This document shows positions 1 to 64,000 of a stretch of 64,000 bases of DNA, piece by piece. The notes beneath the pieces were generated by a model. That model did not search any database and was not told the origin of the DNA. It worked only from the letters and a program-made list of their open reading frames with translations. A program made the translations under genes and the position numbers. This DNA comes from Paucibacter sp. TC2R-5 (GTDB lineage Bacteria; Pseudomonadota; Gammaproteobacteria; Burkholderiales; Burkholderiaceae_C): NCBI RefSeq assembly GCF_025717605.1, contig NZ_JAJIRQ010000005.1, forward strand, positions 124,001 to 188,000, written 5' to 3'. The first letter of the stretch is position 1. Each line of letters opens with the position of its first letter.

Positions 1-47
1 CGCCATTGATGTGCCACTTATGCCTTCCTTATGCAGGAGGTTTCACA

Positions 48-2009
48 GTGGGGCCATCAATCCCGCCACTACCGCTCGAGACCATGTCCTCAGCCCGTTC
101 TGCCTTGCCAGATTTACCCAATTTACCCAGTTCCGGCCATCCGCAGCGCCAGGCGCTGCCGGCGCTAACGCTGGGCGCCATCGGTGTCGTCTATGGCGAC
201 ATCGGCACCAGCCCGCTCTACACCGTCAAGGAAATCTTCTTGCCCGCCACCGGCGTGGCGCTGAATCCAGCCAATCTGATCGGCGCGGTGTCGGTGATCA
301 TCTGGGCGCTGATGCTGGTCGTGACGCTCAAATACGTGATCCTGATCCTGCGCGCCGACAACCGCGGCGAGGGCGGCGGCCTGGCCTTGACGGCGCTGGC
401 CGCCAAGGCGGTGGGCACGGGCAAGCCACGGCTGCACAAGGGCTTGCTCTTGCTGGGCGTGTTCGGCGCCACGCTGTTTTATGGCGACAGCATCATCACC
501 CCGGCCATCACCGTGATGGGGGCTGTTGAGGGCTTGGAGGTCATCACCCCGGCCTTCAAACCCTATGTGCTGCCTATTGCACTGGGCGTGCTGCTGGCGC
601 TGTTCATGGTGCAACGCTGGGGCACCCACGCGATGGGCAAGGTGTTCGGCCCGGTGATCACGCTGTGGTTTGTGTTGCTGGCCGTCATCGGCGTGATCCA
701 TATTCAGACCCAACCGCAGGTGCTGGCCGCCTTGAACCCGCTGCATGCCTGGGAATTCTTGATCGCGCGCGGCTGGTATGTGTTTGCCGCCGTGGGAGCC
801 ATCGTGCTGGCGCTGACCGGCGCGGAAGCGCTGTATGCCGATATGGGCCATTTCGGCGCCAAGCCGATCCGGCTGGCCTGGACGACGCTGGTGTTCCCGG
901 CTCTGGCGCTGAACTATATGGGGCAAGGCGCGCTGCTGATCGGCGACCCGAGCGCGATCGAAAACCCGTTCTACCGCCTCTTCCCCGAGAGCTTGATGCT
1001 GCCGGTGGTGGTGCTGGCCGCGCTGGCCGCGGTGATCGCATCACAGGCGGTGATCTCGGGCGCCTATTCGATGACCAAGCAGGCGATACAGCTGGGCTTC
1101 TTACCGCGCATGACGGTGCGCTACACCTCGGCCAGCGAGGTCGGCCAGATCTACATTCCGGTCGTCAACTGGGCCTTGTTGCTTGGCGTGGTGGCTGCCG
1201 TGCTGCTGTTCGGCAGCAGTTCGGCCTTGGCCGGCGCCTACGGCATTGCGGTGACGATGACGATGTTGATCACCACCCTGCTGACCTTTTTCGTGGTGCG
1301 GCACGGCTGGCGCTTGCCGGCACCGGTGGCCATTTCGGCCACGCTGTTCTTCCTGGCCGTGGATTTGCTGCTGGTAGCCGGCTGCGCGATCAAGTTTGTC
1401 GACGGCGGTTGGTTCCCCTTGGCCTTTGCGCTGGGCTTGTTTCTGGTCATGAGCACCTGGTCGCGCGGCCGGGCCTTGCTGATGGGCAGCATCCGGCGCG
1501 ACGGCTTGGAGCTGCAACCCTTCCTCGAAAACCTGAGCGGCGCTGAGACCCACCGCGTCATGCGCACCGCCGTTTATGCCGTGGCCAACCCCGACACCGT
1601 ACCGCAGGCCTTGCTGCACAACCTCAAGCACAACCAGGTGCTGCATGAGACGAATGTGATCATGACCGTGGTGTTTCACGACCGGCCCTGGGTGCCCGAG
1701 GACGAGCGCATCGTGCTGCAGGAGTTGGCACCGAGTTTTTGGCGCGTGAGCCTGCATTTCGGTTTCATGGATCAGCCCGATGTGCCCAAGGCCCTGGCTC
1801 TGTGCGCGGACAAAGGCCTGCACATCTCCGCTTTCGAAACGAGTTACTTCCTCAGCCGCGAAACCGTGGTGCCGACCCCCGGTGAGGGCATGGTGCAATG
1901 GCGAGAGCGCCTGTTTGCCGCCATGAGTCGCAACGCCGGCGGCGTGGCCGAGTTCTTCTGCCTGCCGGACAACGCGGTGGTGGAACTGGGCACGCGGGTG
2001 CAGATCTGA
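48..2009 (+). CDS. kup: Kup-family potassium uptake protein
   Basis: Low-affinity K+ uptake permease of the inner membrane, probably a K+/H+ symporter (KUP/HAK/KT family). The N-terminal part has the family signature [14 protein letters not shown] followed by about twelve hydrophobic segments (roughly residues 35-480), then the usual hydrophilic C-terminal domain of about 170 residues. The frame is open to position 6, but I place the start at the GTG at 48, because a perfect AGGAGG lies at 35-40 with a 7-base gap; an ATG at 84 is the alternative. Length (653 residues) is normal for the family. It stands alone, followed 20 bases later by a small membrane-protein gene on the same strand. Family assignment is secure; transport specificity is inferred from family. 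Confidence 0.95.
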
Positions 2010-2029
2010 GATCAAACCGGAGCAATGCA

Positions 2030-2302
2030 ATGACCGAAGAAATCGACCCCCAAAAGCTAGATATCTGGTTTCCGGCCAAACGGTATGGCTGGGGCTGGGG
2101 CTTGCCCGTGCGCTGGCAGGGCTGGCTGGTACTCAGCGCTTACGCGATCTTGATGGTGTGGGCTGCATTCCTGCTATCGCCCGAGCAGCAGCCCCTCAGC
2201 TATTCGGTCAGCGTTGCGGTCTTGACGGCTTTGCTGCTGTTGATTTGCTGGTGCAAGGGCGAGCGGCCACGCTGGCGCTGGGGAGACGAAAAACCGTCCT
2301 GA
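2030..2302 (+). CDS. Small two-helix membrane protein, function unknown
   Basis: A 90-residue protein starting MTEEIDPQ at the ATG at 2030; a longer open frame exists upstream, but it only overlaps kup in another frame. There is a tryptophan-rich N-terminal stretch (residues 12-30), then two predicted membrane helices (about 33-50 and 57-75) and a short basic tail with several W and R residues. It lies 20 bases after kup and is probably cotranscribed with it. I do not recognise a named family. It converges on the acyltransferase gene, with 30 bases between the stop codons. Confidence 0.7.
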   Translation: MTEEIDPQKLDIWFPAKRYGWGWGLPVRWQGWLVLSAYAILMVWAAFLLSPEQQPLSYSVSVAVLTALLLLICWCKGERPRWRWGDEKPS

Positions 2303-2332
2303 GGGCAGCATGACGGCCCGCGCGCAACTGGT

Positions 2333-3454
2333 TCAGAGCACTCGCGTCATGCCCGGCAGCGCCCGCAGCTGCCGACCCAGCCAGAACGATGCGGCGACGG
2401 CCAGGCAGCCCACTACGAGGAACTTCAACCCCGGTGCCGCCTGCCAGCTGCGCAGCGCCAGTGACACCGCCACCAGCACCGGCGCATGCAGGATGAAGGC
2501 CGCATAGGCCGCCTCGCTCCAGCGCTGCCAGCTTGGGCTGGGCCGATTGAAGCGCAGGCGGAACTGCCACAGCAATAGCGCAATGATGCCCCAGGCGACC
2601 AGCGGTTCCCAGAAGGCATAGGCTGCGGCCGGCCAGGACCAGCCACCATTGAAATTGACCGACTTGCCCTCGAACGCGCCGAATAGCGCCGCCACCAAGG
2701 GCAAGGCCGGGATTGCCAGCAGCGTGATGAAGAACCAGGGCAGTGCGTGTTGACGCTCGATGCGCTCCAGCCAGCGATGCCGCGCCGCCGCGCAACCGAG
2801 CGCGAACAGCATGATGTAGGAGGAAAAATAGCCGAGTTGCAGCGCCCACACATTGCGGCCGGTGGGCACCCACTGCCGTATCAGCATCGCGCCGGCACCG
2901 ACCAGCAAGGCCGCAGCGAGCCAGTGCGCATGGCCCGGTACGGGCTGTACCGCATTTGCGTGCTTGCCGCCCAATGCGCGCCAGGCCGCATAGGCCAGGG
3001 CGAAGAGCAGCAAGGCCCAGGCAAACCACAGCGGCCCGGCGACAAAAGTGAAGCGCTCAAGCCGCCACAGCCAGCCGGACCAGAAGTCATGGCCCTTGCT
3101 GATGTCGGCCATGGCGTCGGTCATCGGCCCCAGCAGCAGGCCGAAGACCAGCAAAGGCAGGCCCAGGCGGATGAAGCGTTCCGAGAGATAGCGTTTGGCC
3201 CCTTTGCGCTCGAAGCCGGCCGGCGTGAAATAGCCGGCGATCAAGAAGAACATGCCCATGAAAAAGGCCTGGTTGATGCTGCACAACATCGTCAGCGTGA
3301 TGCTGCTGCTGACATTCGGGTTCTCAGGGAACTCGCGGTAGAACCAGCCGCCACTGCCGCCATAGGTGATGGCGCAGTGATGAAAGATGACCAGGGCCGT
3401 CAAGACGACGCGCAGTCGGTCGAGGAAGTAAGTTCGGGGCGTGTTCTTGCTCAT
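2333..3454 (-). CDS. Acyltransferase family 3 membrane protein (OpgC/MdoC-like)
   Basis: A 373-residue polytopic membrane protein of the acyltransferase-3 family, which transfers acyl or succinyl groups to extracytoplasmic glycans. The N-terminus LDRLRVVLTALVIFHH carries the family R and H residues in the first helix, and about ten hydrophobic segments follow. It resembles the glucan-modifying OpgC branch rather than O-antigen acetylases, but the substrate cannot be read from sequence. Its ATG overlaps the stop of the upstream LytTR regulator gene by 4 bases (ATGA at 3451-3454), so the two are probably translationally coupled and the acyltransferase may be an output or partner of the two-component system. 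Confidence 0.85.
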   Translation of the reverse strand: MSKNTPRTYFLDRLRVVLTALVIFHHCAITYGGSGGWFYREFPENPNVSSSITLTMLCSINQAFFMGMFFLIAGYFTPAGFERKGAKRYLSERFIRLGLPLLVFGLLLGPMTDAMADISKGHDFWSGWLWRLERFTFVAGPLWFAWALLLFALAYAAWRALGGKHANAVQPVPGHAHWLAAALLVGAGAMLIRQWVPTGRNVWALQLGYFSSYIMLFALGCAAARHRWLERIERQHALPWFFITLLAIPALPLVAALFGAFEGKSVNFNGGWSWPAAAYAFWEPLVAWGIIALLLWQFRLRFNRPSPSWQRWSEAAYAAFILHAPVLVAVSLALRSWQAAPGLKFLVVGCLAVAASFWLGRQLRALPGMTRVL

Positions 3455-4167
3455 AGGGCTTTGCTATTGCTGCTCAGTTGCGCCAGCACTGCGGCGCGGT
3501 ATTGGCGGCTGCAGGGCGCGCTGGCGCCGCCGCGCAAGGCCAGCTCGGAATTACCCAGCGCCAGCACCTGCGCGGTGGCCACGGCCGCGCTGCGGTGCGT
3601 GCGCATAAAGCCCGCGCCCAGATCGACCAGCAGGCCCGCCAAGCTGCGGCGCAGCAGGGGTGTGCGGCCATCGAGCAGGTGCAGCAGCACATAGTTGTCG
3701 GCCGCTTCCAGCCACAGGATCTCAGCAACCGCCACCACATGTGTGCGGCCGCGATCCGGGATCAGCAACTGTGCCGGCGGTGCTTGCTCGGCCCGCGTCG
3801 GGCTGATGCGCGTGCGCAGCCGATCACGCAAACGATCAAGCGCGCGCGCCAAACGCTCGGCTTCCACCGGTTTGAGCAAATAGTCCACCGCATCGCTGTC
3901 AAAGGCCTCGAGCGCGTAGCGGTCAAAGGCTGTGGCGAACACGACGGCCGGTGCCGGGTCGGGCAGCGAGGCCGCCACGTCCAAACCACTGATGCCGGGC
4001 ATTTGAATGTCGAGGAAAATCACATCGGGCGCGAGGGCAGCCACCTGTGCCAGCGCCTGCTCGCCGTCCTTGGCTATGCCGGCGATCTCGATGCCGGGCA
4101 TGGCCGAGAGCAGGCGCTGCAGGCGCGCACGGGCCTGCGGCTCGTCGTCAACGATCAGCACACGCAT
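3451..4167 (-). CDS. LytTR-family response regulator
   Basis: A 238-residue regulator. The N-terminal receiver domain (about 1-115) shows the acidic pair VDDE, phospho-acceptor aspartate in VIFLDIQMPG (about D54) and lysine in LLKPVEA. The C-terminal LytTR DNA-binding domain (about 135-230) includes the typical MRTHRSAAV segment. It is the partner of the kinase encoded immediately upstream, whose 3' end overlaps this gene by 13 bases, and it overlaps the acyltransferase gene by ATGA. It resembles the AlgR/LytR type. Target genes are unknown. Confidence 0.93.
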   Translation of the reverse strand: MRVLIVDDEPQARARLQRLLSAMPGIEIAGIAKDGEQALAQVAALAPDVIFLDIQMPGISGLDVAASLPDPAPAVVFATAFDRYALEAFDSDAVDYLLKPVEAERLARALDRLRDRLRTRISPTRAEQAPPAQLLIPDRGRTHVVAVAEILWLEAADNYVLLHLLDGRTPLLRRSLAGLLVDLGAGFMRTHRSAAVATAQVLALGNSELALRGGASAPCSRQYRAAVLAQLSSNSKAL

Positions 4168-5288
4168 GGCAACACGATCACCGCTTCGACACCGGCACCT
4201 TCGCCGCGCGAGCGCAGCGTCAGCGAGGCCTCGCTGCCGAAGCGCGTGGCCAGGCGTTCACGCAAATTGCTCAGGCCGGCGCCGAACACCGGCTGCTGTT
4301 GCGGCAGGAGCCGACCCACATCGTCCTGGACCGACAGCCGCATGCAGTGCTTGCCTTCGCGTTGCGCGCGCACCGTGATCTGCGCCTGGCCCAGATGCTT
4401 CTCCACCCCATGCCGGAAGGCGTTCTCCAGCAGCGGCTGCAACAACAGGGTCGGCACCTTGAAGGCGCACAGGCTCGCGTCAATCTCGAACCTTGTGCTG
4501 ACGCGATCGGCAAAGCGCTCATCCATGATGGCCGCATAGCCTTCCAGCAAACGCAGCTCCTCGCCTAACGTGCTCTCTGGCCGGCGTGTCAGGTCGGTGG
4601 CGGCCCGCAGCAAGGCGGCCAGTCGGCTCAAGAGCGTGTCGGCTAACTGGGGATTCGAGTGGATGATCTCGCTGATCGTGCTCAAGGCGTTGAACAGAAA
4701 GTGTGGCTCTATCTGCTGCGCCAGCTGCAGCAACTGAGCTTGGCGGGCCAGGGCCTGCGAACGCTCGGCACGCAGCTGTGCGTCCACCATCGCCACATAG
4801 GAGCGTATGCCAAAAAAGATCGCGATGAACAGCAGGTAGTAGGCGCTGAACTTGAGGCTTTCATACAGAAACAGCTCGCCCCAGGCTTGGTGTTCGTAGC
4901 GTTCGCCCAGCAAGGCATAAACGCCGTGCCTGAGCATGAACACCAGCGCCACAAAGACGACGGCCACCAGTGGCAACCAGCGCAGCTGCGAAGCGAACCA
5001 GCGCCATGGATGGGCCAGCAGTGCATCGTGGCGCGCTACGAAGCGCGCCTGCAGCAGGATCAGCAGGGTGCTGACGAGGCAAGACGTGCCCTGCCAGACC
5101 AGTGGCCGCCAGATGCCGCTATGGCCGTTGCGCCAATAGTCCTGCACCTCCACGCTGGCCATCAGCACCCATAGCAGGGCCCAGGCCAGCGCAAAGGCGA
5201 AGCGCGGTACGGGCAGCAGAGCGCGCAGATCGGCGGCGACAGGGTCGGCCGAGTTGGCTGCAGTGCGGGCGGGCTGGAGGACCTTCAT
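4155..5288 (-). CDS. LytS/YehU-type sensor histidine kinase
   Basis: Membrane sensor kinase, 377 residues from the ATG at 5288 (MKVLQPAR). The frame stays open to 5477, but that extension enters the transposon-end relic and looks non-native. About four membrane helices occupy residues 25-170. They are followed by a coiled segment and the His_kinase domain, with the phospho-acceptor histidine in QIEPHFLFNAL and the ATP-binding N box in LLENAFRHG. The degenerate G box GAGLSNLRERL is typical of this family. It forms an operon with the LytTR regulator and the acyltransferase. The start has no strong ribosome-binding site, so the exact N-terminus is uncertain. Confidence 0.88.
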   Translation of the reverse strand: MKVLQPARTAANSADPVAADLRALLPVPRFAFALAWALLWVLMASVEVQDYWRNGHSGIWRPLVWQGTSCLVSTLLILLQARFVARHDALLAHPWRWFASQLRWLPLVAVVFVALVFMLRHGVYALLGERYEHQAWGELFLYESLKFSAYYLLFIAIFFGIRSYVAMVDAQLRAERSQALARQAQLLQLAQQIEPHFLFNALSTISEIIHSNPQLADTLLSRLAALLRAATDLTRRPESTLGEELRLLEGYAAIMDERFADRVSTRFEIDASLCAFKVPTLLLQPLLENAFRHGVEKHLGQAQITVRAQREGKHCMRLSVQDDVGRLLPQQQPVFGAGLSNLRERLATRFGSEASLTLRSRGEGAGVEAVIVLPCVC

Positions 5289-5470
5289 CAATGTCGCGCT
5301 GGCTCGGCGCTGGCTGTTTGCATGGAGCCCGAAGACTAGCGCAGTGCGGCCGCTTTTTACCGCTGCCCATTGCGATTTGGGGCGAGTGGTGAGCCGGCTG
5401 GGGCGAGTGACGCAAAAGACCGGCGCGCGACTGGGGCTCAGGCAATAGCGATGAGTAATCAGTAGAAAAA

Positions 5471-5528
5471 GGCCCATAAGTTTCTCAACTTATGGGCCTC
5501 ATATTCTCAGCTTATGCCTTCACCGACA
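5471..5528. repeat. Relic right-type end of a second Tn7-like element
   Basis: Two direct copies of TCTCARCTTATG have their CTTATG cores at 5489-5494 and 5511-5516, exactly 22 bases apart. The sequence ends in ACA at 5528, 12 bases after the last core. This is the same geometry as the functional-looking right end at 27190-27229. The outer copy also forms a 10-bp perfect palindrome (GGCCCATAAG / CTTATGGGCC, 5471-5498). Read inward from 5528 on the minus strand, the first 24 bases match the end at 5648 at 21 positions. No matching opposite end was found to the left, so this is probably a solo remnant next to gyrB's original downstream sequence. Confidence 0.7.
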
Positions 5529-5531
5529 AAA

Positions 5532-5536
5532 AAAAT
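5532..5536. repeat. Target-site duplication, left copy (AAAAT)
   Basis: The five bases AAAAT directly precede the TGT of the left end at 5537 and are repeated at 27230-27234 directly after the ACA of the right end. A 5-bp duplication is the hallmark of Tn7/Tn5053/Mu-type transposition. Caveat: the left copy lies inside a run of A, so part of the match could be chance. Confidence 0.75.
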
Positions 5537-5560
5537 TGTAGGCGTCAGCATAATCTGACA
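5537..5560. repeat. Left transposon end (TnsB-type terminal repeat)
   Basis: The end begins TGTAGGCGTCAG and is followed at 5549 by CATAATCTGACA, an imperfect copy of the CATAAG-YTGGCA repeat at the right end. The expected second repeat 22 bases further in (about 5571) is poorly conserved here, so this end is weaker than the right one. The 5-bp duplication and the terminal match to 27229 support it as the true left border. Confidence 0.7.
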
Positions 5561-5647
5561 CGGCCGACGACCCACATCAAGTACTTAGCGTCGTTGATGC
5601 ATCAAAACTTGGCACCCTTTTTCCCAACAATTGGCAGACTCTACGCA

Positions 5648-5695
5648 TGTCGGCTTAGGCATAAGCTGAGACAAGCGAACCCATAACCTGAGAAG
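5648..5695. repeat. Second left-type transposon end nested inside the element
   Basis: TGTCGGCTTAGG at 5648 is followed by CATAAGCTGAGA (5660-5671) and, 22 bases on, CATAACCTGAGA (5682-5693). This is the sister type of end seen inverted at 5471-5528, and it differs from the outer ends of this element (CTGAGA versus TTGGCA). The five bases before it (ACGCA) match nothing obvious. It is either the remnant of another element's left end or an extra binding array. No partner right end of this type was found to its right. Confidence 0.6.
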
Positions 5696-6024
5696 TTCTT
5701 CCTCGGTGCCTGGAACGTTTGTACTGAAGCGAAGCCGGTCTACCCAAGTCGCCCATCACGACGGTTTGATTCGAGCGGCCGGGCCAATTAAGTGGCATGG
5801 ATTTTATCCGGAACGGCGACAGGCTGATGGAGCTTCATGAGGCGAGCCTGAGTTTCGGCGATGCGCAACACCGTGCCGGTTGCGTAGAACGCCGCGCCGG
5901 CAGTCGTGACCCCTCTGATGGGTCAGGGGCACGATGCCCGAATCAGCGGCCACGTTGGACCTGAATACTTAGCTGCTTGCGCTGAGCGCCCGAACGTGCT
6001 AAACCCACAAAACAAGGTAGGCAC
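5696..6024. other. Mostly non-coding left arm with possible gene remnants
   Basis: No convincing gene. Two short open stretches look protein-like. One on the minus strand ends at a TAA at 5788-5790 and reads about 43 codons from an in-frame stop; its end contains RIAETQARLMKL. One on the plus strand runs from a GTG at 5906 to a TGA at 6026-6028 (40 codons, includes GHVGPEYLAACAERPNV), and its TGA overlaps the next gene's ATG. They overlap each other, so at most one can be real. Both may be debris from earlier insertions. Confidence 0.35.
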
Positions 6025-6327
6025 ATGACTAGATCAATCCGCCATCACGTTGATGCCACTCGTAGCCCTGAAGAGGGTACTTTGTCGAGCGAGCTCGAAA
6101 AACGCATCTTTGAGTTGCAGTTGAAGTTGCTTGAGCGTCGGCTGGCGCCTTCATGGTTGGTTTCTGCGCTTCACTTTGGCCCCGCCGCCGAAGCTTCGCC
6201 GAGAGATTTCGCAGCAGCTACTTTCGCTGACATGACTGACTCATCCGAGGATACGCTGCTGGCAAACCTTGAACAGCTTGTCCCTCCACGAGCTGATTTC
6301 GGACCCTTCCGAGGTCGAAGAGAGTAA
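6025..6327 (+). CDS. Hypothetical protein, left arm of the element
   Basis: A 100-residue open frame from the ATG at 6025, with AAGG 12 bases upstream of the start. The first half is charged and probably helical (ELEKRIFELQLKLLERR, about residues 25-42, possible coiled coil). The second half is rich in A, F, D and S. I recognise no family. It sits between the end repeats and a small minus-strand gene. It is supported only by open length, a plausible start and amphipathic composition; it could be a cargo gene or a leftover. Confidence 0.45.
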   Translation: MTRSIRHHVDATRSPEEGTLSSELEKRIFELQLKLLERRLAPSWLVSALHFGPAAEASPRDFAAATFADMTDSSEDTLLANLEQLVPPRADFGPFRGRRE

Positions 6328-6475
6328 CTGAAGCTTTGTAGCCGCCCTAACAAGCAGCTTGGTGCCCGGAGCGGTCATCGCCAAGGTGGGATTTGGCACT
6401 AGTAATGATTAAACGGCCCCACTAGCGGGGACTTAAGGCGCGAGTAGGCTCCGGAAAAAATAGGCATCTGTTCGA

Positions 6476-6685
6476 CTACGGTGCATACTTCTCAATTTCT
6501 TTGGCTGCTGCCTCTGGCGTTCCCTCTACTTCAAACGCGGATCCATTCATATAGACAATTTTTGCAGTGCGCCCGACACCGCTTTCTAAAGTCTCAATAT
6601 AGGCAACAAGATCTGGTCGGATGAAATAGTATTGGTCGTGCACTGCGCTGTTGAAGTACTGTCGTTTCATTTTCAGAAGTTTCAT
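6476..6685 (-). CDS. Small hypothetical protein, 69 residues
   Basis: Starts at the ATG at 6685 (MKLLKMKR), chosen because GGAGG lies 8 bases upstream; an upstream GTG at 6694 would sit inside that ribosome-binding site. The sequence includes YFIRPDLVAYIETL and a segment ending TPEAAAKEIEKYA. It loosely recalls small FlbD-like proteins that have a strand-rich body with an NG turn. No membrane helix or signal peptide is visible. The excellent ribosome-binding site makes it a likely real gene. Function is unknown; it may be a small regulator or antitoxin-sized cargo gene. Confidence 0.6.
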   Translation of the reverse strand: MKLLKMKRQYFNSAVHDQYYFIRPDLVAYIETLESGVGRTAKIVYMNGSAFEVEGTPEAAAKEIEKYAP

Positions 6686-7557
6686 TTCAACCACCTCCGG
6701 TGTTAGTGAACTACATTTACTTGGGCTACAGTTTTTTATCAGACGGCATATTCAATCTCAAGTCGCAACACGCATTCAGCCCTCCAACTTGTCTGCAGCG
6801 GCGCATCAACTAAGTTGACACAGCCTAGACCAAAAGCAAAACAGCATGGCCCCTTTGTGAGGTGCCTAACGTAGTGCCCTCTCGACGACAACGCACCACG
6901 AACAGCTGGTCGGCGGAATCGGCCTCCTAGTAGATTCACTCAAGCGTAAGTGCGCCAAAGCTGGATGCTATCTACTAGGCCGTCATATTCCCCCCCCTAT
7001 TGATAGGGGTGAGAGGTGAAAAGTACGCCTTCAAGCCCGCGGTATTTGACGGGATCCGATCTCAGCCCCCAAATTGAAGGCCAATTGGTTAGTCCTTGTG
7101 AACGGCAGCTTTGGGCATATTCTGCCGCCGAAGCGCGGCTGGACTTCATCTGCCTGCCAATGATGCCAATCGCATCCGCCTATGAGTTGTTCAATGACCG
7201 ATACGGAATGCAGCGGTCATTGGGCTACCGAAACTGAGCGGCTGCTGCCAGCCGTCCTGCGACGGGCGATCTTTCTCGATGGGCGACAGCAATGGGCACA
7301 TTGCCGCAGCTCAATTTCGAGATCCCGAAGGAGCGGAGCAGCCGAAAACGGCCAACTTGGCAACTTACCCGTGCCGCAAGTGCAAAGGGTAGGCATCCAG
7401 CACTCAATTCACAGAGAGAGTCATTTAAGCTCTCCATCGCCTGCAATGGCTTGCTGATGCGCCTTTGTAAGCACTTACCAACCAATTTTCTACAATGCTC
7501 TACAATCGGCTACAAAGAGCTCCGATTCTCATGATTTGGCTCTCAGTGCAGCTCGGA
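6686..7557. other. 872-bp gene-poor stretch in the left arm
   Basis: I see no convincing gene: the open frames lack start sites and family features. It holds a perfect palindrome CCCCTAT-TG-ATAGGGG at 6994-7009. Near the right side is a cluster of CTACAA motifs (about 7492-7514), next to the small palindrome GTAAGCACTTAC (7467-7478). These could be protein-binding sites or the scar of an older insertion. Base composition is lower in G+C than the flanking chromosome. Confidence 0.5.
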
Positions 7558-7908
7558 CTATTTCCGCGAGCGCTTGTTTATTCGGTCTGCAAGCTTTGAC
7601 ATGATCCAATCGAGTTCGGCTGGCGTTACGTCCCAGCCTTTTCTTGTGATGCTCTCGCGCACACTCAGCAAAAGAGTTTCGACCGACAAGTTTGGTTGTT
7701 CTGTTTGTTTTCTACTGCAATACTTGTAAAGTTGATCAACCAAGTCGAGACAGTTATCGAATCGTTCTGCAATTTCCTCATCTGTCAAGCCTGATATGTA
7801 TTTCCCATCGACCCGCCTGACCAGGATTTTGGCTTGAACGCCGCTGACTGAGCCAGGTGGCTGCTCCCTTGGGAAATCATCGGGAATAAAATTAGATTTA
7901 GTGGTCAT
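7558..7908 (-). CDS. Conserved-looking hypothetical protein downstream of tniQ
   Basis: A 116-residue protein with GGAG 10 bases before its ATG. The N-terminus contains the segment SGVQAKILVRRVDGKYISGL, followed by TDEEIAERFDNC. A helical C-terminal half ends in WDVTPAELDWIMSKL. The pattern (a short SGxQxK motif, then a helical body with YCxRK) resembles small uncharacterised proteins found on mobile elements; the SGVQ-K string also recalls part of HipA-like proteins, but the kinase body is absent. It lies 118 bases downstream of tniQ on the same strand and may be the last gene of the tns transcript. Function unknown. Confidence 0.6.
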   Translation of the reverse strand: MTTKSNFIPDDFPREQPPGSVSGVQAKILVRRVDGKYISGLTDEEIAERFDNCLDLVDQLYKYCSRKQTEQPNLSVETLLLSVRESITRKGWDVTPAELDWIMSKLADRINKRSRK

Positions 7909-8026
7909 TTGATATTCTCTCCAAATGGGAAAACAGTAAATTGGCCGGCTTTGTTCTCAGCGTCTAAACCAATATGATTGGCCGCAACGCAAGCTGAATC
8001 GAGAGAGCTTCTCCCGTTGGAAATAT

Positions 8027-9889
8027 TCAAACCTGCTCTTGGCTGAGGCAGTCAGCAGCCGTGGCGGGGTTCCGCCCCAAAAGTATTTGGAATACGTCAT
8101 CGAGTGGAACAAGCATCCCTCGTCGGGTGCCCTCCGTTGTCGTATGCCAACCCACGGGCTCAATGCCGAGCCGTTGAAGAACGGGCAGCAATGACGCTGG
8201 CTTCGACTTGAGTTGCTTGGCAAGTGTCGAGAGCGGCATGTAGCGGGAAGAAAAGGCCACCACCGCGCTCATGGGCACAGTTCGGGCTTGCTGTCCGCGC
8301 AATTTCACGGCGTTGGACTTAATGAAACCCGCGTCAATCCAGTACGAAACGGAATCGTATTTCCAGCCTGTGATTTGCTGCAGTTGAAGCAGAGTCAAAG
8401 CACTATCCAGGGTTACCGACCCCAAAGAGGTGGTGACTTCACTCTTGTCGAATAGCAAGCCGCCAATTCCTGTCGAACCATCTGCCCCTACCGGTTGCAC
8501 ATCGCCCGAGGCGATCCGTCGATAGAGTGCAAGCAAGGCAGAAACGTCACTGCTACGTCGGCCGATGATGTCACGCAGTGCCATGGTGTCCTCACACGGG
8601 CGACGATGAATACTGCTTACTAGCTTTGCAATGAGCGAGGAGACGCTGGTGGCACTGAAGGCGCCCGGCCTGAGCACGTTGCCTCGCCAATTCGGCTCCG
8701 TTTCAATCGCACCTGCTTTGACCAGAGCGTTCAGAACTGCTTCTGGGACATTCAGCATTTCCAGGACTGCCTGCATGTGCAGCCATTTGGTTCGCTCAGT
8801 TTCGATCCGTGCAACTTCGTCGACTGTGAACTGAATGTTTGTATAGAGCGCGCTGATGTAGTCAATTCGCGCCGAAACGTCTCCCCGATGCACTGCGGCC
8901 TTCAAGTTGCTCCGCGAGACTTGCAAACGCTGACTCGCCTCGTTGAGCGAGATGAACGTTCTCGACCGTCCCGGCGAAAGCCGCAGCGCCCCGTCTCCTC
9001 GCATCTTGCCGTCGAACTGCTCAGCGATTGCATCAGAGACGACATTCCAAATGGAGTCGAAACGCCCGTCATCACAATGCCGCGCAAGTCCACGGTACCA
9101 AGGTCCCAATCGGCCGACCAAGGTGGACTGATTCTGTGGCCCTTCTTTGAGCCTCATCTGGACGTGGCCGCGCATGCCTTCTGGCCAATTTGAAAAGATC
9201 ACTTCCAGCGGTTGAATGCTTTCAATGAATGCTGCTATCGACTTGGGCTTGCCGACTTTCGAAGTCCTCAGCTTTCGATGCGGATCCGCACGGGAGGCAA
9301 GCAGCAGAAGGACGCTTGGCAATTGGTCGCACTCGTCAGTCGACGCAAGCCGGGGCATCCCTTGGCGTTCGGTCATGTCATGCTGGATGCTCGCGGAGAT
9401 CCACAGTTCGAGATCGGTCGGCTTCTGTGCACTCATTTCAGCTAGACGCATGCCGCACTCGCAGCTGTCAAACTGATTGCGTTCTGAGCGCAGTGGCGCC
9501 GAGCAGTGAGTGCATTGGTCTACCAGTCGCAGCTGATGCCTGGGGCATGCCGAGACAAAGGAATGGCTCCAGGCGAGACGGCCATAGAGCGACTCCTTGA
9601 CGCAAGAGGGGCAAATCGCGTCGGTGCGGTTGCGAAGGTACTCCGGGGAATGCAGTCCCACACCGTTTTGACCGGTGGGCATCACGGTCTCAAGCCACGT
9701 GGGTTCAAGGCCAAGCGCTTCGCAAAGGTACTTCTTGTTGAGCCACAAACTCTGGCGTGAAACGGAAGTGTCAGCCATCCGAACAAGGTCATGCCAATTG
9801 CCAACGCGATTCCGTTCCGCCAGCCGCATCAAGTAGCTGACCACGAACTCGTCTTCCATGGGCGGGAAAAGATCAACCAGTTCACTCAC
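8027..9889 (-). CDS. tniQ: TniQ/TnsD-type target-selection protein
   Basis: A 620-residue DNA-binding target selector of Tn7-like transposons. The N-terminal TniQ domain begins with LFPPMEDEFVVSYLMRLAE and contains zinc-binding cysteines and a histidine (ICPSCVKE, ACPRHQLRLVDQC, CECGM; residues about 90-150). The long C-terminal part (about 300-620) has helix-turn-helix-like segments such as LNEASQRLQVSRSNLKAAV and would be expected to bind the attachment site. The start is set at the GTG at 9889, which overlaps the tniB stop as GTGA and has GGAGG 8 bases upstream. Its size fits site-specific TnsD-type proteins rather than short TniQs. Since the element abuts gyrB, the 3' end of gyrB is the natural candidate target (inference). 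Confidence 0.88.
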   Translation of the reverse strand: MSELVDLFPPMEDEFVVSYLMRLAERNRVGNWHDLVRMADTSVSRQSLWLNKKYLCEALGLEPTWLETVMPTGQNGVGLHSPEYLRNRTDAICPSCVKESLYGRLAWSHSFVSACPRHQLRLVDQCTHCSAPLRSERNQFDSCECGMRLAEMSAQKPTDLELWISASIQHDMTERQGMPRLASTDECDQLPSVLLLLASRADPHRKLRTSKVGKPKSIAAFIESIQPLEVIFSNWPEGMRGHVQMRLKEGPQNQSTLVGRLGPWYRGLARHCDDGRFDSIWNVVSDAIAEQFDGKMRGDGALRLSPGRSRTFISLNEASQRLQVSRSNLKAAVHRGDVSARIDYISALYTNIQFTVDEVARIETERTKWLHMQAVLEMLNVPEAVLNALVKAGAIETEPNWRGNVLRPGAFSATSVSSLIAKLVSSIHRRPCEDTMALRDIIGRRSSDVSALLALYRRIASGDVQPVGADGSTGIGGLLFDKSEVTTSLGSVTLDSALTLLQLQQITGWKYDSVSYWIDAGFIKSNAVKLRGQQARTVPMSAVVAFSSRYMPLSTLAKQLKSKPASLLPVLQRLGIEPVGWHTTTEGTRRGMLVPLDDVFQILLGRNPATAADCLSQEQV

Positions 9890-10926
9890 CAAGCAGCCCT
9901 CCAAGCATGTGCCATCTCAAAGTCCGCTTTGCGCTCCTGAATGCGTTTCTCGGTGACGGTTGGAGCGCTGATCTTGTAGACATCGAGCTCCGCTCTGTAC
10001 TGAATGAGTAAGTCATGATCGTCCACGAGCAGCTCTTCAAATGCGGGCTGATATTCAGCGGACAGAGATTGCTTTCGGTCACCTGCACGATTGAGCCTCT
10101 TCAAGGCGACATCGATATCTGCCATTGAAATCAGGCCGGGGCTCTTCACAAGAGCCGCCACGAATCGAAAGAACTTCACCAGCACCCCAATCGTGCCGGC
10201 CGAGATCGCGTAGAGCTGTCGAACCAAGGTCGCCAAGGGCACCGGAAAGCTGCACCCGTAGTGCTCGAACTTGGTTACATAAGCTTTGCAGACCCCTGCG
10301 AACTGGGCTCGATCAGGCGGGAGAGCCCATTGGTAGGGCAGAAAGTAGAACGGTGCTCCCGACCTCAAACATAGTTGCTCGTTGGACTCCAGCAGTCGTA
10401 CGAGACGAGGTAGCCCAACGAGAATGACGGTGACGTTGGCTTGTGACTCCATCAGGTCTTTGAACCAGTCCGATGCTTGGCGAGGAGGAACCTTGCTACC
10501 GACGTCGACAAGATGGCTACATTCCTCAAAGACCACCGCTCGCACACCTGCTAGTTCCAACTGTTCATACATTCGCGTGTTTAGCTCTTCTTGGCGAGAG
10601 GCCCGACGAGGGCGAGGAACCTTCAGCGCGCGCAAGACGTGCAAGGGCAAGTCTTTGGGCGAAACACCGGACTTGATCGGCACAAAGAGAACCGGGCAGA
10701 CAAGGCGCCCATCGACTCGCAGTGGCGGGTACTTTTCTTTCAACATTCGGATGATCTCGGACTTGCCCGCGCGTGATGGCCCCACCAAGACCTCGACAGT
10801 CTTTTCAAAGCCGTCCAATGAATCTTTGATAGCGCGGTCAATATGCTGCAAGGCCATGAGCTGAGCGCCATGGTTCACAACCAAGCTTTCTACGTCTTTG
10901 CGCAGTTGAGACAGATTTGTAGTCAC
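9886..10926 (-). CDS. tniB: TniB/TnsC-type AAA+ transposition regulator
   Basis: A 346-residue AAA+ ATPase that would link the target selector to the transposase. Walker A is GPSRAGKSE (about 49-57) and Walker B is AVVFEE (about 130-135), followed by CSHL as in TniB proteins. The start is a GTG at 10926, 10 bases after the tniA stop, and the 3' end overlaps tniQ by 4 bases. Length and motif spacing match the TniB family. It belongs to the tnsA-tniA-tniB-tniQ operon. Confidence 0.92.
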   Translation of the reverse strand: MTTNLSQLRKDVESLVVNHGAQLMALQHIDRAIKDSLDGFEKTVEVLVGPSRAGKSEIIRMLKEKYPPLRVDGRLVCPVLFVPIKSGVSPKDLPLHVLRALKVPRPRRASRQEELNTRMYEQLELAGVRAVVFEECSHLVDVGSKVPPRQASDWFKDLMESQANVTVILVGLPRLVRLLESNEQLCLRSGAPFYFLPYQWALPPDRAQFAGVCKAYVTKFEHYGCSFPVPLATLVRQLYAISAGTIGVLVKFFRFVAALVKSPGLISMADIDVALKRLNRAGDRKQSLSAEYQPAFEELLVDDHDLLIQYRAELDVYKISAPTVTEKRIQERKADFEMAHAWRAAW

Positions 10927-10936
10927 AGGTAACTCG

Positions 10937-12913
10937 TTAAATAGGTGTTCTATGGGTGAATGCCACAGCTAAATCCGGGATGCTGTCCTCGGTGATGTGG
11001 TGGTCGGGTGTCGGCTGTTCTGGCTCGGCCACTGCCAACGTCTTGGGTAGAGGGTCGTTGCGAGCCTTCGTGCTTGCCTTATGCGCCTTGCTATGTTTCG
11101 AGACCTCCTTCGACTTTTCTTTGCGGGATTTCGTCGTCCCGGCCATCGATGCTGTGGCAATGTCCGAGTCAAATTGGTCCGCCGCAGCGTGACCTTGAGT
11201 AGAAAGAAGCTTCTGCTCTTTTCTCCGTTGCTTGGCCTCTTTGAACGAGTAGGCAGGTGTCGTCTCACGAACCTCCGCGTTAATGAGCTTGACCTGCGTA
11301 ACCCCGTCTTTTTTGAGCACCAATATGTACCTGTAGTCGCCCGGGTTCCACAGCACCGGGACTCGTTGGTCAGGGCCGTACTCTTGGATGACCTCCCTCA
11401 GTCCATCACCCTTGAAGTCGAATCCTTCCAACGGCACGCCAGTCTTTGCAGACACGCGTGGTGAACGCCTTAGAAATCGAACATTGGCCCATGCCTGCGG
11501 ACTTGGCGGCAGAGGCAGCGGCTGCTCGGAGCTCAAGTTCTTCCATCTTTGGCACGGGGTGATGCCTTGGTCTTCGCGCAACTCATAGTCGGCGGTGACA
11601 AAGCGTTCCAACTCTTGATGGATCCATTTTTCGAACATGAACCGCACAACCCACCGCTCCACTTCTTCCATAGACATGAGCGGATCGGCACAAGCAACGT
11701 CAGCCGGCCTGGCGCCGTCCACGCCATTGAATCGTGTGCTCCCGGGCAAAATCTCAAGCGCCTCCTTGATCGACCGATTGAACCTTTCAACGAAGGGCTT
11801 GTAATTGGGGCTATGGATGGGGCAGCGTTCCACGTCGATGCAGACACGTGTCAGCATGTCGATTCGTTCGCTCACGTTCTCTGACCCGTTGTCCGTCACG
11901 AGCAGCAATGGCGTACCGAATGGGTCGATATCGCTGTTTATTCGCAGCCGCTGAAAATGCTCGGCCTTCGACCGAACTACTCGCTCGACGCAAGTAAGGG
12001 TGGTCTCAACATCTGGAGCTCCAACCATCAAGACCCAGCCGACGATTACTGAACTGGAGCAGTCGATGGCAATCATCAACCGCAGATCGGTTGAGATACC
12101 CCACGGCGTCTTGCAGGCAAGAGGCAGATGGACTGTGTCCATTTCAATGCGCGACAGGAGTGCGCCGGGGCGAATCCGATTGGCCGCAACCGCCTTAATC
12201 GCTTTGGCGAAGCGTGGGTCGAGCCGCTTGTAATCGAGGTCGCTCGAAACACGGGCCAGAAGAATCGAACGAACCGCCTTGATGCCGATCTTGCTTTTGG
12301 GGTTCGCAGCGTTGAAGAACCCAACCGGCGCCGTCGTGTTGAGATTGCTTGTGAGGGACTTCAGCGTGAAGCGAGAGAAGTCCTGGTAGTACAGGCGCTT
12401 GGCTCTGTTGACGACAAACTCGACAACCGCCTCTGAATACCGAGGTTGCCTGTTTCCCTTCAGATGATCAAGTCGACTCAAACTCTGGCCGTCACGCCGC
12501 TTGCCGAGCAATCGATAGACACTTCGAACCGATGGAATCTTGTGCACCCGGTTCTGGTGGACGATGGGGCCCTCGGCTCTGATTTGCTCGACGGCTTGCG
12601 AGATTGTTAGCCCCCTGGAGCAGAGATCATTGACTCGCTTGATGAGTTTCTTTCGAATGATTTCCACTGCGGCCGCTACGCTTCCCTCCTCGTTCTGCTT
12701 GTTTGGAACGAATCGCGAATCTGCGCCTTCAACCAGCCGAAGGCCTTGATCAATATCGACCGCCAATTCGCTGAAACGCATGAAGCGCACGGACCCGCCG
12801 GCTGAGGTGTCACCCACGGGCGAAACCGTAAAGCCCTGTTCCTTGGGCAAGATATCGAGCACGACCAAGCGCTCGTTGGCCCCAACGATGACGTCATGAA
12901 CGTTTAGGAACAT
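10937..12913 (-). CDS. tniA: TniA/TnsB-type DDE transposase
   Basis: The catalytic transposase subunit, about 658 residues. An N-terminal DNA-binding region with helix-turn-helix segments (about 90-240) precedes the retroviral-integrase fold. The DDE triad is visible in EMDTVHLPL (about D259), LLVTDNGSE (about D341) and PFVERFNRS (about E376). A Mu-type C-terminal barrel and a lysine-rich tail follow. The open frame begins with a TTG at 12928; I prefer the ATG at 12913, but neither has a strong ribosome-binding site. It overlaps the tnsA 3' end. It should bind the terminal repeats and cut 3' ends, giving 5-bp duplications as seen at 5532/27230. Confidence 0.93.
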   Translation of the reverse strand: MFLNVHDVIVGANERLVVLDILPKEQGFTVSPVGDTSAGGSVRFMRFSELAVDIDQGLRLVEGADSRFVPNKQNEEGSVAAAVEIIRKKLIKRVNDLCSRGLTISQAVEQIRAEGPIVHQNRVHKIPSVRSVYRLLGKRRDGQSLSRLDHLKGNRQPRYSEAVVEFVVNRAKRLYYQDFSRFTLKSLTSNLNTTAPVGFFNAANPKSKIGIKAVRSILLARVSSDLDYKRLDPRFAKAIKAVAANRIRPGALLSRIEMDTVHLPLACKTPWGISTDLRLMIAIDCSSSVIVGWVLMVGAPDVETTLTCVERVVRSKAEHFQRLRINSDIDPFGTPLLLVTDNGSENVSERIDMLTRVCIDVERCPIHSPNYKPFVERFNRSIKEALEILPGSTRFNGVDGARPADVACADPLMSMEEVERWVVRFMFEKWIHQELERFVTADYELREDQGITPCQRWKNLSSEQPLPLPPSPQAWANVRFLRRSPRVSAKTGVPLEGFDFKGDGLREVIQEYGPDQRVPVLWNPGDYRYILVLKKDGVTQVKLINAEVRETTPAYSFKEAKQRRKEQKLLSTQGHAAADQFDSDIATASMAGTTKSRKEKSKEVSKHSKAHKASTKARNDPLPKTLAVAEPEQPTPDHHITEDSIPDLAVAFTHRTPI

Positions 12914-13658
12914 AGTTGTGAAATCCAAGAACGCTTAGATGATCCAAGCTGCCGTGGGCAGCGTAGACAGGCATGCGGCGAGATATTCGTTGGCTGAGGT
13001 CCGCCCCAATAACGCCATGAACAAACAGAAGCGGCGCGATATTGATAGGCAGGCTTGCCGCATCCAGTAGTTCACCGAGCCCGATATCGGCTTGCTCTGC
13101 AAGTGATGTCAGCCGATCCAGTACTGCGGGGGATGGCAGTTCATCCTGGCGACTCTTTGCCAATCGCAGCAACGGAGCGTTGTTGATGAGTCCGTGGCCA
13201 GGGTCCGATGGCAACACGATTCGGGCAAAGCTCATGCCGCGCTCCGACAAGAGCTTGGAAACAAGCTGCAGTTTTGCCGTGTAAGCCTGGTCTCCAGGGA
13301 ACTTGTCGCTCTTGGCCTCAAGAATCAACACCCGCGCCACGTGGATGACGGCTTGGAAGTCCGGCGTGTACAGCCATTCGCCAGCGACGACACCCAGCTT
13401 TTTGCGGAATTCCGCGACCTGCTCCTGAGTGGTCAGCAACTGACCGCCGCGTAAATCCAACTTAAACGGCTGGCAACTCAGAGCAGCGACCATCGGGTCC
13501 AAATCAGCCCAGATGGCAACGACTCGCTCGACCGGATCCTCGACCGCAGGGGTGCCGCCAGATTTTTCCGAACGCGTGAATATCGCGCGGCGACCGCTCA
13601 CTCTTCCGAGCGGTCGAACGCCTTGTTGAACTTGTTTTGACGGTCCACGTTTTGACAT
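12894..13658 (-). CDS. tnsA: TnsA-type endonuclease subunit
   Basis: About 254 residues. The central restriction-endonuclease-like fold shows the TnsA metal-binding pattern: a glutamate in AVEDPVERV, the aspartate of YTPDFQ and the E-x-K of LILEAKSDK. This nuclease makes the 5'-strand cuts, allowing cut-and-paste movement, and marks the element as Tn7-like rather than Tn5053-like. The start is the ATG at 13658 (MSKRGPSK); a GTG at 13679 is the alternative. It is the first gene of the tns operon, with 490 bases of non-coding DNA upstream separating it from divergent hsdR. Confidence 0.85.
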   Translation of the reverse strand: MSKRGPSKQVQQGVRPLGRVSGRRAIFTRSEKSGGTPAVEDPVERVVAIWADLDPMVAALSCQPFKLDLRGGQLLTTQEQVAEFRKKLGVVAGEWLYTPDFQAVIHVARVLILEAKSDKFPGDQAYTAKLQLVSKLLSERGMSFARIVLPSDPGHGLINNAPLLRLAKSRQDELPSPAVLDRLTSLAEQADIGLGELLDAASLPINIAPLLFVHGVIGADLSQRISRRMPVYAAHGSLDHLSVLGFHNYVPKRS

Positions 13659-13679
13659 GGGCCGAACGATATTCACCAA

Positions 13680-14170
13680 CGAGAAATCCGTCCAATCGCC
13701 TGTAAAATTTTCTTACACCCCCAAAAACGCAGGCTCATTTCTTGCTTTGATTCATTCAACTTAGTCTTACTTGCAGCCTAAAATTGACAAAACAGCACAA
13801 GTGATGGGAACGTGCTTTTTTGATCTTGGCGTTGGCAGCCTCCCGGCGACGCCAATTTCTGTAAGACTTTCTGACAGCAATGAGTTCTCATGCCCAACTT
13901 GGACCCGAAAGTGGGGGTGAACTAGAAGTTCGGCGGAGACCCAAGTCCAGGTTCAGTTCGAAATCCGCGCCGAAATAGCCTCGCCGGCCATCCAAATCAA
14001 ACTTGCCGAACCAGGCATTTGGACGCCTCAGCAAGTGAGTTGAGGCAAGGTCAATCCAGCACGCAAAGCGCAGGAACGTTCATAGAACGGTAGACGAAAT
14101 AGCTGAGTGATTGCACACCTCAATTGGCCGCGCAAAGTGTGGACAATCCGGGTAGGGAGATCACGTCGGC
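13680..14170. promoter_or_regulatory. Divergent promoter region between tnsA and hsdR
   Basis: No gene seen. The half next to tnsA is A+T-rich and holds an imperfect palindrome TGTAAAATTTTCTTACA (13701-13717) and three TCTTAC-type motifs (13711, about 13765 and, inverted, 13861). These could be transposase-binding or promoter sites, or a decayed inner transposon end. I found no 5-bp duplication to support an end here. It must contain promoters for both the tns operon and the restriction operon. Confidence 0.4.
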
Positions 14171-16561
14171 ATGAATAAAAAACTGCTGTCCGAACGAGAC
14201 ATTTGCACCAAGTTCATCGCACCCGCCGTCGTCTCGGCAGGCTGGGATATCCAGCGCCAGGTGCGTGAGGAGGTGAGTTTCACCAAAGGCCGTGTCATCG
14301 TGCGCGGCAAGCTGCACACCCGCGGTAAGTCGCGGCGTGCCGACTTCATCCTTTATCACCAGCCCAATCTGCCGCTGGCCGTGATCGAGGCCAAGGACAA
14401 CACCCACACCGTGGGCGACGGGATGCAGCAAGCCTTGGACTACGCCGAGGCGTTGGATGTGCCCTTCGTGTTCTCCAGCAACGGCGACGGATTCCTGTTT
14501 CATGACCGCACCGGCAACGCGGCCCTCACCGAAACCGAGCTAACGCTGGAGCAGTTCCCCAGCCCCGCCGAACTCTGGCAGCGCTATTGCGCCTGGAAGG
14601 GTTTCGACGCGGAGGCCAGCCAAAAGGTCGAAGCCCCGTACTTCGACGACGGCACCGGCCGCATGCCCCGCTACTACCAGATGAACGCCATCAACCGCAC
14701 GGTGGAGGCGGTCGCACGTGGTCAGAACCGCGTGCTGCTGGTGATGGCCACCGGCACCGGCAAGACCTACACCGCGTTTCAGATCATCTGGCGCTTGTGG
14801 AAAAGCAGGCAGAAGAAACGCATCCTGTTCCTGGCCGACCGCAACATCCTGGTCGACCAGACCAAGAATAACGACTTCAAGCCGTTCGGCGCGGCGATGA
14901 CCAAGATCGCCAAGCGCCAGATCGACACGTCTTACGAGATTTACCTTTCCCTGTACCAAGCAGTGACAGGCGCCGAGGAAGAAAAGAACATCTACAAGCA
15001 GTTCTCGCCGGACTTCTTTGACCTGGTTGTCATCGACGAGTGCCACCGAGGCAGCGCCGCCGAAGACTCGGCCTGGCGCGAAATCCTCGCCTATTTCTCC
15101 AGCGCCACCCACATCGGCCTGACCGCCACGCCCAAGGAGACCAAGGAGGTTTCCAGCATTCACTACTTCGGTGAGCCGGTCTACAGCTACAGCCTCAAGC
15201 AGGGCATCGCCGACGGCTTCCTAGCGCCGTACAAGGTTGTGCGCATCGACTTCGACAAGGACCTGCAAGGCTGGCGCCCACCGGCCGGCATGCTGGACAA
15301 GAACGGCCAGCCCATTGAGGACCGCATCTACAACCTCAAGGACATGGACCGGAACTTGGTGCTGGAAGCCCGCACCCAGTTGGTGGCCGAGAAAATCACC
15401 GCCTTCCTCAAAGCCACCGACCCCTTCCAAAAGACCATCGTCTTCTGCGACGACATCGACCACGCCGAGCGCATGCGCCAAGCCCTGGTGAACCTGAACC
15501 CACAGCGCATTCAGGAGAACCGCAAGTACGTCATGCGCATCACTGGGGACGAGCAGGAAGGCAAGGCCGAACTCGACAATTTCATCAACCCCGAAGAGCG
15601 CTACCCCGTCATCGCCACCACCAGCAAGCTGATGACCACAGGCGTAGACGCGCAGACCTGCAAGCTCGTCGTCCTGGACCAGCACATCAAGTCCATGACC
15701 GAGTTCAAGCAAATCATCGGGCGCGGCACCCGCATCAACGAGGACTACGGCAAGTTCTGGTTCACCATCATGGACTTCAAGAAGGCCACCGAGTTGTTTG
15801 CCGACCCAGCCTTTGATGGCGACCCAGTGCAGGTTTACGAGCCCAAGGGTGACGAACCGCCGGTGCCACCTGACGATGTGCCGGAGCAGCCAGAAGGCGG
15901 CGGGCCTGTCGGCAGCGATGGCGACGACGCACCGCCCGATGACGGCGACGACCTGGGCGGCGGCGCGGGCGGCGGTCGTATCAAATACGTGGTCGGCAAT
16001 GTCTCGGTTTTCGTGGTGGCCGAGCGTGTGCAGTACTACGGCGCCGACGGCAAGCTCATCACCGAGTCCCTGCGCGACTACACCCGCAACTGCGTCACTA
16101 AGCAGTTCGGCTCACTCGACGCCTTCCTGCGCCGCTGGTCTGACGCTGAGCAGAAGAAGGTCATCATCGAAGAGCTGGCCAACCAGGGCGTGCTCTGGGA
16201 AGCGTTGGCCGAAGAGGTCGAAGCCAAGCAGGGTGGAAAGCCCCTCGACCCCTTCGACTTGATTTGCCACGTCGCCTTTGACCAGCCGCCGTTGTCGCGC
16301 AAGGAGCGCGCCGACAACGTCAAGAAGCGCAATTACTTCGCCAAGTATCAGGGGACTGCGCGGCAAGTCCTGGAGGCCTTGTTGGACAAGTACGCTGACA
16401 CCGGCTTGGAGCCCATCGAAGACATCAAGATCCTGCAGCTTGACCCATTCAGTCGCTTTGGTGCGCCCATCGAACTGGTCAAAGCCTTCGGTGGCAAAGC
16501 CGGCTACACCCGGGCCTTAACCGAGCTTGAGTCCCAGCTCTACGAACAACGCCAAGCCTGA
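14171..16561 (+). CDS. hsdR: Type I restriction endonuclease subunit R (EcoEI-like)
   Basis: A 796-residue motor-nuclease of a type I restriction-modification complex. The N-terminal PD-(D/E)xK nuclease shows RRADFILY (D58) and VIEAK (E73, K75). The SF2 translocase follows, with Walker [10 protein letters not shown] (about 192-200), the DECH box (289-292) and the helicase motif [10 protein letters not shown]. An acidic, glycine/proline-rich linker (about 560-600) leads to the EcoEI_R_C domain. It requires HsdM and HsdS, encoded downstream. The start is the ATG at 14171 with GGGAG 12 bases upstream. It is first in a rightward defence operon and appears intact. Confidence 0.95.
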
Positions 16562-16572
16562 ACTGAACTCAG

Positions 16573-17469
16573 ATGACCATCGACAAGCGATTTGCCCTTT
16601 TGGCAGACAACGGCGACATCCTCTTTCCTTACATCAAGCAAGACCGCAGCGGAAGAGAGGGATTTGCTTTGTCCGCCCCAGGCTTGCGGGATGCGAAAGG
16701 TCAAGGTGTCTACACCACTGATCTCAAAGAAGTCGTTCGCCGGCTTGTGTTTGATGGCTGGAAGGTGCGCGCCAAGAGCGAGTCCCAGCCCGGGGAAAAG
16801 TCTCGCGATGGCAGTTATGGCTTGGCCATGAGGGTCATCCCAGCCTATTGGCTGGAACCAGCCTTGCACGATTGGGTTAATGGAGCAGAAATGCAGCCAC
16901 AGGAGGGACTCAAACCTAGCCCCTGGGCAACTAAGTGGCCATTCCCTGCCGATGGAACCTCGTTCGAGGACGAAGAAGACTCCCGAGAAGATTGCGCCGA
17001 CCCAAAGCCCGATCCACTTCAACTGGCTGCCGCCGAAGCGGCCATTGCAGCCGACCCGAAATGCCGCAACGTCCCTGAAACCACCCGGCAATCCTTGGTC
17101 AATGCACGCATCGGCCAGGGTGAATACCGCAACCGGCTGCTGGCGCTATGGGACCGTAAATGCGCAGTGACTGGTTGCGGTTTGACAGACGTTCTGGTCG
17201 CCTCGCATGCGAAAGCATGGGCTGATTCCACCAATGAAGAACGCCTGGACCCTTTCAACGGTTTGTTGCTCTCTGCCGCAGTCGACAAGCTTTTTGACCG
17301 CGGCCTCATCAGCTTCAACAACGACGGCGGCATGGTGTCCAAGTCCTCGGTTTCTGTTGAAGATATGCGTCGCCTGGGCCTCACGCCTGACGCTCGCTTG
17401 AGCAAAGTGCTACCGGCCCACTTACCCTATCTCGCCGCACACCGCATCAAACACGGCTTCAACGCCTGA
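16573..17469 (+). CDS. HNH endonuclease-domain protein within the hsd operon
   Basis: A 298-residue protein. The first half (about 1-120) has no recognised domain. The second half (about 190-245) is an HNH_2-type nuclease: CAVTGCGLTDVLVASH supplies the cysteine pair and first histidine, followed by LDPFNGLLLSAAVDKLFD. It starts 11 bases after hsdR and ends 51 bases before hsdM, so it is embedded in the restriction operon. Such HNH genes recur in type I loci; whether this one is an accessory nuclease or an independent defence gene cannot be read here. Confidence 0.85.
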   Translation: MTIDKRFALLADNGDILFPYIKQDRSGREGFALSAPGLRDAKGQGVYTTDLKEVVRRLVFDGWKVRAKSESQPGEKSRDGSYGLAMRVIPAYWLEPALHDWVNGAEMQPQEGLKPSPWATKWPFPADGTSFEDEEDSREDCADPKPDPLQLAAAEAAIAADPKCRNVPETTRQSLVNARIGQGEYRNRLLALWDRKCAVTGCGLTDVLVASHAKAWADSTNEERLDPFNGLLLSAAVDKLFDRGLISFNNDGGMVSKSSVSVEDMRRLGLTPDARLSKVLPAHLPYLAAHRIKHGFNA

Positions 17470-17520
17470 TGCCCGGTTAGAGCTTTCCCCGTAACAACAA
17501 GAACAACACTTCCATTTCCC

Positions 17521-18990
17521 ATGTCCATTAGCAGTTCCATCAAATCCATCCAAGACATCATGCGCAAGGATGTCGGCGTCGACGGTGACGCCCAGCGCAT
17601 CGGCCAGCTCGTCTGGCTGCTCTTCCTGAAAATCTTCGACGACCGAGAGCAGGAATGGGAACTGCTGGATGACAACTACCGCTCGCCGCTGCCTAAGCAA
17701 TACCGCTGGCGCAACTGGGCGGCCAACCCCGAGGGCATGACCGGTGAGGAGCTGAAGAGCTTTATCGACAACGAGCTTTTCCCCGCGCTGCAAAAGCTGG
17801 AGAGCTACAGCACCACGCCCGCCGCCTTCGTGGTGCGCGGCGTGTTCGAGGATGCCTACAACTATATGAAGTCCGGCCAGCTCATCCGGCAGGTCATCAA
17901 CAAGATTCAAGAAGGCGTCGACTTCAACAAGGCCCAGGAGCGCCACGCTTTCGGTGACATGTACGAGCAGCTGCTGCGCGACCTGCAAAGCGCGGGCAAT
18001 GCCGGCGAGTTCTACACACCGCGTCCGGTCACCGAATTCATGGTCCGCATGGTCGACCCCAAGCTCGACGAAAAGGTGATGGACCCGGCCTGCGGCACCG
18101 GCGGCTTCTTGACCTGCTCCATCGAGCACAAACGCAAGCACTACGTCAAAACGCCCGAGGACGAGCGCACGCTGCAGGCCAGCATCCATGGCGTGGAGAA
18201 AAAGCCGCTGCCGCATCTGCTGGCCACCACCAATATGATCTTGCACGGAATCGAGGTGCCCAACCAGATCCGCCACGACAACACCCTGGCCAGGCCCTTG
18301 ATCGGCTGGGGGCCGAAAGACCGCGTGGACTGCATCGTCGCCAACCCGCCCTTCGGCGGCATGGAAGAAGACGGTATTGAGACCAACTTCCCCGCAGCCT
18401 TCCGCACCCGCGAAACGGCGGACCTGTTCCTCGTGCTCATCATGCATCTGCTCAAGGACGGTGGCCGCGCCGCCGTGGTGCTGCCGGACGGCTTCCTGTT
18501 CGGCGAGGGCATCAAGAGCCGCATCAAGGAAAAGCTCCTCAACGACTGCAATCTGCACACCGTCGTTCGCCTGCCCAATGGTGTGTTCAACCCCTACACC
18601 GGCATCAAGACCAATCTGTTGTTCTTCACCAAGGGCACACCAACGAAAGACATTTGGTTCTACGAGCATCAGTACCCGGCCGGGGTGAAGAACTATTCCA
18701 AGACGCGGCCCATGCGAATTGAAGAGTTCGCGACCGAGCAAGCCTGGTGGGGCAGCGAGGCCGATGGATTTGCAGCCCGTGTCGAAGGCGAGTTCGCCTG
18801 GAAGGTCAGTGCCGAGGACATCAAGGCTCGCAACTACAACCTCGACTGCAAGAACCCGCACGTGGGTGAGCAGGTGAGCCATGACCCGGCGCAGCTATTG
18901 GCGGACTATGCGCGGATGCAGGCCGGCATTCACGGCCTGCGCGAACAGCTGAAGACGGTGTTGTCAGAGGCTTTGGAGCGTGACGCATGA
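17521..18990 (+). CDS. hsdM: Type I DNA methyltransferase subunit M
   Basis: A 489-residue N6-adenine methyltransferase. It has the N-terminal HsdM_N helical domain, the SAM-binding motif DPACGTGGF (about 188-196) and the catalytic motif IV NPPFGG (275-280). With HsdS it methylates the host recognition sequence and is also part of the restriction complex. Its stop overlaps the hsdS start by ATGA (18987-18990). All expected motifs are present, so modification should be functional. Confidence 0.96.
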   Translation: MSISSSIKSIQDIMRKDVGVDGDAQRIGQLVWLLFLKIFDDREQEWELLDDNYRSPLPKQYRWRNWAANPEGMTGEELKSFIDNELFPALQKLESYSTTPAAFVVRGVFEDAYNYMKSGQLIRQVINKIQEGVDFNKAQERHAFGDMYEQLLRDLQSAGNAGEFYTPRPVTEFMVRMVDPKLDEKVMDPACGTGGFLTCSIEHKRKHYVKTPEDERTLQASIHGVEKKPLPHLLATTNMILHGIEVPNQIRHDNTLARPLIGWGPKDRVDCIVANPPFGGMEEDGIETNFPAAFRTRETADLFLVLIMHLLKDGGRAAVVLPDGFLFGEGIKSRIKEKLLNDCNLHTVVRLPNGVFNPYTGIKTNLLFFTKGTPTKDIWFYEHQYPAGVKNYSKTRPMRIEEFATEQAWWGSEADGFAARVEGEFAWKVSAEDIKARNYNLDCKNPHVGEQVSHDPAQLLADYARMQAGIHGLREQLKTVLSEALERDA

Positions 18991-20639
18991 CGGCGTTGGT
19001 GACGGACAACCTTCCACTCGTGTCTGGCGCGCCCAACGGTGTAGCGAAGCTGCGTGAGCTAATCCTGGAATTGGCCATTCGCGGCAAGCTGGTAGAGCAT
19101 GAGTCAGAGGATGCCCCTGCTAGCCAGTTGCTTGCCGAGATTGTGGCTATGCGTGCATCGTCAACACGCGCGAAGAAGGCTGCTGTGGTTTCGGATGACT
19201 CATTGCCACCGTTTGAGATTCCCCGCAGTTGGGCGTGGGTTCGTTTGGGTGAGCTGCTCAGCAAGATCGGTGCTGGTAGTACGCCGCTGGGCGGCAAGCA
19301 GGCTTACGTGGATGTCGGGGTCAAGTTCCTGCGCTCTCAGAATGTGTGGAACAACGGCCTGCGCCTCGACGATGTGGCGCTGATCTCTGCCGAGACTCAT
19401 GCGCGAATGTCCGGAACGCATGTGCAGCCAGGTGACATCCTGTTCAACATCACAGGGGCCTCGATTGGCCGCTGCTCGCTTGTCCCTGATGACTTCGATA
19501 CTGGGAACGTCAGCCAGCACGTGACCATCATTCGCCCAGCGATGGGTGATACGCGGCAATACCTGCATACGGCATTGATGTCGAAGCTCGTTCAAGACAC
19601 AGTGATGTCTGTGCAGGTTGGCGTGTCACGGGAAGGGTTGAGTATTGGAAAACTCGCTCAATTCTTCATACCGCTGCCACCACTTGCAGAGCAACACCGC
19701 ATCGTCGCCAAGGTCGATGAACTGATGGCCCTGTGCGACCGGTTGGAGGCTGAGCAGGCCGACGCCAAGGCCGCCCACGCGCAGCTGGTGGAGGCCCTGC
19801 TCGCCAGCCTCACCCAAGCCCGCGACGCCGCCGACTTCCGCGCCAGTTGGCAACAACTGTCCGAGCATTTCCATACGCTCTTCACCACCGAGGCCAGCAT
19901 TGACGCACTGAAGCAGACGGTGTTGCAGTTGGGGGTTATGGGCAGGCTTGTTCCGCAAGACTTGAATGATGAGCCGGCAACGCAGTTGCTTGCACGACTC
20001 CACAGTAGCAAGAGGGTTCATAGGGCGGAAGGCGAGGAAGCGACACATTCCGACATGGGTTTAGCCTCATCGCTTCCATCAGGATGGTGTTGGGCTAGTT
20101 TCGGCGAAATTTGTCAAATCAAGAGCGAGCTAGTTCGCCCGGAGGACTTCCTGGACAGCATTCAAGTTGCGCCTGATTGCATAGAGAAAGGAACGGGGCG
20201 GCTTTTGGAGCGTCGCACAGTTCGACAGACTGGAATCCGCGGACCAAACAACCGTTTTGTAGCAGGCCAACTCTTGTACTCCAAGATTCGCCCCTCCTTG
20301 TCAAAGGCCGTGTTGGTCGACTTCGACGGGCTCTGTAGTGCAGACATGTACCCAATCAACTCGCACATTGATCCAAGATTCCAGCTGTCAATGATGCTGA
20401 GCGAAATGTTCCTTGCCCAAGTGCGTCTTGCTGAGAATCGAGTCAAGATGCCCAAGTTGAACCAGGAAAGCCTCACTTCCTTCGTTGTTCCATTGCCGCC
20501 GCTTAAAGAGCAGAGCCGGATCGTGGCCAAAGTCGATGAGCTATTGAGCGTTTGCGACCAGATGAAACTTCGTCTGGCCCAAGCCCGACAGCACCACGAA
20601 CAGCTGGCCTCGGTGCTGGTCGAACAAGCCGTCGCCTGA
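18987..20639 (+). CDS. hsdS: Type I specificity subunit S
   Basis: A 550-residue DNA-recognition subunit with the usual two target-recognition domains. The first spans roughly 70-240 and the second 355-520. Each ends in a conserved helical spacer beginning PLPPLAEQHRIVAKVDELMALCD and PLPPLKEQSRIVAKVDELLSVCD respectively (given in parts; the repeated core is RIVAKVDEL). The N-terminus has the ELILELAIRGKLV segment seen in many HsdS proteins and repeated near 305-330. Recognition sequence is unknown. Intact length suggests an active bipartite specificity. Confidence 0.94.
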   Translation: MTALVTDNLPLVSGAPNGVAKLRELILELAIRGKLVEHESEDAPASQLLAEIVAMRASSTRAKKAAVVSDDSLPPFEIPRSWAWVRLGELLSKIGAGSTPLGGKQAYVDVGVKFLRSQNVWNNGLRLDDVALISAETHARMSGTHVQPGDILFNITGASIGRCSLVPDDFDTGNVSQHVTIIRPAMGDTRQYLHTALMSKLVQDTVMSVQVGVSREGLSIGKLAQFFIPLPPLAEQHRIVAKVDELMALCDRLEAEQADAKAAHAQLVEALLASLTQARDAADFRASWQQLSEHFHTLFTTEASIDALKQTVLQLGVMGRLVPQDLNDEPATQLLARLHSSKRVHRAEGEEATHSDMGLASSLPSGWCWASFGEICQIKSELVRPEDFLDSIQVAPDCIEKGTGRLLERRTVRQTGIRGPNNRFVAGQLLYSKIRPSLSKAVLVDFDGLCSADMYPINSHIDPRFQLSMMLSEMFLAQVRLAENRVKMPKLNQESLTSFVVPLPPLKEQSRIVAKVDELLSVCDQMKLRLAQARQHHEQLASVLVEQAVA

Positions 20640-20684
20640 GCGATTGACCCTGCCGCGCCGCCAACCCATCCGAGCCATCTGACC

Positions 20685-21791
20685 ATGCCCATCCAACACG
20701 CCATCTGGCAAGTCGGCCAGCCCGCCACGCAGTTGAAGCAGAGCAAGCTCGGCAGCGAAGCCTTGCTCGAAGAAATGATCGTGCAGGACCCGCGCATTCT
20801 GTCGCCGGCCTGGATGCTGATTGGCCAGCAGGAAATCACCGCGCATGGCGGGCGCATCGACTTGCTGGCCATCGCACCCGATGGCTCGCTGGTGCTGGTG
20901 GAGCTCAAGCGCGACCGCACGCCGCGTGAGATCGTGGCGCAGGCGCTGGACTATGCCTCCTGGGTGGCCGAGCTGGGCGCCGACCGCATCACGCAGATTT
21001 ATGCCCGCTTCAAGCCCGGCCACAGTCTGGAGCAGGACTTCCTGCAGCGCTTCGGCACGGCGCTGGACGAAGACAGCCTGAACCATGCGCACCAAATCAT
21101 CATCGTCGCCGCCGAGCTGGACCCGTCCACCGAGCGCATCGTGCAGTACCTGAACGACCGCGACATCGCCATCAATGTGCTGTTCTTCCAGGTCTTCGTG
21201 CATGGCGACCAGCAATTGCTCAGCCGCGCCTGGCTGATCGACCCCAGCGAAACGCAAGCCAATGTGGCGGTGACCACCGCCAACAGCAAGGGCGCCAAGG
21301 AACCCTGGAACGGCGAGTTCTATGTGTCCTTTGGCGATCAGACCAGCCGCAGCTGGGATGACGCCGTGCGCTACGGATTCATCAGCGGGGGCGGAGGGTC
21401 TTGGTACAGCAAGACTCTGAAGCTGCTTTCACCCGGCGACCGTGTGTGGGTGAACATCCCCAAGCGCGGCTATGTCGGCGTGGGCGAAGTGTTGGAGGCG
21501 GTGCAGCCGGCCAGTGACTTCAGCGTGAACACCGAAAGCGGCGACCGCCTGGCCATGGATGTGTTGAAGCATGGCGAGTTGTACAAAGCAAACTCCGCCG
21601 ACCCAGAGCTGAGCGAGTACTTCGTGCGCGTGAAATGGCTTCACACCTTGCCCGCCGCCCAGGCCTTCAACGAGTTGGGCTTGTTCGGCAATCAGAACAC
21701 GGTATGCCAGCCCACCACGCCGAAGTGGCGGCATACGGTGGAGAGGCTGAAAGACGCATTCAAACTCGAAGGCAAAGAGGGGAACAACTGA
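20685..21791 (+). CDS. NucS/DUF91-like nuclease with C-terminal PUA/EVE-like domain
   Basis: A 368-residue protein. The N-terminal half carries the NucS-type PD-(D/E)xK core: GRIDLLAIAPDG gives the metal-binding aspartate (about D65) and LVLVELKRD gives E-x-K, followed by the conserved Q in EIVAQALDYASWV. The C-terminal half (about 205-300) contains RSWDDAVRYGFISGGGG, a segment LSPGDRVWVNIP and YVGVGEV. This pattern resembles PUA/EVE-type modified-base-binding domains (my reading, not verified). It starts 45 bases after hsdS and its stop overlaps the abi start (TGATG). The architecture suggests a modification-aware nuclease working beside the restriction system (inference). Confidence 0.7.
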   Translation: MPIQHAIWQVGQPATQLKQSKLGSEALLEEMIVQDPRILSPAWMLIGQQEITAHGGRIDLLAIAPDGSLVLVELKRDRTPREIVAQALDYASWVAELGADRITQIYARFKPGHSLEQDFLQRFGTALDEDSLNHAHQIIIVAAELDPSTERIVQYLNDRDIAINVLFFQVFVHGDQQLLSRAWLIDPSETQANVAVTTANSKGAKEPWNGEFYVSFGDQTSRSWDDAVRYGFISGGGGSWYSKTLKLLSPGDRVWVNIPKRGYVGVGEVLEAVQPASDFSVNTESGDRLAMDVLKHGELYKANSADPELSEYFVRVKWLHTLPAAQAFNELGLFGNQNTVCQPTTPKWRHTVERLKDAFKLEGKEGNN

Positions 21792-22798
21792 TGGCTCAGC
21801 CCTATGCCAAACCTTGGCTTAGTGTGGCTCATCAACTCAAGCAGTTAGTTGACCGCGGCATGGTCGTGACTGATAGCCCCAAAGCTCTGGAATGCCTTGA
21901 GCGCATTGGCTACTACAGACTGAGCGGCTACTGGTTTGCGTTCAGAGAGCGCTCAGAAATGTGCTCTGTTTGGGATCCAGGTACCGTGGGAAAGCCGAAA
22001 CAGGTGAAGACAGGGCGTATCCCTCTTGAACCTTTCAAGGCGGGGGCAAGTTTTCAGAATGCGGTTGACCTTTACGTTTTCGATAAACGTCTCCGGTTGC
22101 TGGCCATGGACGCACTAGAACGTATTGAGATCGCGCTGAGGGTAGATATTTCCCACACCTTAGGCGAGATGGATCGTTTTGCTTACCTCAAGCCTGAGTT
22201 TTTCCATGCCTCGTTTGCATACGAGTTGGACCAAAAGTCCGGTTTGACAAAGCACCATGACTGGCTAAACAAGCACGCGAACTTGATCAGTCGATCAAAA
22301 GAAGAGTTCATGCGCCACACCAAAGACAAATATGGCCTTCCTGTTGCCATTTGGGTGGCTTGTGAGGTGTGGGACTTTGGCACCATGTCCACACTCTATG
22401 GCGGCATGAAAGAGTCTGATCAAGACCGCATTGCCCAGAGCTACGGCATTGCAAACGGTCGAACTTTCGCCACGTGGTTGCGGAGCTTGAACTATTTGCG
22501 CAATGTTTGCGCACACCACAGTCGGCTTTGGAACCGCAATATCGTGGACCAACCTAAGCTTCCGCCGGTCACTGAAGTACCCTCATTGGCCAACTTCCAC
22601 GGAGTAGCACATCGACTGGCGCGACCCTTCTTGCTTTTGTGCATGGCGCAACACCTGATGCAGAGGATCAACCCATCATCCACCTGGGGAGCTCGTTTAA
22701 AAGCTCTCTTGTTGAACGACTTCCCACAACTCGATCACCTAGGCTTGAACTTGCTCAGCATGGGCGTAGATCCAGATTGGGAGACTAGGGCGTGGTAA
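21791..22798 (+). CDS. Abi-family (AbiD/AbiF-like) HEPN protein
   Basis: A 335-residue abortive-infection protein. The start is the ATG at 21791, coupled to the preceding stop as TGATG; the longer upstream frame overlaps the nuclease gene. The N-terminus has the Abi_2 signature: the segment LSVAHQLKQLVDRGM, then ALECLERIGYYRLSGYWFAF. The C-terminal half contains RNVCAHHSRLWNR, a HEPN-type R-x4-H RNase motif. Such proteins are thought to cleave RNA and stop growth on phage infection. It is the last gene of the rightward defence operon. Confidence 0.88.
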   Translation: MAQPYAKPWLSVAHQLKQLVDRGMVVTDSPKALECLERIGYYRLSGYWFAFRERSEMCSVWDPGTVGKPKQVKTGRIPLEPFKAGASFQNAVDLYVFDKRLRLLAMDALERIEIALRVDISHTLGEMDRFAYLKPEFFHASFAYELDQKSGLTKHHDWLNKHANLISRSKEEFMRHTKDKYGLPVAIWVACEVWDFGTMSTLYGGMKESDQDRIAQSYGIANGRTFATWLRSLNYLRNVCAHHSRLWNRNIVDQPKLPPVTEVPSLANFHGVAHRLARPFLLLCMAQHLMQRINPSSTWGARLKALLLNDFPQLDHLGLNLLSMGVDPDWETRAW

Positions 22799-22818
22799 AG
22801 ACTTATTGAAGGCGCAAT

Positions 22819-22865
22819 AAAAAACCCCCAAGCAGCTCAATGCCGTAGCATTTCACTGAAGGGGG
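22819..22865 (-). terminator. Structured rho-independent terminator on the minus strand
   Basis: Read on the minus strand, CCCCC (22865-22861) pairs with GGGGG (22829-22825). Inside is a perfect small hairpin AATGC-TACG-GCATT (22852-22839), and a run of six T follows (22824-22819). It would stop leftward transcripts from hamAB, about 365 bases beyond the hamB stop, and keep them out of the converging abi operon. The large two-step fold is unusual for a simple terminator. Confidence 0.55.
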
Positions 22866-23229
22866 CCGTGTTGGGTGTGAATGTAAGTCATGGACGGTAG
22901 CTAAGTCAATACATTAACCTTGTCAACCGGTGCGATTCATCACAGAAGTGGGCTTTACAAACTTGCTTCAGGCAACCTGAAAATTGGTGATGTACCGTGA
23001 GAAGAAATGCATCCAAGCCCACGGTAGGACGCTCAAATAATATGTGAGCGCTTGCCAACATTTCAGCCCAAGAGCAACCCTCTCAAGCGGCGACCAACAG
23101 TTCTGGTTGACGAAGGACGCGCAATCATGAGGAAAGACGCTGTGACCGCTGGGCTGCTGATGACATCAAAGAGGACGAGAACTCCTATTTTGGGAATCCG
23201 CCTAAACCTTCCAGCACAACGGACAACTG
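22866..23229. other. Intergenic region between the abi and Hachiman operons
   Basis: About 360 bases with no convincing gene. A 66-codon frame from a TTG at 23052 runs into hamB on the opposite strand and has no clear start signal; I do not accept it. Minus-strand transcription from hamB must cross this stretch to reach the hairpin at 22819-22865, so it may be a long 3' untranslated region or hold a small RNA. Confidence 0.4.
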
Positions 23230-25863
23230 TCAGATATGTCCGGGAACAGTGAGCTTTGACTCGGCAATAAGACCGAGGCGCCGAAGCTCTCCCAAGATGA
23301 TTGGGCTCAGTGTAGTCTTGGCTGGGTCCAGCTCCCGGAGGAGCTTGCGTGCGCCATCAGCGTTCAACGTTTCGCCGGGAGCGGCGAGAGCCTCAAGCGC
23401 TGCGGCAGCTATACGAGACAAGCCAAGCTCTACGTACGCGGTTCCAGCTTCGGTCGAAACCCCCAGTTCTAGCGCCAGTGCGAACGGGAAAACGTCCTTC
23501 ACGCGGCTCTCGTTCCCAGTCTCACGCAGCGCCAGCAGCAACACGTCGCGATAAGCCTTACCCAACTGAACGAACTGGAAGCGAACGACATCCTCGATCA
23601 GTGAGAACGCCTCATAGATGTGCTGGTTGATTGTCTTAGACTTTTGCGGCTCTTTGCCTTCAGCCAGAGCCGCCTTGGCCTTTCTTTCCTCTGTTCTCGC
23701 CCGGCGGGCTGCCCACATCTTCAGCATTACGGGGTAAGGCATCCCCTTCATCCACCAGACTGCCAATGGAGCTGCAAGCATGCCAAACTTCATCGACTGG
23801 CCGTTGACCTGTTCTACGATGCGGCCGAACAGCTTTTCGTAGTGATCCTTGGGTGCGTCAGCCGGGTTGACTGGGATTAACGACTCGATGGCACCCTCTC
23901 CAATTTTGGCAATTAGGTAGTCATAGAGTCGCCGAAGCCCAAACGGGTCAATAGTCCAGTTCTCCGCAAGGATGTGGTCGGGCAAGTCGATGTTGTTATA
24001 AGCGGTGTCTGCGGCGGCGGCAAGCGCGTCTACAACGGCAGAATCCCATGCTGGCATCACGCGCGTAAGGTAAGGTTTGACATCCTTACGCGCTGCGTGG
24101 GCGACCAGAAGACCAGCACACGCCCGGATTCGGAGCGTTTCAGGTTTGCTGGCTTGCTCTGGAGGGAGCACACCTTCCAGGAGAGCCTGCGCGACCTGTA
24201 AGCCGCTCGTTGTGAGTGTTTCAGCCAAAGCCGGCTCTACCTGAAACGGCACGAACTCATCCATTGGCTTCGTGTCCCAATCCTCGTAGTTGACGAGGAA
24301 CACGTTGCCTACGATGTCATGGTTCAGGCGACCAGCCCGCCCCGCGAAGTTCCATAGAAGAGCTGGATCCAGTGGCTTACCGGCACCTCTCGTTGGAGTG
24401 TCGATAAACACATTTCGTGCAGGCAGATTTACGCCTTGTGCGAGAGTTGTCGTGCAAACCAAATAACTAATGCCGCCTTCGTCTTGCTTGAATGAAGCTT
24501 CGATGGCTTCGCGAAGTAGGCTGGGCATACGCCCGTAGTGGTACGCAACTCCTTGTTGCACCATCGAGGCCAGTTGGTACTCAGGATGCACGTGCTCTCG
24601 TATGAATTTTGCCAAATCTTCAAGAGATGCGTCTCGGAGTACCCCTTGCTTTGCCTTGAGCATGCCTTCCAAAAGCGCTGCGGTCTTCTCAGCTTCGCGC
24701 GGCCCCGTCTCGTACAGCAAAGACCCGTCGTCTCCACCCAACTCTACGGCCACGGTAGCCAGACGGCTGGTCTTGCTTGACAGAGAGCGCTCGACGCGGA
24801 TTTCTCCTAGTAGCTTGCGTACGCCATTGCGGCCCATCAAGGCCATTTCGAGTTGCAGTGGCTTGCCGCGCACCTTGCTTAAAACGATACGGTTTTGTTG
24901 AACGGGCGATAGTCTCGTCGAGAGAGGCACCAAGTCGACCACTCCAAAGGACCTAGCCAAGGCCTGCATACCCACGGCGCCCGGGGCCAGCAAAATGACC
25001 TTCGTCTTCGACGAGGCTTGGGCTAGGCGTTCCAGGCAGTCCTGAAGAATCATGCCGCGCGCATCGTCCGCGATGTTCTGGGCCTCATCCACCACAACGA
25101 CATCGAACAAAAGATCTTCTGATGCCAAAGAGATAAGGGTGCTGAGGCGCTCCTGGGTTAAGACGAAGATTTGCTTTGGCCGCTCCAATTGGTCAAGCGA
25201 GGGAATAGAAGAGATTCGGACGTCGGTACGCCCGATGAAACGGGCTTGCAGCTTGCCTTGGACCTCGGACAACAGCGCGCGGGTTGGCGTCACGTAGACC
25301 GCCGTGAACGTCGACATGGATTCGGCGAGTCGGCAGAGGTGTTCCAGTACCAAGAAGGATTTGCCGGCAGAAGTCGGTGCTGTGATGACCTGGGCAGCCT
25401 TTGCCGACAGGTTCTGCCAAACACGACGCTGGTATGCCGTGAGTGCAATAGTCTCTTCGCCAATCTGCACGCTGCTAGCGCGTTCGGAGACACGGCGGTT
25501 GATGAGCCCAAGCAGGGTGTCATCACCTTTGCCGATGTTCTGCTCCGCGAATTTCAAACTGGGAAAGTTACCCAACTCGCTTAAGAGCCCAAGCGCGCGT
25601 TCGCGTGCGTGCCCATCGTCGGTGACCAGAAGGGCCTGGATTGCAATCTCTTGAGCTTGGCGATGCAGCCCTTCATCGTCCGTTTGAACGAAGACTTCGG
25701 CGCAGTAGAGGAGCTTCGCGAGGTCGTCATTGCTGACTTCTTCAATCTCCGGAGCTTTGACCAAGGTCTTGGCGACGCCGGCAGATTGGAGGCCCAAGAG
25801 CAGCGTCCAGTATTTCTCGTTGTCAGTAAACCTCTTCGATAGCTCTAGTGCAAAAGAGCTCAT
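23230..25863 (-). CDS. hamB: Hachiman defence helicase HamB
   Basis: An 877-residue SF2 helicase. Walker A is TAPTSAGKSF (about 161-170), the Walker B/DEAQ box is VVVVDEAQ (about 255-262), and the C-terminal helicase core includes TTTLAQGVNLP and the arginine-finger motif NFAGRAGRL. A helical N-terminal region of about 130 residues precedes the helicase core and a 350-residue C-terminal domain follows it. It overlaps hamA by ATGA (25860-25863). In Hachiman, HamB senses or processes damaged phage DNA and releases the HamA nuclease (established for characterised homologues). Length and partner gene fit that system. Confidence 0.9.
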   Translation of the reverse strand: MSSFALELSKRFTDNEKYWTLLLGLQSAGVAKTLVKAPEIEEVSNDDLAKLLYCAEVFVQTDDEGLHRQAQEIAIQALLVTDDGHARERALGLLSELGNFPSLKFAEQNIGKGDDTLLGLINRRVSERASSVQIGEETIALTAYQRRVWQNLSAKAAQVITAPTSAGKSFLVLEHLCRLAESMSTFTAVYVTPTRALLSEVQGKLQARFIGRTDVRISSIPSLDQLERPKQIFVLTQERLSTLISLASEDLLFDVVVVDEAQNIADDARGMILQDCLERLAQASSKTKVILLAPGAVGMQALARSFGVVDLVPLSTRLSPVQQNRIVLSKVRGKPLQLEMALMGRNGVRKLLGEIRVERSLSSKTSRLATVAVELGGDDGSLLYETGPREAEKTAALLEGMLKAKQGVLRDASLEDLAKFIREHVHPEYQLASMVQQGVAYHYGRMPSLLREAIEASFKQDEGGISYLVCTTTLAQGVNLPARNVFIDTPTRGAGKPLDPALLWNFAGRAGRLNHDIVGNVFLVNYEDWDTKPMDEFVPFQVEPALAETLTTSGLQVAQALLEGVLPPEQASKPETLRIRACAGLLVAHAARKDVKPYLTRVMPAWDSAVVDALAAAADTAYNNIDLPDHILAENWTIDPFGLRRLYDYLIAKIGEGAIESLIPVNPADAPKDHYEKLFGRIVEQVNGQSMKFGMLAAPLAVWWMKGMPYPVMLKMWAARRARTEERKAKAALAEGKEPQKSKTINQHIYEAFSLIEDVVRFQFVQLGKAYRDVLLLALRETGNESRVKDVFPFALALELGVSTEAGTAYVELGLSRIAAAALEALAAPGETLNADGARKLLRELDPAKTTLSPIILGELRRLGLIAESKLTVPGHI

Positions 25864-26864
25864 GGCTTGGCCGCCTTGGGGACATAGCCCATCACGTCAT
25901 AAAACAACTTGCGCAGCTCGTCGACGTCAGGGACGACAACGAAGTAAAGGAGACACTTGTTGGCATCGGCGCCGTGTGCGGTAAGGTGCTTGATAGCTGC
26001 TTTTTGGTGGTGGTCAAGGTCCTGCTTATAAACACTGGCCAGCTCCTTCTCATGAAAACCAGGCAGTTGCTGCTTCTCCACAGGAGGGAGGTCCTTGAAT
26101 AGCTTTTCGTCCGAGTACAGGATTACACCCACATAGCGCTCACGCCTTGGCGCCTCGTCTGGTGAGGCCATGATGTTGAAGTACTGCAGCGCAACTTCCC
26201 GACTCTTCGGATCCAGAGTGTCGAAATTGCCCAGATCCCTGACGAGCGAGTACTCGCGCTTGTACTGCTTCTTGTTGGATGTGAACTCGGCGACGGATTT
26301 GGCAAAGTCTGCTACTCCGGCATTGGCCGTCTGGCTGAGCTTGGATTCCAGGAAATAGAGCATCAACCAGCCATCCTCAACTGCTGCGTGGATGCCATCA
26401 AGGCCATGCACCGGCATGTTGTTGTTGGTCTTGAGGGACATCTTCGCCGCCAGCTGCGCCGCACCTAGCTGCTCGATAGCAATGCAGTAAGCCAGAAGCT
26501 CGCCCACTTCACTGGATCGCTGTGGGAATTTCTCGTTGAATTCAAGAAAAGCGTCTCGTGTCGACTCTGCTATCAGGAGTGCCACGCTCAGGTCACCCGG
26601 CGGCAACGCGGCCGTCTGCTCGCTGAATTCGAGCCGGCGCTTGCGCGAGAGTGCGTAGTTAGCTGCCCGGCTCCAAAGGTACCGCGATAGGCTGGCCACG
26701 TTCGCCAGGTTCTCCTGGAGGCGTACGTGCATCAACGTGGTCGCAGGCTGCGAGGGCTCGGCGGACGCCGCAGTATGGGCGACATATTTTGAGAGATCGA
26801 CCCGGTCTTTCAGGGCAACTAGGTCAGCTTTGAGTTGTGCCAGTCCTTCGTCGATCTCTCCCAT
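25860..26864 (-). CDS. hamA: Hachiman effector nuclease HamA (DUF1837)
   Basis: A 334-residue protein matching the DUF1837 pattern: SSEVGELLAYCIAIEQLGA (about 118-136), KTNNNMPVHGLDGIHA (D156) and LMLYFLESKLS, which gives the E-x-K pair E173/K175 of a PD-(D/E)xK nuclease. In studied Hachiman systems this E-S-K pair is catalytic and HamA degrades DNA once HamB is activated. It is first in the two-gene hamA-hamB operon, which reads leftward, away from gyrB. All key residues I can check are present, so the system looks intact. Confidence 0.88.
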   Translation of the reverse strand: MGEIDEGLAQLKADLVALKDRVDLSKYVAHTAASAEPSQPATTLMHVRLQENLANVASLSRYLWSRAANYALSRKRRLEFSEQTAALPPGDLSVALLIAESTRDAFLEFNEKFPQRSSEVGELLAYCIAIEQLGAAQLAAKMSLKTNNNMPVHGLDGIHAAVEDGWLMLYFLESKLSQTANAGVADFAKSVAEFTSNKKQYKREYSLVRDLGNFDTLDPKSREVALQYFNIMASPDEAPRRERYVGVILYSDEKLFKDLPPVEKQQLPGFHEKELASVYKQDLDHHQKAAIKHLTAHGADANKCLLYFVVVPDVDELRKLFYDVMGYVPKAAKP

Positions 26865-27185
26865 TCTGCCGTCCCTTTCCCTTTTGCATAGGGCTTTTAC
26901 TCGCCAGCGCTTTGTACTAGGTCTCAGGCAATGCTGCTGATCTATTCAGGCGAAGAACTATCGACCTTGCGACGTTTGACCGAGTTGCCACTTGTCATGC
27001 AGTAAGTGGTAAGTAGCTGGCCTCTATCGAACAGCCCGTCAGACGACAAATCGGACCGACCTGGGACGACAGAGTCCTTTGTTCGCGGCCACCGACCAGT
27101 CGCCAATAAACAAACATTCAGCGTCAACAGGTCTGCGAGAAGCTGCAAAGTGGCCAGCTGGCCTTTCCATTTCGGGCTCGAAGTG
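26865..27185. other. Non-coding right arm of the element upstream of hamA
   Basis: About 320 bases with no gene. It should contain the hamAB promoter. A palindromic GGCCAGCTGGCC (27150-27161) lies near the inner edge of the right end and could be a third, degenerate binding site. Nothing else recognisable. Confidence 0.5.
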
Positions 27186-27229
27186 CCAGCTTATGAGGGC
27201 TGAACTGCCAACTTATGCTGCTGGCTACA
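27186..27229. repeat. Right transposon end with two TnsB-type repeats
   Basis: Direct repeats TGCCAGCTTATG and TGCCAACTTATG have CTTATG cores at 27190-27195 and 27212-27217, 22 bases apart. The end closes with GCTACA, finishing at 27229, 12 bases after the last core. The geometry is identical to the relic end at 5471-5528. Next comes AAAAT, the target duplication, whose last base is also the final base of the gyrB stop codon on the minus strand. Confidence 0.8.
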
Positions 27230-27233
27230 AAAA

Positions 27234-27234
<1 letters not shown>
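27230..27234. repeat. Target-site duplication, right copy (AAAAT)
   Basis: AAAAT lies directly after the right end. It matches 5532-5536. It overlaps the last base of the gyrB TGA, so the insertion point is at the stop codon itself and leaves the reading frame intact. Confidence 0.75.
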
Positions 27235-29804
<2,570 letters not shown>

Positions 29805-29843
29805 CTAACGTGGGCCAAAACTCAAGCCCTTCAAAAGCGCACA

Positions 29844-29861
29844 AGCGGGCCTAAGCCCGCT
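29844..29861. repeat. GC-rich hairpin between dnaN and gyrB
   Basis: AGCGGGC-CTAA-GCCCGCT forms a perfect 7-bp stem with a 4-base loop in the 95-bp dnaN-gyrB gap. There is no T run directly after it on either strand, so it is more likely an RNA-stability or attenuation element than a full terminator. Confidence 0.5.
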
Positions 29862-29887
29862 CTGGTTGAAACTCTGCTGTGGCCGGG

Positions 29888-31012
29888 CTAGATCCGCATT
29901 GGCATCACGACATACTTGAAGCCGGTCTGCTCGGGGATGGTGATCAAGGCGCTGGCCGAGCTGTCGTTCAGGTCGATGCTGACCATCTCCTGGCTCATGT
30001 TTTGCAACACGTCCATCAGATAGGTGACGTTGAAGCCGGTTTCGATCAGGTCGCCGGCGTAATCGATGTCGATTTCTTCGCGCGCATCTTCTTGTTCGGC
30101 GTTGCTGGACACGATGGACAACTGACCCGGCTCGAAGGACAGGCGTACGGCCTTGAACTTCTCGCTGGTCAGGATGGCGGCGCGTTGCAAGCTGGCCAGC
30201 AGTTGCAGGCGGCCCAGCGTGACGTTGAATTTGTGGCTCTTCGGGATCACCCGGTTGTAGTCGGGGAACTTGCCCTCGACCAGCTTGGTGACGAACTCCA
30301 TGCCGGAGAAGCTGAACTTGGCCTGGTTGCCGGCAAAGCGCATTTCGATGGGCTGCTCGTCCGCAGCATCCTTGCCGCCGTCCTTCAGCAAGCGCATCAG
30401 CTCCAGCACGGTCTTGCGCGGCAGGATGACTTCCTGCTTGGGGATCTCGGTCTCCAACTCGGCCTGTGCCAGCGCCAGACGGTGACCGTCGGTGGCGACG
30501 AGCGTCAGGCTCTTGCCTTCGGCCACGAACAGGATGCCGTTCAGGTAATAGCGTATGTCATGCACCGCCATCGAGAAGTGCACCTGGTTGATCAGGTGCT
30601 TGAGAGTCTTTTGCGGCACGGCGAAGGCGGGGCCGAAGTCGGCGGCTTCCTGTACCAGCGGAAAGTCATCGGCCGGCAGCGTCTGCAGCGTGAAGCGGCT
30701 TTTGCCGCCTTGCAAGGTCAGCTTGGAACCGCTGGCGCTCAGCGAAACGGTCTGGTCGGCCGGCATAGAGCGCAGGATGTCGATCAACTTGCGGGCGCCG
30801 ACGGTGGTGCTGAAGTCGCCGGCGTCGCCGCCCAGCTCGGCAGTGGTACGGACCTGGATTTCCAGGTCGCTGGTGGTCAGCTCAAGGCTGCCGCCATGCT
30901 TGCGGATCAGCACATTGGCCAGCACGGGCAGTGTGTGGCGCCTCTCCACGATGCCTGCAACCGCCTGTAGGGCGCCGAGCACCTTGTCTTGGGGGGCTTT
31001 CAACACAATCAT
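29888..31012 (-). CDS. dnaN: DNA polymerase III beta clamp
   Basis: A 374-residue sliding clamp that holds polymerase III on DNA. Its sequence follows the three-fold clamp pattern, with the N-terminus MIVLKAPQDKVLGALQAVAG and the C-terminal hydrophobic-pocket segment KYVVMPMRI typical of beta clamps. Length is standard. It lies between dnaA (133-bp gap) and gyrB (95-bp gap) on the same strand. Confidence 0.98.
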   Translation of the reverse strand: MIVLKAPQDKVLGALQAVAGIVERRHTLPVLANVLIRKHGGSLELTTSDLEIQVRTTAELGGDAGDFSTTVGARKLIDILRSMPADQTVSLSASGSKLTLQGGKSRFTLQTLPADDFPLVQEAADFGPAFAVPQKTLKHLINQVHFSMAVHDIRYYLNGILFVAEGKSLTLVATDGHRLALAQAELETEIPKQEVILPRKTVLELMRLLKDGGKDAADEQPIEMRFAGNQAKFSFSGMEFVTKLVEGKFPDYNRVIPKSHKFNVTLGRLQLLASLQRAAILTSEKFKAVRLSFEPGQLSIVSSNAEQEDAREEIDIDYAGDLIETGFNVTYLMDVLQNMSQEMVSIDLNDSSASALITIPEQTGFKYVVMPMRI

Positions 31013-31145
31013 GTCAACCTCTTTCCACTTGTCTGGCTTGTTCTAACCGGGCAAACCGTCCGTCCGGCAGCGCCCCGCATTTTGACCTACTCCAAGGCCG
31101 ATTCTGGAGCAGCACGTCGTAAATTGATGCTAGATCGACCCCGGG

Positions 31146-32795
31146 TCAACCCTTCAGCGTCTGCTCCAGTACATGTAGCTGCTGATTCAGCTCGGTATTC
31201 TTCTGGCGCTCGCCGCCGATCTTGCGTACCGCATGCAGCACCGTCGTGTGGTCGCGCCCGCCGAATAGCTCGCCGATCTCGGGCAAGCTCTTTTGCGTCA
31301 GCTCCTTGGCGATATACATGGCGATCTGGCGCGGCCGGGCAATGCTGGCCGGGCGCTTCTTGCTGTACATATCGGCGATCTTGATCTTGTAGAAATCGGC
31401 CACGGTCTTCTGGATGTTCTCGACCGAGATCTGCCGGTTCTGGATCGATAAGAGATCCTTCAGTGCCTCGCGCGCCAACTGGATATTGATTTCTTTGTGG
31501 CTGAAGCGGCTGTAGGCCAAGACCTTGCGCAGCGCGCCTTCGAGTTCACGCACATTGGCGCGCACATTCTTGGCGATGAAGAAAGCCACATCCTCGGGCA
31601 TCGGCGTCTGCTCGGCCTCGGCCTTCTTGATCAGAATCGCGACACGCATTTCCAACTCGGGCGGCTCGATGGCCACCGTCAGGCCGGCATCAAAGCGGCT
31701 GGTCAAGCGCTCATCAATATCGGCCAGGCCCTTGGGATAGGTGTCGCTGGTCATGATGATGTGAGCGCGCTTGGCCAGCAAGGCCTCGAATGCGTTGAAG
31801 AACTCTTCCTGCGTGCGCTCCTTGCCGGCGAAGAACTGCACATCATCGATCAGCAGCAGGTCCAGCGAGTGGTACTTGGCCTTGAGCTCATCAAAGGTCT
31901 TGCGCTGGTAGTTCTTCACCACGTCGGAGATGAACTGCTCGGCGTGCAGATAGAGCACGCGGGCATCCGGCTTGTCTTTCAGCAAGGCATTGCCGACGGC
32001 GTGGATCAAATGCGTCTTGCCCAGGCCGACGCCACCATAGATGAACAGCGGGTTGTACATCGCACCAGGCGCGCCGGCCACATGCAGGGCAGCCGTGCGG
32101 GCCATCTGATTGGCTCGGCCGGGCACCAGGTTGTCGAAGGTCAGCGCGCTATTGATGCGGTGTCGGCTGGCGCTCGGGGCGAGATTGGCTGGCTTGGGTG
32201 TCGGCGACTGCTGGACTTCGATGCTGCTTGATGTTGCCGACGGATTGCCCTGCGCAGCGTGGTTCTGCTGCTGATGATGCGAGGGGTTGACCACCGGGCG
32301 CAGGCCGTTATGCAGCACTTGACCGGCAGCCGCTGCCGAGGGCTGGGCAACTTGCTGGAGTGCCTGGCTAGGCTGATTGCCTGTCGCGGTGCCGAGGCGG
32401 GGCGCGGCGTCGCGCGTGGCCAAGGCCAAATCCAACCGTGCGGGCTGCCCGGCCAACTCGGACAATACTGACTCGATGCGCCCGGCGTATTGGTTGCGAA
32501 TCCAATCAAGCTTGAAGCGGTTGGGCACGCGCAAGGACACGAGCAAGCCGCCCGCAGTTCCGCCATCGCTGACCACGGCCGGCGGCAAGGGGCGAATCCA
32601 GGTGTTGAATTGCTGCTCGGGCAGCTCAGTGATCAGTCTTTCGCAACACAGTTGCCAAAGACCATCCTGGCCTCCTTCGGCTGGGCTGCTGCTGACGGCG
32701 GCTGCAGCGGCGCCGCCTGCCATCGATCCACCTGCGGTCAAACTATTGGGATCAAAATTGTCTGCGCTCATTACACCAAGCATGTCTGCGCTCAT
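31146..32795 (-). CDS. dnaA: Chromosomal replication initiator DnaA
   Basis: A 549-residue initiator. Domain I (about 45-130) includes [14 protein letters not shown] long A/Q/P-rich domain II linker follows (about 150-220). The AAA+ domain III has Walker [11 protein letters not shown] and Walker [10 protein letters not shown]. Domain IV carries the DnaA-box-binding signature [11 protein letters not shown]. Two in-frame ATGs (32795 and 32771) sit in identical 14-base contexts; neither has a good ribosome-binding site, so the first is used provisionally. A DnaA-box-like TGTGGAAAA overlaps the region just before the first ATG, consistent with autoregulation. Confidence 0.97.
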
Positions 32796-33393
32796 TGTGG
32801 AAAACTTGTTCTAGAGCGGCCAGATTGTACGGGTTTCGAGTGCGCAACCCGAGAGTTATCCACAGATTTTTTGGCGTCAGCCGGGCTGGCTTGGGGTGCG
32901 TGGGGGCGGGCAAGCGCTTGACGGGGGCTTAAAACTTTGGTGTAATCGCGGGTTTTCCGGACGCTGGATAAAGCGGAGTAGGATTGTTTGGTCACGGCGC
33001 GCAGAAAATGTGGGCTTTGCCTGGCACCTATCCACGCAGTGCTCGTGAGCTTGGGTGTGACTGAAGCGGAGTGAAGGGTCAAATGACTTTTGGGTCGAAT
33101 GACTTTTCATGGGCTGTGGCAGCTAAAGCTTGCGGGTGCGTGCGAACGCAGAAGCGGCGACCCGGCGCGGCACACATCAGTGGCCGTCGCAGCGTGGTTT
33201 TTGGCCTTGATTCATCCCTGGCTGGCAACCACCCGACGTCCGGGGTGCAAACCGCAAATCGCGCAAACCACGCCAATCGTTTTGCAAGCCGGCGACTGAT
33301 CGCCAACCACCGCTAAAGCGTCATCCGACGTCCTTAGACTTTCGCTAGTTCCGCCTAGATTACTGCCTAGATATTGCCTAAAGGGGCCACATC
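32796..33393. other. Probable origin of replication region (dnaA-rpmH intergenic)
   Basis: About 600 bases without a gene, between divergent dnaA and rpmH, the usual oriC location. A perfect DnaA box TTATCCACA lies at 32856-32864, with near matches at 32796-32804 (inverted TTTTCCACA) and CTATCCACG near 33028. A 16-bp tandem repeat is at 33076-33107. A+T-rich patches near 32864 and 32930-32945 could unwind. It must also hold the dnaA and rpmH promoters. Box density is modest for a full origin; additional boxes lie inside rnpA. Confidence 0.6.
33076..33107. repeat. 16-bp tandem duplication in the origin region
   Basis: GGGTCAAATGACTTTT is followed directly by GGGTCGAATGACTTTT, one mismatch in 16. 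It lies about 290 bases upstream of rpmH. It could be a duplicated regulator site or an origin repeat; no known motif is recognised. Confidence 0.6.
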
Positions 33394-33528
33394 ATGAAAC
33401 GCACTTACCAAGCCTCCAAGACCCGCCGCGCCCGTACCCACGGCTTTCTGGTTCGCATGAAGACACGCGGTGGCCGCGCTGTCATCGCTGCGCGCCGCGC
33501 CAAGGGCCGCAAGCGTCTGGCTGTCTAA
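33394..33528 (+). CDS. rpmH: Ribosomal protein L34
   Basis: A 44-residue protein, [20 protein letters not shown] and onward, ending KGRKRLAV: the standard L34 sequence, very basic. The ribosome-binding region is GGGGCCAC just before the ATG. First gene of the rpmH-rnpA-yidD-yidC cluster. Confidence 0.98.
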
Positions 33529-33547
33529 GCCTAGAAAAGCTGAAGTC

Positions 33548-34000
33548 ATGATCGGCCGCATCGTGCGATCGGCCGACTTTGAGCGCGTGCTGGGCAGCTC
33601 CAGTCGCGTGCGCAGCAGTCATTTCGCGGTACATCATCTGGCCGCCTGTCCGAGCAAACCCGCCAAGGTCTTATCCACCGCTGCGGGCAAGTTATCAACA
33701 GGCGATGCACAGCTCACCCACAAGCCTGTGGATGAAGTACCTCCGGACGCTTGCTGGCTGGGTGCGATCGTGCCCAAGCGCCATGCCAAACGTTCGGTGA
33801 CTCGCTCGCTGATGAAGCGCCAAATCCGTGCCGCCTTTGCCGAACAACCCACTTTGCCGCCTGGCTTGTGGGTGGTTCGGCTGCGCTCGCCTTTCGATCG
33901 CAAGCTGTTCCCCAGCGCAGCCTCGGATGCGCTCCGGGCGGCCGTGCATGCCGAACTGGCGCAGTTGGTCGGCCGCGTGCTGGCCCGCTCCGGCGCCTGA
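33548..34000 (+). CDS. rnpA: Ribonuclease P protein component
   Basis: A 150-residue protein that assists the RNase P RNA in tRNA 5'-end maturation. The start MIGRIVRSADFERVL is at the ATG at 33548, 19 bases after rpmH. The RNA-binding signature is AIVPKRHAKRSVTRSLMKRQIR. Between residues 36 and 65 is an insertion-like segment absent from short RnpA proteins; its DNA contains three DnaA-box-like sequences. The insertion is known in style from other Burkholderiales RnpA proteins (from memory). Confidence 0.95.
   Translation: MIGRIVRSADFERVLGSSSRVRSSHFAVHHLAACPSKPAKVLSTAAGKLSTGDAQLTHKPVDEVPPDACWLGAIVPKRHAKRSVTRSLMKRQIRAAFAEQPTLPPGLWVVRLRSPFDRKLFPSAASDALRAAVHAELAQLVGRVLARSGA
33671..33736. promoter_or_regulatory. 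Cluster of three DnaA-box-like sites inside rnpA
   Basis: TTATCCACC (33671-33679), TTATCAACA (33692-33700) and, inverted, TCATCCACA (33736-33728) each match the 9-base DnaA box at 8 positions. Three within 66 bases of a G+C-rich coding sequence is unlikely by chance. They may form part of oriC or titrate DnaA. Confidence 0.5.
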
Positions 34001-34017
34001 GCGCTAGGCCCCCAGCT

Positions 34018-34338
34018 ATGCTGCCCATCAATCTTTCTTCGATCCCGCAGCGGGCGTTGATTGGCTTGGTGCGCGGCTATCGTTTGCTGCTCAGCCCTTG
34101 GCTGGGCGCGTCTTGTCGTTTTGAGCCGACTTGCTCGGTCTATTCGATCCAGGCGCTGCAGCGCCACGGTGCGCTGGCTGGTAGCTACCTGACTTTGCAC
34201 CGAATTCTGCGTTGCAATCCGTTTTGCGAAGGCGGCCATGACGGCGTGCCTGACAATGCGCCCGGCCTGTTCACCCGCCTTGGCGTGTGCATGCCGGCAT
34301 CCCCTCCTCGAAACTCCAATTCAGAAGCCTCCTCATGA
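34018..34338 (+). CDS. yidD: Membrane protein insertion efficiency factor YidD
   Basis: A 106-residue YidD protein. The family signature SPWLGASCRFEPTCSVYSIQAL is present (given in its conserved parts: CRFEPTCS, then YSIQAL), followed by the second conserved cysteine in RCNPFCEGGHD. It lies 17 bases after rnpA, and its stop overlaps the yidC ATG (ATGA at 34335-34338). It aids insertion of membrane proteins together with YidC. Confidence 0.95.
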   Translation: MLPINLSSIPQRALIGLVRGYRLLLSPWLGASCRFEPTCSVYSIQALQRHGALAGSYLTLHRILRCNPFCEGGHDGVPDNAPGLFTRLGVCMPASPPRNSNSEASS

Positions 34339-36062
34339 CTGATATACGCCGCACCGTGCTGTGGGTGGTGTTCACCATGTCGCTCGTCCTACTCTGGGAC
34401 GGCTGGCAAAAACACAATGGGCAGCCGTCCATGTTCAGCCCACCGGCGCCGAAAGTTGCCACCGTGGGTCCGGCAGCACCAAACGGTGCGACCGGCGTAC
34501 CGGCCGCTGCAGCCGTGGCAGGCGCACAGGCGGGCTTGCCTGCCGCCGCGCCGTCGGCAGCCGCTTTGGCCGGTGAAAAAGTTCATATCAAGACCGATGT
34601 CTTGGACGTGACGTTGAACACCCTGGGCGGCGATGTCACCCGGGTTGAGTTGCCGACCTACCTGACCGGCCCCGAACCCGGCCTGTTTGACCCCATCTTG
34701 CAAGCGGTGGGTATCAAGGACAAGTCGACCGTGCCGCAAACCCCGGTGGTGCTGCTCGACAGCGAGGGGCATAGCTACAAGGCGCAGACCGGGCTGATCG
34801 GCAGCCAAGGCCAAGCCTTGCCGACCCACAACACCTTGATGACGGTGGCGCCAGGCGAGCGCGAGATGAAGGCCGGCGCTAACGAGTTGGTCGTGCGCAT
34901 GGAGTCCCCCGAGCAGGGCGGCGTCAAGTACATCAAGACCTTCACCTTCAAGCGCGGTGAGCATGTCATCGGTGTGAAGCATGAGGTTGTCAACGTAGGC
35001 AGCGCAGCCGTCACGCCGCAGGTTTACGTGCAGCTGGTGCGCAACAATGTCGCCGGCCCAGGTGGCACGGCTTTCACGTCGACCTTTACCGGCCCTGCGC
35101 TCTACACCGACAAGACCAAGTTCCAAAAAGTCGAGTTCAAAGACATCGACAAGGGCAAGGTCGACATCCTGAAGAACGCCGATGACGGCTGGGTTTCGAT
35201 GGTCCAGCATTATTTTGCGAGCGCCTGGTTGCACAACGAGCACACACCGCGCGAGTTCTTTGTCAACAAGGTCAAGGGTGCGGTGCCCGATCAATATGCG
35301 GTCGGCATGGTGTTCACCTTGCCGGCGCTGGCGCCAGGCGCCACGGCAACGCATGCCGACCAATTGTTCGTCGGCCCACAGGAAGAGGAAAAACTCTCCG
35401 TGCTGGCGCCGGGCTTCGAGCTGGTCAAGGACTACGGCATCTTCGCCATCCTGGCCAAGCCGCTGTTCTGGCTGCTGGAAAAGCTCTACGGTATCCTTGG
35501 CAACTGGGGCTGGGCCATCATCGCTTTGGTCGTACTGCTGAAGATTGCCTTTTACTGGCTCAACGCCAGCGCCTACAAGAGTATGGCCAAGATGAAGGCC
35601 GTCGGCCCCAAGGTGCAAGCGATGCGCGAGCGCCTGAAGGACAAGCCGGCTGAAATGCAGCAAGAAATGATGCGCATCTACCGCGAAGAAAAGGTCAATC
35701 CTATCGGCGGCTGCCTGCCTATCCTTTTGCAGATGCCTTTCTTCATGGGCTTGTACTGGGTGTTGTTGTCCTCGGTCGAGATGCGCGGCGCGCCCTGGAT
35801 CGGCTGGATTGTTGACCTCTCGGCCAAGGACCCGTATTTCATTCTGCCGCTGTTGATGACGGCGTCCAGTTTGTTCCAGGTCTGGTTGAACCCGACGCCA
35901 CCCGATCCTATGCAGGCCAAAATGATGTGGTTCATGCCGCTGGCCTTCAGCTTTATGTTCTTCGTCTTCCCGTCCGGCTTGGTGCTGTACTGGTTGACCA
36001 ACAACATCTTGTCGATCGCTCAGCAGTGGTACATCAACAAGCGGCTGGGCGTGCAGGGCTGA
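34335..36062 (+). CDS. yidC: Membrane protein insertase YidC
   Basis: A 575-residue insertase. The start MTDIRRTVLWVV is at the ATG overlapping the yidD stop; helix 1 is at about residues 7-22. A large periplasmic domain (about 60-370) follows an A/P/G-rich linker. The conserved 60KD_IMP domain has helices at about 385-420, 445-465, 490-510 and 525-550, with the cytoplasmic segment EKVNPIGGCLPILLQMP. The gene ends 27 bases before a strong terminator. Confidence 0.98.
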   Translation: MTDIRRTVLWVVFTMSLVLLWDGWQKHNGQPSMFSPPAPKVATVGPAAPNGATGVPAAAAVAGAQAGLPAAAPSAAALAGEKVHIKTDVLDVTLNTLGGDVTRVELPTYLTGPEPGLFDPILQAVGIKDKSTVPQTPVVLLDSEGHSYKAQTGLIGSQGQALPTHNTLMTVAPGEREMKAGANELVVRMESPEQGGVKYIKTFTFKRGEHVIGVKHEVVNVGSAAVTPQVYVQLVRNNVAGPGGTAFTSTFTGPALYTDKTKFQKVEFKDIDKGKVDILKNADDGWVSMVQHYFASAWLHNEHTPREFFVNKVKGAVPDQYAVGMVFTLPALAPGATATHADQLFVGPQEEEKLSVLAPGFELVKDYGIFAILAKPLFWLLEKLYGILGNWGWAIIALVVLLKIAFYWLNASAYKSMAKMKAVGPKVQAMRERLKDKPAEMQQEMMRIYREEKVNPIGGCLPILLQMPFFMGLYWVLLSSVEMRGAPWIGWIVDLSAKDPYFILPLLMTASSLFQVWLNPTPPDPMQAKMMWFMPLAFSFMFFVFPSGLVLYWLTNNILSIAQQWYINKRLGVQG

Positions 36063-36089
36063 TCGCCTGACGCGCAACACCATTTAAAA

Positions 36090-36127
36090 AGCCCCCAAGG
36101 CGCAATGCCTTGGGGGCTCTTTTTTTT
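36090..36127 (+). terminator. Rho-independent terminator after yidC
   Basis: A perfect 12-bp stem, AGCCCCCAAGGC (36090-36101) and GCCTTGGGGGCT (36107-36118), with loop GCAAT, followed by C and nine T. A textbook terminator closing the rpmH-yidC operon. Confidence 0.95.
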
Positions 36128-36131
36128 GCTC

Positions 36132-36167
36132 GCGCGACCCTGTGCGCGACCTTGTGCGCGACCCTGC
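36132..36167. repeat. Three 12-bp tandem repeats after the yidC terminator
   Basis: GCGCGACCCTGT, GCGCGACCTTGT and GCGCGACCCTGC follow each other directly. They sit between the terminator and the end of the M48 gene. Function unknown; possibly slippage-prone and variable between strains. Confidence 0.7.
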
Positions 36168-36181
36168 GCTCCACCTTAGGC

Positions 36182-37147
36182 TCAGCCCTGCGTAGCCTGC
36201 CTGCGTAGCGGTGGCGCGACGTCAAAACGCTGGCTTGGTTTTTCTGCCTTTTCGTACAGGCCCTTGACCTTGGGCAGATTGGCCTCGATATCGCGGATGC
36301 GGGTCGGCCCGGCCGGGTGGGTGGACAGCCATTGCGGCGGCGCGCCCTTGCTGGCCGCGCCCATCTTCTGCCAGAGCGTGATGCCGGCCGCCGGGTCGTA
36401 GCCAGCGCGAGCGGCCAACTCCATGCCGACCAGATCGGCCTCGCTCTCGTCTTCGCGGCTGAAGGTCAGTGTCAGCAATTGCCCGCCCATGCCCAGCACC
36501 GCATCGCCGACATTGCCCAGGCCAAGCAGGCTAGACAGCACCGAGGCGCCCAGCCGCGTCGCCTGCGTCTTCGCCATGCGCTCGCGGGCATGCTCCCGCA
36601 AGGCATGCGCCACCTCATGGCCCATGATGGTGGCGACCTCGTCATCGGTGAGTTGGAGCTTTTCGAGGATGCCGTAGAAGAAGGCGATCTTGCCGCCCGG
36701 CATGCAAAAGGCGTTCAGCTGCGGGTCGGCGATCAAATTGACCTCCCAGCGCCAGTCCTTGGCGCGAGGGTTCCACTCCATGGCCTGCGGAATGATGCGT
36801 TTGGCAATTGAGCGCAGACGTATCAGCTGTGGGTGATTGGCCGGGGCCAAGGCGCGTTGTTGGTTGGCCTGCCCCATCATCTGCTGGTACTGCTGGGCGC
36901 CGGCTTGCTCGACTTGTTCGGCCGGCACCAGCTTGGTCAATGAACTGGTCTTGCCGACCTCCACCCCATCCCGCGCCCAGGCCGGCAGCAGCGCAGTCGC
37001 TCCCAGCAGGCCGGTGAAGAGTCGGCGCGAGCGTTGGTAAGGCTTGCCGGCTGCGCCTGCGCTGTGGCAGGCGCAATGGCCGAAAGCCGGCAAGTCGCAC
37101 AGCGGGGACGATGAGACAGGGGAGCGGTAATCGAAGTCTTGAGGCAT
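36182..37147 (-). CDS. M48-family zinc metallopeptidase
   Basis: A 321-residue protease with the zinc motif HEVAHALREH (HExxH) at about residue 175 and the third ligand glutamate in EDESEADLVGME. A hydrophobic segment at about 43-57 (LFTGLLGATALLPAWA) after an arginine-rich stretch indicates a signal peptide and periplasmic location; the real start may be later than the annotated ATG. It resembles the periplasmic LoiP/BepA-like peptidases that maintain outer-membrane proteins. It is divergent from the flavin reductase gene. Confidence 0.9.
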   Translation of the reverse strand: MPQDFDYRSPVSSSPLCDLPAFGHCACHSAGAAGKPYQRSRRLFTGLLGATALLPAWARDGVEVGKTSSLTKLVPAEQVEQAGAQQYQQMMGQANQQRALAPANHPQLIRLRSIAKRIIPQAMEWNPRAKDWRWEVNLIADPQLNAFCMPGGKIAFFYGILEKLQLTDDEVATIMGHEVAHALREHARERMAKTQATRLGASVLSSLLGLGNVGDAVLGMGGQLLTLTFSREDESEADLVGMELAARAGYDPAAGITLWQKMGAASKGAPPQWLSTHPAGPTRIRDIEANLPKVKGLYEKAEKPSQRFDVAPPLRRQATQG

Positions 37148-37272
37148 GAGTGGTAGGAAGGGCGAAGGGCTGGCGCGAAATCTATTTGGCGGGAGCTATT
37201 CTGAGGCCTGTTTGCAAAGGGCATATTTCGCTTTGGCGGCAGAGACCGACTGTTTCGGTCAACAATACGCCT

Positions 37273-37803
37273 ATGCCGACATCGACTTCCTCCTTCAGCC
37301 CCGAATCTCCCGCAGCCACCCCGGCGCTTCAGGCGCTGGGCTTTCGTTCGGCGCTGGGCATGTTTGCCACCGGCGTCACCATCGTCACCGCGCGCGCTCC
37401 GGACGGCAGCCTGGTCGGCCTGACCGCCAATTCCTTCAACTCGGTCTCTTTGAGCCCACCCTTGGTCCTCTGGAGCCTGGGCCAGAAGGCCGGCTCGATG
37501 CCGGTCTTTAGCCGTGGGTCGCACTATGCGATCAATATCCTGGCAGCCGATCAAAAGGATTTGGCGCAGCGCTTTGCGACCCGAGATATTGACCGCTTTG
37601 CCGGTGTCGCCTGGCGCGAGGGGGCGGGCGGCGCGCCGGTGCTGGATGGTGTTGCGGCGGTGTTCGAATGCGCCAACCGCAGCCAGTACGAAGAGGGCGA
37701 TCACGTCATCTTCGTCGGCGAAGTTGAAAGCTGCAGCTGGCGCGAGGGCGCCCAGCCGCTGATCTTTCACGGTGGTCGTTATTACACCGAACTGCCTATC
37801 TGA
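37273..37803 (+). CDS. Flavin reductase-like FMN-binding protein
   Basis: A 176-residue protein starting MPTSTSSF at 37273; the frame extends upstream without a better start. It contains the flavin-reductase domain: FATGVTIVTARAPDG, then GLTANSFNSVSLSPPLVLW, and the C-terminal HGGRYYTEL. Such proteins supply reduced FMN to a monooxygenase, but no monooxygenase is nearby, so its partner is unknown. It converges with the hexosaminidase gene (37-base gap). Confidence 0.9.
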   Translation: MPTSTSSFSPESPAATPALQALGFRSALGMFATGVTIVTARAPDGSLVGLTANSFNSVSLSPPLVLWSLGQKAGSMPVFSRGSHYAINILAADQKDLAQRFATRDIDRFAGVAWREGAGGAPVLDGVAAVFECANRSQYEEGDHVIFVGEVESCSWREGAQPLIFHGGRYYTELPI

Positions 37804-37840
37804 GCGTATTGCTGGCGCGCTTTACGTTGTACCGACGCCC

Positions 37841-40291
37841 TCAAGCGCCCTCAAGCGCCATCAGGGCCATGAGCAATCGCTCAAGCGGGTAAACGGCGCG
37901 AATCACGACTTCATCGCGCATTTGCGCCGCACGCGCCAGCAAGGCTTGCGCTTGGCTCGCCTCGACGTCGCTCAGTGGCCGCCGCTGTATCAGCCTTTGC
38001 AGCAAATCCAGGCCCAGCTCGGCCAGATCGCCCACATCCGCCGCCACCGGGGCCAGCTCGGCCAAGGCCGGCCGGCTTTTGATCAAGGCCCGCAGCGCCG
38101 CATCATTGCTCTGCCAGCGGCTCAGGATGGCCTGCAGCTGCGCCAGCGCCGGGCCCTCGCTGGGATTGGCCAGCAAGTGACTGACGGCGGCGTCCATCTC
38201 GCGTATGGTCGCGCTCTCGGGTGGCAAGGCATCGGCGAAGCGGTCCAGGCGCTCGAACTGGTGGTAGTCGCCCTTGAGGAACTTGGCATGCTGGCGGGCG
38301 TAGTACTGGCCGGCTTCGACCGCTTCGGCCAGTATCTGCAGCGGTGCGATCTGATCGCTGCCGGCAAGTTGGGTCAGCAGCCGCGTCGCCTGCTGATGCT
38401 GCTGCAGTCCTACCGAGAGGCTGGCCCAGGCGTCGACCGCGGCCAGTCTGCGGTACATGTCCGCCTCATCGCGCAGGTTTTTGCCCGACCAGAGGCGCTC
38501 GGCCACGGCAAACAGGCGCGGCCAGAGCTTCAGGTCCAGGATCTGTGCATTGACGTTCTCGGTCCACAAGGCGGCCTCGGCGCCCCATAGATGCTGGGCC
38601 TGTTGTGCGTCCAGGCGACGCGGGGCGATGCCGGCGGGCGCCGCAGCCAAGCGCTCGCCGCGCACCGGGTAGCGCACATTACCGATCAAGACATAACCCG
38701 AAAGTTGTGCGCCATCAAGTTCCACGGCGGGCGTGAATTCGCCCATCCAGGTGTCGAGCGTGAAGCTCAGCCCGGGGCCGCTGCGCCAGGCAATGTGCCG
38801 GAGCGAGCGACGCGCACGCCCGTCGAAATCGATAAAGCCGCGCCAGCCGCCGCTGCGGTCTTGAATCAGGCTGAAGCTGCCGGCCAAGCCGGGGCCTTTG
38901 AGCCTGGACATCTGAAACGACCAGGTCTGGATTTGCTCGCCGACCGCGAGCTGATCGTCGACGTCCAGGGCTGCGGGCAGCGGCTCATTGCGGTAGTGGA
39001 AAGCGCTGCCGTGTGGCTGGTCCAGATAAAAGCCTGTAGACAATATGCCGGGGTAGCCCTGCTGCAGCGTCGCTGCCAGCGAGTCTTGGCCGCGCCAGGA
39101 CTGCACCATGATGGAGCGCGGCAGCGCGGGGTGAAAAATCTCATCCCAGCCGACCATGCGCCGGCCATGCTTGGTCAGGATCTGCTCCAGCTTTTGATTG
39201 AAGTGCGCCTGCAAAGCTTGGGGGTCTGGCAAACCATGCTTTGCCATATAGGCGCGGATGCTGGGTGAGGCTAGCCATTGCGCGGGGTCCACTTCGTCGC
39301 CACCGATGTGCAGGTATTGATCTGGGAAGATTTGCGCTAACTCGCCGACCAAGCTGTCGAGAAATTCATAGACGGCCGTCTTGCTGGGGTCCAGCGTCGG
39401 CGGGTGCACGCCCCATTGGCGTTGCATCTGAAATGGCCCGGCAGCGCTGATCAAATCGGGGTAGGCCACGGCCAAAGCCGAGGCATGGCCTGGGAAGCCG
39501 AGCTCGGGCAGCACGCGGATGCCGCGTTCCGCCGCGTAGGCCACCAGCTCGCGCATCTGCGCCGGGCTGTAGAACAAGCCATCGCTGGCCAGCTCTTGCA
39601 GCTTCGGAAAGACCTGCGATCCATAACGCCAGCCCTGATCGTCACTCAAATGCCAGTGGAAGACGTTGAGCTTGGCCGCTGCCATGCCGTCGAGCTGACG
39701 TCTGATGTCCTCCAGCGGCAAAAAATGCCGCACCGAGTCGAGCAAGAGGCCGCGCCAGCGAAAGCGGGGCGAGTCTTGGATTGTCAACAGCGGCAGCCAG
39801 ACTTTGCCGCGGCCCTGGCCCACATCCTCAAGGCTTGTGTCGTTGTGCAGCAATTGCAGCAGCGTCTCCATACCGCGCAGGGCGCCGAAGCGACTGGCGG
39901 CTTGCAGCGCGATGCCCTCGGCAGTGATGCTGAGTTGGTAGCTCTCATCGTCGTTCGCCGTGGGTGTGCGCGGGCCGCCTTGCTCCACCTGTATGCGGAT
40001 CAGCTGAGCCGCTGCGTCAGAGCTCGCTTGCAGCGTCCCGCCGGTCTGCAGGGCCAGCCGCCGATACCAGTCCCGCAAGGGCAGTTCCAGATCCGCGCCC
40101 TTGACCTCGATCCTGATCTGCCGTGCCAGCGCCAGCCTGCCGGTTTGCACGCTGATTTCTTGAGGCCAAGGCATCAAGTTCAGCGCTGCTGTGACATTGG
40201 CATTGCTAGGACTGGTGACAGCGAACAGCATGAGGGCGAAGAGGAATTCGGCGGCTAGAGATAGCGATGCTGGCCAAGGGCTGCGCAGCAA
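37841..40291 (-). CDS. GH20 beta-N-acetylhexosaminidase
   Basis: An 816-residue glycoside hydrolase. A signal peptide covers about residues 1-31. The N-terminal GH20b domain (about 38-170) precedes the catalytic barrel (about 175-520), where the Asp-Glu pair D332/E333 sits in LHIGGDEVDP and the substrate-contact motif HWHLSDDQGWR is at about 212-222. The C-terminal region has a lectin/propeller-like stretch and the sequence AALWTENV. It releases GlcNAc from chitin oligomers. Only 12 bases separate its start from the end of the sensor kinase gene, so it may be cotranscribed with the two-component genes upstream. Confidence 0.94.
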   Translation of the reverse strand: MLRSPWPASLSLAAEFLFALMLFAVTSPSNANVTAALNLMPWPQEISVQTGRLALARQIRIEVKGADLELPLRDWYRRLALQTGGTLQASSDAAAQLIRIQVEQGGPRTPTANDDESYQLSITAEGIALQAASRFGALRGMETLLQLLHNDTSLEDVGQGRGKVWLPLLTIQDSPRFRWRGLLLDSVRHFLPLEDIRRQLDGMAAAKLNVFHWHLSDDQGWRYGSQVFPKLQELASDGLFYSPAQMRELVAYAAERGIRVLPELGFPGHASALAVAYPDLISAAGPFQMQRQWGVHPPTLDPSKTAVYEFLDSLVGELAQIFPDQYLHIGGDEVDPAQWLASPSIRAYMAKHGLPDPQALQAHFNQKLEQILTKHGRRMVGWDEIFHPALPRSIMVQSWRGQDSLAATLQQGYPGILSTGFYLDQPHGSAFHYRNEPLPAALDVDDQLAVGEQIQTWSFQMSRLKGPGLAGSFSLIQDRSGGWRGFIDFDGRARRSLRHIAWRSGPGLSFTLDTWMGEFTPAVELDGAQLSGYVLIGNVRYPVRGERLAAAPAGIAPRRLDAQQAQHLWGAEAALWTENVNAQILDLKLWPRLFAVAERLWSGKNLRDEADMYRRLAAVDAWASLSVGLQQHQQATRLLTQLAGSDQIAPLQILAEAVEAGQYYARQHAKFLKGDYHQFERLDRFADALPPESATIREMDAAVSHLLANPSEGPALAQLQAILSRWQSNDAALRALIKSRPALAELAPVAADVGDLAELGLDLLQRLIQRRPLSDVEASQAQALLARAAQMRDEVVIRAVYPLERLLMALMALEGA

Positions 40292-40303
40292 TGGCCAGGG
40301 CCA

Positions 40304-41734
40304 TCAGGGCGCGGCCTTGAACTGCACCTGCACCGTCAGGCCGCAGCCTTGCGGGCCTTCGCTCAGGGTGACTGCCGCTCCGTGCTGAGCGGCGGCCCGC
40401 TCGACAATCGCCAGGCCCAGGCCGCTGCCGGATTGGATTTGATCGGGCAGGCGGAAGAAACGCTCAAACACCTTGCGGCGCAGCTCAATCGGTATGCCCG
40501 GCCCCTGATCGCTGACGCTGAGCACAACGCAGCCTTTGGTGCCGGCTTCTTGGGCGGCAATGGCGACCCGCACCAAGCTGCCGGCGGGCGAATACTTGAC
40601 GGCGTTGTCGACCAGGTTGTCCACCAGCGCGCCTATGCTCTCGCGGTTCAAGAGCAGCTCACAGCGTTCGGGGGATTCCAATTCAAGTTCGATGCCGCGC
40701 TGCAGCGCCAACTGGCTGCTGAGCGCCATCCGGTCGCGCACCAGCGCCACCAAATCATGTGGGAGCAGCGCGGTGCTGTCCTGATCGGAGCCGGAGCGTG
40801 CCAGGGCGAGCAACTGGTGTACCGTGTGGGTGGCGCGTTTGACGCCTTCATTCAGCCGGGCCACCGACTCATTGCGGCGCTCGCCGGGCGGTGCGTCTTG
40901 CAGTGATTCGGCATTCAGCTGCACCACCGCCAGCGGCGTCTTCAGCTCATGCGCGGCGTCGAGCAAAAACTCGCGCTCGCGTTCCAGCCGCTCTTGCAGC
41001 CGGCTCATCAAGCCGTTGACCGAGTTGACCACCGGCGCCAGCTCCCGGTAGGGCGACTGTGGCAGGGCAGACAAGTCCTTGGCCGAGCGCTGCGCAATCT
41101 GCGCTCCGATGCGTTGCAAGGGCGCAAAGCCGGCGCGTAAAAGCAACCAAGCCACCAACATCATCAGCGGCAGGCTGTAGAACAGCGGGCGGGCGTAATA
41201 ACTCAAACCATCGGAGCTGAAATGCCAGTCACCCGGCACTTCTTGCCAGCGTCGCACCAGCAAGTCCTGCGCCGGCGCGCGCGCCTCCACATACAACCAG
41301 CGCGCGTCACTCTCGAAGTGTTGCTCGTTTGGCGTCAGCCGGTCGCCCATATCGGGCGGCCCCTGGCGAAAGAGCAGTTTGTCACCTTGCCACACCTGCA
41401 TGGCAATGAAGGGTGCCTCGTAGCCAATGGCCATCCACTCTTGTTCGCGCAAATGTTCCAGCTCGGCCAAGGCGGCGTGCAAGCGCTCGGGCTGGTCGGC
41501 CCACAGCGAGGCCTGCATGCGCGCATGCTCGGCCCAAAGCTGATTGGAGGCCTGGCCGTTGCGGGTGTTGACGACGCGCACGTCATGGAATTCGCGCAAC
41601 ATCAAGATGCACCAGATCAGCAAGAGCACCGCGCAAAACGCGCCAAAGGTGCGGCCGAACAAGGAGCTGGTGGCGCCGGGCGCTGTGGCTGCATCGCCTG
41701 TGGCACCCAGCTCTGCACCCAAGAGCGACGTCAT
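40304..41734 (-). CDS. QseC/PmrB-like sensor histidine kinase
   Basis: A 476-residue kinase. Two membrane helices (about 27-48 and 184-203) bracket a periplasmic sensor domain. A HAMP-like stretch follows, then the H box LLDAAHELKTPLA and the ATP-binding motifs NLVDNAVKYSP, SVSDQGPGIP and GSGLGLAIV. Its ATG overlaps the regulator's stop (ATGA, 41731-41734). It pairs with the OmpR-type regulator upstream and lies directly before the hexosaminidase gene. Confidence 0.93.
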   Translation of the reverse strand: MTSLLGAELGATGDAATAPGATSSLFGRTFGAFCAVLLLIWCILMLREFHDVRVVNTRNGQASNQLWAEHARMQASLWADQPERLHAALAELEHLREQEWMAIGYEAPFIAMQVWQGDKLLFRQGPPDMGDRLTPNEQHFESDARWLYVEARAPAQDLLVRRWQEVPGDWHFSSDGLSYYARPLFYSLPLMMLVAWLLLRAGFAPLQRIGAQIAQRSAKDLSALPQSPYRELAPVVNSVNGLMSRLQERLEREREFLLDAAHELKTPLAVVQLNAESLQDAPPGERRNESVARLNEGVKRATHTVHQLLALARSGSDQDSTALLPHDLVALVRDRMALSSQLALQRGIELELESPERCELLLNRESIGALVDNLVDNAVKYSPAGSLVRVAIAAQEAGTKGCVVLSVSDQGPGIPIELRRKVFERFFRLPDQIQSGSGLGLAIVERAAAQHGAAVTLSEGPQGCGLTVQVQFKAAP

Positions 41735-42390
41735 TTGCGCTCCACCACAAAGCCGACTCCGCGCACGGTGCGCACATAACCCTCGCCAATCTTCTTGCGC
41801 AGATTGAACATATGCACATCGAGTGCATGGCTGTCGGCGTTAGGCAAGGCGCGCGCCTCCAGCTCGCGCCGCGTGACGACCCGGTCGGGCAGCTTGAGCA
41901 GGGTCAGCAAAATCGTGAACTCGGTCTTGGACAGATTGATGACGGTGTCACCGCGCGTCAGCAGCATGCGGCGTTCATCCAGCGTGAGGTCCTGAACCTG
42001 CCACTCTTGCGTCTCGGACTCCTGCGCCAAGCCTGAGCGCCGCGCCACTGCGCGCAGGCGCGCCAGCAGTTCAGGCCCGGCAAAGGGCTTGACCAGATAG
42101 TCATCCGCGCCGCTGTCCAGGCCTTGCAGGCGGTCCTCGATACCGTCGCGGGCGGTGATGACGATCAGCGGCAGCTGTTTGTCTTGCTGGCGAATGCTGC
42201 GCAGCAGATCCAGGCCATTGCCGTCGGGTAGCCCCAAATCCAACACCACCGCATCAAACACCAGTTGTTCCAGCCAGTAACGCGCCTCGGTGATGCGGCG
42301 CACCCATACCACGTCATGGCCGCCGTCTTGAATCAGGGATTGCACCGAGTGGCCCAGTTCCAGGTCGTCTTCTACGAGGCAGATCTTCAT
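41731..42390 (-). CDS. OmpR-family response regulator (QseB/PmrA-like)
   Basis: About 219 residues. The receiver domain has phospho-acceptor D51 in AVVLDLGLPDGNG and lysine in LVKPFAGPEL. The C-terminal winged helix has TRRELEARALPN and ends in YVRTVRGVGFVV. The start is taken at the ATG at 42390 (MKICLVEDD); a GTG at 42399 is possible. A PmrA-type box lies just upstream, suggesting autoregulation and control of the divergent GH19 gene. Confidence 0.93.
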   Translation of the reverse strand: MKICLVEDDLELGHSVQSLIQDGGHDVVWVRRITEARYWLEQLVFDAVVLDLGLPDGNGLDLLRSIRQQDKQLPLIVITARDGIEDRLQGLDSGADDYLVKPFAGPELLARLRAVARRSGLAQESETQEWQVQDLTLDERRMLLTRGDTVINLSKTEFTILLTLLKLPDRVVTRRELEARALPNADSHALDVHMFNLRKKIGEGYVRTVRGVGFVVERK

Positions 42391-42425
42391 GCGCTCCACT
42401 GTAGCAAGCGTCGCATTAATGCACT

Positions 42426-42442
42426 CTTAAGGCATTCTTGAG
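42426..42442 (+). promoter_or_regulatory. PmrA/QseB-type binding site
   Basis: CTTAAG, five bases, then CTTGAG: one mismatch from the published PmrA/QseB direct-repeat pattern CTTAAG-N5-CTTAAG. It sits 36 bases upstream of the regulator start and about 105 bases upstream of the divergent GH19 gene. Confidence 0.6.
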
Positions 42443-42546
42443 GAAGGACGGCGCATAAACAGCGATAGTAAAAACCAGTCGAGTACCGGTTGCCCTTCGG
42501 TGACATTACTGGTATCAAAGTTACTGCAAAGAAAGAAGGCAGCGAA

Positions 42547-43296
42547 ATGAAAACACGATGGATGGATCCAGCGACCCTGCCGCTGATTGCGGCCCTGCTA
42601 TTGAGCACGGCTTGCGCGACAGCGCCCAAGCAGGATGCGGCCCCGCCGGCGGCGAGCGGCGAGGCTGCGCAGTTTTTGCCAACGCAGGCTCAGTTCGAAC
42701 TGCTCTTCCCGCAGCGCATTGCTTTTTATTCCTACGAGGGCTTTGTACAGGCGGTGCGTTCGTTTCCCGAATTTGCCGGCAGCGGCACGGCCGAACAGCG
42801 GCGTCAGGAAATGGCCGCCTTTTTGGCCAATATCGCCCATGAGTCGGACGAGCTCAAGGCGGTGCGCGAGTACAACCAAGCCAACTACGACAAGTATTGC
42901 AGCCTGGAGGCCGGCCAGACCTGTGCGCCGGGTCAGCAGTATTACGGACGAGGCCCGATCCAGTTGTCCTGGAATTATCAGTATCTGGCCGCCGGTAAAG
43001 CGATTGGTCTGGACCTCTGGGCCGACCCCGACCGCGTTGCCCGCGACCCCAAGGTCGCCTGGCAAACCGCGCTCTGGTACTGGATGAACCAGAACGGCCC
43101 AGGCACCATGACGCCGCACCAGGCCATGGTGAGCGGCGCCGGTTTCGGCGAAACCATTCGCAGCATCAACGGCGCACTCGAATGCGGCAAGCCAGCCGAT
43201 TCCTACGCCGGCAAGCAAGTGGCAAGGCGGATTGATTTCTACCAGCGCGCCAGCATGAAGTTCGAGGTGGCGCCGGGCGCAAAGCTCGGCTGTTGA
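42547..43296 (+). CDS. GH19 chitinase-like lipoprotein
   Basis: A 249-residue secreted glycoside hydrolase. The start MKTRWMDP is at 42547, with GAAGG about 12 bases upstream of the ATG. Residues 11-23 form a lipoprotein-like signal ending LLSTAC. The GH19 core shows FLANIAHESDEL (HE at 98-99), YYGRGPIQLSWNYQY and FGETIRSINGALECG. It should cleave chitin or chitin-like/peptidoglycan chains. It is divergent from the two-component genes with a shared 156-bp control region containing the PmrA-type box. Confidence 0.9.
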   Translation: MKTRWMDPATLPLIAALLLSTACATAPKQDAAPPAASGEAAQFLPTQAQFELLFPQRIAFYSYEGFVQAVRSFPEFAGSGTAEQRRQEMAAFLANIAHESDELKAVREYNQANYDKYCSLEAGQTCAPGQQYYGRGPIQLSWNYQYLAAGKAIGLDLWADPDRVARDPKVAWQTALWYWMNQNGPGTMTPHQAMVSGAGFGETIRSINGALECGKPADSYAGKQVARRIDFYQRASMKFEVAPGAKLGC

Positions 43297-43405
43297 GCGA
43301 GGCGCTGGGCGAGTAGGTGACTGAGTAGGTGAGTAGGCGCGCGGCGACCGAACAAGTTGTTGATGTTTGCTTTGGCCGCATTTTTATAAAAGCATGGAGA
43401 CAAAA

Positions 43406-46111
43406 ATGAATCACAAGCGTTTCAAGGGTCAATCGATTTGCGCGCCATCTCGGCGCAGTGCCACCCAATGGGCCGTTTGCGCCTTGCTGGGCACGGCCAG
43501 CGCGGCTTGGGCGCAGGCTCAGAGCGGCGACAAGGTGAGCGACAAAAATGAGCTGCCGCAGGTCACGGTGACGGCCACGCGCAGCGCAACCAATTTGCTC
43601 AAAACGCCGGTGGCCGTCACGGCGCTGAGTGGCGATGATTTGGTGCGCGAGAACGTCAAGGAGTTGATGAACCTCAGCGGTACGGTCCCCAATTTGCAGC
43701 TGGGTTTGTCCAGCGCTGACTCGGGCGTGCTGGTGTCGATTCGTGGCGTGACCTCGACCAACTTCACCGAAATCGGCGACCCCGCCGTGGGTATCCATAT
43801 TGACGGCATTTATTCGCCGCGTCCGCAAGGCTCCTTGGCGTTGATGTTCGACCTCGACCAGGTTGAAGTACTGCGCGGTGCGCAAGGCACCTTGTTCGGT
43901 CGTAACTCCACGGCCGGTGTGATCAACATCATTCCGGCCCGCCCAGATTTCAAGTCCAACTACGGCTGGACTTCGCTGCAACTGGGTAACTACAACGCCA
44001 AGCAAGTGCGCTCTGTCTACAACGTCTCGCTGGCTGATAACTTTGCCCTGCGTGCCGCCGTGATGGTGGACAAGCGTGACGGCTATATCAAGCAGACTCA
44101 AGATTTGCGTGACCGTGGCGTGAAGTTGCCCGACGCGGTGGGTGACGGTGGCCACTTCACGCCCGATGGCAAGCCCGACAACGACCAGCGATTGAACCGC
44201 AAAGTGTCGGCCGCTGACCAATATGCAAACTCCGACCAATGGGCGGCGCGCGTGACCGGACGTTGGGGCATCACCAAAGATCTGGAATGGCAAGGCGGCT
44301 TCGAGCATTACACCAACAAGGGCGCCGGCGACGTCGGTTTGAAGGACTGCAAGATGGCGGCCGGCACCGCCTATGCCTGCGGCCCAGAGGGACAGTGGCA
44401 CGCCATCATCAACGTGCCCGGCAAGATCGACATGACGATCGACACCTTCCGCAACAGCCTCAGCTGGAAGCTCGATGAGCGCAGCGAGCTGATCTACAAG
44501 GGGGCTTACGCGGTGCAGCAGCGCGCCCAGGACCACGACGATGATGGCGGCGAGAGCTGGCGCGACAGCGATGTGGACATCATGCAACCCTGGGGCAACT
44601 GGGGGCGCCAACATTCGATCGACAAGGCCAGCTACACGCTGGACTCCAAGTACAAGTCCTGGGTGCATGAGCTGCAGTTCAAGCAAACCACCAGGGATTG
44701 GCGTTATGTGGCCGGTGCCTTTTATATGTCCGAGAAGAACGCGATCAATTTCGCGCAAGATAACTTGGTCTCGGCACCGTACGGCATGCCGCAAGGGCAG
44801 TTCTATGGGCAGCCCGATCGTCAAATCGAGTCCAAAGCTGTGTTCGCTCAGGGTGATTTGAAGCTGGCCGAAAACCTGACCGGTACCGCCGGTTTCCGCT
44901 ACAGCCAAGACAAGCGTACCGACAACGGGGGCACCAGTGCCGGCCTATGGGACGCCAGCACGCCTTGGTATTACAACGGCAAGTTCAAGCCCGCCGGCTG
45001 GGATGCTGCCAGCGGTGTCTACACGCCGGTCGGCACGCCGCACAACGGGACCGATTTGACCAAGCAAATGGGCCCGTTTGCCGGCCTGGGCGTTTATCCA
45101 GAACCGGTCATCAACAGTTACAGCAAGAGCTGGAGCAAACCGACCTACCGCTTGGGCCTGCAGTACGACCTGAATAAGGACCAGATGGTCTTCGGCTCGG
45201 CCGCGACCGGCTATCGGCCGGGTGGTTTCGGTGACAAGTTTGATACCTGCGGCGGGGGCACCTGCGTGGACGGCGGTAAGCAGAAATACAGCTTCCTCGA
45301 CTACGACCCCGAAACCACCACCAACTTTGAGTTGGGCTACAAGGGCAGCCACTGGGACAGGAAGCTGAACTTCAGTGCGGTGTACTTCAACACCCAATAC
45401 AAGGGCATGCATGTGACCGGCATGAATGCCGTGGGCCAGAAAAAGCTGGAGCCGGGTCGTGTCTGTGCCGATTGGGAGCCCGCTTGTGATGTGGTCAGCG
45501 CCTGGAAGACCGAAAACATCGGTGACTCGAACATCCAAGGCCTGGAACTGGAGTTCAAGCTCTTGCCTTGGGCGGGCGGCAATCTGTCGGGCTTCTTGGC
45601 CGTGCTGGATACCAAGGTCAAGTCCTACGACACCTACAGCGACGAATGGATGTGTGGCTACCGGGTCGAAAACAAGGCCGAGCCTTGCGCCCCGATTTAT
45701 CTGGGCGACGATCCGAAAAAACGCGGCCGCGCCATTCGCGACGTGACCGGTAACCAACTGCCTTACGCGCCCAAGTATGCGTTTGCGCTCAACTACGGGC
45801 ATGACTTCGATGTGGGCGGCGGCATGACCCTGTCACCTTTCGTGGGCATGCGCTGGCAAAGCAAGATGTACTTCACCGTGCGCAACCTGGACAACCCGGT
45901 CATTGGCGACTACCAAGACGCCTACACCAACTGGAACGCTTCGCTGAAGCTGGCCGGCGCCTCGGGCAAGTGGGATGTTGAGCTGTGGGGCAACAACCTC
46001 AGCAACAACATCGTCAAGAACTGGATGGGCCAGGGTCAAGCGGGCGGCTACACATCCAACAGCTATAACGCGCCACGGATGTATGGTCTGCGGGCGACGC
46101 TGAACTACTGA
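43406..46111 (+). CDS. TonB-dependent outer-membrane receptor
   Basis: A 901-residue receptor. The start is the ATG at 43406 (MNHKRFKG), with GGAG 7 bases upstream. A signal peptide ends near AAWAQAQ. Then come a TonB box-like LPQVTVTAT, the plug domain (about 45-165; VSIRGVTSTNFTEIG, VEVLRGAQGTLFGRNSTAG) and a 22-strand barrel ending in an aromatic residue (LRATLNY). Ligand unknown; the chitinase/hexosaminidase neighbours suggest a chito-oligosaccharide or similar sugar (inference). Confidence 0.94.
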   Translation: MNHKRFKGQSICAPSRRSATQWAVCALLGTASAAWAQAQSGDKVSDKNELPQVTVTATRSATNLLKTPVAVTALSGDDLVRENVKELMNLSGTVPNLQLGLSSADSGVLVSIRGVTSTNFTEIGDPAVGIHIDGIYSPRPQGSLALMFDLDQVEVLRGAQGTLFGRNSTAGVINIIPARPDFKSNYGWTSLQLGNYNAKQVRSVYNVSLADNFALRAAVMVDKRDGYIKQTQDLRDRGVKLPDAVGDGGHFTPDGKPDNDQRLNRKVSAADQYANSDQWAARVTGRWGITKDLEWQGGFEHYTNKGAGDVGLKDCKMAAGTAYACGPEGQWHAIINVPGKIDMTIDTFRNSLSWKLDERSELIYKGAYAVQQRAQDHDDDGGESWRDSDVDIMQPWGNWGRQHSIDKASYTLDSKYKSWVHELQFKQTTRDWRYVAGAFYMSEKNAINFAQDNLVSAPYGMPQGQFYGQPDRQIESKAVFAQGDLKLAENLTGTAGFRYSQDKRTDNGGTSAGLWDASTPWYYNGKFKPAGWDAASGVYTPVGTPHNGTDLTKQMGPFAGLGVYPEPVINSYSKSWSKPTYRLGLQYDLNKDQMVFGSAATGYRPGGFGDKFDTCGGGTCVDGGKQKYSFLDYDPETTTNFELGYKGSHWDRKLNFSAVYFNTQYKGMHVTGMNAVGQKKLEPGRVCADWEPACDVVSAWKTENIGDSNIQGLELEFKLLPWAGGNLSGFLAVLDTKVKSYDTYSDEWMCGYRVENKAEPCAPIYLGDDPKKRGRAIRDVTGNQLPYAPKYAFALNYGHDFDVGGGMTLSPFVGMRWQSKMYFTVRNLDNPVIGDYQDAYTNWNASLKLAGASGKWDVELWGNNLSNNIVKNWMGQGQAGGYTSNSYNAPRMYGLRATLNY

Positions 46112-46254
46112 CATCGCTTCGCCAGCAAGGGGCGCACGCAGCTCGATACAGCGCGTGCGCCCTGGTCATGATTCCCCGACAGCCGCTAGGCCAAGTGGCG
46201 CTCGTGATGTCTTTGGCTTGCGCCAACAACTACTCCCCAAAATCGGCCCCGGCC

Positions 46255-47502
46255 ATGACTTCGAAAACAACAACTCCATCGGCAGCACCCTGGTTGAAGG
46301 TGCAAGCCGGCCGCATCAATTCGATCGATGCCTTCAGAGCCTTGACGGTGTTGGTGATGATCACCGTCAACCAATGGCATGGCGTGATCGGGCTGCCGCA
46401 GTGGATGGGCCATATGCCGGCCGATGCGGATGCGATGAGTTTTGTCGATGCCGTCTTTCCGGCCTTTTTGTTCATTGTCGGCATGTCGATTCCCTTTGCC
46501 TTGCAGCAGCGCTTTGACAAGGGCGACACGGTCTGGCGGGTGCAAGGGCAGGTGGCGCAACGAGCATTGGGCCTGGTGGTGATTGGCCTCTTCATGGTCA
46601 ATGCCGAGGGCGGTTTTCACGCGGCTTCGATGTTGCTGCCGATTCAGATTTGGGGCTTGCTTTGCTATGTCGCAGCCTTCCTTGTCTGGGGTTCGCTGAG
46701 CGGCGGCCCGGCCTTGGGGCTTGCTTGGCGCTGGGCGGGCGTGGGCTTGTTTGTGGCTCTGGCGCTGCTCTACCGGGGCGGGCCGACCGGGCAGGACGGG
46801 ATGACGCCGCAGTGGTGGGGCATCCTGGGGCTGATCGGTTGGGCTTATCTGATCGGCTGTGCCTGTTTTCAGCTTTGCCGTGGCCGCGTGTTGGGCTTGC
46901 TGGCCTGCATCGCTTTTTGTGTCGCTTACTTCGCCCTGCACCGCGCGCCGGCGGTGCAGGGTCAGGTCTTGCTGAGCTTGCTGTTCAGTCAGGACGGTCA
47001 CTTCAGCCACGCCGCGCTGGTGCTGAGCGGCTGCACGACGGCGATGTTGTACTTTGACCGGAGCAGCAGCGGCCATGGCGACGGGCGTGGCAACAAGGGC
47101 CCGGCCATGCGTTTCGCCATGGCCCTGGTCTTTGCTTTGGCGCTGGCGCTGGCCGCCACCTGGCTTCGCCCCGAGTTCAAGATCTCGAAAATTTACGCCA
47201 CGCCGAGTTGGGCGCTTTACAGCGCCGCGGCAAGCGTGTTGATCTTCTCGGCGCTGTACGGGTGGATCGATGTGCTCGGCCGTACGCTGGCGCCCAGCTT
47301 TTTGGAGCCGGTGGCGGCCAATCCGCTGGTGGCTTATTTGCTCCCCTTTGTGATCGGCGCGCTATTGAATCTGGCGCATTGGGAACTCCCGCTGGCCTTG
47401 CGCACCGGCGCGGTGGGCATAGCATTTGGCATGGTGTATGCGGTCGCGGTGGCCTTGCTGGTCAAGCAGCTGGCGCTGCGCGGTGTTCGGCTGCGCATCT
47501 GA
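46255..47502 (+). CDS. NagX/HGSNAT-like membrane acyltransferase (DUF5009)
   Basis: A 415-residue polytopic membrane protein starting MTSKTTTPSA at 46255. The N-terminal signature RINSIDAFRALTVLVMITVNQWHG and VDAVFPAFLFIVGMSIPFAL belong to the family of heparan-alpha-glucosaminide N-acetyltransferase and bacterial NagX. About eleven helices. Bacterial NagX genes often accompany N-acetylglucosamine uptake loci, which fits the neighbouring chitinolytic genes. The exact reaction in bacteria is uncertain. Confidence 0.85.
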   Translation: MTSKTTTPSAAPWLKVQAGRINSIDAFRALTVLVMITVNQWHGVIGLPQWMGHMPADADAMSFVDAVFPAFLFIVGMSIPFALQQRFDKGDTVWRVQGQVAQRALGLVVIGLFMVNAEGGFHAASMLLPIQIWGLLCYVAAFLVWGSLSGGPALGLAWRWAGVGLFVALALLYRGGPTGQDGMTPQWWGILGLIGWAYLIGCACFQLCRGRVLGLLACIAFCVAYFALHRAPAVQGQVLLSLLFSQDGHFSHAALVLSGCTTAMLYFDRSSSGHGDGRGNKGPAMRFAMALVFALALALAATWLRPEFKISKIYATPSWALYSAAASVLIFSALYGWIDVLGRTLAPSFLEPVAANPLVAYLLPFVIGALLNLAHWELPLALRTGAVGIAFGMVYAVAVALLVKQLALRGVRLRI

Positions 47503-47526
47503 CGCATAGCCGCCTGAACCGAGAAT

Positions 47527-48660
47527 ATGTCTGTGAAACCTAACGCGAATGTTCATGCTTACGTCGGCAGCTACAGCCCCAATGGCCAAGGGTTGTACAG
47601 CTTTTCCCAAGATCCGATTGACGGCGCGCTGTGGCCCTTGGGTCTGCATGCCGGCCCGCCCAACCCGAGCTGGTTATGCCCGGCGGCCGACGGCACGCGG
47701 CTGTATGTTGCGAATGAGTTCGACGGCGCAGCCGGCGGCTGCGGCCAGCTGACGGCCTATGCGCGTGAGGGCAAGAGCGGGGCGCTCACCTTGAAGCAAA
47801 GCGTCAGTTCGGGCGGCGCCGCGCCGGCGCATCTCAGCCTGTCCTGTGATCAGCGTTTCGTTTTTGCGGCCAATTACGGCGGCGGTTCGGTTGCCGTGTT
47901 GCCGGTGGCGGCGGACGGCAGCTTGAACGAGCCCTTGACCGTCAGCCGCCATGCCGAGCTGTTCGGCGCCGCTTCAAGCGCGTCGCAGCCGGCGGCGCTG
48001 GCTGCGCCCGGCAGCTTTGCAATCAGCGGCCATGACGGCGGCCCGCATGCGCATATGGCTCAGCTCGACCCCAGTGGGCGCTTTTTGCTGGTCAGTGATC
48101 TGGGCCTGGACCTCATGATCAGCTGGCGCTTTGACGCGGCCAGCGGCCAGTTGACGGCGCCCCAAAGCTGGCGCGCGTCCAGCGGCGCCGGCCCGCGCCA
48201 CTTTGCCTTTCACCCGCAGTGTGCCGAGCTTTGCTATGTCTTGAACGAGGAAGCATCGACGCTGGCTTGCCTGCATTTCGACGCCCAGACGGGCCGGCTG
48301 AGCACGCTGGCGGAAGTCAGCAGTTTGCCGGAGGGCTTCAAGGGCAGCAGCTTCGCCTCGGACTTGCGCTTCAGCGCCGATGGGCGCTTCCTCTATTGCT
48401 TGAACCGCCTGCATGATTCGATCGCCATTTTTGCGCTCGCGCCGGATGGCTCGCTTGCCCTGAGGGGGCATGAATGGACGCGGGGCTCTTACCCGCGCAG
48501 CTTCGCCTTTGATCCTAGCGGGCGCTTTTTATACGTGTGCAATCAGCGCAGCGACCATCTGGCTGTCTTTGCGGTGCAGTCGGGCGATGGCGGGCTGGCT
48601 TTCACCGGCCAGTATGTGGCGGTCGGCAGCCCTGCGGCGATCTGCTTTGTGGCGGTTTGA
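47527..48660 (+). CDS. Lactonase-family beta-propeller protein
   Basis: A 377-residue seven-bladed propeller of the 6-phosphogluconolactonase (YbhE/Pgl) type. Repeated blade motifs include PSWLCPAADGTRLYVANE, GPHAHMAQLDPSGRFLLVSDLG and GPRHFAFHPQ. Proteins of this family hydrolyse 6-phosphogluconolactone in the pentose-phosphate route, but other lactones or isomerase roles are known. No signal peptide. It follows the NagX-like gene by 24 bases, so an operon is likely. Its stop abuts the stop of the converging membrane-protein gene. Confidence 0.88.
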   Translation: MSVKPNANVHAYVGSYSPNGQGLYSFSQDPIDGALWPLGLHAGPPNPSWLCPAADGTRLYVANEFDGAAGGCGQLTAYAREGKSGALTLKQSVSSGGAAPAHLSLSCDQRFVFAANYGGGSVAVLPVAADGSLNEPLTVSRHAELFGAASSASQPAALAAPGSFAISGHDGGPHAHMAQLDPSGRFLLVSDLGLDLMISWRFDAASGQLTAPQSWRASSGAGPRHFAFHPQCAELCYVLNEEASTLACLHFDAQTGRLSTLAEVSSLPEGFKGSSFASDLRFSADGRFLYCLNRLHDSIAIFALAPDGSLALRGHEWTRGSYPRSFAFDPSGRFLYVCNQRSDHLAVFAVQSGDGGLAFTGQYVAVGSPAAICFVAV

Positions 48661-49488
48661 TCAGGCCTGCTGCTCGGCCTTTGGCTGCACCACCGGCGCG
48701 TGCACCAGCGCAATGCTGAGCCAGACGGCCACGCTGAAGTAAGCCGTCATCCAGACCATCTCGCTTTGCCAGTCTTGCTGGCGGTGCGACACGGTCCAGC
48801 GCCCAGCGACGTCAGCGAACCCTTGCGTGACGCTGAGGTAGGCCCGGCCGCTCGCTTCATCGGCCAGCCAGCGCGACCAATACATGGGCACATCGACCAT
48901 GAACATAAACACCACATAGGCCACGCCGATCAAGCACCAAGCGGCCAGCAGCGGGCGCTGCTTGGTGGTCAAGCGTGGCCAGATCAAAGTCAGGCTGAGC
49001 ACCAGCAAGGCGGCACTCAAACCCCAGAGCGACTCCTCCACCACATGGCCGATGTTCGAGGTGGTCAGCACCGAGTACCAAGAGAAGGTCTCGGCCACGG
49101 CAATCATGGGTACGATGGCCAGCGCAGCCAGCTTGCCTGTCCGGCTCCCGGCATTGCTTGACACCTCGTGCAGGAGCAAGGCCCATTGCGCCACAAAGCA
49201 CAGTTCAGCGATGGTGGCCACCGACCGCCCCACCACCACGCTGGACAACCAGGTGTCCAGCAGGCACAGGCGCGGCACGTCGAACACCGGCAGCGCTGAG
49301 CGGAAGGCGCAACCCAGCACATAGCCGGCCGACAGCAGCAGTTGCAGGCGGCGCATCGAGTAGGCCTTGGGCGGCAACAATGCTTGCCGCTTGTGCAGTG
49401 CCAGCGAAGACATCATCCAAGCGGCGATATTGAACAAGGCCACGGCGCACAGCAGAGACCACCAAGTTGAAACGCTGATCGTCATCAT
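48661..49488 (-). CDS. Polytopic membrane protein, function unknown
   Basis: A 275-residue protein with about seven membrane helices; the start is chosen at the paired ATG (49488). The helices contain charged positions such as VEESLWG and VDVPMYWSRW. I do not recognise a named family. It converges tail-to-tail with the lactonase gene without any spacer. It has no obvious operon partner. Confidence 0.7.
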   Translation of the reverse strand: MMTISVSTWWSLLCAVALFNIAAWMMSSLALHKRQALLPPKAYSMRRLQLLLSAGYVLGCAFRSALPVFDVPRLCLLDTWLSSVVVGRSVATIAELCFVAQWALLLHEVSSNAGSRTGKLAALAIVPMIAVAETFSWYSVLTTSNIGHVVEESLWGLSAALLVLSLTLIWPRLTTKQRPLLAAWCLIGVAYVVFMFMVDVPMYWSRWLADEASGRAYLSVTQGFADVAGRWTVSHRQQDWQSEMVWMTAYFSVAVWLSIALVHAPVVQPKAEQQA

Positions 49489-49721
49489 GGCGTCATATTC
49501 GCACGCTAGTGCTTTGGCGCCAAGTGCCTTGACGCACTGTTTGCGATATTGGATGCCACCAAGATCAATCACTCGGCCCTATTCCGGCGAACCGGACATA
49601 TGCCGCTCTATCGCGGCCAATAGCAGGTCGAGGGAGCAGGGTTCCAGCGTGAGCTGTTACAGCCCCGGCCATGCAGGCTGGCATGTAGAAGTTTTTTGTC
49701 CAAGCGCAGCCTTGCCGAAAT

Positions 49722-50621
49722 TCAGTCGAGCGACTCCAATCCATCGCGTGCCGCCGCCAAGACCGCTTGAGTTAGCCTCTCCAACATGGGCAGTTGCTGG
49801 CGCGTGTATTGCCAATACAGCGGCAGCATCAAAGGCGCTTGCGGCAGCAAGGGCTGCAAGCGGCCCTCGGCCAGCGCTTGCGCGACCGAGCTGGCCGGGT
49901 TCATGCCCCAGCCCAGCCCGGCGACCGTGGCGTCCACAAAAGCTTGGGAGGAGGGCAGGCCATGAGTCGCTAGGGTCAGGTCTTGCCCGAGCTGTTGTTC
50001 GACCCAGCGCGCTTGCAAGCGGTCCTGCTGGCTGAAGCGCAGGCAGGGCGCCAGGCTCAAGGCCTGGGCCGTCACGCCGGCCGGGAAGTAACGCTTTACA
50101 AACGCAGGGCTGGCGGTGGCCAGGTAGCGCATGGCGCCCAGCGGCAGGCTGCGGCAGCCTTGCACGGGTTCGACCAGGTCCGTCACCGCCGCCAGCACCT
50201 CACCGCTGCGCAGGCGCTCGGCCGTATGGGCCTGATCCTCAATGCTCAAGTCCAGCAAGGCCGCTTCGCTGTCGGCAAAGGCGCTGGCGGCAGGTAAAAA
50301 CCAGGTCGCCAAGCTGTCGGCGTTGACGGCCAGACGCAGCGTCACGCGGCCAAGGCCGTCGGGTGCCAGCGCCGGCATTGCGCCGACGAGATCTTGCTCC
50401 AGCATGCCAACCTGCTCGACATGACGGCATAAATGCCGGCCCGCCTCGGTCGCCACGCAGGGCGAGCCGCGCACCACCAAGACCTGGCCCAAGCGTTCTT
50501 CCAGTAGCTTGACGCGTTGTGACACTGCCGAGGGCGACAGGTGCAAGGCGCGCGCTGCGCGCTCAAAGCTACCTTCGCGCACCACGGCCGCGATGGCGGC
50601 CAATAAGGAGTAGTCAAGCAT
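49722..50621 (-). CDS. argP: ArgP/LysG-type LysR regulator
   Basis: A 299-residue LysR-type regulator. The N-terminal winged helix MLDYSLLAAIAAVVREGSFE and AARALHLSPSAVSQRVKLLEERLG (split here) is of the ArgP/IciA type, followed by the effector-binding domain with FVDATVAGLGWGMNP. ArgP activates the arginine/lysine exporter gene in response to basic amino acids. The divergent neighbour is a LysE/ArgO-type exporter, 99 bases away, which is the classical arrangement. Confidence 0.92.
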   Translation of the reverse strand: MLDYSLLAAIAAVVREGSFERAARALHLSPSAVSQRVKLLEERLGQVLVVRGSPCVATEAGRHLCRHVEQVGMLEQDLVGAMPALAPDGLGRVTLRLAVNADSLATWFLPAASAFADSEAALLDLSIEDQAHTAERLRSGEVLAAVTDLVEPVQGCRSLPLGAMRYLATASPAFVKRYFPAGVTAQALSLAPCLRFSQQDRLQARWVEQQLGQDLTLATHGLPSSQAFVDATVAGLGWGMNPASSVAQALAEGRLQPLLPQAPLMLPLYWQYTRQQLPMLERLTQAVLAAARDGLESLD

Positions 50622-50720
50622 GAGGCTGTGCGGGCAAAGGGGAGTGGATTCAGCAGCGCTGATGCGGCATCAGCAAGTCTAACTGGCGCCCTCGGGGCAC
50701 TATCGGCGATGCTGCGCGGC

Positions 50721-51347
50721 ATGAATATCGACTCGACAGCTTTCAATAGCTACTCTCAGGGCCTGTTGTTGGGCGCCTCCTTGATCGTTGCCATCGGCGC
50801 GCAGAACGCTTTTGTGCTGCGCCAAGGCCTGCGGCGTGAGCATGTGACGGTCATCGTGCTGGCTTGCGGCTTGACCGATGCCTTGTTGATGGCGGCGGGC
50901 GTTTTCGGCCTGGCCGCCTTGATCAATGGCCAGCCCTTGCTGACCCGCTTGATCAGCTGGGCGGGCGCCCTGTTTCTGAGCTGCTATGGCGCGCGGGCGC
51001 TTTGGCGGGCGCGCCGGCCCGGCGCCGACCTGCATGCCGCGCAAGGCCCCAGCCTGAGCCTGCGTCAAGCCTTGCTGCAGTTGGCCGGCTTCACCTTGCT
51101 CAATCCGCATGTCTATCTGGACACGGTGATGCTGGTCGGCTCGGTCGGTGCGCAGCAGCCAACGGCCTTGCGCCTGGCCTTTATGGCCGGCGCAGCTAGC
51201 GGCAGCCTGCTCTGGTTTGCGCTGCTGGGCTTCGGCGCGCGCTGGCTGGCACCTTGGTTCGCGCGGCCACGCGCATGGCAGATCCTTGACGCCCTGATTG
51301 GCCTGACGATGTTGGCGCTGGCGGCGATGCTGATCTTTCAGACCTGA
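50721..51347 (+). CDS. argO: LysE/ArgO-type amino acid exporter
   Basis: A 208-residue exporter starting MNIDSTAFN at 50721 (another ATG at 50709 is possible). The LysE signature LLGASLIVAIGAQNAFVLRQG is followed by five or six helices and the conserved LLNPHVYLDTVML. It exports basic amino acids such as arginine or lysine. It is divergent from the ArgP-like regulator, which probably controls it. Confidence 0.92.
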   Translation: MNIDSTAFNSYSQGLLLGASLIVAIGAQNAFVLRQGLRREHVTVIVLACGLTDALLMAAGVFGLAALINGQPLLTRLISWAGALFLSCYGARALWRARRPGADLHAAQGPSLSLRQALLQLAGFTLLNPHVYLDTVMLVGSVGAQQPTALRLAFMAGAASGSLLWFALLGFGARWLAPWFARPRAWQILDALIGLTMLALAAMLIFQT

Positions 51348-51359
51348 GACACTGCCCGC

Positions 51360-52319
51360 ATGTGGACAGGAATTGTTTTTGCGCTCGCGGCCGGCTTGAT
51401 GTGGGGGCTGGTTTTTGTGGCTCCGCTGATGTTGGGAGACTACCCGCCCTTGATGCTGACCGTAGGTCGCTATTTGGCCTTTGGTTTGATTGCGCTGCCC
51501 TTGGGCCTGTTGGACCGCAGCCGCTTGGCCGAGCTGCGCCCGGTCGATTGGCTGCAGGCGCTCAAGCTCAGCCTGATCGGCAATTTCATCTACTACCTCT
51601 GCCTGTCCGCCGCAATTCAAATGGCGGGCGGGCCGCTGCCCACCGTCATCATCGGCACCTTGCCGGTGGTGATCGCCATCATCGCCAATCTGCGTAGTCA
51701 TCAGGCTCTACCCTGGCTCAAGCTGGCGCCTTCGCTGCTCTTGATCGCGGCCGGCATTGCGGCAGTCAATCAATCCGAGCTTGACGCGCTACTTCAGAGC
51801 CGGGACGCAGACCTGCACCATTACTTGCACCGTTACCTGCTGGGTGCCCTGCTGGCGGTGGCCGCCGTCGCTTGCTGGACCTGGTACCCGATCCGCAACG
51901 CCGATTGGCTCTTGGCCCACCCCCAGGCCAGCCCGCGCGCCTGGGCCACCGCGCAGGGCTTGATGACGCTGCCGGTGGCCTTAGGGGGCGTCTTGCTGCT
52001 GTACGGCGCGCAAGGCCTGGGCTGGCCCTTGTTGCCGGCCGGCTTCGAACTGCCGCTTGGGCCGCGTCCCTTGCCCTATCTCGGGCTGATGTTGGCGGTC
52101 GGCCTGTTTTCCTCCTGGTTGGGGACCTTGTGCTGGAACGAGGCCAGCCAGCGCCTGCCCACTTCCCTGGTGGGGCAGCTGATCGTGTTTGAGTCGCTGG
52201 CTGCGCTGGCCTATGCTTTCATGCTGCGCGGCCAGCTGCCGCCGCCTTTGACGCTGCTTGGGATTGCCTTCTTGTTGGCCGGGGTGGTGTGGGCCTTGCG
52301 GCGGCATCAAGCAAAGTAA
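51360..52319 (+). CDS. EamA-family (DMT) transporter
   Basis: A 319-residue membrane protein with ten helices in two EamA repeats (about 5-140 and 155-305), for example MWGLVFVAPLMLGDYPPLML and VGQLIVFESLAALAYAF. A drug/metabolite-type exporter of unknown substrate. It begins 12 bases after argO, so the two are likely cotranscribed and may both export amino-acid-like compounds. Confidence 0.88.
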   Translation: MWTGIVFALAAGLMWGLVFVAPLMLGDYPPLMLTVGRYLAFGLIALPLGLLDRSRLAELRPVDWLQALKLSLIGNFIYYLCLSAAIQMAGGPLPTVIIGTLPVVIAIIANLRSHQALPWLKLAPSLLLIAAGIAAVNQSELDALLQSRDADLHHYLHRYLLGALLAVAAVACWTWYPIRNADWLLAHPQASPRAWATAQGLMTLPVALGGVLLLYGAQGLGWPLLPAGFELPLGPRPLPYLGLMLAVGLFSSWLGTLCWNEASQRLPTSLVGQLIVFESLAALAYAFMLRGQLPPPLTLLGIAFLLAGVVWALRRHQAK

Positions 52320-52375
52320 TCCGCAGCCGTTACCATCAAGCCCCAACCAGGTAGCTCCGGGCCCATGCCCACACC

Positions 52376-54130
52376 ATGTACGCGAATTTTTTTGGCCTGA
52401 AGCAAGAGCCCTTCTCGATTGCCCCCGACCCGCGCTATCTCTATATGAGCGAGCGGCACCGGGAGGCTCTGGCTCATCTGCTGTACGGCCTGCGTGGCGG
52501 CGGCGGTTTTGTGTTGCTGACGGGTGAGATCGGCGCCGGCAAGACCACGGTTTGCCGTGCCTTCCTGGGGCAGATCCCGAAGCGCTGCAATGTCGCCTAC
52601 ATCTTCAACCCCAAGTTGTCGGTGGCCGAGCTGCTGCGCACCGTTTGCGAGGAGTACGGGATTCAGCACCGGCAGGCTCTGCCCGAGGACGGCTCCGCCT
52701 TGGTCTCGGTCAAGCCTTTTGTAGACGCCATCAACGAGTTTTTGCTCACCACCCATGCGGTCGGGCAGAACAATGTGTTGATCATCGACGAGGCGCAAAA
52801 CCTCTCGCCCGAGGTCTTGGAGCAGCTGCGCTTGCTGACCAATCTGGAGACCAACGAGCGCAAGCTCTTGCAGATCATCTTGATCGGCCAGCCCGAGCTG
52901 CGCGATATGTTGGCGGCGCCCGAGTTGGAGCAGTTGTCGCAGCGCGTGATCGCGCGCTTTCATTTACCGGCGCTGTCCGAGGCGGAAACCGAGCACTATG
53001 TGCGGCACCGCCTGGGCGTGGCCGGCTTCAGCGCCGCCTTGCCCTTCGAGCCCAAGGCACTGCAGCGCATCTACCAGCTGTCACGCGGCGTGCCCAGGCG
53101 TATCAATTTGCTGTGCGACCGCGCGCTGCTGGGCGCCTATTCGCAGGATCAGCGCAGCGTTGACCGCAAGACCGTGGACCGTGCCGCCGCCGAAGTCTTT
53201 GGCCCGCAGGACTTGAGCGCCAAGGCGCCCAGCGCAGGGCTGAAGCGCCTGCGCTGGACATTGGGCGGCGCCGGCCTGCTTGCGACCGCAATGATCTTTG
53301 CCTGGTTTGGCAAAGCTTCGTTTTTGCCGTCTAGCCTTCCAGGCAAGGGGCAGGCGGCCATGCCGCCCAAGGCAATGCCGGGTCAAGCGGCTCAAGCGGC
53401 AAAAGCGGCTCTTGCCGCCTCGGCCCCAATGAGCGGTGCTGCACAGCAGGTGCAAAAAATTGAGCTGACCGAAAGCCTGACCAGCAGCCTGGGTTTGCGC
53501 AGCGAAGCTCAAGCCTGGCAAGAGCTTGCGCGCAGTTGGCAACTTGAGGCCGCAGAAATCGAGCCCTGCCAAGCCTTGGCAAAGCAGCAGGTTTTTTGCT
53601 ATCGCAGCGGCGCCAGCCACAAGAGCGATAGCGACGGTGGACTGAGCCTCTTGCGCCTGCTCGACCGCCCCAGCATCCTGAGTCTGCGCGATGATGCCGG
53701 CAAAGCTTTTTACGTTGTCTTGACCAAGTTGGACGATCAGTACGCGACCGTGCGACTGGGGGAGCAGACCCAGCGCATCAGCCTGCCGAACTTGAGCACG
53801 CAATGGCGCGGAGAATTTGCCCTGCTATGGCGCGCTCCGCCCGGCTACCCGGCCAAGGACGGCGGTGGGGAATTACTGGCCTGGGTGAATACCCAATTGG
53901 CCAAGGTCTTTGGCGGCACGCCGGCCGCCGGACCTTTCCGCCTGGATGCGGCGATGCGAGCAAGGCTGGCAGCATTTCAACGCTCGCAAGGCTTGCGCAG
54001 CGACGGCCAACTAGGCCCCGTCACCTTGATGCTGCTCAGCCGTGTGGCGGCAAGCGGCGAAGCAGCCGGCTTGCCCGAGCCCCATCTGAAAGGCGGCAAG
54101 GCCTTGCAAACCGCCACTGCGGCACCGTAA
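52376..54130 (+). CDS. ExeA/GspA-like AAA ATPase with peptidoglycan-binding domain
   Basis: A 584-residue protein. The N-terminal ExeA-type AAA domain starts MYANFFGLKQEPFSIAPDPR, with Walker A GEIGAGKTT (about 46-54) and Walker B VLIIDEAQN (about 135-143). A single membrane helix (about 290-308) is followed by an A/P-rich linker. The periplasmic part ends in a PG_binding_1 domain (about 520-565; RSQGLRSDGQLGPVT). In type II secretion, GspA/ExeA with GspB helps build the secretin through the cell wall. The gspB-like gene follows 12 bases later. Confidence 0.93.
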   Translation: MYANFFGLKQEPFSIAPDPRYLYMSERHREALAHLLYGLRGGGGFVLLTGEIGAGKTTVCRAFLGQIPKRCNVAYIFNPKLSVAELLRTVCEEYGIQHRQALPEDGSALVSVKPFVDAINEFLLTTHAVGQNNVLIIDEAQNLSPEVLEQLRLLTNLETNERKLLQIILIGQPELRDMLAAPELEQLSQRVIARFHLPALSEAETEHYVRHRLGVAGFSAALPFEPKALQRIYQLSRGVPRRINLLCDRALLGAYSQDQRSVDRKTVDRAAAEVFGPQDLSAKAPSAGLKRLRWTLGGAGLLATAMIFAWFGKASFLPSSLPGKGQAAMPPKAMPGQAAQAAKAALAASAPMSGAAQQVQKIELTESLTSSLGLRSEAQAWQELARSWQLEAAEIEPCQALAKQQVFCYRSGASHKSDSDGGLSLLRLLDRPSILSLRDDAGKAFYVVLTKLDDQYATVRLGEQTQRISLPNLSTQWRGEFALLWRAPPGYPAKDGGGELLAWVNTQLAKVFGGTPAAGPFRLDAAMRARLAAFQRSQGLRSDGQLGPVTLMLLSRVAASGEAAGLPEPHLKGGKALQTATAAP

Positions 54131-54142
54131 GAAGAAAGCGCT

Positions 54143-54856
54143 ATGTCCTATATTCTTGACGCCTTGCGCAAAGCCGACTCCGAGCGGGAGCGCGGCAGCG
54201 TGCCTACCTTGCACAGCCATGCAGAACATGAGCATGCCGGCGGCAGGCCGGGCCGCTCCGGCACGGTAGCTGCTGATTGGCCGCCGGCCCTGCGCTGGGC
54301 TCTGGCCGCTGCTGCCGTGGTCTTGCTCTTGCTGCTGGGGGCTTGGGCTGCGCGCTGGGGGGCTGCGGATTCGGCGCCGGCCGGCTCGGTCGCAATCCCA
54401 CCCGCACCGGCGGCGACCCTGCCTCCGCCAGCCGCCATTGCCGCCAAACCCACGCTAGCAAGCCAAGCTCCCGCGCCGCTAACGCCTGTTTTGTTGGCAC
54501 CGCCGCCGGCGGCGGTCGAGCCTTTGCCGGCGGCCAAGCCGCTGGCCGGCGGCGCGCCAAGCAGCGCTGTGCAGGCACCTGCCATCAGCTCAAGCAGCCC
54601 AATTGCTCAGCCCAACCCAAGCGCCCCGGCCATCCTCAAGTTTGCTGATTTGCCCGACGCGACCCGCAAGGCGCTGCCCACAATTGCCACCAGCGGGGCG
54701 ATGTATTCCGACACGCCCGCCAACCGCATGCTGATCGTCAATGGCCAACTGCTGCACGAGGGCGAGCAGATCGCGCCCGAGCTGCTGCTGGAACGCATCG
54801 AGCTGAAGAGCGCCGTGCTGGTCTTCAAGGGTCAGCGTTTTAGGATCAGCTACTGA
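54143..54856 (+). CDS. gspB: GspB/ExeB-like general secretion pathway protein
   Basis: A 237-residue protein starting MSYILDALRKADSERERG, the hallmark of GspB. One membrane helix (about 50-66) is followed by a long A/P-rich periplasmic linker (about 75-165). The C-terminal T2SSB domain has MYSDTPANRMLIVNGQ and ends in FKGQRFRISY. It partners the upstream ExeA-like ATPase in secretin assembly. The rest of the type II secretion operon is not in this window. Confidence 0.93.
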   Translation: MSYILDALRKADSERERGSVPTLHSHAEHEHAGGRPGRSGTVAADWPPALRWALAAAAVVLLLLLGAWAARWGAADSAPAGSVAIPPAPAATLPPPAAIAAKPTLASQAPAPLTPVLLAPPPAAVEPLPAAKPLAGGAPSSAVQAPAISSSSPIAQPNPSAPAILKFADLPDATRKALPTIATSGAMYSDTPANRMLIVNGQLLHEGEQIAPELLLERIELKSAVLVFKGQRFRISY

Positions 54857-56521
54857 ATGAGCGCGCGCCAAGCTTTGTCAGCGCTGCTGCGCTCTTTCAC
54901 CGTCCTTGGCCTGCTGCTGGGCACGCTCTTTGTCGCGGCCTCTTTGACGCCCAGCCTGGTGCCGCGCCATCCTGCCGTGCAGGGCATGCTCAGCGGCCTG
55001 TGCTTTGCGGCCGGTTACGGCATCGGGGTGCTGGTGCAAGCCTTGTGGCGGCTGTTGCAACTGCCCGAGCCGCGCGCCGAAACCATGATCTGGCGGCGCG
55101 CGCCGGCGCTGCTGCTGTGCCTGGGGGCGATCAGTTATGGGCTGTGGCGCGCCAATGAATGGCAAAACCGCCTGCGCGCCCTGATGCAGCTGGCGCCGCA
55201 AGACAGCGCCGGCCCGTTCACGATCGCAGGCGTGGCGCTGCTGACCTTTGCCCTGCTCTTGCTGATTGGGCGCGCCTTTGACTGGGTCAAGCAGGGCATC
55301 GCAGCGCGCTTGAAGCGGCAGGTGCCAGGGCCGGTGGCCGTGTTGACGGCGCTGGGCCTGACCGCCTGGCTGTTTTATTCGATCGGCAATGGTGTGCTGG
55401 TGCGCGCCGGCATGCATGCTTTTGACGCGTCCTACCGGCGCCTGGATGCCTTGATCGAAGACGACAGCAGCCCGCGCCCCAGCGACCCGCTGAAGGTCGG
55501 CGCACCCGGCTCCTTGTTGAAATGGGAGGACTTAGGGCGGGCTGGCCGCCGCGTCATCGCCGCCGGGCCGGATCGCGCCGCGATCGCACAGATGACGGAC
55601 AGCAGCGCCGCGCAAGTCAAGGAACCACTGCGCGTTTACGTCGGCCTGAACTCGGCCGACACCGTCGAGGCGCGCGCGCAACTGGCGCTGGCCGAGCTCA
55701 AACGAATCGGCGCGTTTGAGCGCAGCAACCTGGTCATCGTCACGCCCACGGGCACCGGCTGGGTCGACCCCGAGAGCCAGACAGCGCTGGAGTATTTGCT
55801 GCGCGGCGATGTGGCCAGCGTGTCGGTGCAGTATTCCTATCTGGCCAGCTGGCTGGCCTTGCTGGCCGACCCCGAGCTGGGCCGCGACACCGCCCGCGCC
55901 ACCTTCACCGCCGTCTACGACCATTGGCGCAGTCTGCCGCGCGACAAACGCCCCAAGCTCTATCTGCACGGGCTGAGCCTGGGTAGCCTCAACTCCGACC
56001 TCTCGCATGACCTGCATCAGGTGATTGGCGACCCTTACGCCGGCGCCTTCTGGGCCGGGCCACCGTTCGCCAGTGAGACCTGGAACCTGGTCACCGCACA
56101 GCGCAAGGCCGGCACCCCGGCCTGGCTGCCCGAGTTCCGCGATGGCTCGGTGATTCGCTTTACCGCGCAGGTCAACCGATTGAATCAGGCGCCGGCCGCT
56201 TGGGGACCTTACCGGGTGATTTATTTGCAGTACGCGAGCGACGCGGTCAGCTTCTTCGACCCCGGCGCGCTGTGGCGCCGTCCGGCCTGGTTGCAAGCGC
56301 CGCTGGGGCCGGATGTGTCACCGGATTTTGTCTGGGTGCCAGTGGTGACGTTTTTGCAGCTGACGATTGACTTGATGCTCGCCACAACGCCGCCGCTGGG
56401 CTATGGCCATCTCTATGCTTTTGAGCATTATCTGGACGGCTGGGCCGGCCTGACCGACGCGCCCGGCTGGACGCCAGAGCAATTGCAGGCGCTCAAGAAC
56501 AAGATTGCGGCGCGGCGCTGA
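54857..56521 (+). CDS. Membrane-anchored alpha/beta hydrolase family protein (Abhydrolase_9)
   Basis: A 554-residue protein. The N-terminal half has five or so membrane helices (about 13-190). The C-terminal alpha/beta-hydrolase domain (about 250-540) has the nucleophile elbow HGLSLGSLNSD, where the serine is expected to be catalytic. It matches the two-part family of integral-membrane hydrolases of unknown substrate. The start codon directly follows the gspB stop (no gap), implying translational coupling, although no functional link is known. Confidence 0.87.
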   Translation: MSARQALSALLRSFTVLGLLLGTLFVAASLTPSLVPRHPAVQGMLSGLCFAAGYGIGVLVQALWRLLQLPEPRAETMIWRRAPALLLCLGAISYGLWRANEWQNRLRALMQLAPQDSAGPFTIAGVALLTFALLLLIGRAFDWVKQGIAARLKRQVPGPVAVLTALGLTAWLFYSIGNGVLVRAGMHAFDASYRRLDALIEDDSSPRPSDPLKVGAPGSLLKWEDLGRAGRRVIAAGPDRAAIAQMTDSSAAQVKEPLRVYVGLNSADTVEARAQLALAELKRIGAFERSNLVIVTPTGTGWVDPESQTALEYLLRGDVASVSVQYSYLASWLALLADPELGRDTARATFTAVYDHWRSLPRDKRPKLYLHGLSLGSLNSDLSHDLHQVIGDPYAGAFWAGPPFASETWNLVTAQRKAGTPAWLPEFRDGSVIRFTAQVNRLNQAPAAWGPYRVIYLQYASDAVSFFDPGALWRRPAWLQAPLGPDVSPDFVWVPVVTFLQLTIDLMLATTPPLGYGHLYAFEHYLDGWAGLTDAPGWTPEQLQALKNKIAARR

Positions 56522-56530
56522 TGCGCAGCG

Positions 56531-56884
56531 TTAAGGCTGACCCAGCGCGGGCGGCACGACGTCCTCGCTGCTCTGCCCGGTGCGGCTGCGAAACAAGGCG
56601 GTGCGCGCCAGCATGATGGTGGTGACCGGCACCGTCAGTGACAGGCAGATGATGATCAGCCACGCCTGCAGGGCCAGGCCTTGCTCCAGTGCCGAAAAAT
56701 AGAGGATGGTGGCCAAGGAGGCCGCCCAGCTCGCCAGCGTGAAGGCCAGCGCCGGCGGGTGCATGCGCATGAAAAAACTCTTGAAGCGCAGCACGCCAAT
56801 GGCTGCCGCCAAGGCGAAGCCGCCGCTGAGCAGGAGCAGCAAACCGACCGGTACTTCAATCCACCAAGGCAGGGCGTTGATCAT
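56531..56884 (-). CDS. mrpG: Mrp antiporter subunit G
   Basis: A 117-residue MnhG/PhaG-type protein with three helices; the signature is GVLRFKSFFMRMHPPAL. Last gene of the Mrp operon, overlapping mrpF by 4 bases. Part of a multi-subunit Na+(K+)/H+ antiporter. It converges with the hydrolase gene 9 bases away. Confidence 0.94.
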   Translation of the reverse strand: MINALPWWIEVPVGLLLLLSGGFALAAAIGVLRFKSFFMRMHPPALAFTLASWAASLATILYFSALEQGLALQAWLIIICLSLTVPVTTIMLARTALFRSRTGQSSEDVVPPALGQP

Positions 56885-57159
56885 TCGATCACCTCGCCGC
56901 GCAACAAGAACTTGGCCATGGCGGCGGAGCCTACAAAGCCGAACAGCGCGATCAGCAGCGCCGCTTCAAAATACATCGCGCTGCGGTAGTTGATGGCCAG
57001 CACCAGCATGATCAGCATGGCCAGGGTGCAGATCAAATCCAGCGCCAAGATCCTGTCCTGTGAAGCGGGCCCCCGAATCATGCGTACAAAACACAGCGCC
57101 ATGGCCGTCACATAACAGGCCAAAGCAACGGTGATGGCCAGGAACAAGAAGCCGCTCAT
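56881..57159 (-). CDS. mrpF: Mrp antiporter subunit F
   Basis: A 92-residue protein starting MSGFLFLAIT at 57159, with three helices and the typical RGPASQDRILALD segment. The frame extends far upstream as a shadow of mrpE/D, but the ATG overlaps the mrpE stop (57156-57159). Its own stop overlaps mrpG. Confidence 0.93.
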   Translation of the reverse strand: MSGFLFLAITVALACYVTAMALCFVRMIRGPASQDRILALDLICTLAMLIMLVLAINYRSAMYFEAALLIALFGFVGSAAMAKFLLRGEVIE

Positions 57160-57659
57160 TCGAAGATCTCCATCAGGGGGCGCTCGTAGCGGGTTTTGAT
57201 CAAGTCGATCTCCGCTTGCGCGTTCTCCAGTTCGAACATATGCACCAGCAGCGCGCTGCGGTCCAGCGCCAATTCGGACCAGATGGTGCCCGGGATCACG
57301 CACATGATGACGGCCAAGGCGGCCAGGCCATTCGGGTCGCGCAGCTCCAGCGGCACGCGCACAAAGCCGCCTTGTGGCAGCTTGCCCGGGCGCGCCAGCG
57401 TGCCGCGCAAGACTCGCCAATTCCAGATCAGCACATCGGCGCCCACCTGCCAAAACAGGCGCCAGGCCACCGCCGGCCGCTTGAGGCTGACCGGCGTGGA
57501 CCGCAGCGAGGCCGTCAGCAGTGGCGCCGCCACACCCAGCAGCACGGCCATCAGCCAAGCTCCGAGACTGAAGGCATCGTTGAGCAAGAGCCACAAGGCC
57601 ATCAAGGCCAAACTCAGCAAGGGCGCGGGCACGCAGCGCCTGAACAGACTGGGCTTCAT
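57156..57659 (-). CDS. mrpE: Mrp antiporter subunit E
   Basis: A 167-residue MnhE protein starting MKPSLFRRC at 57659. Two or three N-terminal helices are followed by the conserved cytoplasmic part with IPGTIWSEL and LLVHMFEL. It overlaps mrpD by ATGA (57656-57659) and mrpF by 4 bases. The longer open frame upstream is out of register with mrpD. Confidence 0.93.
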   Translation of the reverse strand: MKPSLFRRCVPAPLLSLALMALWLLLNDAFSLGAWLMAVLLGVAAPLLTASLRSTPVSLKRPAVAWRLFWQVGADVLIWNWRVLRGTLARPGKLPQGGFVRVPLELRDPNGLAALAVIMCVIPGTIWSELALDRSALLVHMFELENAQAEIDLIKTRYERPLMEIFE

Positions 57660-59395
57660 GGTTGGGGCTCCGGCGGGGTGCTCGCGCGCAGGCGCTCGGC
57701 GTTGGTCGGTGTGAGCAGGGGGCGGGCCGACAGCACCGCATCGATGTAGCGCTGTGGGCTGTACAGCAGCTCGGCGGTGGTGTTGGCATAACGCAGAAAG
57801 CCCTCGGCATGCCAAGTCATCGCGCCGCACAAGGCGATCAGCATCACGATGGGCGCGTACTCGAACAGCTGCAAGCTCGGCGGGCAGCGGTCGACCGGGG
57901 TCCAGAAAAACCGGATGCCGGTGCGTGACAGGGCAATCAAGGCCAACAAACCGGCCGCGATCAGCAAGCTCAGGAACAACCAAGCCGAAGAGGCGATGCC
58001 CCCGGCCGCCGCGCTGGTCTGCAACAGCGCCGACAGCATCGCAAACTTGGCGACAAAGCTGGCCAAGGGCGGCAGGCCGGCGACCAGCAGCGTGCAGCAG
58101 ATAAAAGCCAGGCCCAGCAGTGCCGTGGCCGCCGGAATGGCGCGGCCCACCAAGCGCTCTTCGTCCTCGTCCAGATTGCCCTCGCGTGCCAGCTCCTGCT
58201 CGGCCAGCGCAAAGGGCAGGTGGTCTTCTTCGTCCTCGGGCGCGCGCGGAGCTTGCGGGCTGGGGTTGCGCGAGCGGTCCATCAGCTCGGCCAACAAGAA
58301 AAATGCCGCCACCGCAAAGGTCGACACGGGCAGGTAGTAGAGCGCGCCAGCGCTCAGCTCGGGCCGAGCAAAACCCAGCACGGCCATCAAGGTGCCCGAG
58401 GACACGATGACTGCAAACGAGGCCAAGCGGGCGGGCCGCTGCGCGCTCAACATGCCGATCGCGCCAAAACTCAGCGTGGCCATGCCGCCCCACAAGAGCC
58501 AGCCCTGGCCAAAGCCCGCCGAGGCGCCGGCGCTGGCCGAGAACAGCAGCGTAGACAGGCGCATCAGCACATAGACGCCAACCTTGGTCAGCAGTGCAAA
58601 TACCGCGGCAGACGGCGCGCTGGCGGCCGTGTAGGCGGGGGCTAACCAAAAGTTCAAAGGCCAGCAAGCCGCCTTGGCCAAAAAGGCCAGCGCCAGAATC
58701 GAGCAGCCCACGTGCAACAAGGCCCGGTCGGACGCCGCCACCAAGGGGATGCGCGCGGCCAGATCGGCCATATTCAGCGTGCCCGTGACGCCGTAAATCA
58801 GCGCAGCGCCGACCAGAAAGAGCGAGGACGCGACCAAGTTGATGCTGAGGTAGTGCAGGCCCGCCTTGACCCGCGCCGGCCCGCTGCCATGCAGGAGCAG
58901 TCCATAGGAAGCCGCTAGCATGACCTCGAAGAAGACAAAGAGATTGAACAGATCGCCGGTCAGAAAGGCGCCGTTCAGGCCCATGATTTGAAGCTGCAAG
59001 AGCACATGGAAATGCGCGCCAGCCTTGTGCCAACGGGCCAGCGAGAACAGCACGGCCATCAAGGCCACGACGGCTGCAACCACCAGCATCAGCGCCGAGA
59101 GATGGTCCAGCACCAGCACGATGCCGAAGGGCACATCCCAGTTGGACGGCAGGTAAACGCCGAAGGCATGGGGCTGAGCGGCTTCCATATGCACGCCCAA
59201 CATCAAGAACAAGGCGATGGCCAGATTGGCCAGGGTCGCCGCCAAGGCCAATGTGGCTTTGCGGTGATGGCGTCGGTCGCCCAGCAGCAAGAGCAGGCAG
59301 GCCGCGATCAAGGGCAGCAAAATCGGCGCCATGGTCAGATGGGGCATCAGCGCCGCATTGGCCAGCAAGGCCCAGTCGCTCAGCAGCGTCATCAT
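57656..59395 (-). CDS. mrpD: Mrp antiporter subunit D
   Basis: A 579-residue proton-translocating subunit related to complex I NuoN/NuoM. It has about 14 helices, with the expected FEVMLAASYGLLLHG (conserved glutamate) and KAACWPLNFWLAPAY (conserved lysine) segments. A charged loop (about 325-380: RNPSPQAPRAPEDEEDH) is larger than usual. It overlaps mrpC by 4 bases at its start. Confidence 0.95.
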   Translation of the reverse strand: MMTLLSDWALLANAALMPHLTMAPILLPLIAACLLLLLGDRRHHRKATLALAATLANLAIALFLMLGVHMEAAQPHAFGVYLPSNWDVPFGIVLVLDHLSALMLVVAAVVALMAVLFSLARWHKAGAHFHVLLQLQIMGLNGAFLTGDLFNLFVFFEVMLAASYGLLLHGSGPARVKAGLHYLSINLVASSLFLVGAALIYGVTGTLNMADLAARIPLVAASDRALLHVGCSILALAFLAKAACWPLNFWLAPAYTAASAPSAAVFALLTKVGVYVLMRLSTLLFSASAGASAGFGQGWLLWGGMATLSFGAIGMLSAQRPARLASFAVIVSSGTLMAVLGFARPELSAGALYYLPVSTFAVAAFFLLAELMDRSRNPSPQAPRAPEDEEDHLPFALAEQELAREGNLDEDEERLVGRAIPAATALLGLAFICCTLLVAGLPPLASFVAKFAMLSALLQTSAAAGGIASSAWLFLSLLIAAGLLALIALSRTGIRFFWTPVDRCPPSLQLFEYAPIVMLIALCGAMTWHAEGFLRYANTTAELLYSPQRYIDAVLSARPLLTPTNAERLRASTPPEPQP

Positions 59396-59757
59396 GGAGG
59401 CGGATCCTGAGGGCCAAGCTCATCAGCGGTGCCGTCCACATGGTCATTGCCGACAAAACCCCGCTGCGCCAGCATCACCACCAGGAACAGGGCGCTCATG
59501 GCGAAGCCGATGACGATGGCCGTCAGCACCAAGGCCTGCGGCATCGGGTCGCTGTAGTTTTGCAGGGTGGTCGCCACGCCGGGGCTCAGGACCGGCTCTT
59601 TGTCCAGACTCAAGCGCCCCATGCTGAAGATGAAGAGATTGACGCCGTAGCCCAAGAGGCTCAAACCGATGATGACTTGGTAGCTGCGCGGGCGCAGCAG
59701 CAGCCAGACGCCGCAGGCGCTCAAGAGGCCAATGGCCAGGGCCAGGACGATTTCCAT
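59392..59757 (-). CDS. mrpC: Mrp antiporter subunit C
   Basis: A 121-residue NuoK-like protein with three helices; typical segments are GLSLLGYGVNLFIFSMG and DPMPQALVLTAIVIGFA. It overlaps mrpD by ATGA and the mrpAB stop by one base (TGATG). Confidence 0.95.
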   Translation of the reverse strand: MEIVLALAIGLLSACGVWLLLRPRSYQVIIGLSLLGYGVNLFIFSMGRLSLDKEPVLSPGVATTLQNYSDPMPQALVLTAIVIGFAMSALFLVVMLAQRGFVGNDHVDGTADELGPQDPPP

Positions 59758-62700
59758 CAGCGCTTGCTCCCGGCTGTTGTGTGCTGCGTGTCGCGTTTGT
59801 GGCCGCGCACCGATTGGTGACCCAGCGCCGTCAAGATCAAAAGTACAGCGCCGACCACCAGCGTGAACACGCCGATGTCATAGAACAAGGCGCTGGCGAT
59901 ATGAAGCTCGCCCAGCAGCGGCAGCGTCAGGTGGCTGGTGTGGGTGGTCAAGAAGGGGTAGCCGAAAAACAGCGAGCCCAGCCCGGTGGCGCAAGCCGTT
60001 AGCAAGCCAAACGCGATCCAGCGCTGCGGCCGCAGGCTCAGGTGGGCCTCTACCCACTGGGTGCCGGAGACGATGTATTGCAAGATGAAGGCCGTCGACA
60101 AGACCAGGCCGGCCACAAAGCCACCGCCCGGCTGGTTGTGGCCCCGCATGAACAAATGCACCGCGATCACCAAGGCTACCGGCAGCAAAAGGCGCACCAG
60201 CACGGCCGGCACCAGGAGGTAGCCGCTGGCGCCGTCTTTGGGCGAGTTGGTCGCGGTGTTGGCGTGCACCAGGTCGGTGGCAATGTCGGGTGCGAGCAGC
60301 AGTTGTTGGTGCGGCAGCGCCATGCTCTCGGGCGCCGGGCGAAAGCGCCGCAGCAGCGCGTAGACGGTCAGCGCCACGCAGCCCAGCACGGTGATCTCGC
60401 CCAAGGTGTCTAGGCCGCGGAAGTCCACCAGCATCACATTGACCACATTGGTGCCGAAGCCCTCGGGCAGCGCGCGCTCCAGGAAAAAGGTCGAAATGCT
60501 TTGCGGGAATTCGCGCGTCATCATGGCGTAGGACAGGCCGCTCATGCCCGCGCCCGCCGCCAGGGCCAGGCTCAGGTCGCGCAGGCGCCGCGTTCTTTTG
60601 CGTGCTCTTTGCAGCTTGTGGCGGCGGGCCTGGTCCGGCAACGATTCGGCCTGGGGCCCGGCCCGCTCCAGCGAGCTGATCCGTTTGGGCAACCAGCGCA
60701 GGCCCAGCAGGATCAGCACCGTGGTGACGGTCTCGACGGCCAACTGCGTCAGTGCCAAATCGGGTGCCGAGAACAGGGCGAAGGTGATCACCGTGCATAA
60801 GCCCGCCACGCCCATCAGGGCCAGCGCGGTCAGGCGTTGATACTTGGCCGCCTTTGTGCAGGCCAGTGCGGCCGCGCCGCCTATCAGCCAGAGCAAGGTG
60901 AAACCGGGCGAGAAAGGCAGCGCCTCTCGCGCACCCAGGGTGATGCCGCCTTGGCCAGCCAAGACAGCGGCGAGCACCGTCAGGCCCAGCAAGAGCAGCA
61001 ACTGCGTCTGCAGCCGGCGCGTGCTGATCAGGCGCAGCAGGCTGCGGCTGGCGGCGGTCAGCCCTGCCAAGCCGGTTTGGAACAAGCGCTTGCCATTGAG
61101 CCGGCCCAGCAGCGGTGTCTGCGTAAACTGGCCACTTGCGAGCGGGCCGCGCAAAACCCAGTACAGCGCGATACCTCCGGCCAGCGCGATCAAGCTCATG
61201 ATCAAGGGCGTGTTGAAGCCATGCCAGAGGGCCAGATCAAAGTCCGGCAGAGCGCTGCCCACGACAGGCGCGGCAGCCGTCTCCAGCACTGCCTGCATGG
61301 TCCACTGCGGCAGGGTGCCGACAGCCAGGCAGGCCAGCACCAATAACTCCACCGGCACACGCATCCAGTGCGGCGGCTCGTGGGGACGGCGCGGCAACTC
61401 GGCACTGCTGTCCGGCCCGAAAAACACATCGACACAAAAACGCAACGAGTAAGCCACGCTGAACATGCCGGCTAGCACGGCCGCCACAGGCAGCAGCAGA
61501 TCAAACCAGGGCACGCTGCTGACGAACACCGCCTCGGTGAAGAACATCTCTTTGGAGATAAAGCCGTTCAACAGCGGCACGCCGGCCATCGCCGCGCTCG
61601 CCACCATGGCCAGGGTGGCGGTGATCGGCATGGCTCGCCGCAAGCCACTGAGGCGGCGCATATCGCGCGTGCCGGTTTCGTGGTCGATGATGCCCACGGC
61701 CATGAAGAGCGAGGCCTTGAAGGTGGCGTGGTTCATGATGTGAAAGACTGCAGCCACGGCGGCCAGCGGGCTGTTCAGACCCAGCAGCGTGGTGATCAAG
61801 CCCAGATGCGAAATGGTTGAGTAGGCCAGCACGCCCTTCAAATCCTGCTGAAAAATCGCCGCGAAGCCGCCCAGCAGCAAGGTGATCAGCCCGCATCCAG
61901 TGACGATCCAGAACCATTGCTCGCTGCCGGCCAGCACCGGCCACAGCCGAGCCAGCAAGAACACCCCCGCCTTGACCATGGTGGCCGAATGCAGATAGGC
62001 CGAGACCGGCGTCGGTGCCGCCATTGCATTGGGCAGCCAGAAGTGAAACGGGAACTGCGCGCTCTTGGTCAGCGCGCCCAGCAAGACCAGGATCAATGCC
62101 GTGAGGTAGAGCGGATGCTTGCGCACCAAGTCGCCCGACGCCAACACCACATCCAGCTCATAGCTGCCGACGATATGCCCCAGCAGCAAGACGCCGGCCA
62201 GCAGACATAAGCCGCCCGCACCGGTGACGGTCAGCGCCATGCGCGCGCCGCGCCGCGCGTCGCGGCGGTGGTGCCAGTAGCCGATCAAGAGAAACGAGAA
62301 CAGGCTGGTCAGCTCCCAGAACAGCACCAGTTGCACCAGATTGCCGGAGATGACGACGCCGCTCATCGCGCCCATAAAGGCCAGCAAGAAGGAGAAGAAA
62401 CGCGGCACCGGGTCGCTGGGTGACATGTAATAGCGCGCATAGAGCACCACCAGCGCGCCTATGCCCAGCACCAAGAGCGAGAACATCCAGGCAAAGCCGT
62501 CCATGCGCAGGACGAAGTTCAGTCCCAGCGAGGGCAGCCAGACGAACTCCTGCCGGATCACGCCGCCGGCGGCGACTTCGGGGAAGTAGGACGCCGCCTG
62601 CACAAAGCAAAACAGTGCCACGAGGCCGGCCAAGGTCGATTCGGCATTACGCGCATTGCTGGGCAGCAGCGCCGCGATCAAGCTGGCCAGAAACGGCAAA

Positions 62701-62771
62701 GCCACCAGGCTGATCAGGCCGAATTGTTGGAAGAAGTACAGGTAATTCGTTACTTGGTTTGCCATTGGCAA
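59757..62771 (-). CDS. mrpA: Mrp antiporter fused subunit AB
   Basis: A 1004-residue fusion. Residues about 1-770 form MrpA (NuoL-like), with FWELTSLFSFLLIGYWHHR and KSAQFPFHFWLPNAMAAPTPV carrying the conserved glutamate and lysine. The MrpB-like part (about 790-985) includes RGHNQPGGGFVAGLV. Fused MrpA/B subunits are characteristic of group 2 (Pha-type) systems with six genes. It is the first gene of the mrpAB-C-D-E-F-G operon. The complex exports Na+ (or K+) in exchange for protons and supports pH and salt tolerance. Confidence 0.95.
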   Translation of the reverse strand: MPMANQVTNYLYFFQQFGLISLVALPFLASLIAALLPSNARNAESTLAGLVALFCFVQAASYFPEVAAGGVIRQEFVWLPSLGLNFVLRMDGFAWMFSLLVLGIGALVVLYARYYMSPSDPVPRFFSFLLAFMGAMSGVVISGNLVQLVLFWELTSLFSFLLIGYWHHRRDARRGARMALTVTGAGGLCLLAGVLLLGHIVGSYELDVVLASGDLVRKHPLYLTALILVLLGALTKSAQFPFHFWLPNAMAAPTPVSAYLHSATMVKAGVFLLARLWPVLAGSEQWFWIVTGCGLITLLLGGFAAIFQQDLKGVLAYSTISHLGLITTLLGLNSPLAAVAAVFHIMNHATFKASLFMAVGIIDHETGTRDMRRLSGLRRAMPITATLAMVASAAMAGVPLLNGFISKEMFFTEAVFVSSVPWFDLLLPVAAVLAGMFSVAYSLRFCVDVFFGPDSSAELPRRPHEPPHWMRVPVELLVLACLAVGTLPQWTMQAVLETAAAPVVGSALPDFDLALWHGFNTPLIMSLIALAGGIALYWVLRGPLASGQFTQTPLLGRLNGKRLFQTGLAGLTAASRSLLRLISTRRLQTQLLLLLGLTVLAAVLAGQGGITLGAREALPFSPGFTLLWLIGGAAALACTKAAKYQRLTALALMGVAGLCTVITFALFSAPDLALTQLAVETVTTVLILLGLRWLPKRISSLERAGPQAESLPDQARRHKLQRARKRTRRLRDLSLALAAGAGMSGLSYAMMTREFPQSISTFFLERALPEGFGTNVVNVMLVDFRGLDTLGEITVLGCVALTVYALLRRFRPAPESMALPHQQLLLAPDIATDLVHANTATNSPKDGASGYLLVPAVLVRLLLPVALVIAVHLFMRGHNQPGGGFVAGLVLSTAFILQYIVSGTQWVEAHLSLRPQRWIAFGLLTACATGLGSLFFGYPFLTTHTSHLTLPLLGELHIASALFYDIGVFTLVVGAVLLILTALGHQSVRGHKRDTQHTTAGSKR

Positions 62772-62858
62772 TCTGGAACTTCTGGCTTGTTCGGGCGAGG
62801 CTGAGTTTAACCGCCGGCCATAAATCCCCCCCAGGCCGGCCGCCTCAAGCGACCCGGC

Positions 62859-63464
62859 TCAGACATCAAAGGCCGGGTCTTCACCCAGGTCCGGCAAACG
62901 CCGAGTGACCTCAGCAGCGCCCCCGTCCCGTGGCACGTTGGCGCCGGAACCAGCTAGACCGACGTTGGCGCGCAAGGCATTGAGCCGGTTCATCCAGCCG
63001 CGCAAAAACACATTCAGCTCCGGCTTGGCGTGGACCAAACGCTGGTAATAGCTTTCACGCGCATTGCAAAACATCGGCAAGGCCCGAGCCGGATCGCAGC
63101 ACTGCACGGCCGTGAAGGTGGCCGGGCCGAAGCCGCCATCGACCGCGCAGCCCACGCTGCCCTGCAAAAAGCCCACCGCCCGCCCGACGCCCATATTGAC
63201 GGCGGTGTCGAACAGGGCCAGATCGAGCTTGTCCTGCACATCGCCGCAGTGCGCCGCGCGCCAGTAGTTTTGTTCGTAAATGGCGGCCATCTCCTTGTCT
63301 TGCAAGTCGCGCACCGAGCGTCGGGGCAGGCCGTTCTTGGCCCGCCAAGTGTCATAGACTTTTTGCGTCACGCCGCGATTGGTGGCGCCGCCCGGGTCGG
63401 CGGGGTGGTCCACAAAGCCGCCCTCCCAGCGCAAGACAAAGGGCAAGGATTTTGCAAAAGACAT
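62859..63464 (-). CDS. GH108 (ZliS-type) lysozyme-like protein
   Basis: A 201-residue muramidase-like protein without a signal peptide. The GH108 core starts LPFVLRWEGGFVDHPADPGG with the catalytic glutamate in EGG (about E16). The PG_binding_3 part follows (GFGPATFTAVQ, WMNRLNALR). Such enzymes cut peptidoglycan and often derive from phage endolysins or belong to secretion and effector sets. It lies 87 bases upstream of the mrp operon on the same strand, with no evident link. Confidence 0.9.
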   Translation of the reverse strand: MSFAKSLPFVLRWEGGFVDHPADPGGATNRGVTQKVYDTWRAKNGLPRRSVRDLQDKEMAAIYEQNYWRAAHCGDVQDKLDLALFDTAVNMGVGRAVGFLQGSVGCAVDGGFGPATFTAVQCCDPARALPMFCNARESYYQRLVHAKPELNVFLRGWMNRLNALRANVGLAGSGANVPRDGGAAEVTRRLPDLGEDPAFDV

Positions 63465-63626
63465 GACGCGCTCCTACTCTGGATGGGGCCTGATTGTGTT
63501 GCCGCAGGCTAGCCGGGGCACTCCCTAGAAAGACAGCAAAAGCCCCGCAAAGCCTAGGCTGCAAAGCGCTTGACCGCGCGCCGATTGCCGGCATGATGGC
63601 GGCAACTCTGTCGCCAGACTTGCGCC

Positions 63627-64000
63627 ATGCCCAGCCTATCAACTTTGCCGCCGCCGCATGTGCAGCGCATGCACCAGATCTTGTTGTGGCCGCTGCGCCT
63701 GATGCCTTTGGGCGATGCGCCGGGCGCACCGCGGCGACCTTGGGAGTTGCTGCCCAAAGGCGCCGAGGCGGGGCCTTGGCATGAGTTGATTGACGAATAC
63801 ACCGGCGACCCGGCCAGTTTTCACGAACGTCACTATCAGGAGTTCGTGACCTTCCTGCCCTATGTGCAGCGCTTTCTGTATGGCGACGGGCGCTCGCCCG
63901 GCCGCCCGCAAGACGGGCGCAGCGAGGCCGGCATGAAGGTGTTCCGGCGCCGCGATCTGGCCAAGCTGCGCGTCTGCCCGCGGCCCGGTGCGACTCCGCT
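63627..64000 (+). CDS. N-terminal part of an unrecognised conserved protein (runs off the window)
   Basis: An open frame from the ATG at 63627 (MPSLSTLPPPHVQRMHQ) to the window end, about 124 codons. It includes ILLWPLRLMP, WHELIDEYTGDP, FHERHYQEFVTFLPYVQRF and MKVFRRRDLAKL. The composition is clearly coding and I recall similar N-termini in Burkholderiales hypothetical proteins, but I cannot name a family. It is divergent from the GH108 gene. Confidence 0.7.
   Translation, partial: MPSLSTLPPPHVQRMHQILLWPLRLMPLGDAPGAPRRPWELLPKGAEAGPWHELIDEYTGDPASFHERHYQEFVTFLPYVQRFLYGDGRSPGRPQDGRSEAGMKVFRRRDLAKLRVCPRPGATP

Follow-up and report, generated by a model that had tools for sequence, protein, structure and literature searches.

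The six genes that occupy positions 14171-22798 of the window, the 64,000-nucleotide stretch of Paucibacter sp. TC2R-5 DNA analysed here, raise the question whether accessory defence genes have joined a type I restriction operon or whether a NucS-like nuclease and an Abi_2 protein form a module of their own within it. All six genes are encoded on the forward strand:

14171-16561, + strand: hsdR, restriction subunit of type I, EcoAI/EcoEI family, 796 aa (profile NF046051, motifs)
16573-17469, + strand: gene for an HNH nuclease, between hsdR and hsdM, 298 aa (HNH_2 profile)
17521-18990, + strand: hsdM, N6-adenine methyltransferase subunit, 489 aa (N6_Mtase profile, motifs)
18987-20639, + strand: hsdS, specificity subunit, two recognition domains, 550 aa (Methylase_S profile)
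20685-21791, + strand: NucS-type PD-(D/E)XK nuclease with a C-terminal EVE/YTH-like domain, PADLOC candidate PDC-S11 (profiles, predicted fold)
21791-22798, + strand: Abi_2/AbiD HEPN-family protein, 335 aa, motif R237-N-x3-H242 (Abi_2 profile)

Every gene is backed by a profile match and the catalytic motifs are intact. Gaps of 11, 51 and 45 nt separate hsdR from the HNH gene, the HNH gene from hsdM and hsdS from the NucS-like gene, while hsdM and hsdS overlap by 4 nt (ATGA) and the NucS-like and Abi_2 genes by 1 nt (TGATG). The same-strand arrangement of six genes with these overlaps, as described by the first-pass annotation, was confirmed by the coordinates and by the profiles for all genes. 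Scans for promoters and terminators gave results at chance level only. Two TGTAARAYTTTCTKACA sites with the look of transposon ends are located solely between tnsA and hsdR; a left transposon end was searched for and not found, and the number of these sites is no test, because the pattern was derived from the same two sites.

HsdR reached 1208.8 bits against the EcoAI equivalog NF046051 (cut-off 550) and shows a nuclease motif (D58..ExK), a Walker A motif at residue 195 and a DECH motif at residue 289. HsdM matched N6_Mtase with 276.4 bits (cut-off 20.4) and carries the motifs DPACGTG and NPPF, and HsdS matched Methylase_S over two stretches with 66.5 bits (cut-off 22). With the three subunits in the order known from EcoAI/EcoEI-family systems, intact motifs and an HsdR above the cut-off, the operon is, as judged from genes and motifs, an EcoAI-family type I restriction-modification system. 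It differs from such systems by the additional HNH, NucS-EVE/YTH-like and Abi_2 accessory genes.

The first of these accessory genes encodes an HNH_2 domain at residues 197-249 (42.9 bits, cut-off 21), preceded by about 145 N-terminal residues without a known fold, and we infer a further DNA nuclease. The hsdR-hsdM gap also carries an HNH gene in locus L002 and in plasmid pPAG5, and good alignment between the window protein and that of L002 is confined to the HNH half (54% over 153 residues). Among 250 genomes, the N-terminal domain had a single weak relative outside the genome of the window, and no relatives of the whole protein were found in viral contigs.

The NucS-like protein was matched by PADLOC PDC-S11, itself a candidate family whose name occurs in two papers of the literature search, with 537 bits over residues 1-361 and marginally by Pfam NucS_C (24.4 bits, cut-off 24). 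NucS_C was found in all 54 aligned family members (E up to 10, best 2.9e-10), and D59, E73, K75, Q86 and Y90 are invariant in 54 of 54. In the predicted structure, the N-terminal nuclease domain matched 2vld with Z 11.2 (rmsd 2.7, 108 residues aligned), and a profile-profile match to NucS (2.5e-05) covers NucS residues 125-203 only. Membership of the full-length protein in NucS was rejected (NucS equivalog 35 bits, cut-off 216). The window protein thus has the nuclease domain and the catalytic residues in common with NucS/EndoMS, but it stays below the equivalog cut-off and is built differently, with the nuclease first and the EVE/YTH-like domain behind it.

This C-terminal domain comprises about residues 203-360. 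The isolated domain of a relative that shares 56% identity with the window protein in this part was modelled with a pLDDT of 85.9 and a pTM of 0.83. The model matched PH1033 (Z 9.8), the EVE-HNH enzyme VcaM4I (Z 9.6, rmsd 3.7, 132 residues aligned) and YTHDF2 (Z 9.3), although values of 9-10 are only modestly above the 7-8 reached by unrelated models. Among the 50 matches listed, 43 are YTH domains and one is VcaM4I; the other six belong to five different hypothetical proteins, which we take to be EVE-type. Z was still 8.4 at rank 50 of those listed, and a full-length model agreed with the domain model (EVE-type and YTH entries, Z 9.6-10.4). The tryptophans W208, W224, W255, W318 and W348 are kept in 54 of 54 members and W240 in 53. 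On this basis a PUA-like EVE/YTH reader fold is predicted, so that the annotation's label "PUA" is borne out at the level of the fold, with no EVE, YTH or PUA profile among the Pfam families shown for the 54 aligned members (25 of 27). Profile comparison by hhalign, based on shallow input alignments, matched the domain to none of 11 household EVE proteins of one type found in relatives, nor did profiles of three household EVE proteins of a second type, which are putative reading frames, align with it. The shared EVE/YTH fold is no demonstration of function.

The genomic context of the nuclease was followed in 80 relatives, the best 80 of 126 sequences matching short peptide patterns drawn from the window protein, and distant members are under-sampled because of this choice. 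For 64 of them at least 7.5 kb of upstream sequence was available. In 43 of these 64, the full set of hsdR, hsdM and hsdS precedes the nuclease gene on its own strand, and at least one of the three does so in 45; a partial set was seen in two, and 19 showed no hsd gene, a count to be read as an upper bound since the hsd profiles derive from EcoAI-family sequences and may miss other families. By neighbour clusters, hsdS (46 loci), hsdR (44) and hsdM (43) stand far ahead of the next cluster (10), and hsdS is upstream in six of eight relatives from viral contigs. Elsewhere the arrangement varies: hsdM-like genes are located downstream of the nuclease in L050 and in a Deinococcus plasmid, and of six nuclease plasmids covered (out of 43 records) hsdM/hsdS directly precede the gene in one and follow it in one; in a third it lies close to BREX genes, in a fourth an N6 methylase gene follows at 1.9 kb, and two lack hsd, BREX or methylase neighbours. 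A tree of 59 nucleases (42 hsd-linked, 17 not) places linked sequences in divergent clades and requires at least 12 gains or losses. Nuclease and hsdM distances are correlated across 40 loci (r=0.53, as high in none of 2000 permutations); the nuclease is nevertheless no core subunit, because this value is far below that for hsdM and hsdR (0.95). Nor does the nuclease need adjoining hsd genes, given the relatives with none or a partial set. In the order sample only 4 of 41 places with an EcoAI-type hsdR have it, and it is patchy there (8 of 250 genomes, three of these with weak matches to the nuclease half); the nuclease loci L100-L103 of this sample are apparently the same records as L011, L023, L036 and L019 and are not independent. 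The NucS-like nuclease goes with type I restriction and is commonly present as an accessory in operons of this kind.

At most 60 nt separate hsdS from the nuclease gene in 23 of the 50 loci with hsdS upstream. The space between the two often houses other genes of defence type, namely PtuA, DRT1a, OLD, SIR2, Schlafen, GmrSD and NYN, and once Abi_2.

The Abi_2 protein of the window matched its family profile with 185.4 bits (cut-off 25.6), and R237 and H242 of the HEPN RxxxxH motif are present in 19 of 19 aligned sequences. It is probably an abortive RNase, as predicted from this family. Another genome of the genus also has an Abi_2 gene. Within type I operons, Abi_2 genes were found in at least five positions: behind the nuclease (window), between hsdR and hsdM (L010), between hsdS and the nuclease (L018), between hsdM and hsdS (L082, L086) and between hsdS and hsdR (L133, L137), which suggests repeated gain in such a context. 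Repeated gain would fit a guard like PrrC, in which HsdRMS would silence the HEPN RNase and possibly also the nuclease, until the RNase is set free by an anti-restriction protein of a phage or because the complex is lost, and growth stops. HEPN genes inside restriction-modification operons may form a second line by analogy with PrrC, as proposed in PMC3710099, where the guard idea is published, and in passages of PMC12707154, which describe PrrC and PARIS as guards; like PrrC with EcoprrI, the window has a HEPN RNase gene within its type I locus. In contrast to PrrC, no ABC or other sensor domain was detected by Pfam in the window protein, and guard regulation of Abi_2 is putative. Moreover, 14 of 18 Abi_2 loci in the order sample are not near hsd genes (EcoAI-based profiles), and close plasmid relatives, in a set of six out of 289 plasmid records with Abi_2, stand without them, so the family needs no HsdRMS to stay quiet. 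Taken together, we regard a guard as rather unlikely, although it is the alternative that survives best.

Less probable still is an AbiF-like RNA-antitoxin role for Abi_2, as a system that happened to land here and acts independently of the operon. The window protein shares the family profile and the HEPN motif with Abi_2/AbiD/AbiF proteins, and an Abi_2 protein of the same Pfam family from C. difficile is described in PMC12373285 as toxic and neutralised by an upstream ncRNA. For the window gene, which is coupled to the hsd operon, no such RNA was found: the 1-nt overlap leaves no upstream intergenic space, no Rfam match up to E 5 was obtained in 20500-23300 (a divergent RNA would escape this search), and a 166-nt stretch that spans and follows the stop codon shows no better folding than shuffled sequences (z -0.47).

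The nuclease could also act in repair or on mismatches, as an endonuclease mending the breaks or mismatches that restriction leaves, and not be a restriction enzyme itself. Its nuclease domain is indeed closest to NucS/EndoMS, but the low equivalog score, the other domain order, the patchy distribution and the occurrence on viral contigs and in the vicinity of hsd or BREX genes all make this role very improbable.

That the NucS-like and Abi_2 genes are a two-gene unit, for instance a sensor with its effector or a toxin with its antitoxin, is suggested by their overlap, by L018, where Abi_2 directly precedes the nuclease at 230 nt as the nearest approach to a pair, and by an Abi_2 fragment at the same place in L009, but is largely refuted and hardly credible now, as Abi_2 follows the nuclease directly in none of the 80 relatives (71 with at least 1 kb of downstream sequence) and none of 18 further Abi_2 loci from the order sample has this nuclease nearby (up to 9 kb on each side, less at contig ends). 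Elsewhere in the operons of the 80 relatives, Abi_2 was present as two intact genes and one fragment, and the overlap was seen in the window only. Abi_2 looks like one of several exchangeable passengers rather than the fixed partner of the nuclease. The first-pass interpretation holds in that nuclease and HEPN genes are embedded in a type I system, whereas its proposal that NucS-like and Abi proteins form a module in its own right failed on recurrence.

We lean, somewhat beyond an even judgement, towards a type I operon with accessory defence genes in which the nuclease is a type IV-like, modification-dependent complement and Abi_2 an exchangeable passenger. Accessory genes would have been added to the EcoAI-family operon at three places, the overlap of the last two genes being a local accident of insertion. 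HsdRMS would methylate its own sites and cut incoming unmodified DNA. The EVE/YTH-like domain of the NucS-like protein may flip out and read a modified base, after which the N-terminal PD-(D/E)XK domain would cut, so that phage DNA with bases modified to evade the type I enzyme could be restricted in a type IV-like manner. Base modification is a route by which phages escape type I enzymes, and a partner cutting modified DNA would block that route within a single operon. Abi_2 most likely cleaves RNA, which would stop growth once restriction fails.

Parts of this scheme have published counterparts: HEPN genes in restriction operons, fusions of EVE/YTH domains to PD(D/E)XK nucleases and EVE proteins beside type I systems are all on record. 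Bell, Wolf and Koonin (2020, PMC7641849) predicted enzymes with EVE, YTH-like or DCD domains fused to PD(D/E)XK, which share the combination of a PUA-like reader and a nuclease with the window protein, and noted that EVE as well as DCD proteins occur next to type I systems, the suggestion being that restriction then reaches DNA with and without modification; the passages concerned name neither a NucS/DUF91 nuclease (no occurrence of DUF91) nor a slot. VcaM4I, as presented in PMC7897488, likewise joins a nuclease to an EVE reader, but its nuclease is HNH, its reader is N-terminal, and no sequence match to the window protein was found. In the 6mA reader YTH-McrB of Thermococcus gammatolerans (passages of PMC7680126 and PMC12707154) a YTH domain is again part of a restriction protein, with the McrB GTPase where the window protein has a fused nuclease. 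No earlier account of the type I association of the nuclease family or of the hsdS-nuclease slot was found, nor any literature linking PDC-S11 or a NucS-EVE fusion with type I operons, in a search confined largely to freely readable papers without supplements, and "PDC" is absent from the 2021 PADLOC paper.

In a more specific version, to which we give little credence, the C-terminal domain would read N6-methyladenine, the mark written by HsdM; the nuclease would then watch over adenine methylation, spare the HsdM pattern of the host and cut DNA with 6mA at foreign or half-methylated sites, or come into play once the pattern is upset by phage methylases or anti-restriction proteins. If this were true, the operon would carry cutters for unmethylated and for wrongly methylated DNA, together with a nested slot for the exchange of whole defence genes between hsdS and the nuclease gene. 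For PDC-S11, the favoured reading proposes a testable role as a nuclease that reads modified bases in alliance with type I restriction. The slot is a place of defence-gene swapping in type I operons and would help to discover new defence genes.

The DNA between the Tn7-like genes and dnaA carries the following features:

8027-13679, minus strand: Tn7-like genes (TnsA-like, TnsB-like (rve), TniB/TnsC-like, TniQ), directly upstream of the operon
13701 and 13860: two 17-nt repeats
14171-22798, plus strand: operon of hsdR, HNH, hsdM, hsdS, NucS-like nuclease and Abi_2 genes
20685-21791, plus strand: NucS-like nuclease gene
21791-22798, plus strand: Abi_2 gene
23230-25863, minus strand: hamB of a Hachiman system
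25860-26864, minus strand: hamA, overlapping hamB by 4 nt
27234-32795: gyrB-dnaN-dnaA

The six-gene operon had been described from the sequence by a first-pass annotation, and its coordinates, strand, tight packing and overlaps were all confirmed. Profile searches assigned HsdR to the EcoAI family, the HNH protein to HNH_2, HsdM and HsdS to type I subunits, the NucS-like protein to the NucS nuclease domain and the PADLOC candidate family PDC-S11, and the last protein to Abi_2/AbiD (HEPN). Walker A, DECH and D-ExK of HsdR, NPPF of HsdM, RNVCAH of the HEPN protein and D59, E73 and K75 of the nuclease are intact. In L002, the nearest relative within the same genus, the HNH gene lies at the same place; the nuclease halves of the two HNH proteins are alike (54%) and their N-terminal halves unlike. 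The HNH position is also the same on plasmid pPAG5, where hsdR and hsdS in pieces, hsdM and a NucS-like gene in two frames are followed by a Zorya gene; this operon is apparently decaying.

The annotation had further proposed that nuclease and Abi_2 form a two-protein module, which did not hold up: Abi_2 is directly behind the nuclease in 0 of the 80 fetched relatives (the best 80 of 126, from named genomes; these and further loci were searched with profiles of the operon's proteins), 71 of which offer at least 1 kb of sequence behind the nuclease. Intact Abi_2 genes occur in two of the 80, in the hsdR-hsdM gap (L010) and the hsdS-nuclease gap (L018), and a fragment in L009. Of 250 Burkholderiales genomes, 18 carry Abi_2, at 19 places in total; at the 18 places outside the genome of the window, fetched with up to 9 kb per side, no nuclease was near, and four (L082, L083, L086, L087) have hsdM/hsdS-like genes. 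Close plasmid relatives of Abi_2 are flanked by hsdS and hsdR in Methylobacter (by annotation) and Methylomonas (profile matches), and no hsd genes were in sight beside those of Sinorhizobium, Rhizobium, Xanthomonas and Microvirga. Thus, Abi_2 is a mobile gene entering type I operons at several positions, and the coupling in the window is one instance.

The neighbours of the nuclease that stand out are type I genes. The largest neighbour-gene clusters are hsdS (46 loci), hsdR (44) and hsdM (43), the next comprising 10. Where at least 7.5 kb upstream were available, all three genes precede the nuclease on the same strand in 43 of 64 relatives, at least one in 45 and none in 19. Strong PDC-S11 matches (>500 bits) occur in five genomes of the order sample, and a further three have weak matches to the nuclease half. 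An EcoAI-type hsdR lies within 10 kb in the window's genome and three others of the five; the fifth match is on a 3.5-kb contig. Of the 41 EcoAI-type hsdR places of the sample, only these 4 have the nuclease. Mapped onto a tree of 59 nucleases, linkage to hsd genes requires no fewer than 12 gain or loss events, against a mean of 15.0 for shuffled labels. Nuclease distances correlate with hsdM distances at r 0.53, and hsdM with hsdR at 0.95 (40 loci); the nuclease tracks hsdM only in part. The NucS-like nuclease is a frequent, detachable accessory of type I operons, not a core subunit.

Some nuclease relatives that lack hsd neighbours follow other defence-type genes, namely a giant helicase carrying an MTES_1575 nuclease (L055) or an Eco57I-type methylase (L069 and, by clustering, L070), and one of a haloarchaeon (L127) is near BREX genes. 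In six of eight viral-contig relatives (L118-L122, L124) hsdS is upstream, so the set may be carried by phages or phage-like islands.

In 23 of 50 loci no more than 60 nt separate hsdS from the nuclease. In the remaining 27 the gap is filled by plus-strand frames in 22, minus-dominant in one and ambiguous in four. Slot genes were scanned by Pfam and PADLOC at 13 of these 27 loci, and 11 gave a defence-type match.

Matches of genes between hsdS and the nuclease
L014: Septu PtuA, 670 bits
L011, L013: Schlafen-like
L025: SIR2
L002: NYN with OST-HTH (Pfam only)
L016: OLD-like
L009, L049: AAA
L077: DRT1a, 1375 bits
L076: GmrSD-like
L010: PDC-S52/DUF6988

The slot gene of L064 and the second one of L023 had no Pfam or PADLOC match. 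First slot genes of L023, L029 and L043 cluster with PtuA of L014, and the slot of L018 holds an Abi_2 64% identical to that of the window. These varied contents, including L002 with NYN ahead of the nuclease and no Abi_2 versus the window, suggest that effectors are exchanged in the slot.

A full-length nuclease model from 54 sequences (pLDDT 81.6, pTM 0.54) resembles NucS/EndoMS in its N-terminal domain (2vld, Z 11.2, rmsd 2.7, 108 aligned) and EVE-type and YTH proteins in its C-terminal domain (PH1033, Z 10.4, rmsd 3.0, 119 aligned; VcaM4I, Z 9.6, rmsd 3.7, 127 aligned). As a test of the fold, a separate model of the C-terminal domain was built from L076, a relative sharing 56% identity with the window's protein in this region (pLDDT 85.9, pTM 0.83). 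The best 50 rows of the structure search comprised 43 YTH domains, VcaM4I and six entries covering five hypothetical proteins, PH1033 (twice), MJECL36, 2ar1, 2eve and 2g2x, which we take to be EVE-type. Z ranged from 9.8 to 8.4 at rank 50. 2eve is named an EVE domain in a passage of PMC7897488. Since sequence searches did not detect the likeness, it is the predicted fold on which the putative EVE/YTH-like assignment rests. Six tryptophans of the domain are conserved, each in 53 or 54 of the 54 rows.

The island adjoins gyrB, with the Hachiman genes convergent to the operon. The 17-nt repeats may mark one end of the Tn7-like element as transposase sites, and the hsd operon would then lie outside it. 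A Sulfitobacter locus (L064) has a similar layout of tnsB-tnsA, hsdRMS, one gene, a NucS-like gene and gyrB-dnaN-dnaA, and gyrB is near the nuclease in L005, L008 and L022 too; the site behind gyrB is a possible hotspot for Tn7-like elements. A close relative, G524 (L142), has about 11 kb of other genes between a match to window 17-2285 and gyrB; the stretch 2285-27227 is thus variable.

HEPN genes in R-M operons, Abi2/AbiD included, and their second-line use are treated in part of PMC3710099. The closest published account for the nuclease is PMC7641849, passages of which predict EVE-, YTH-like- and DCD-PD(D/E)XK restriction enzymes, locate EVE and DCD proteins next to type I systems and suggest that such loci restrict unmodified and modified DNA. 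A literature search found no mention of the PDC-S11 NucS-type family with an EVE/YTH-like domain, nor of its recurrent place behind hsdS or the slot. Abi_2 is most likely a growth-arresting RNase, which HsdRMS might hold silent, by analogy with PrrC. From its predicted C-terminal fold the NucS-like protein would read a modified base, and its conserved catalytic residues point to DNA cutting. This mechanism follows published logic, as precedents exist in PMC7641849, in the EVE-HNH enzyme VcaM4I, characterised according to part of PMC7897488, and in the YTH domain of one archaeal McrB, which binds 6mA DNA (passages of PMC7680126 and PMC12707154). We favour a reading in which the operon joins type I restriction to a modification-dependent nuclease, which phages evading the type I enzyme through base modification would face.
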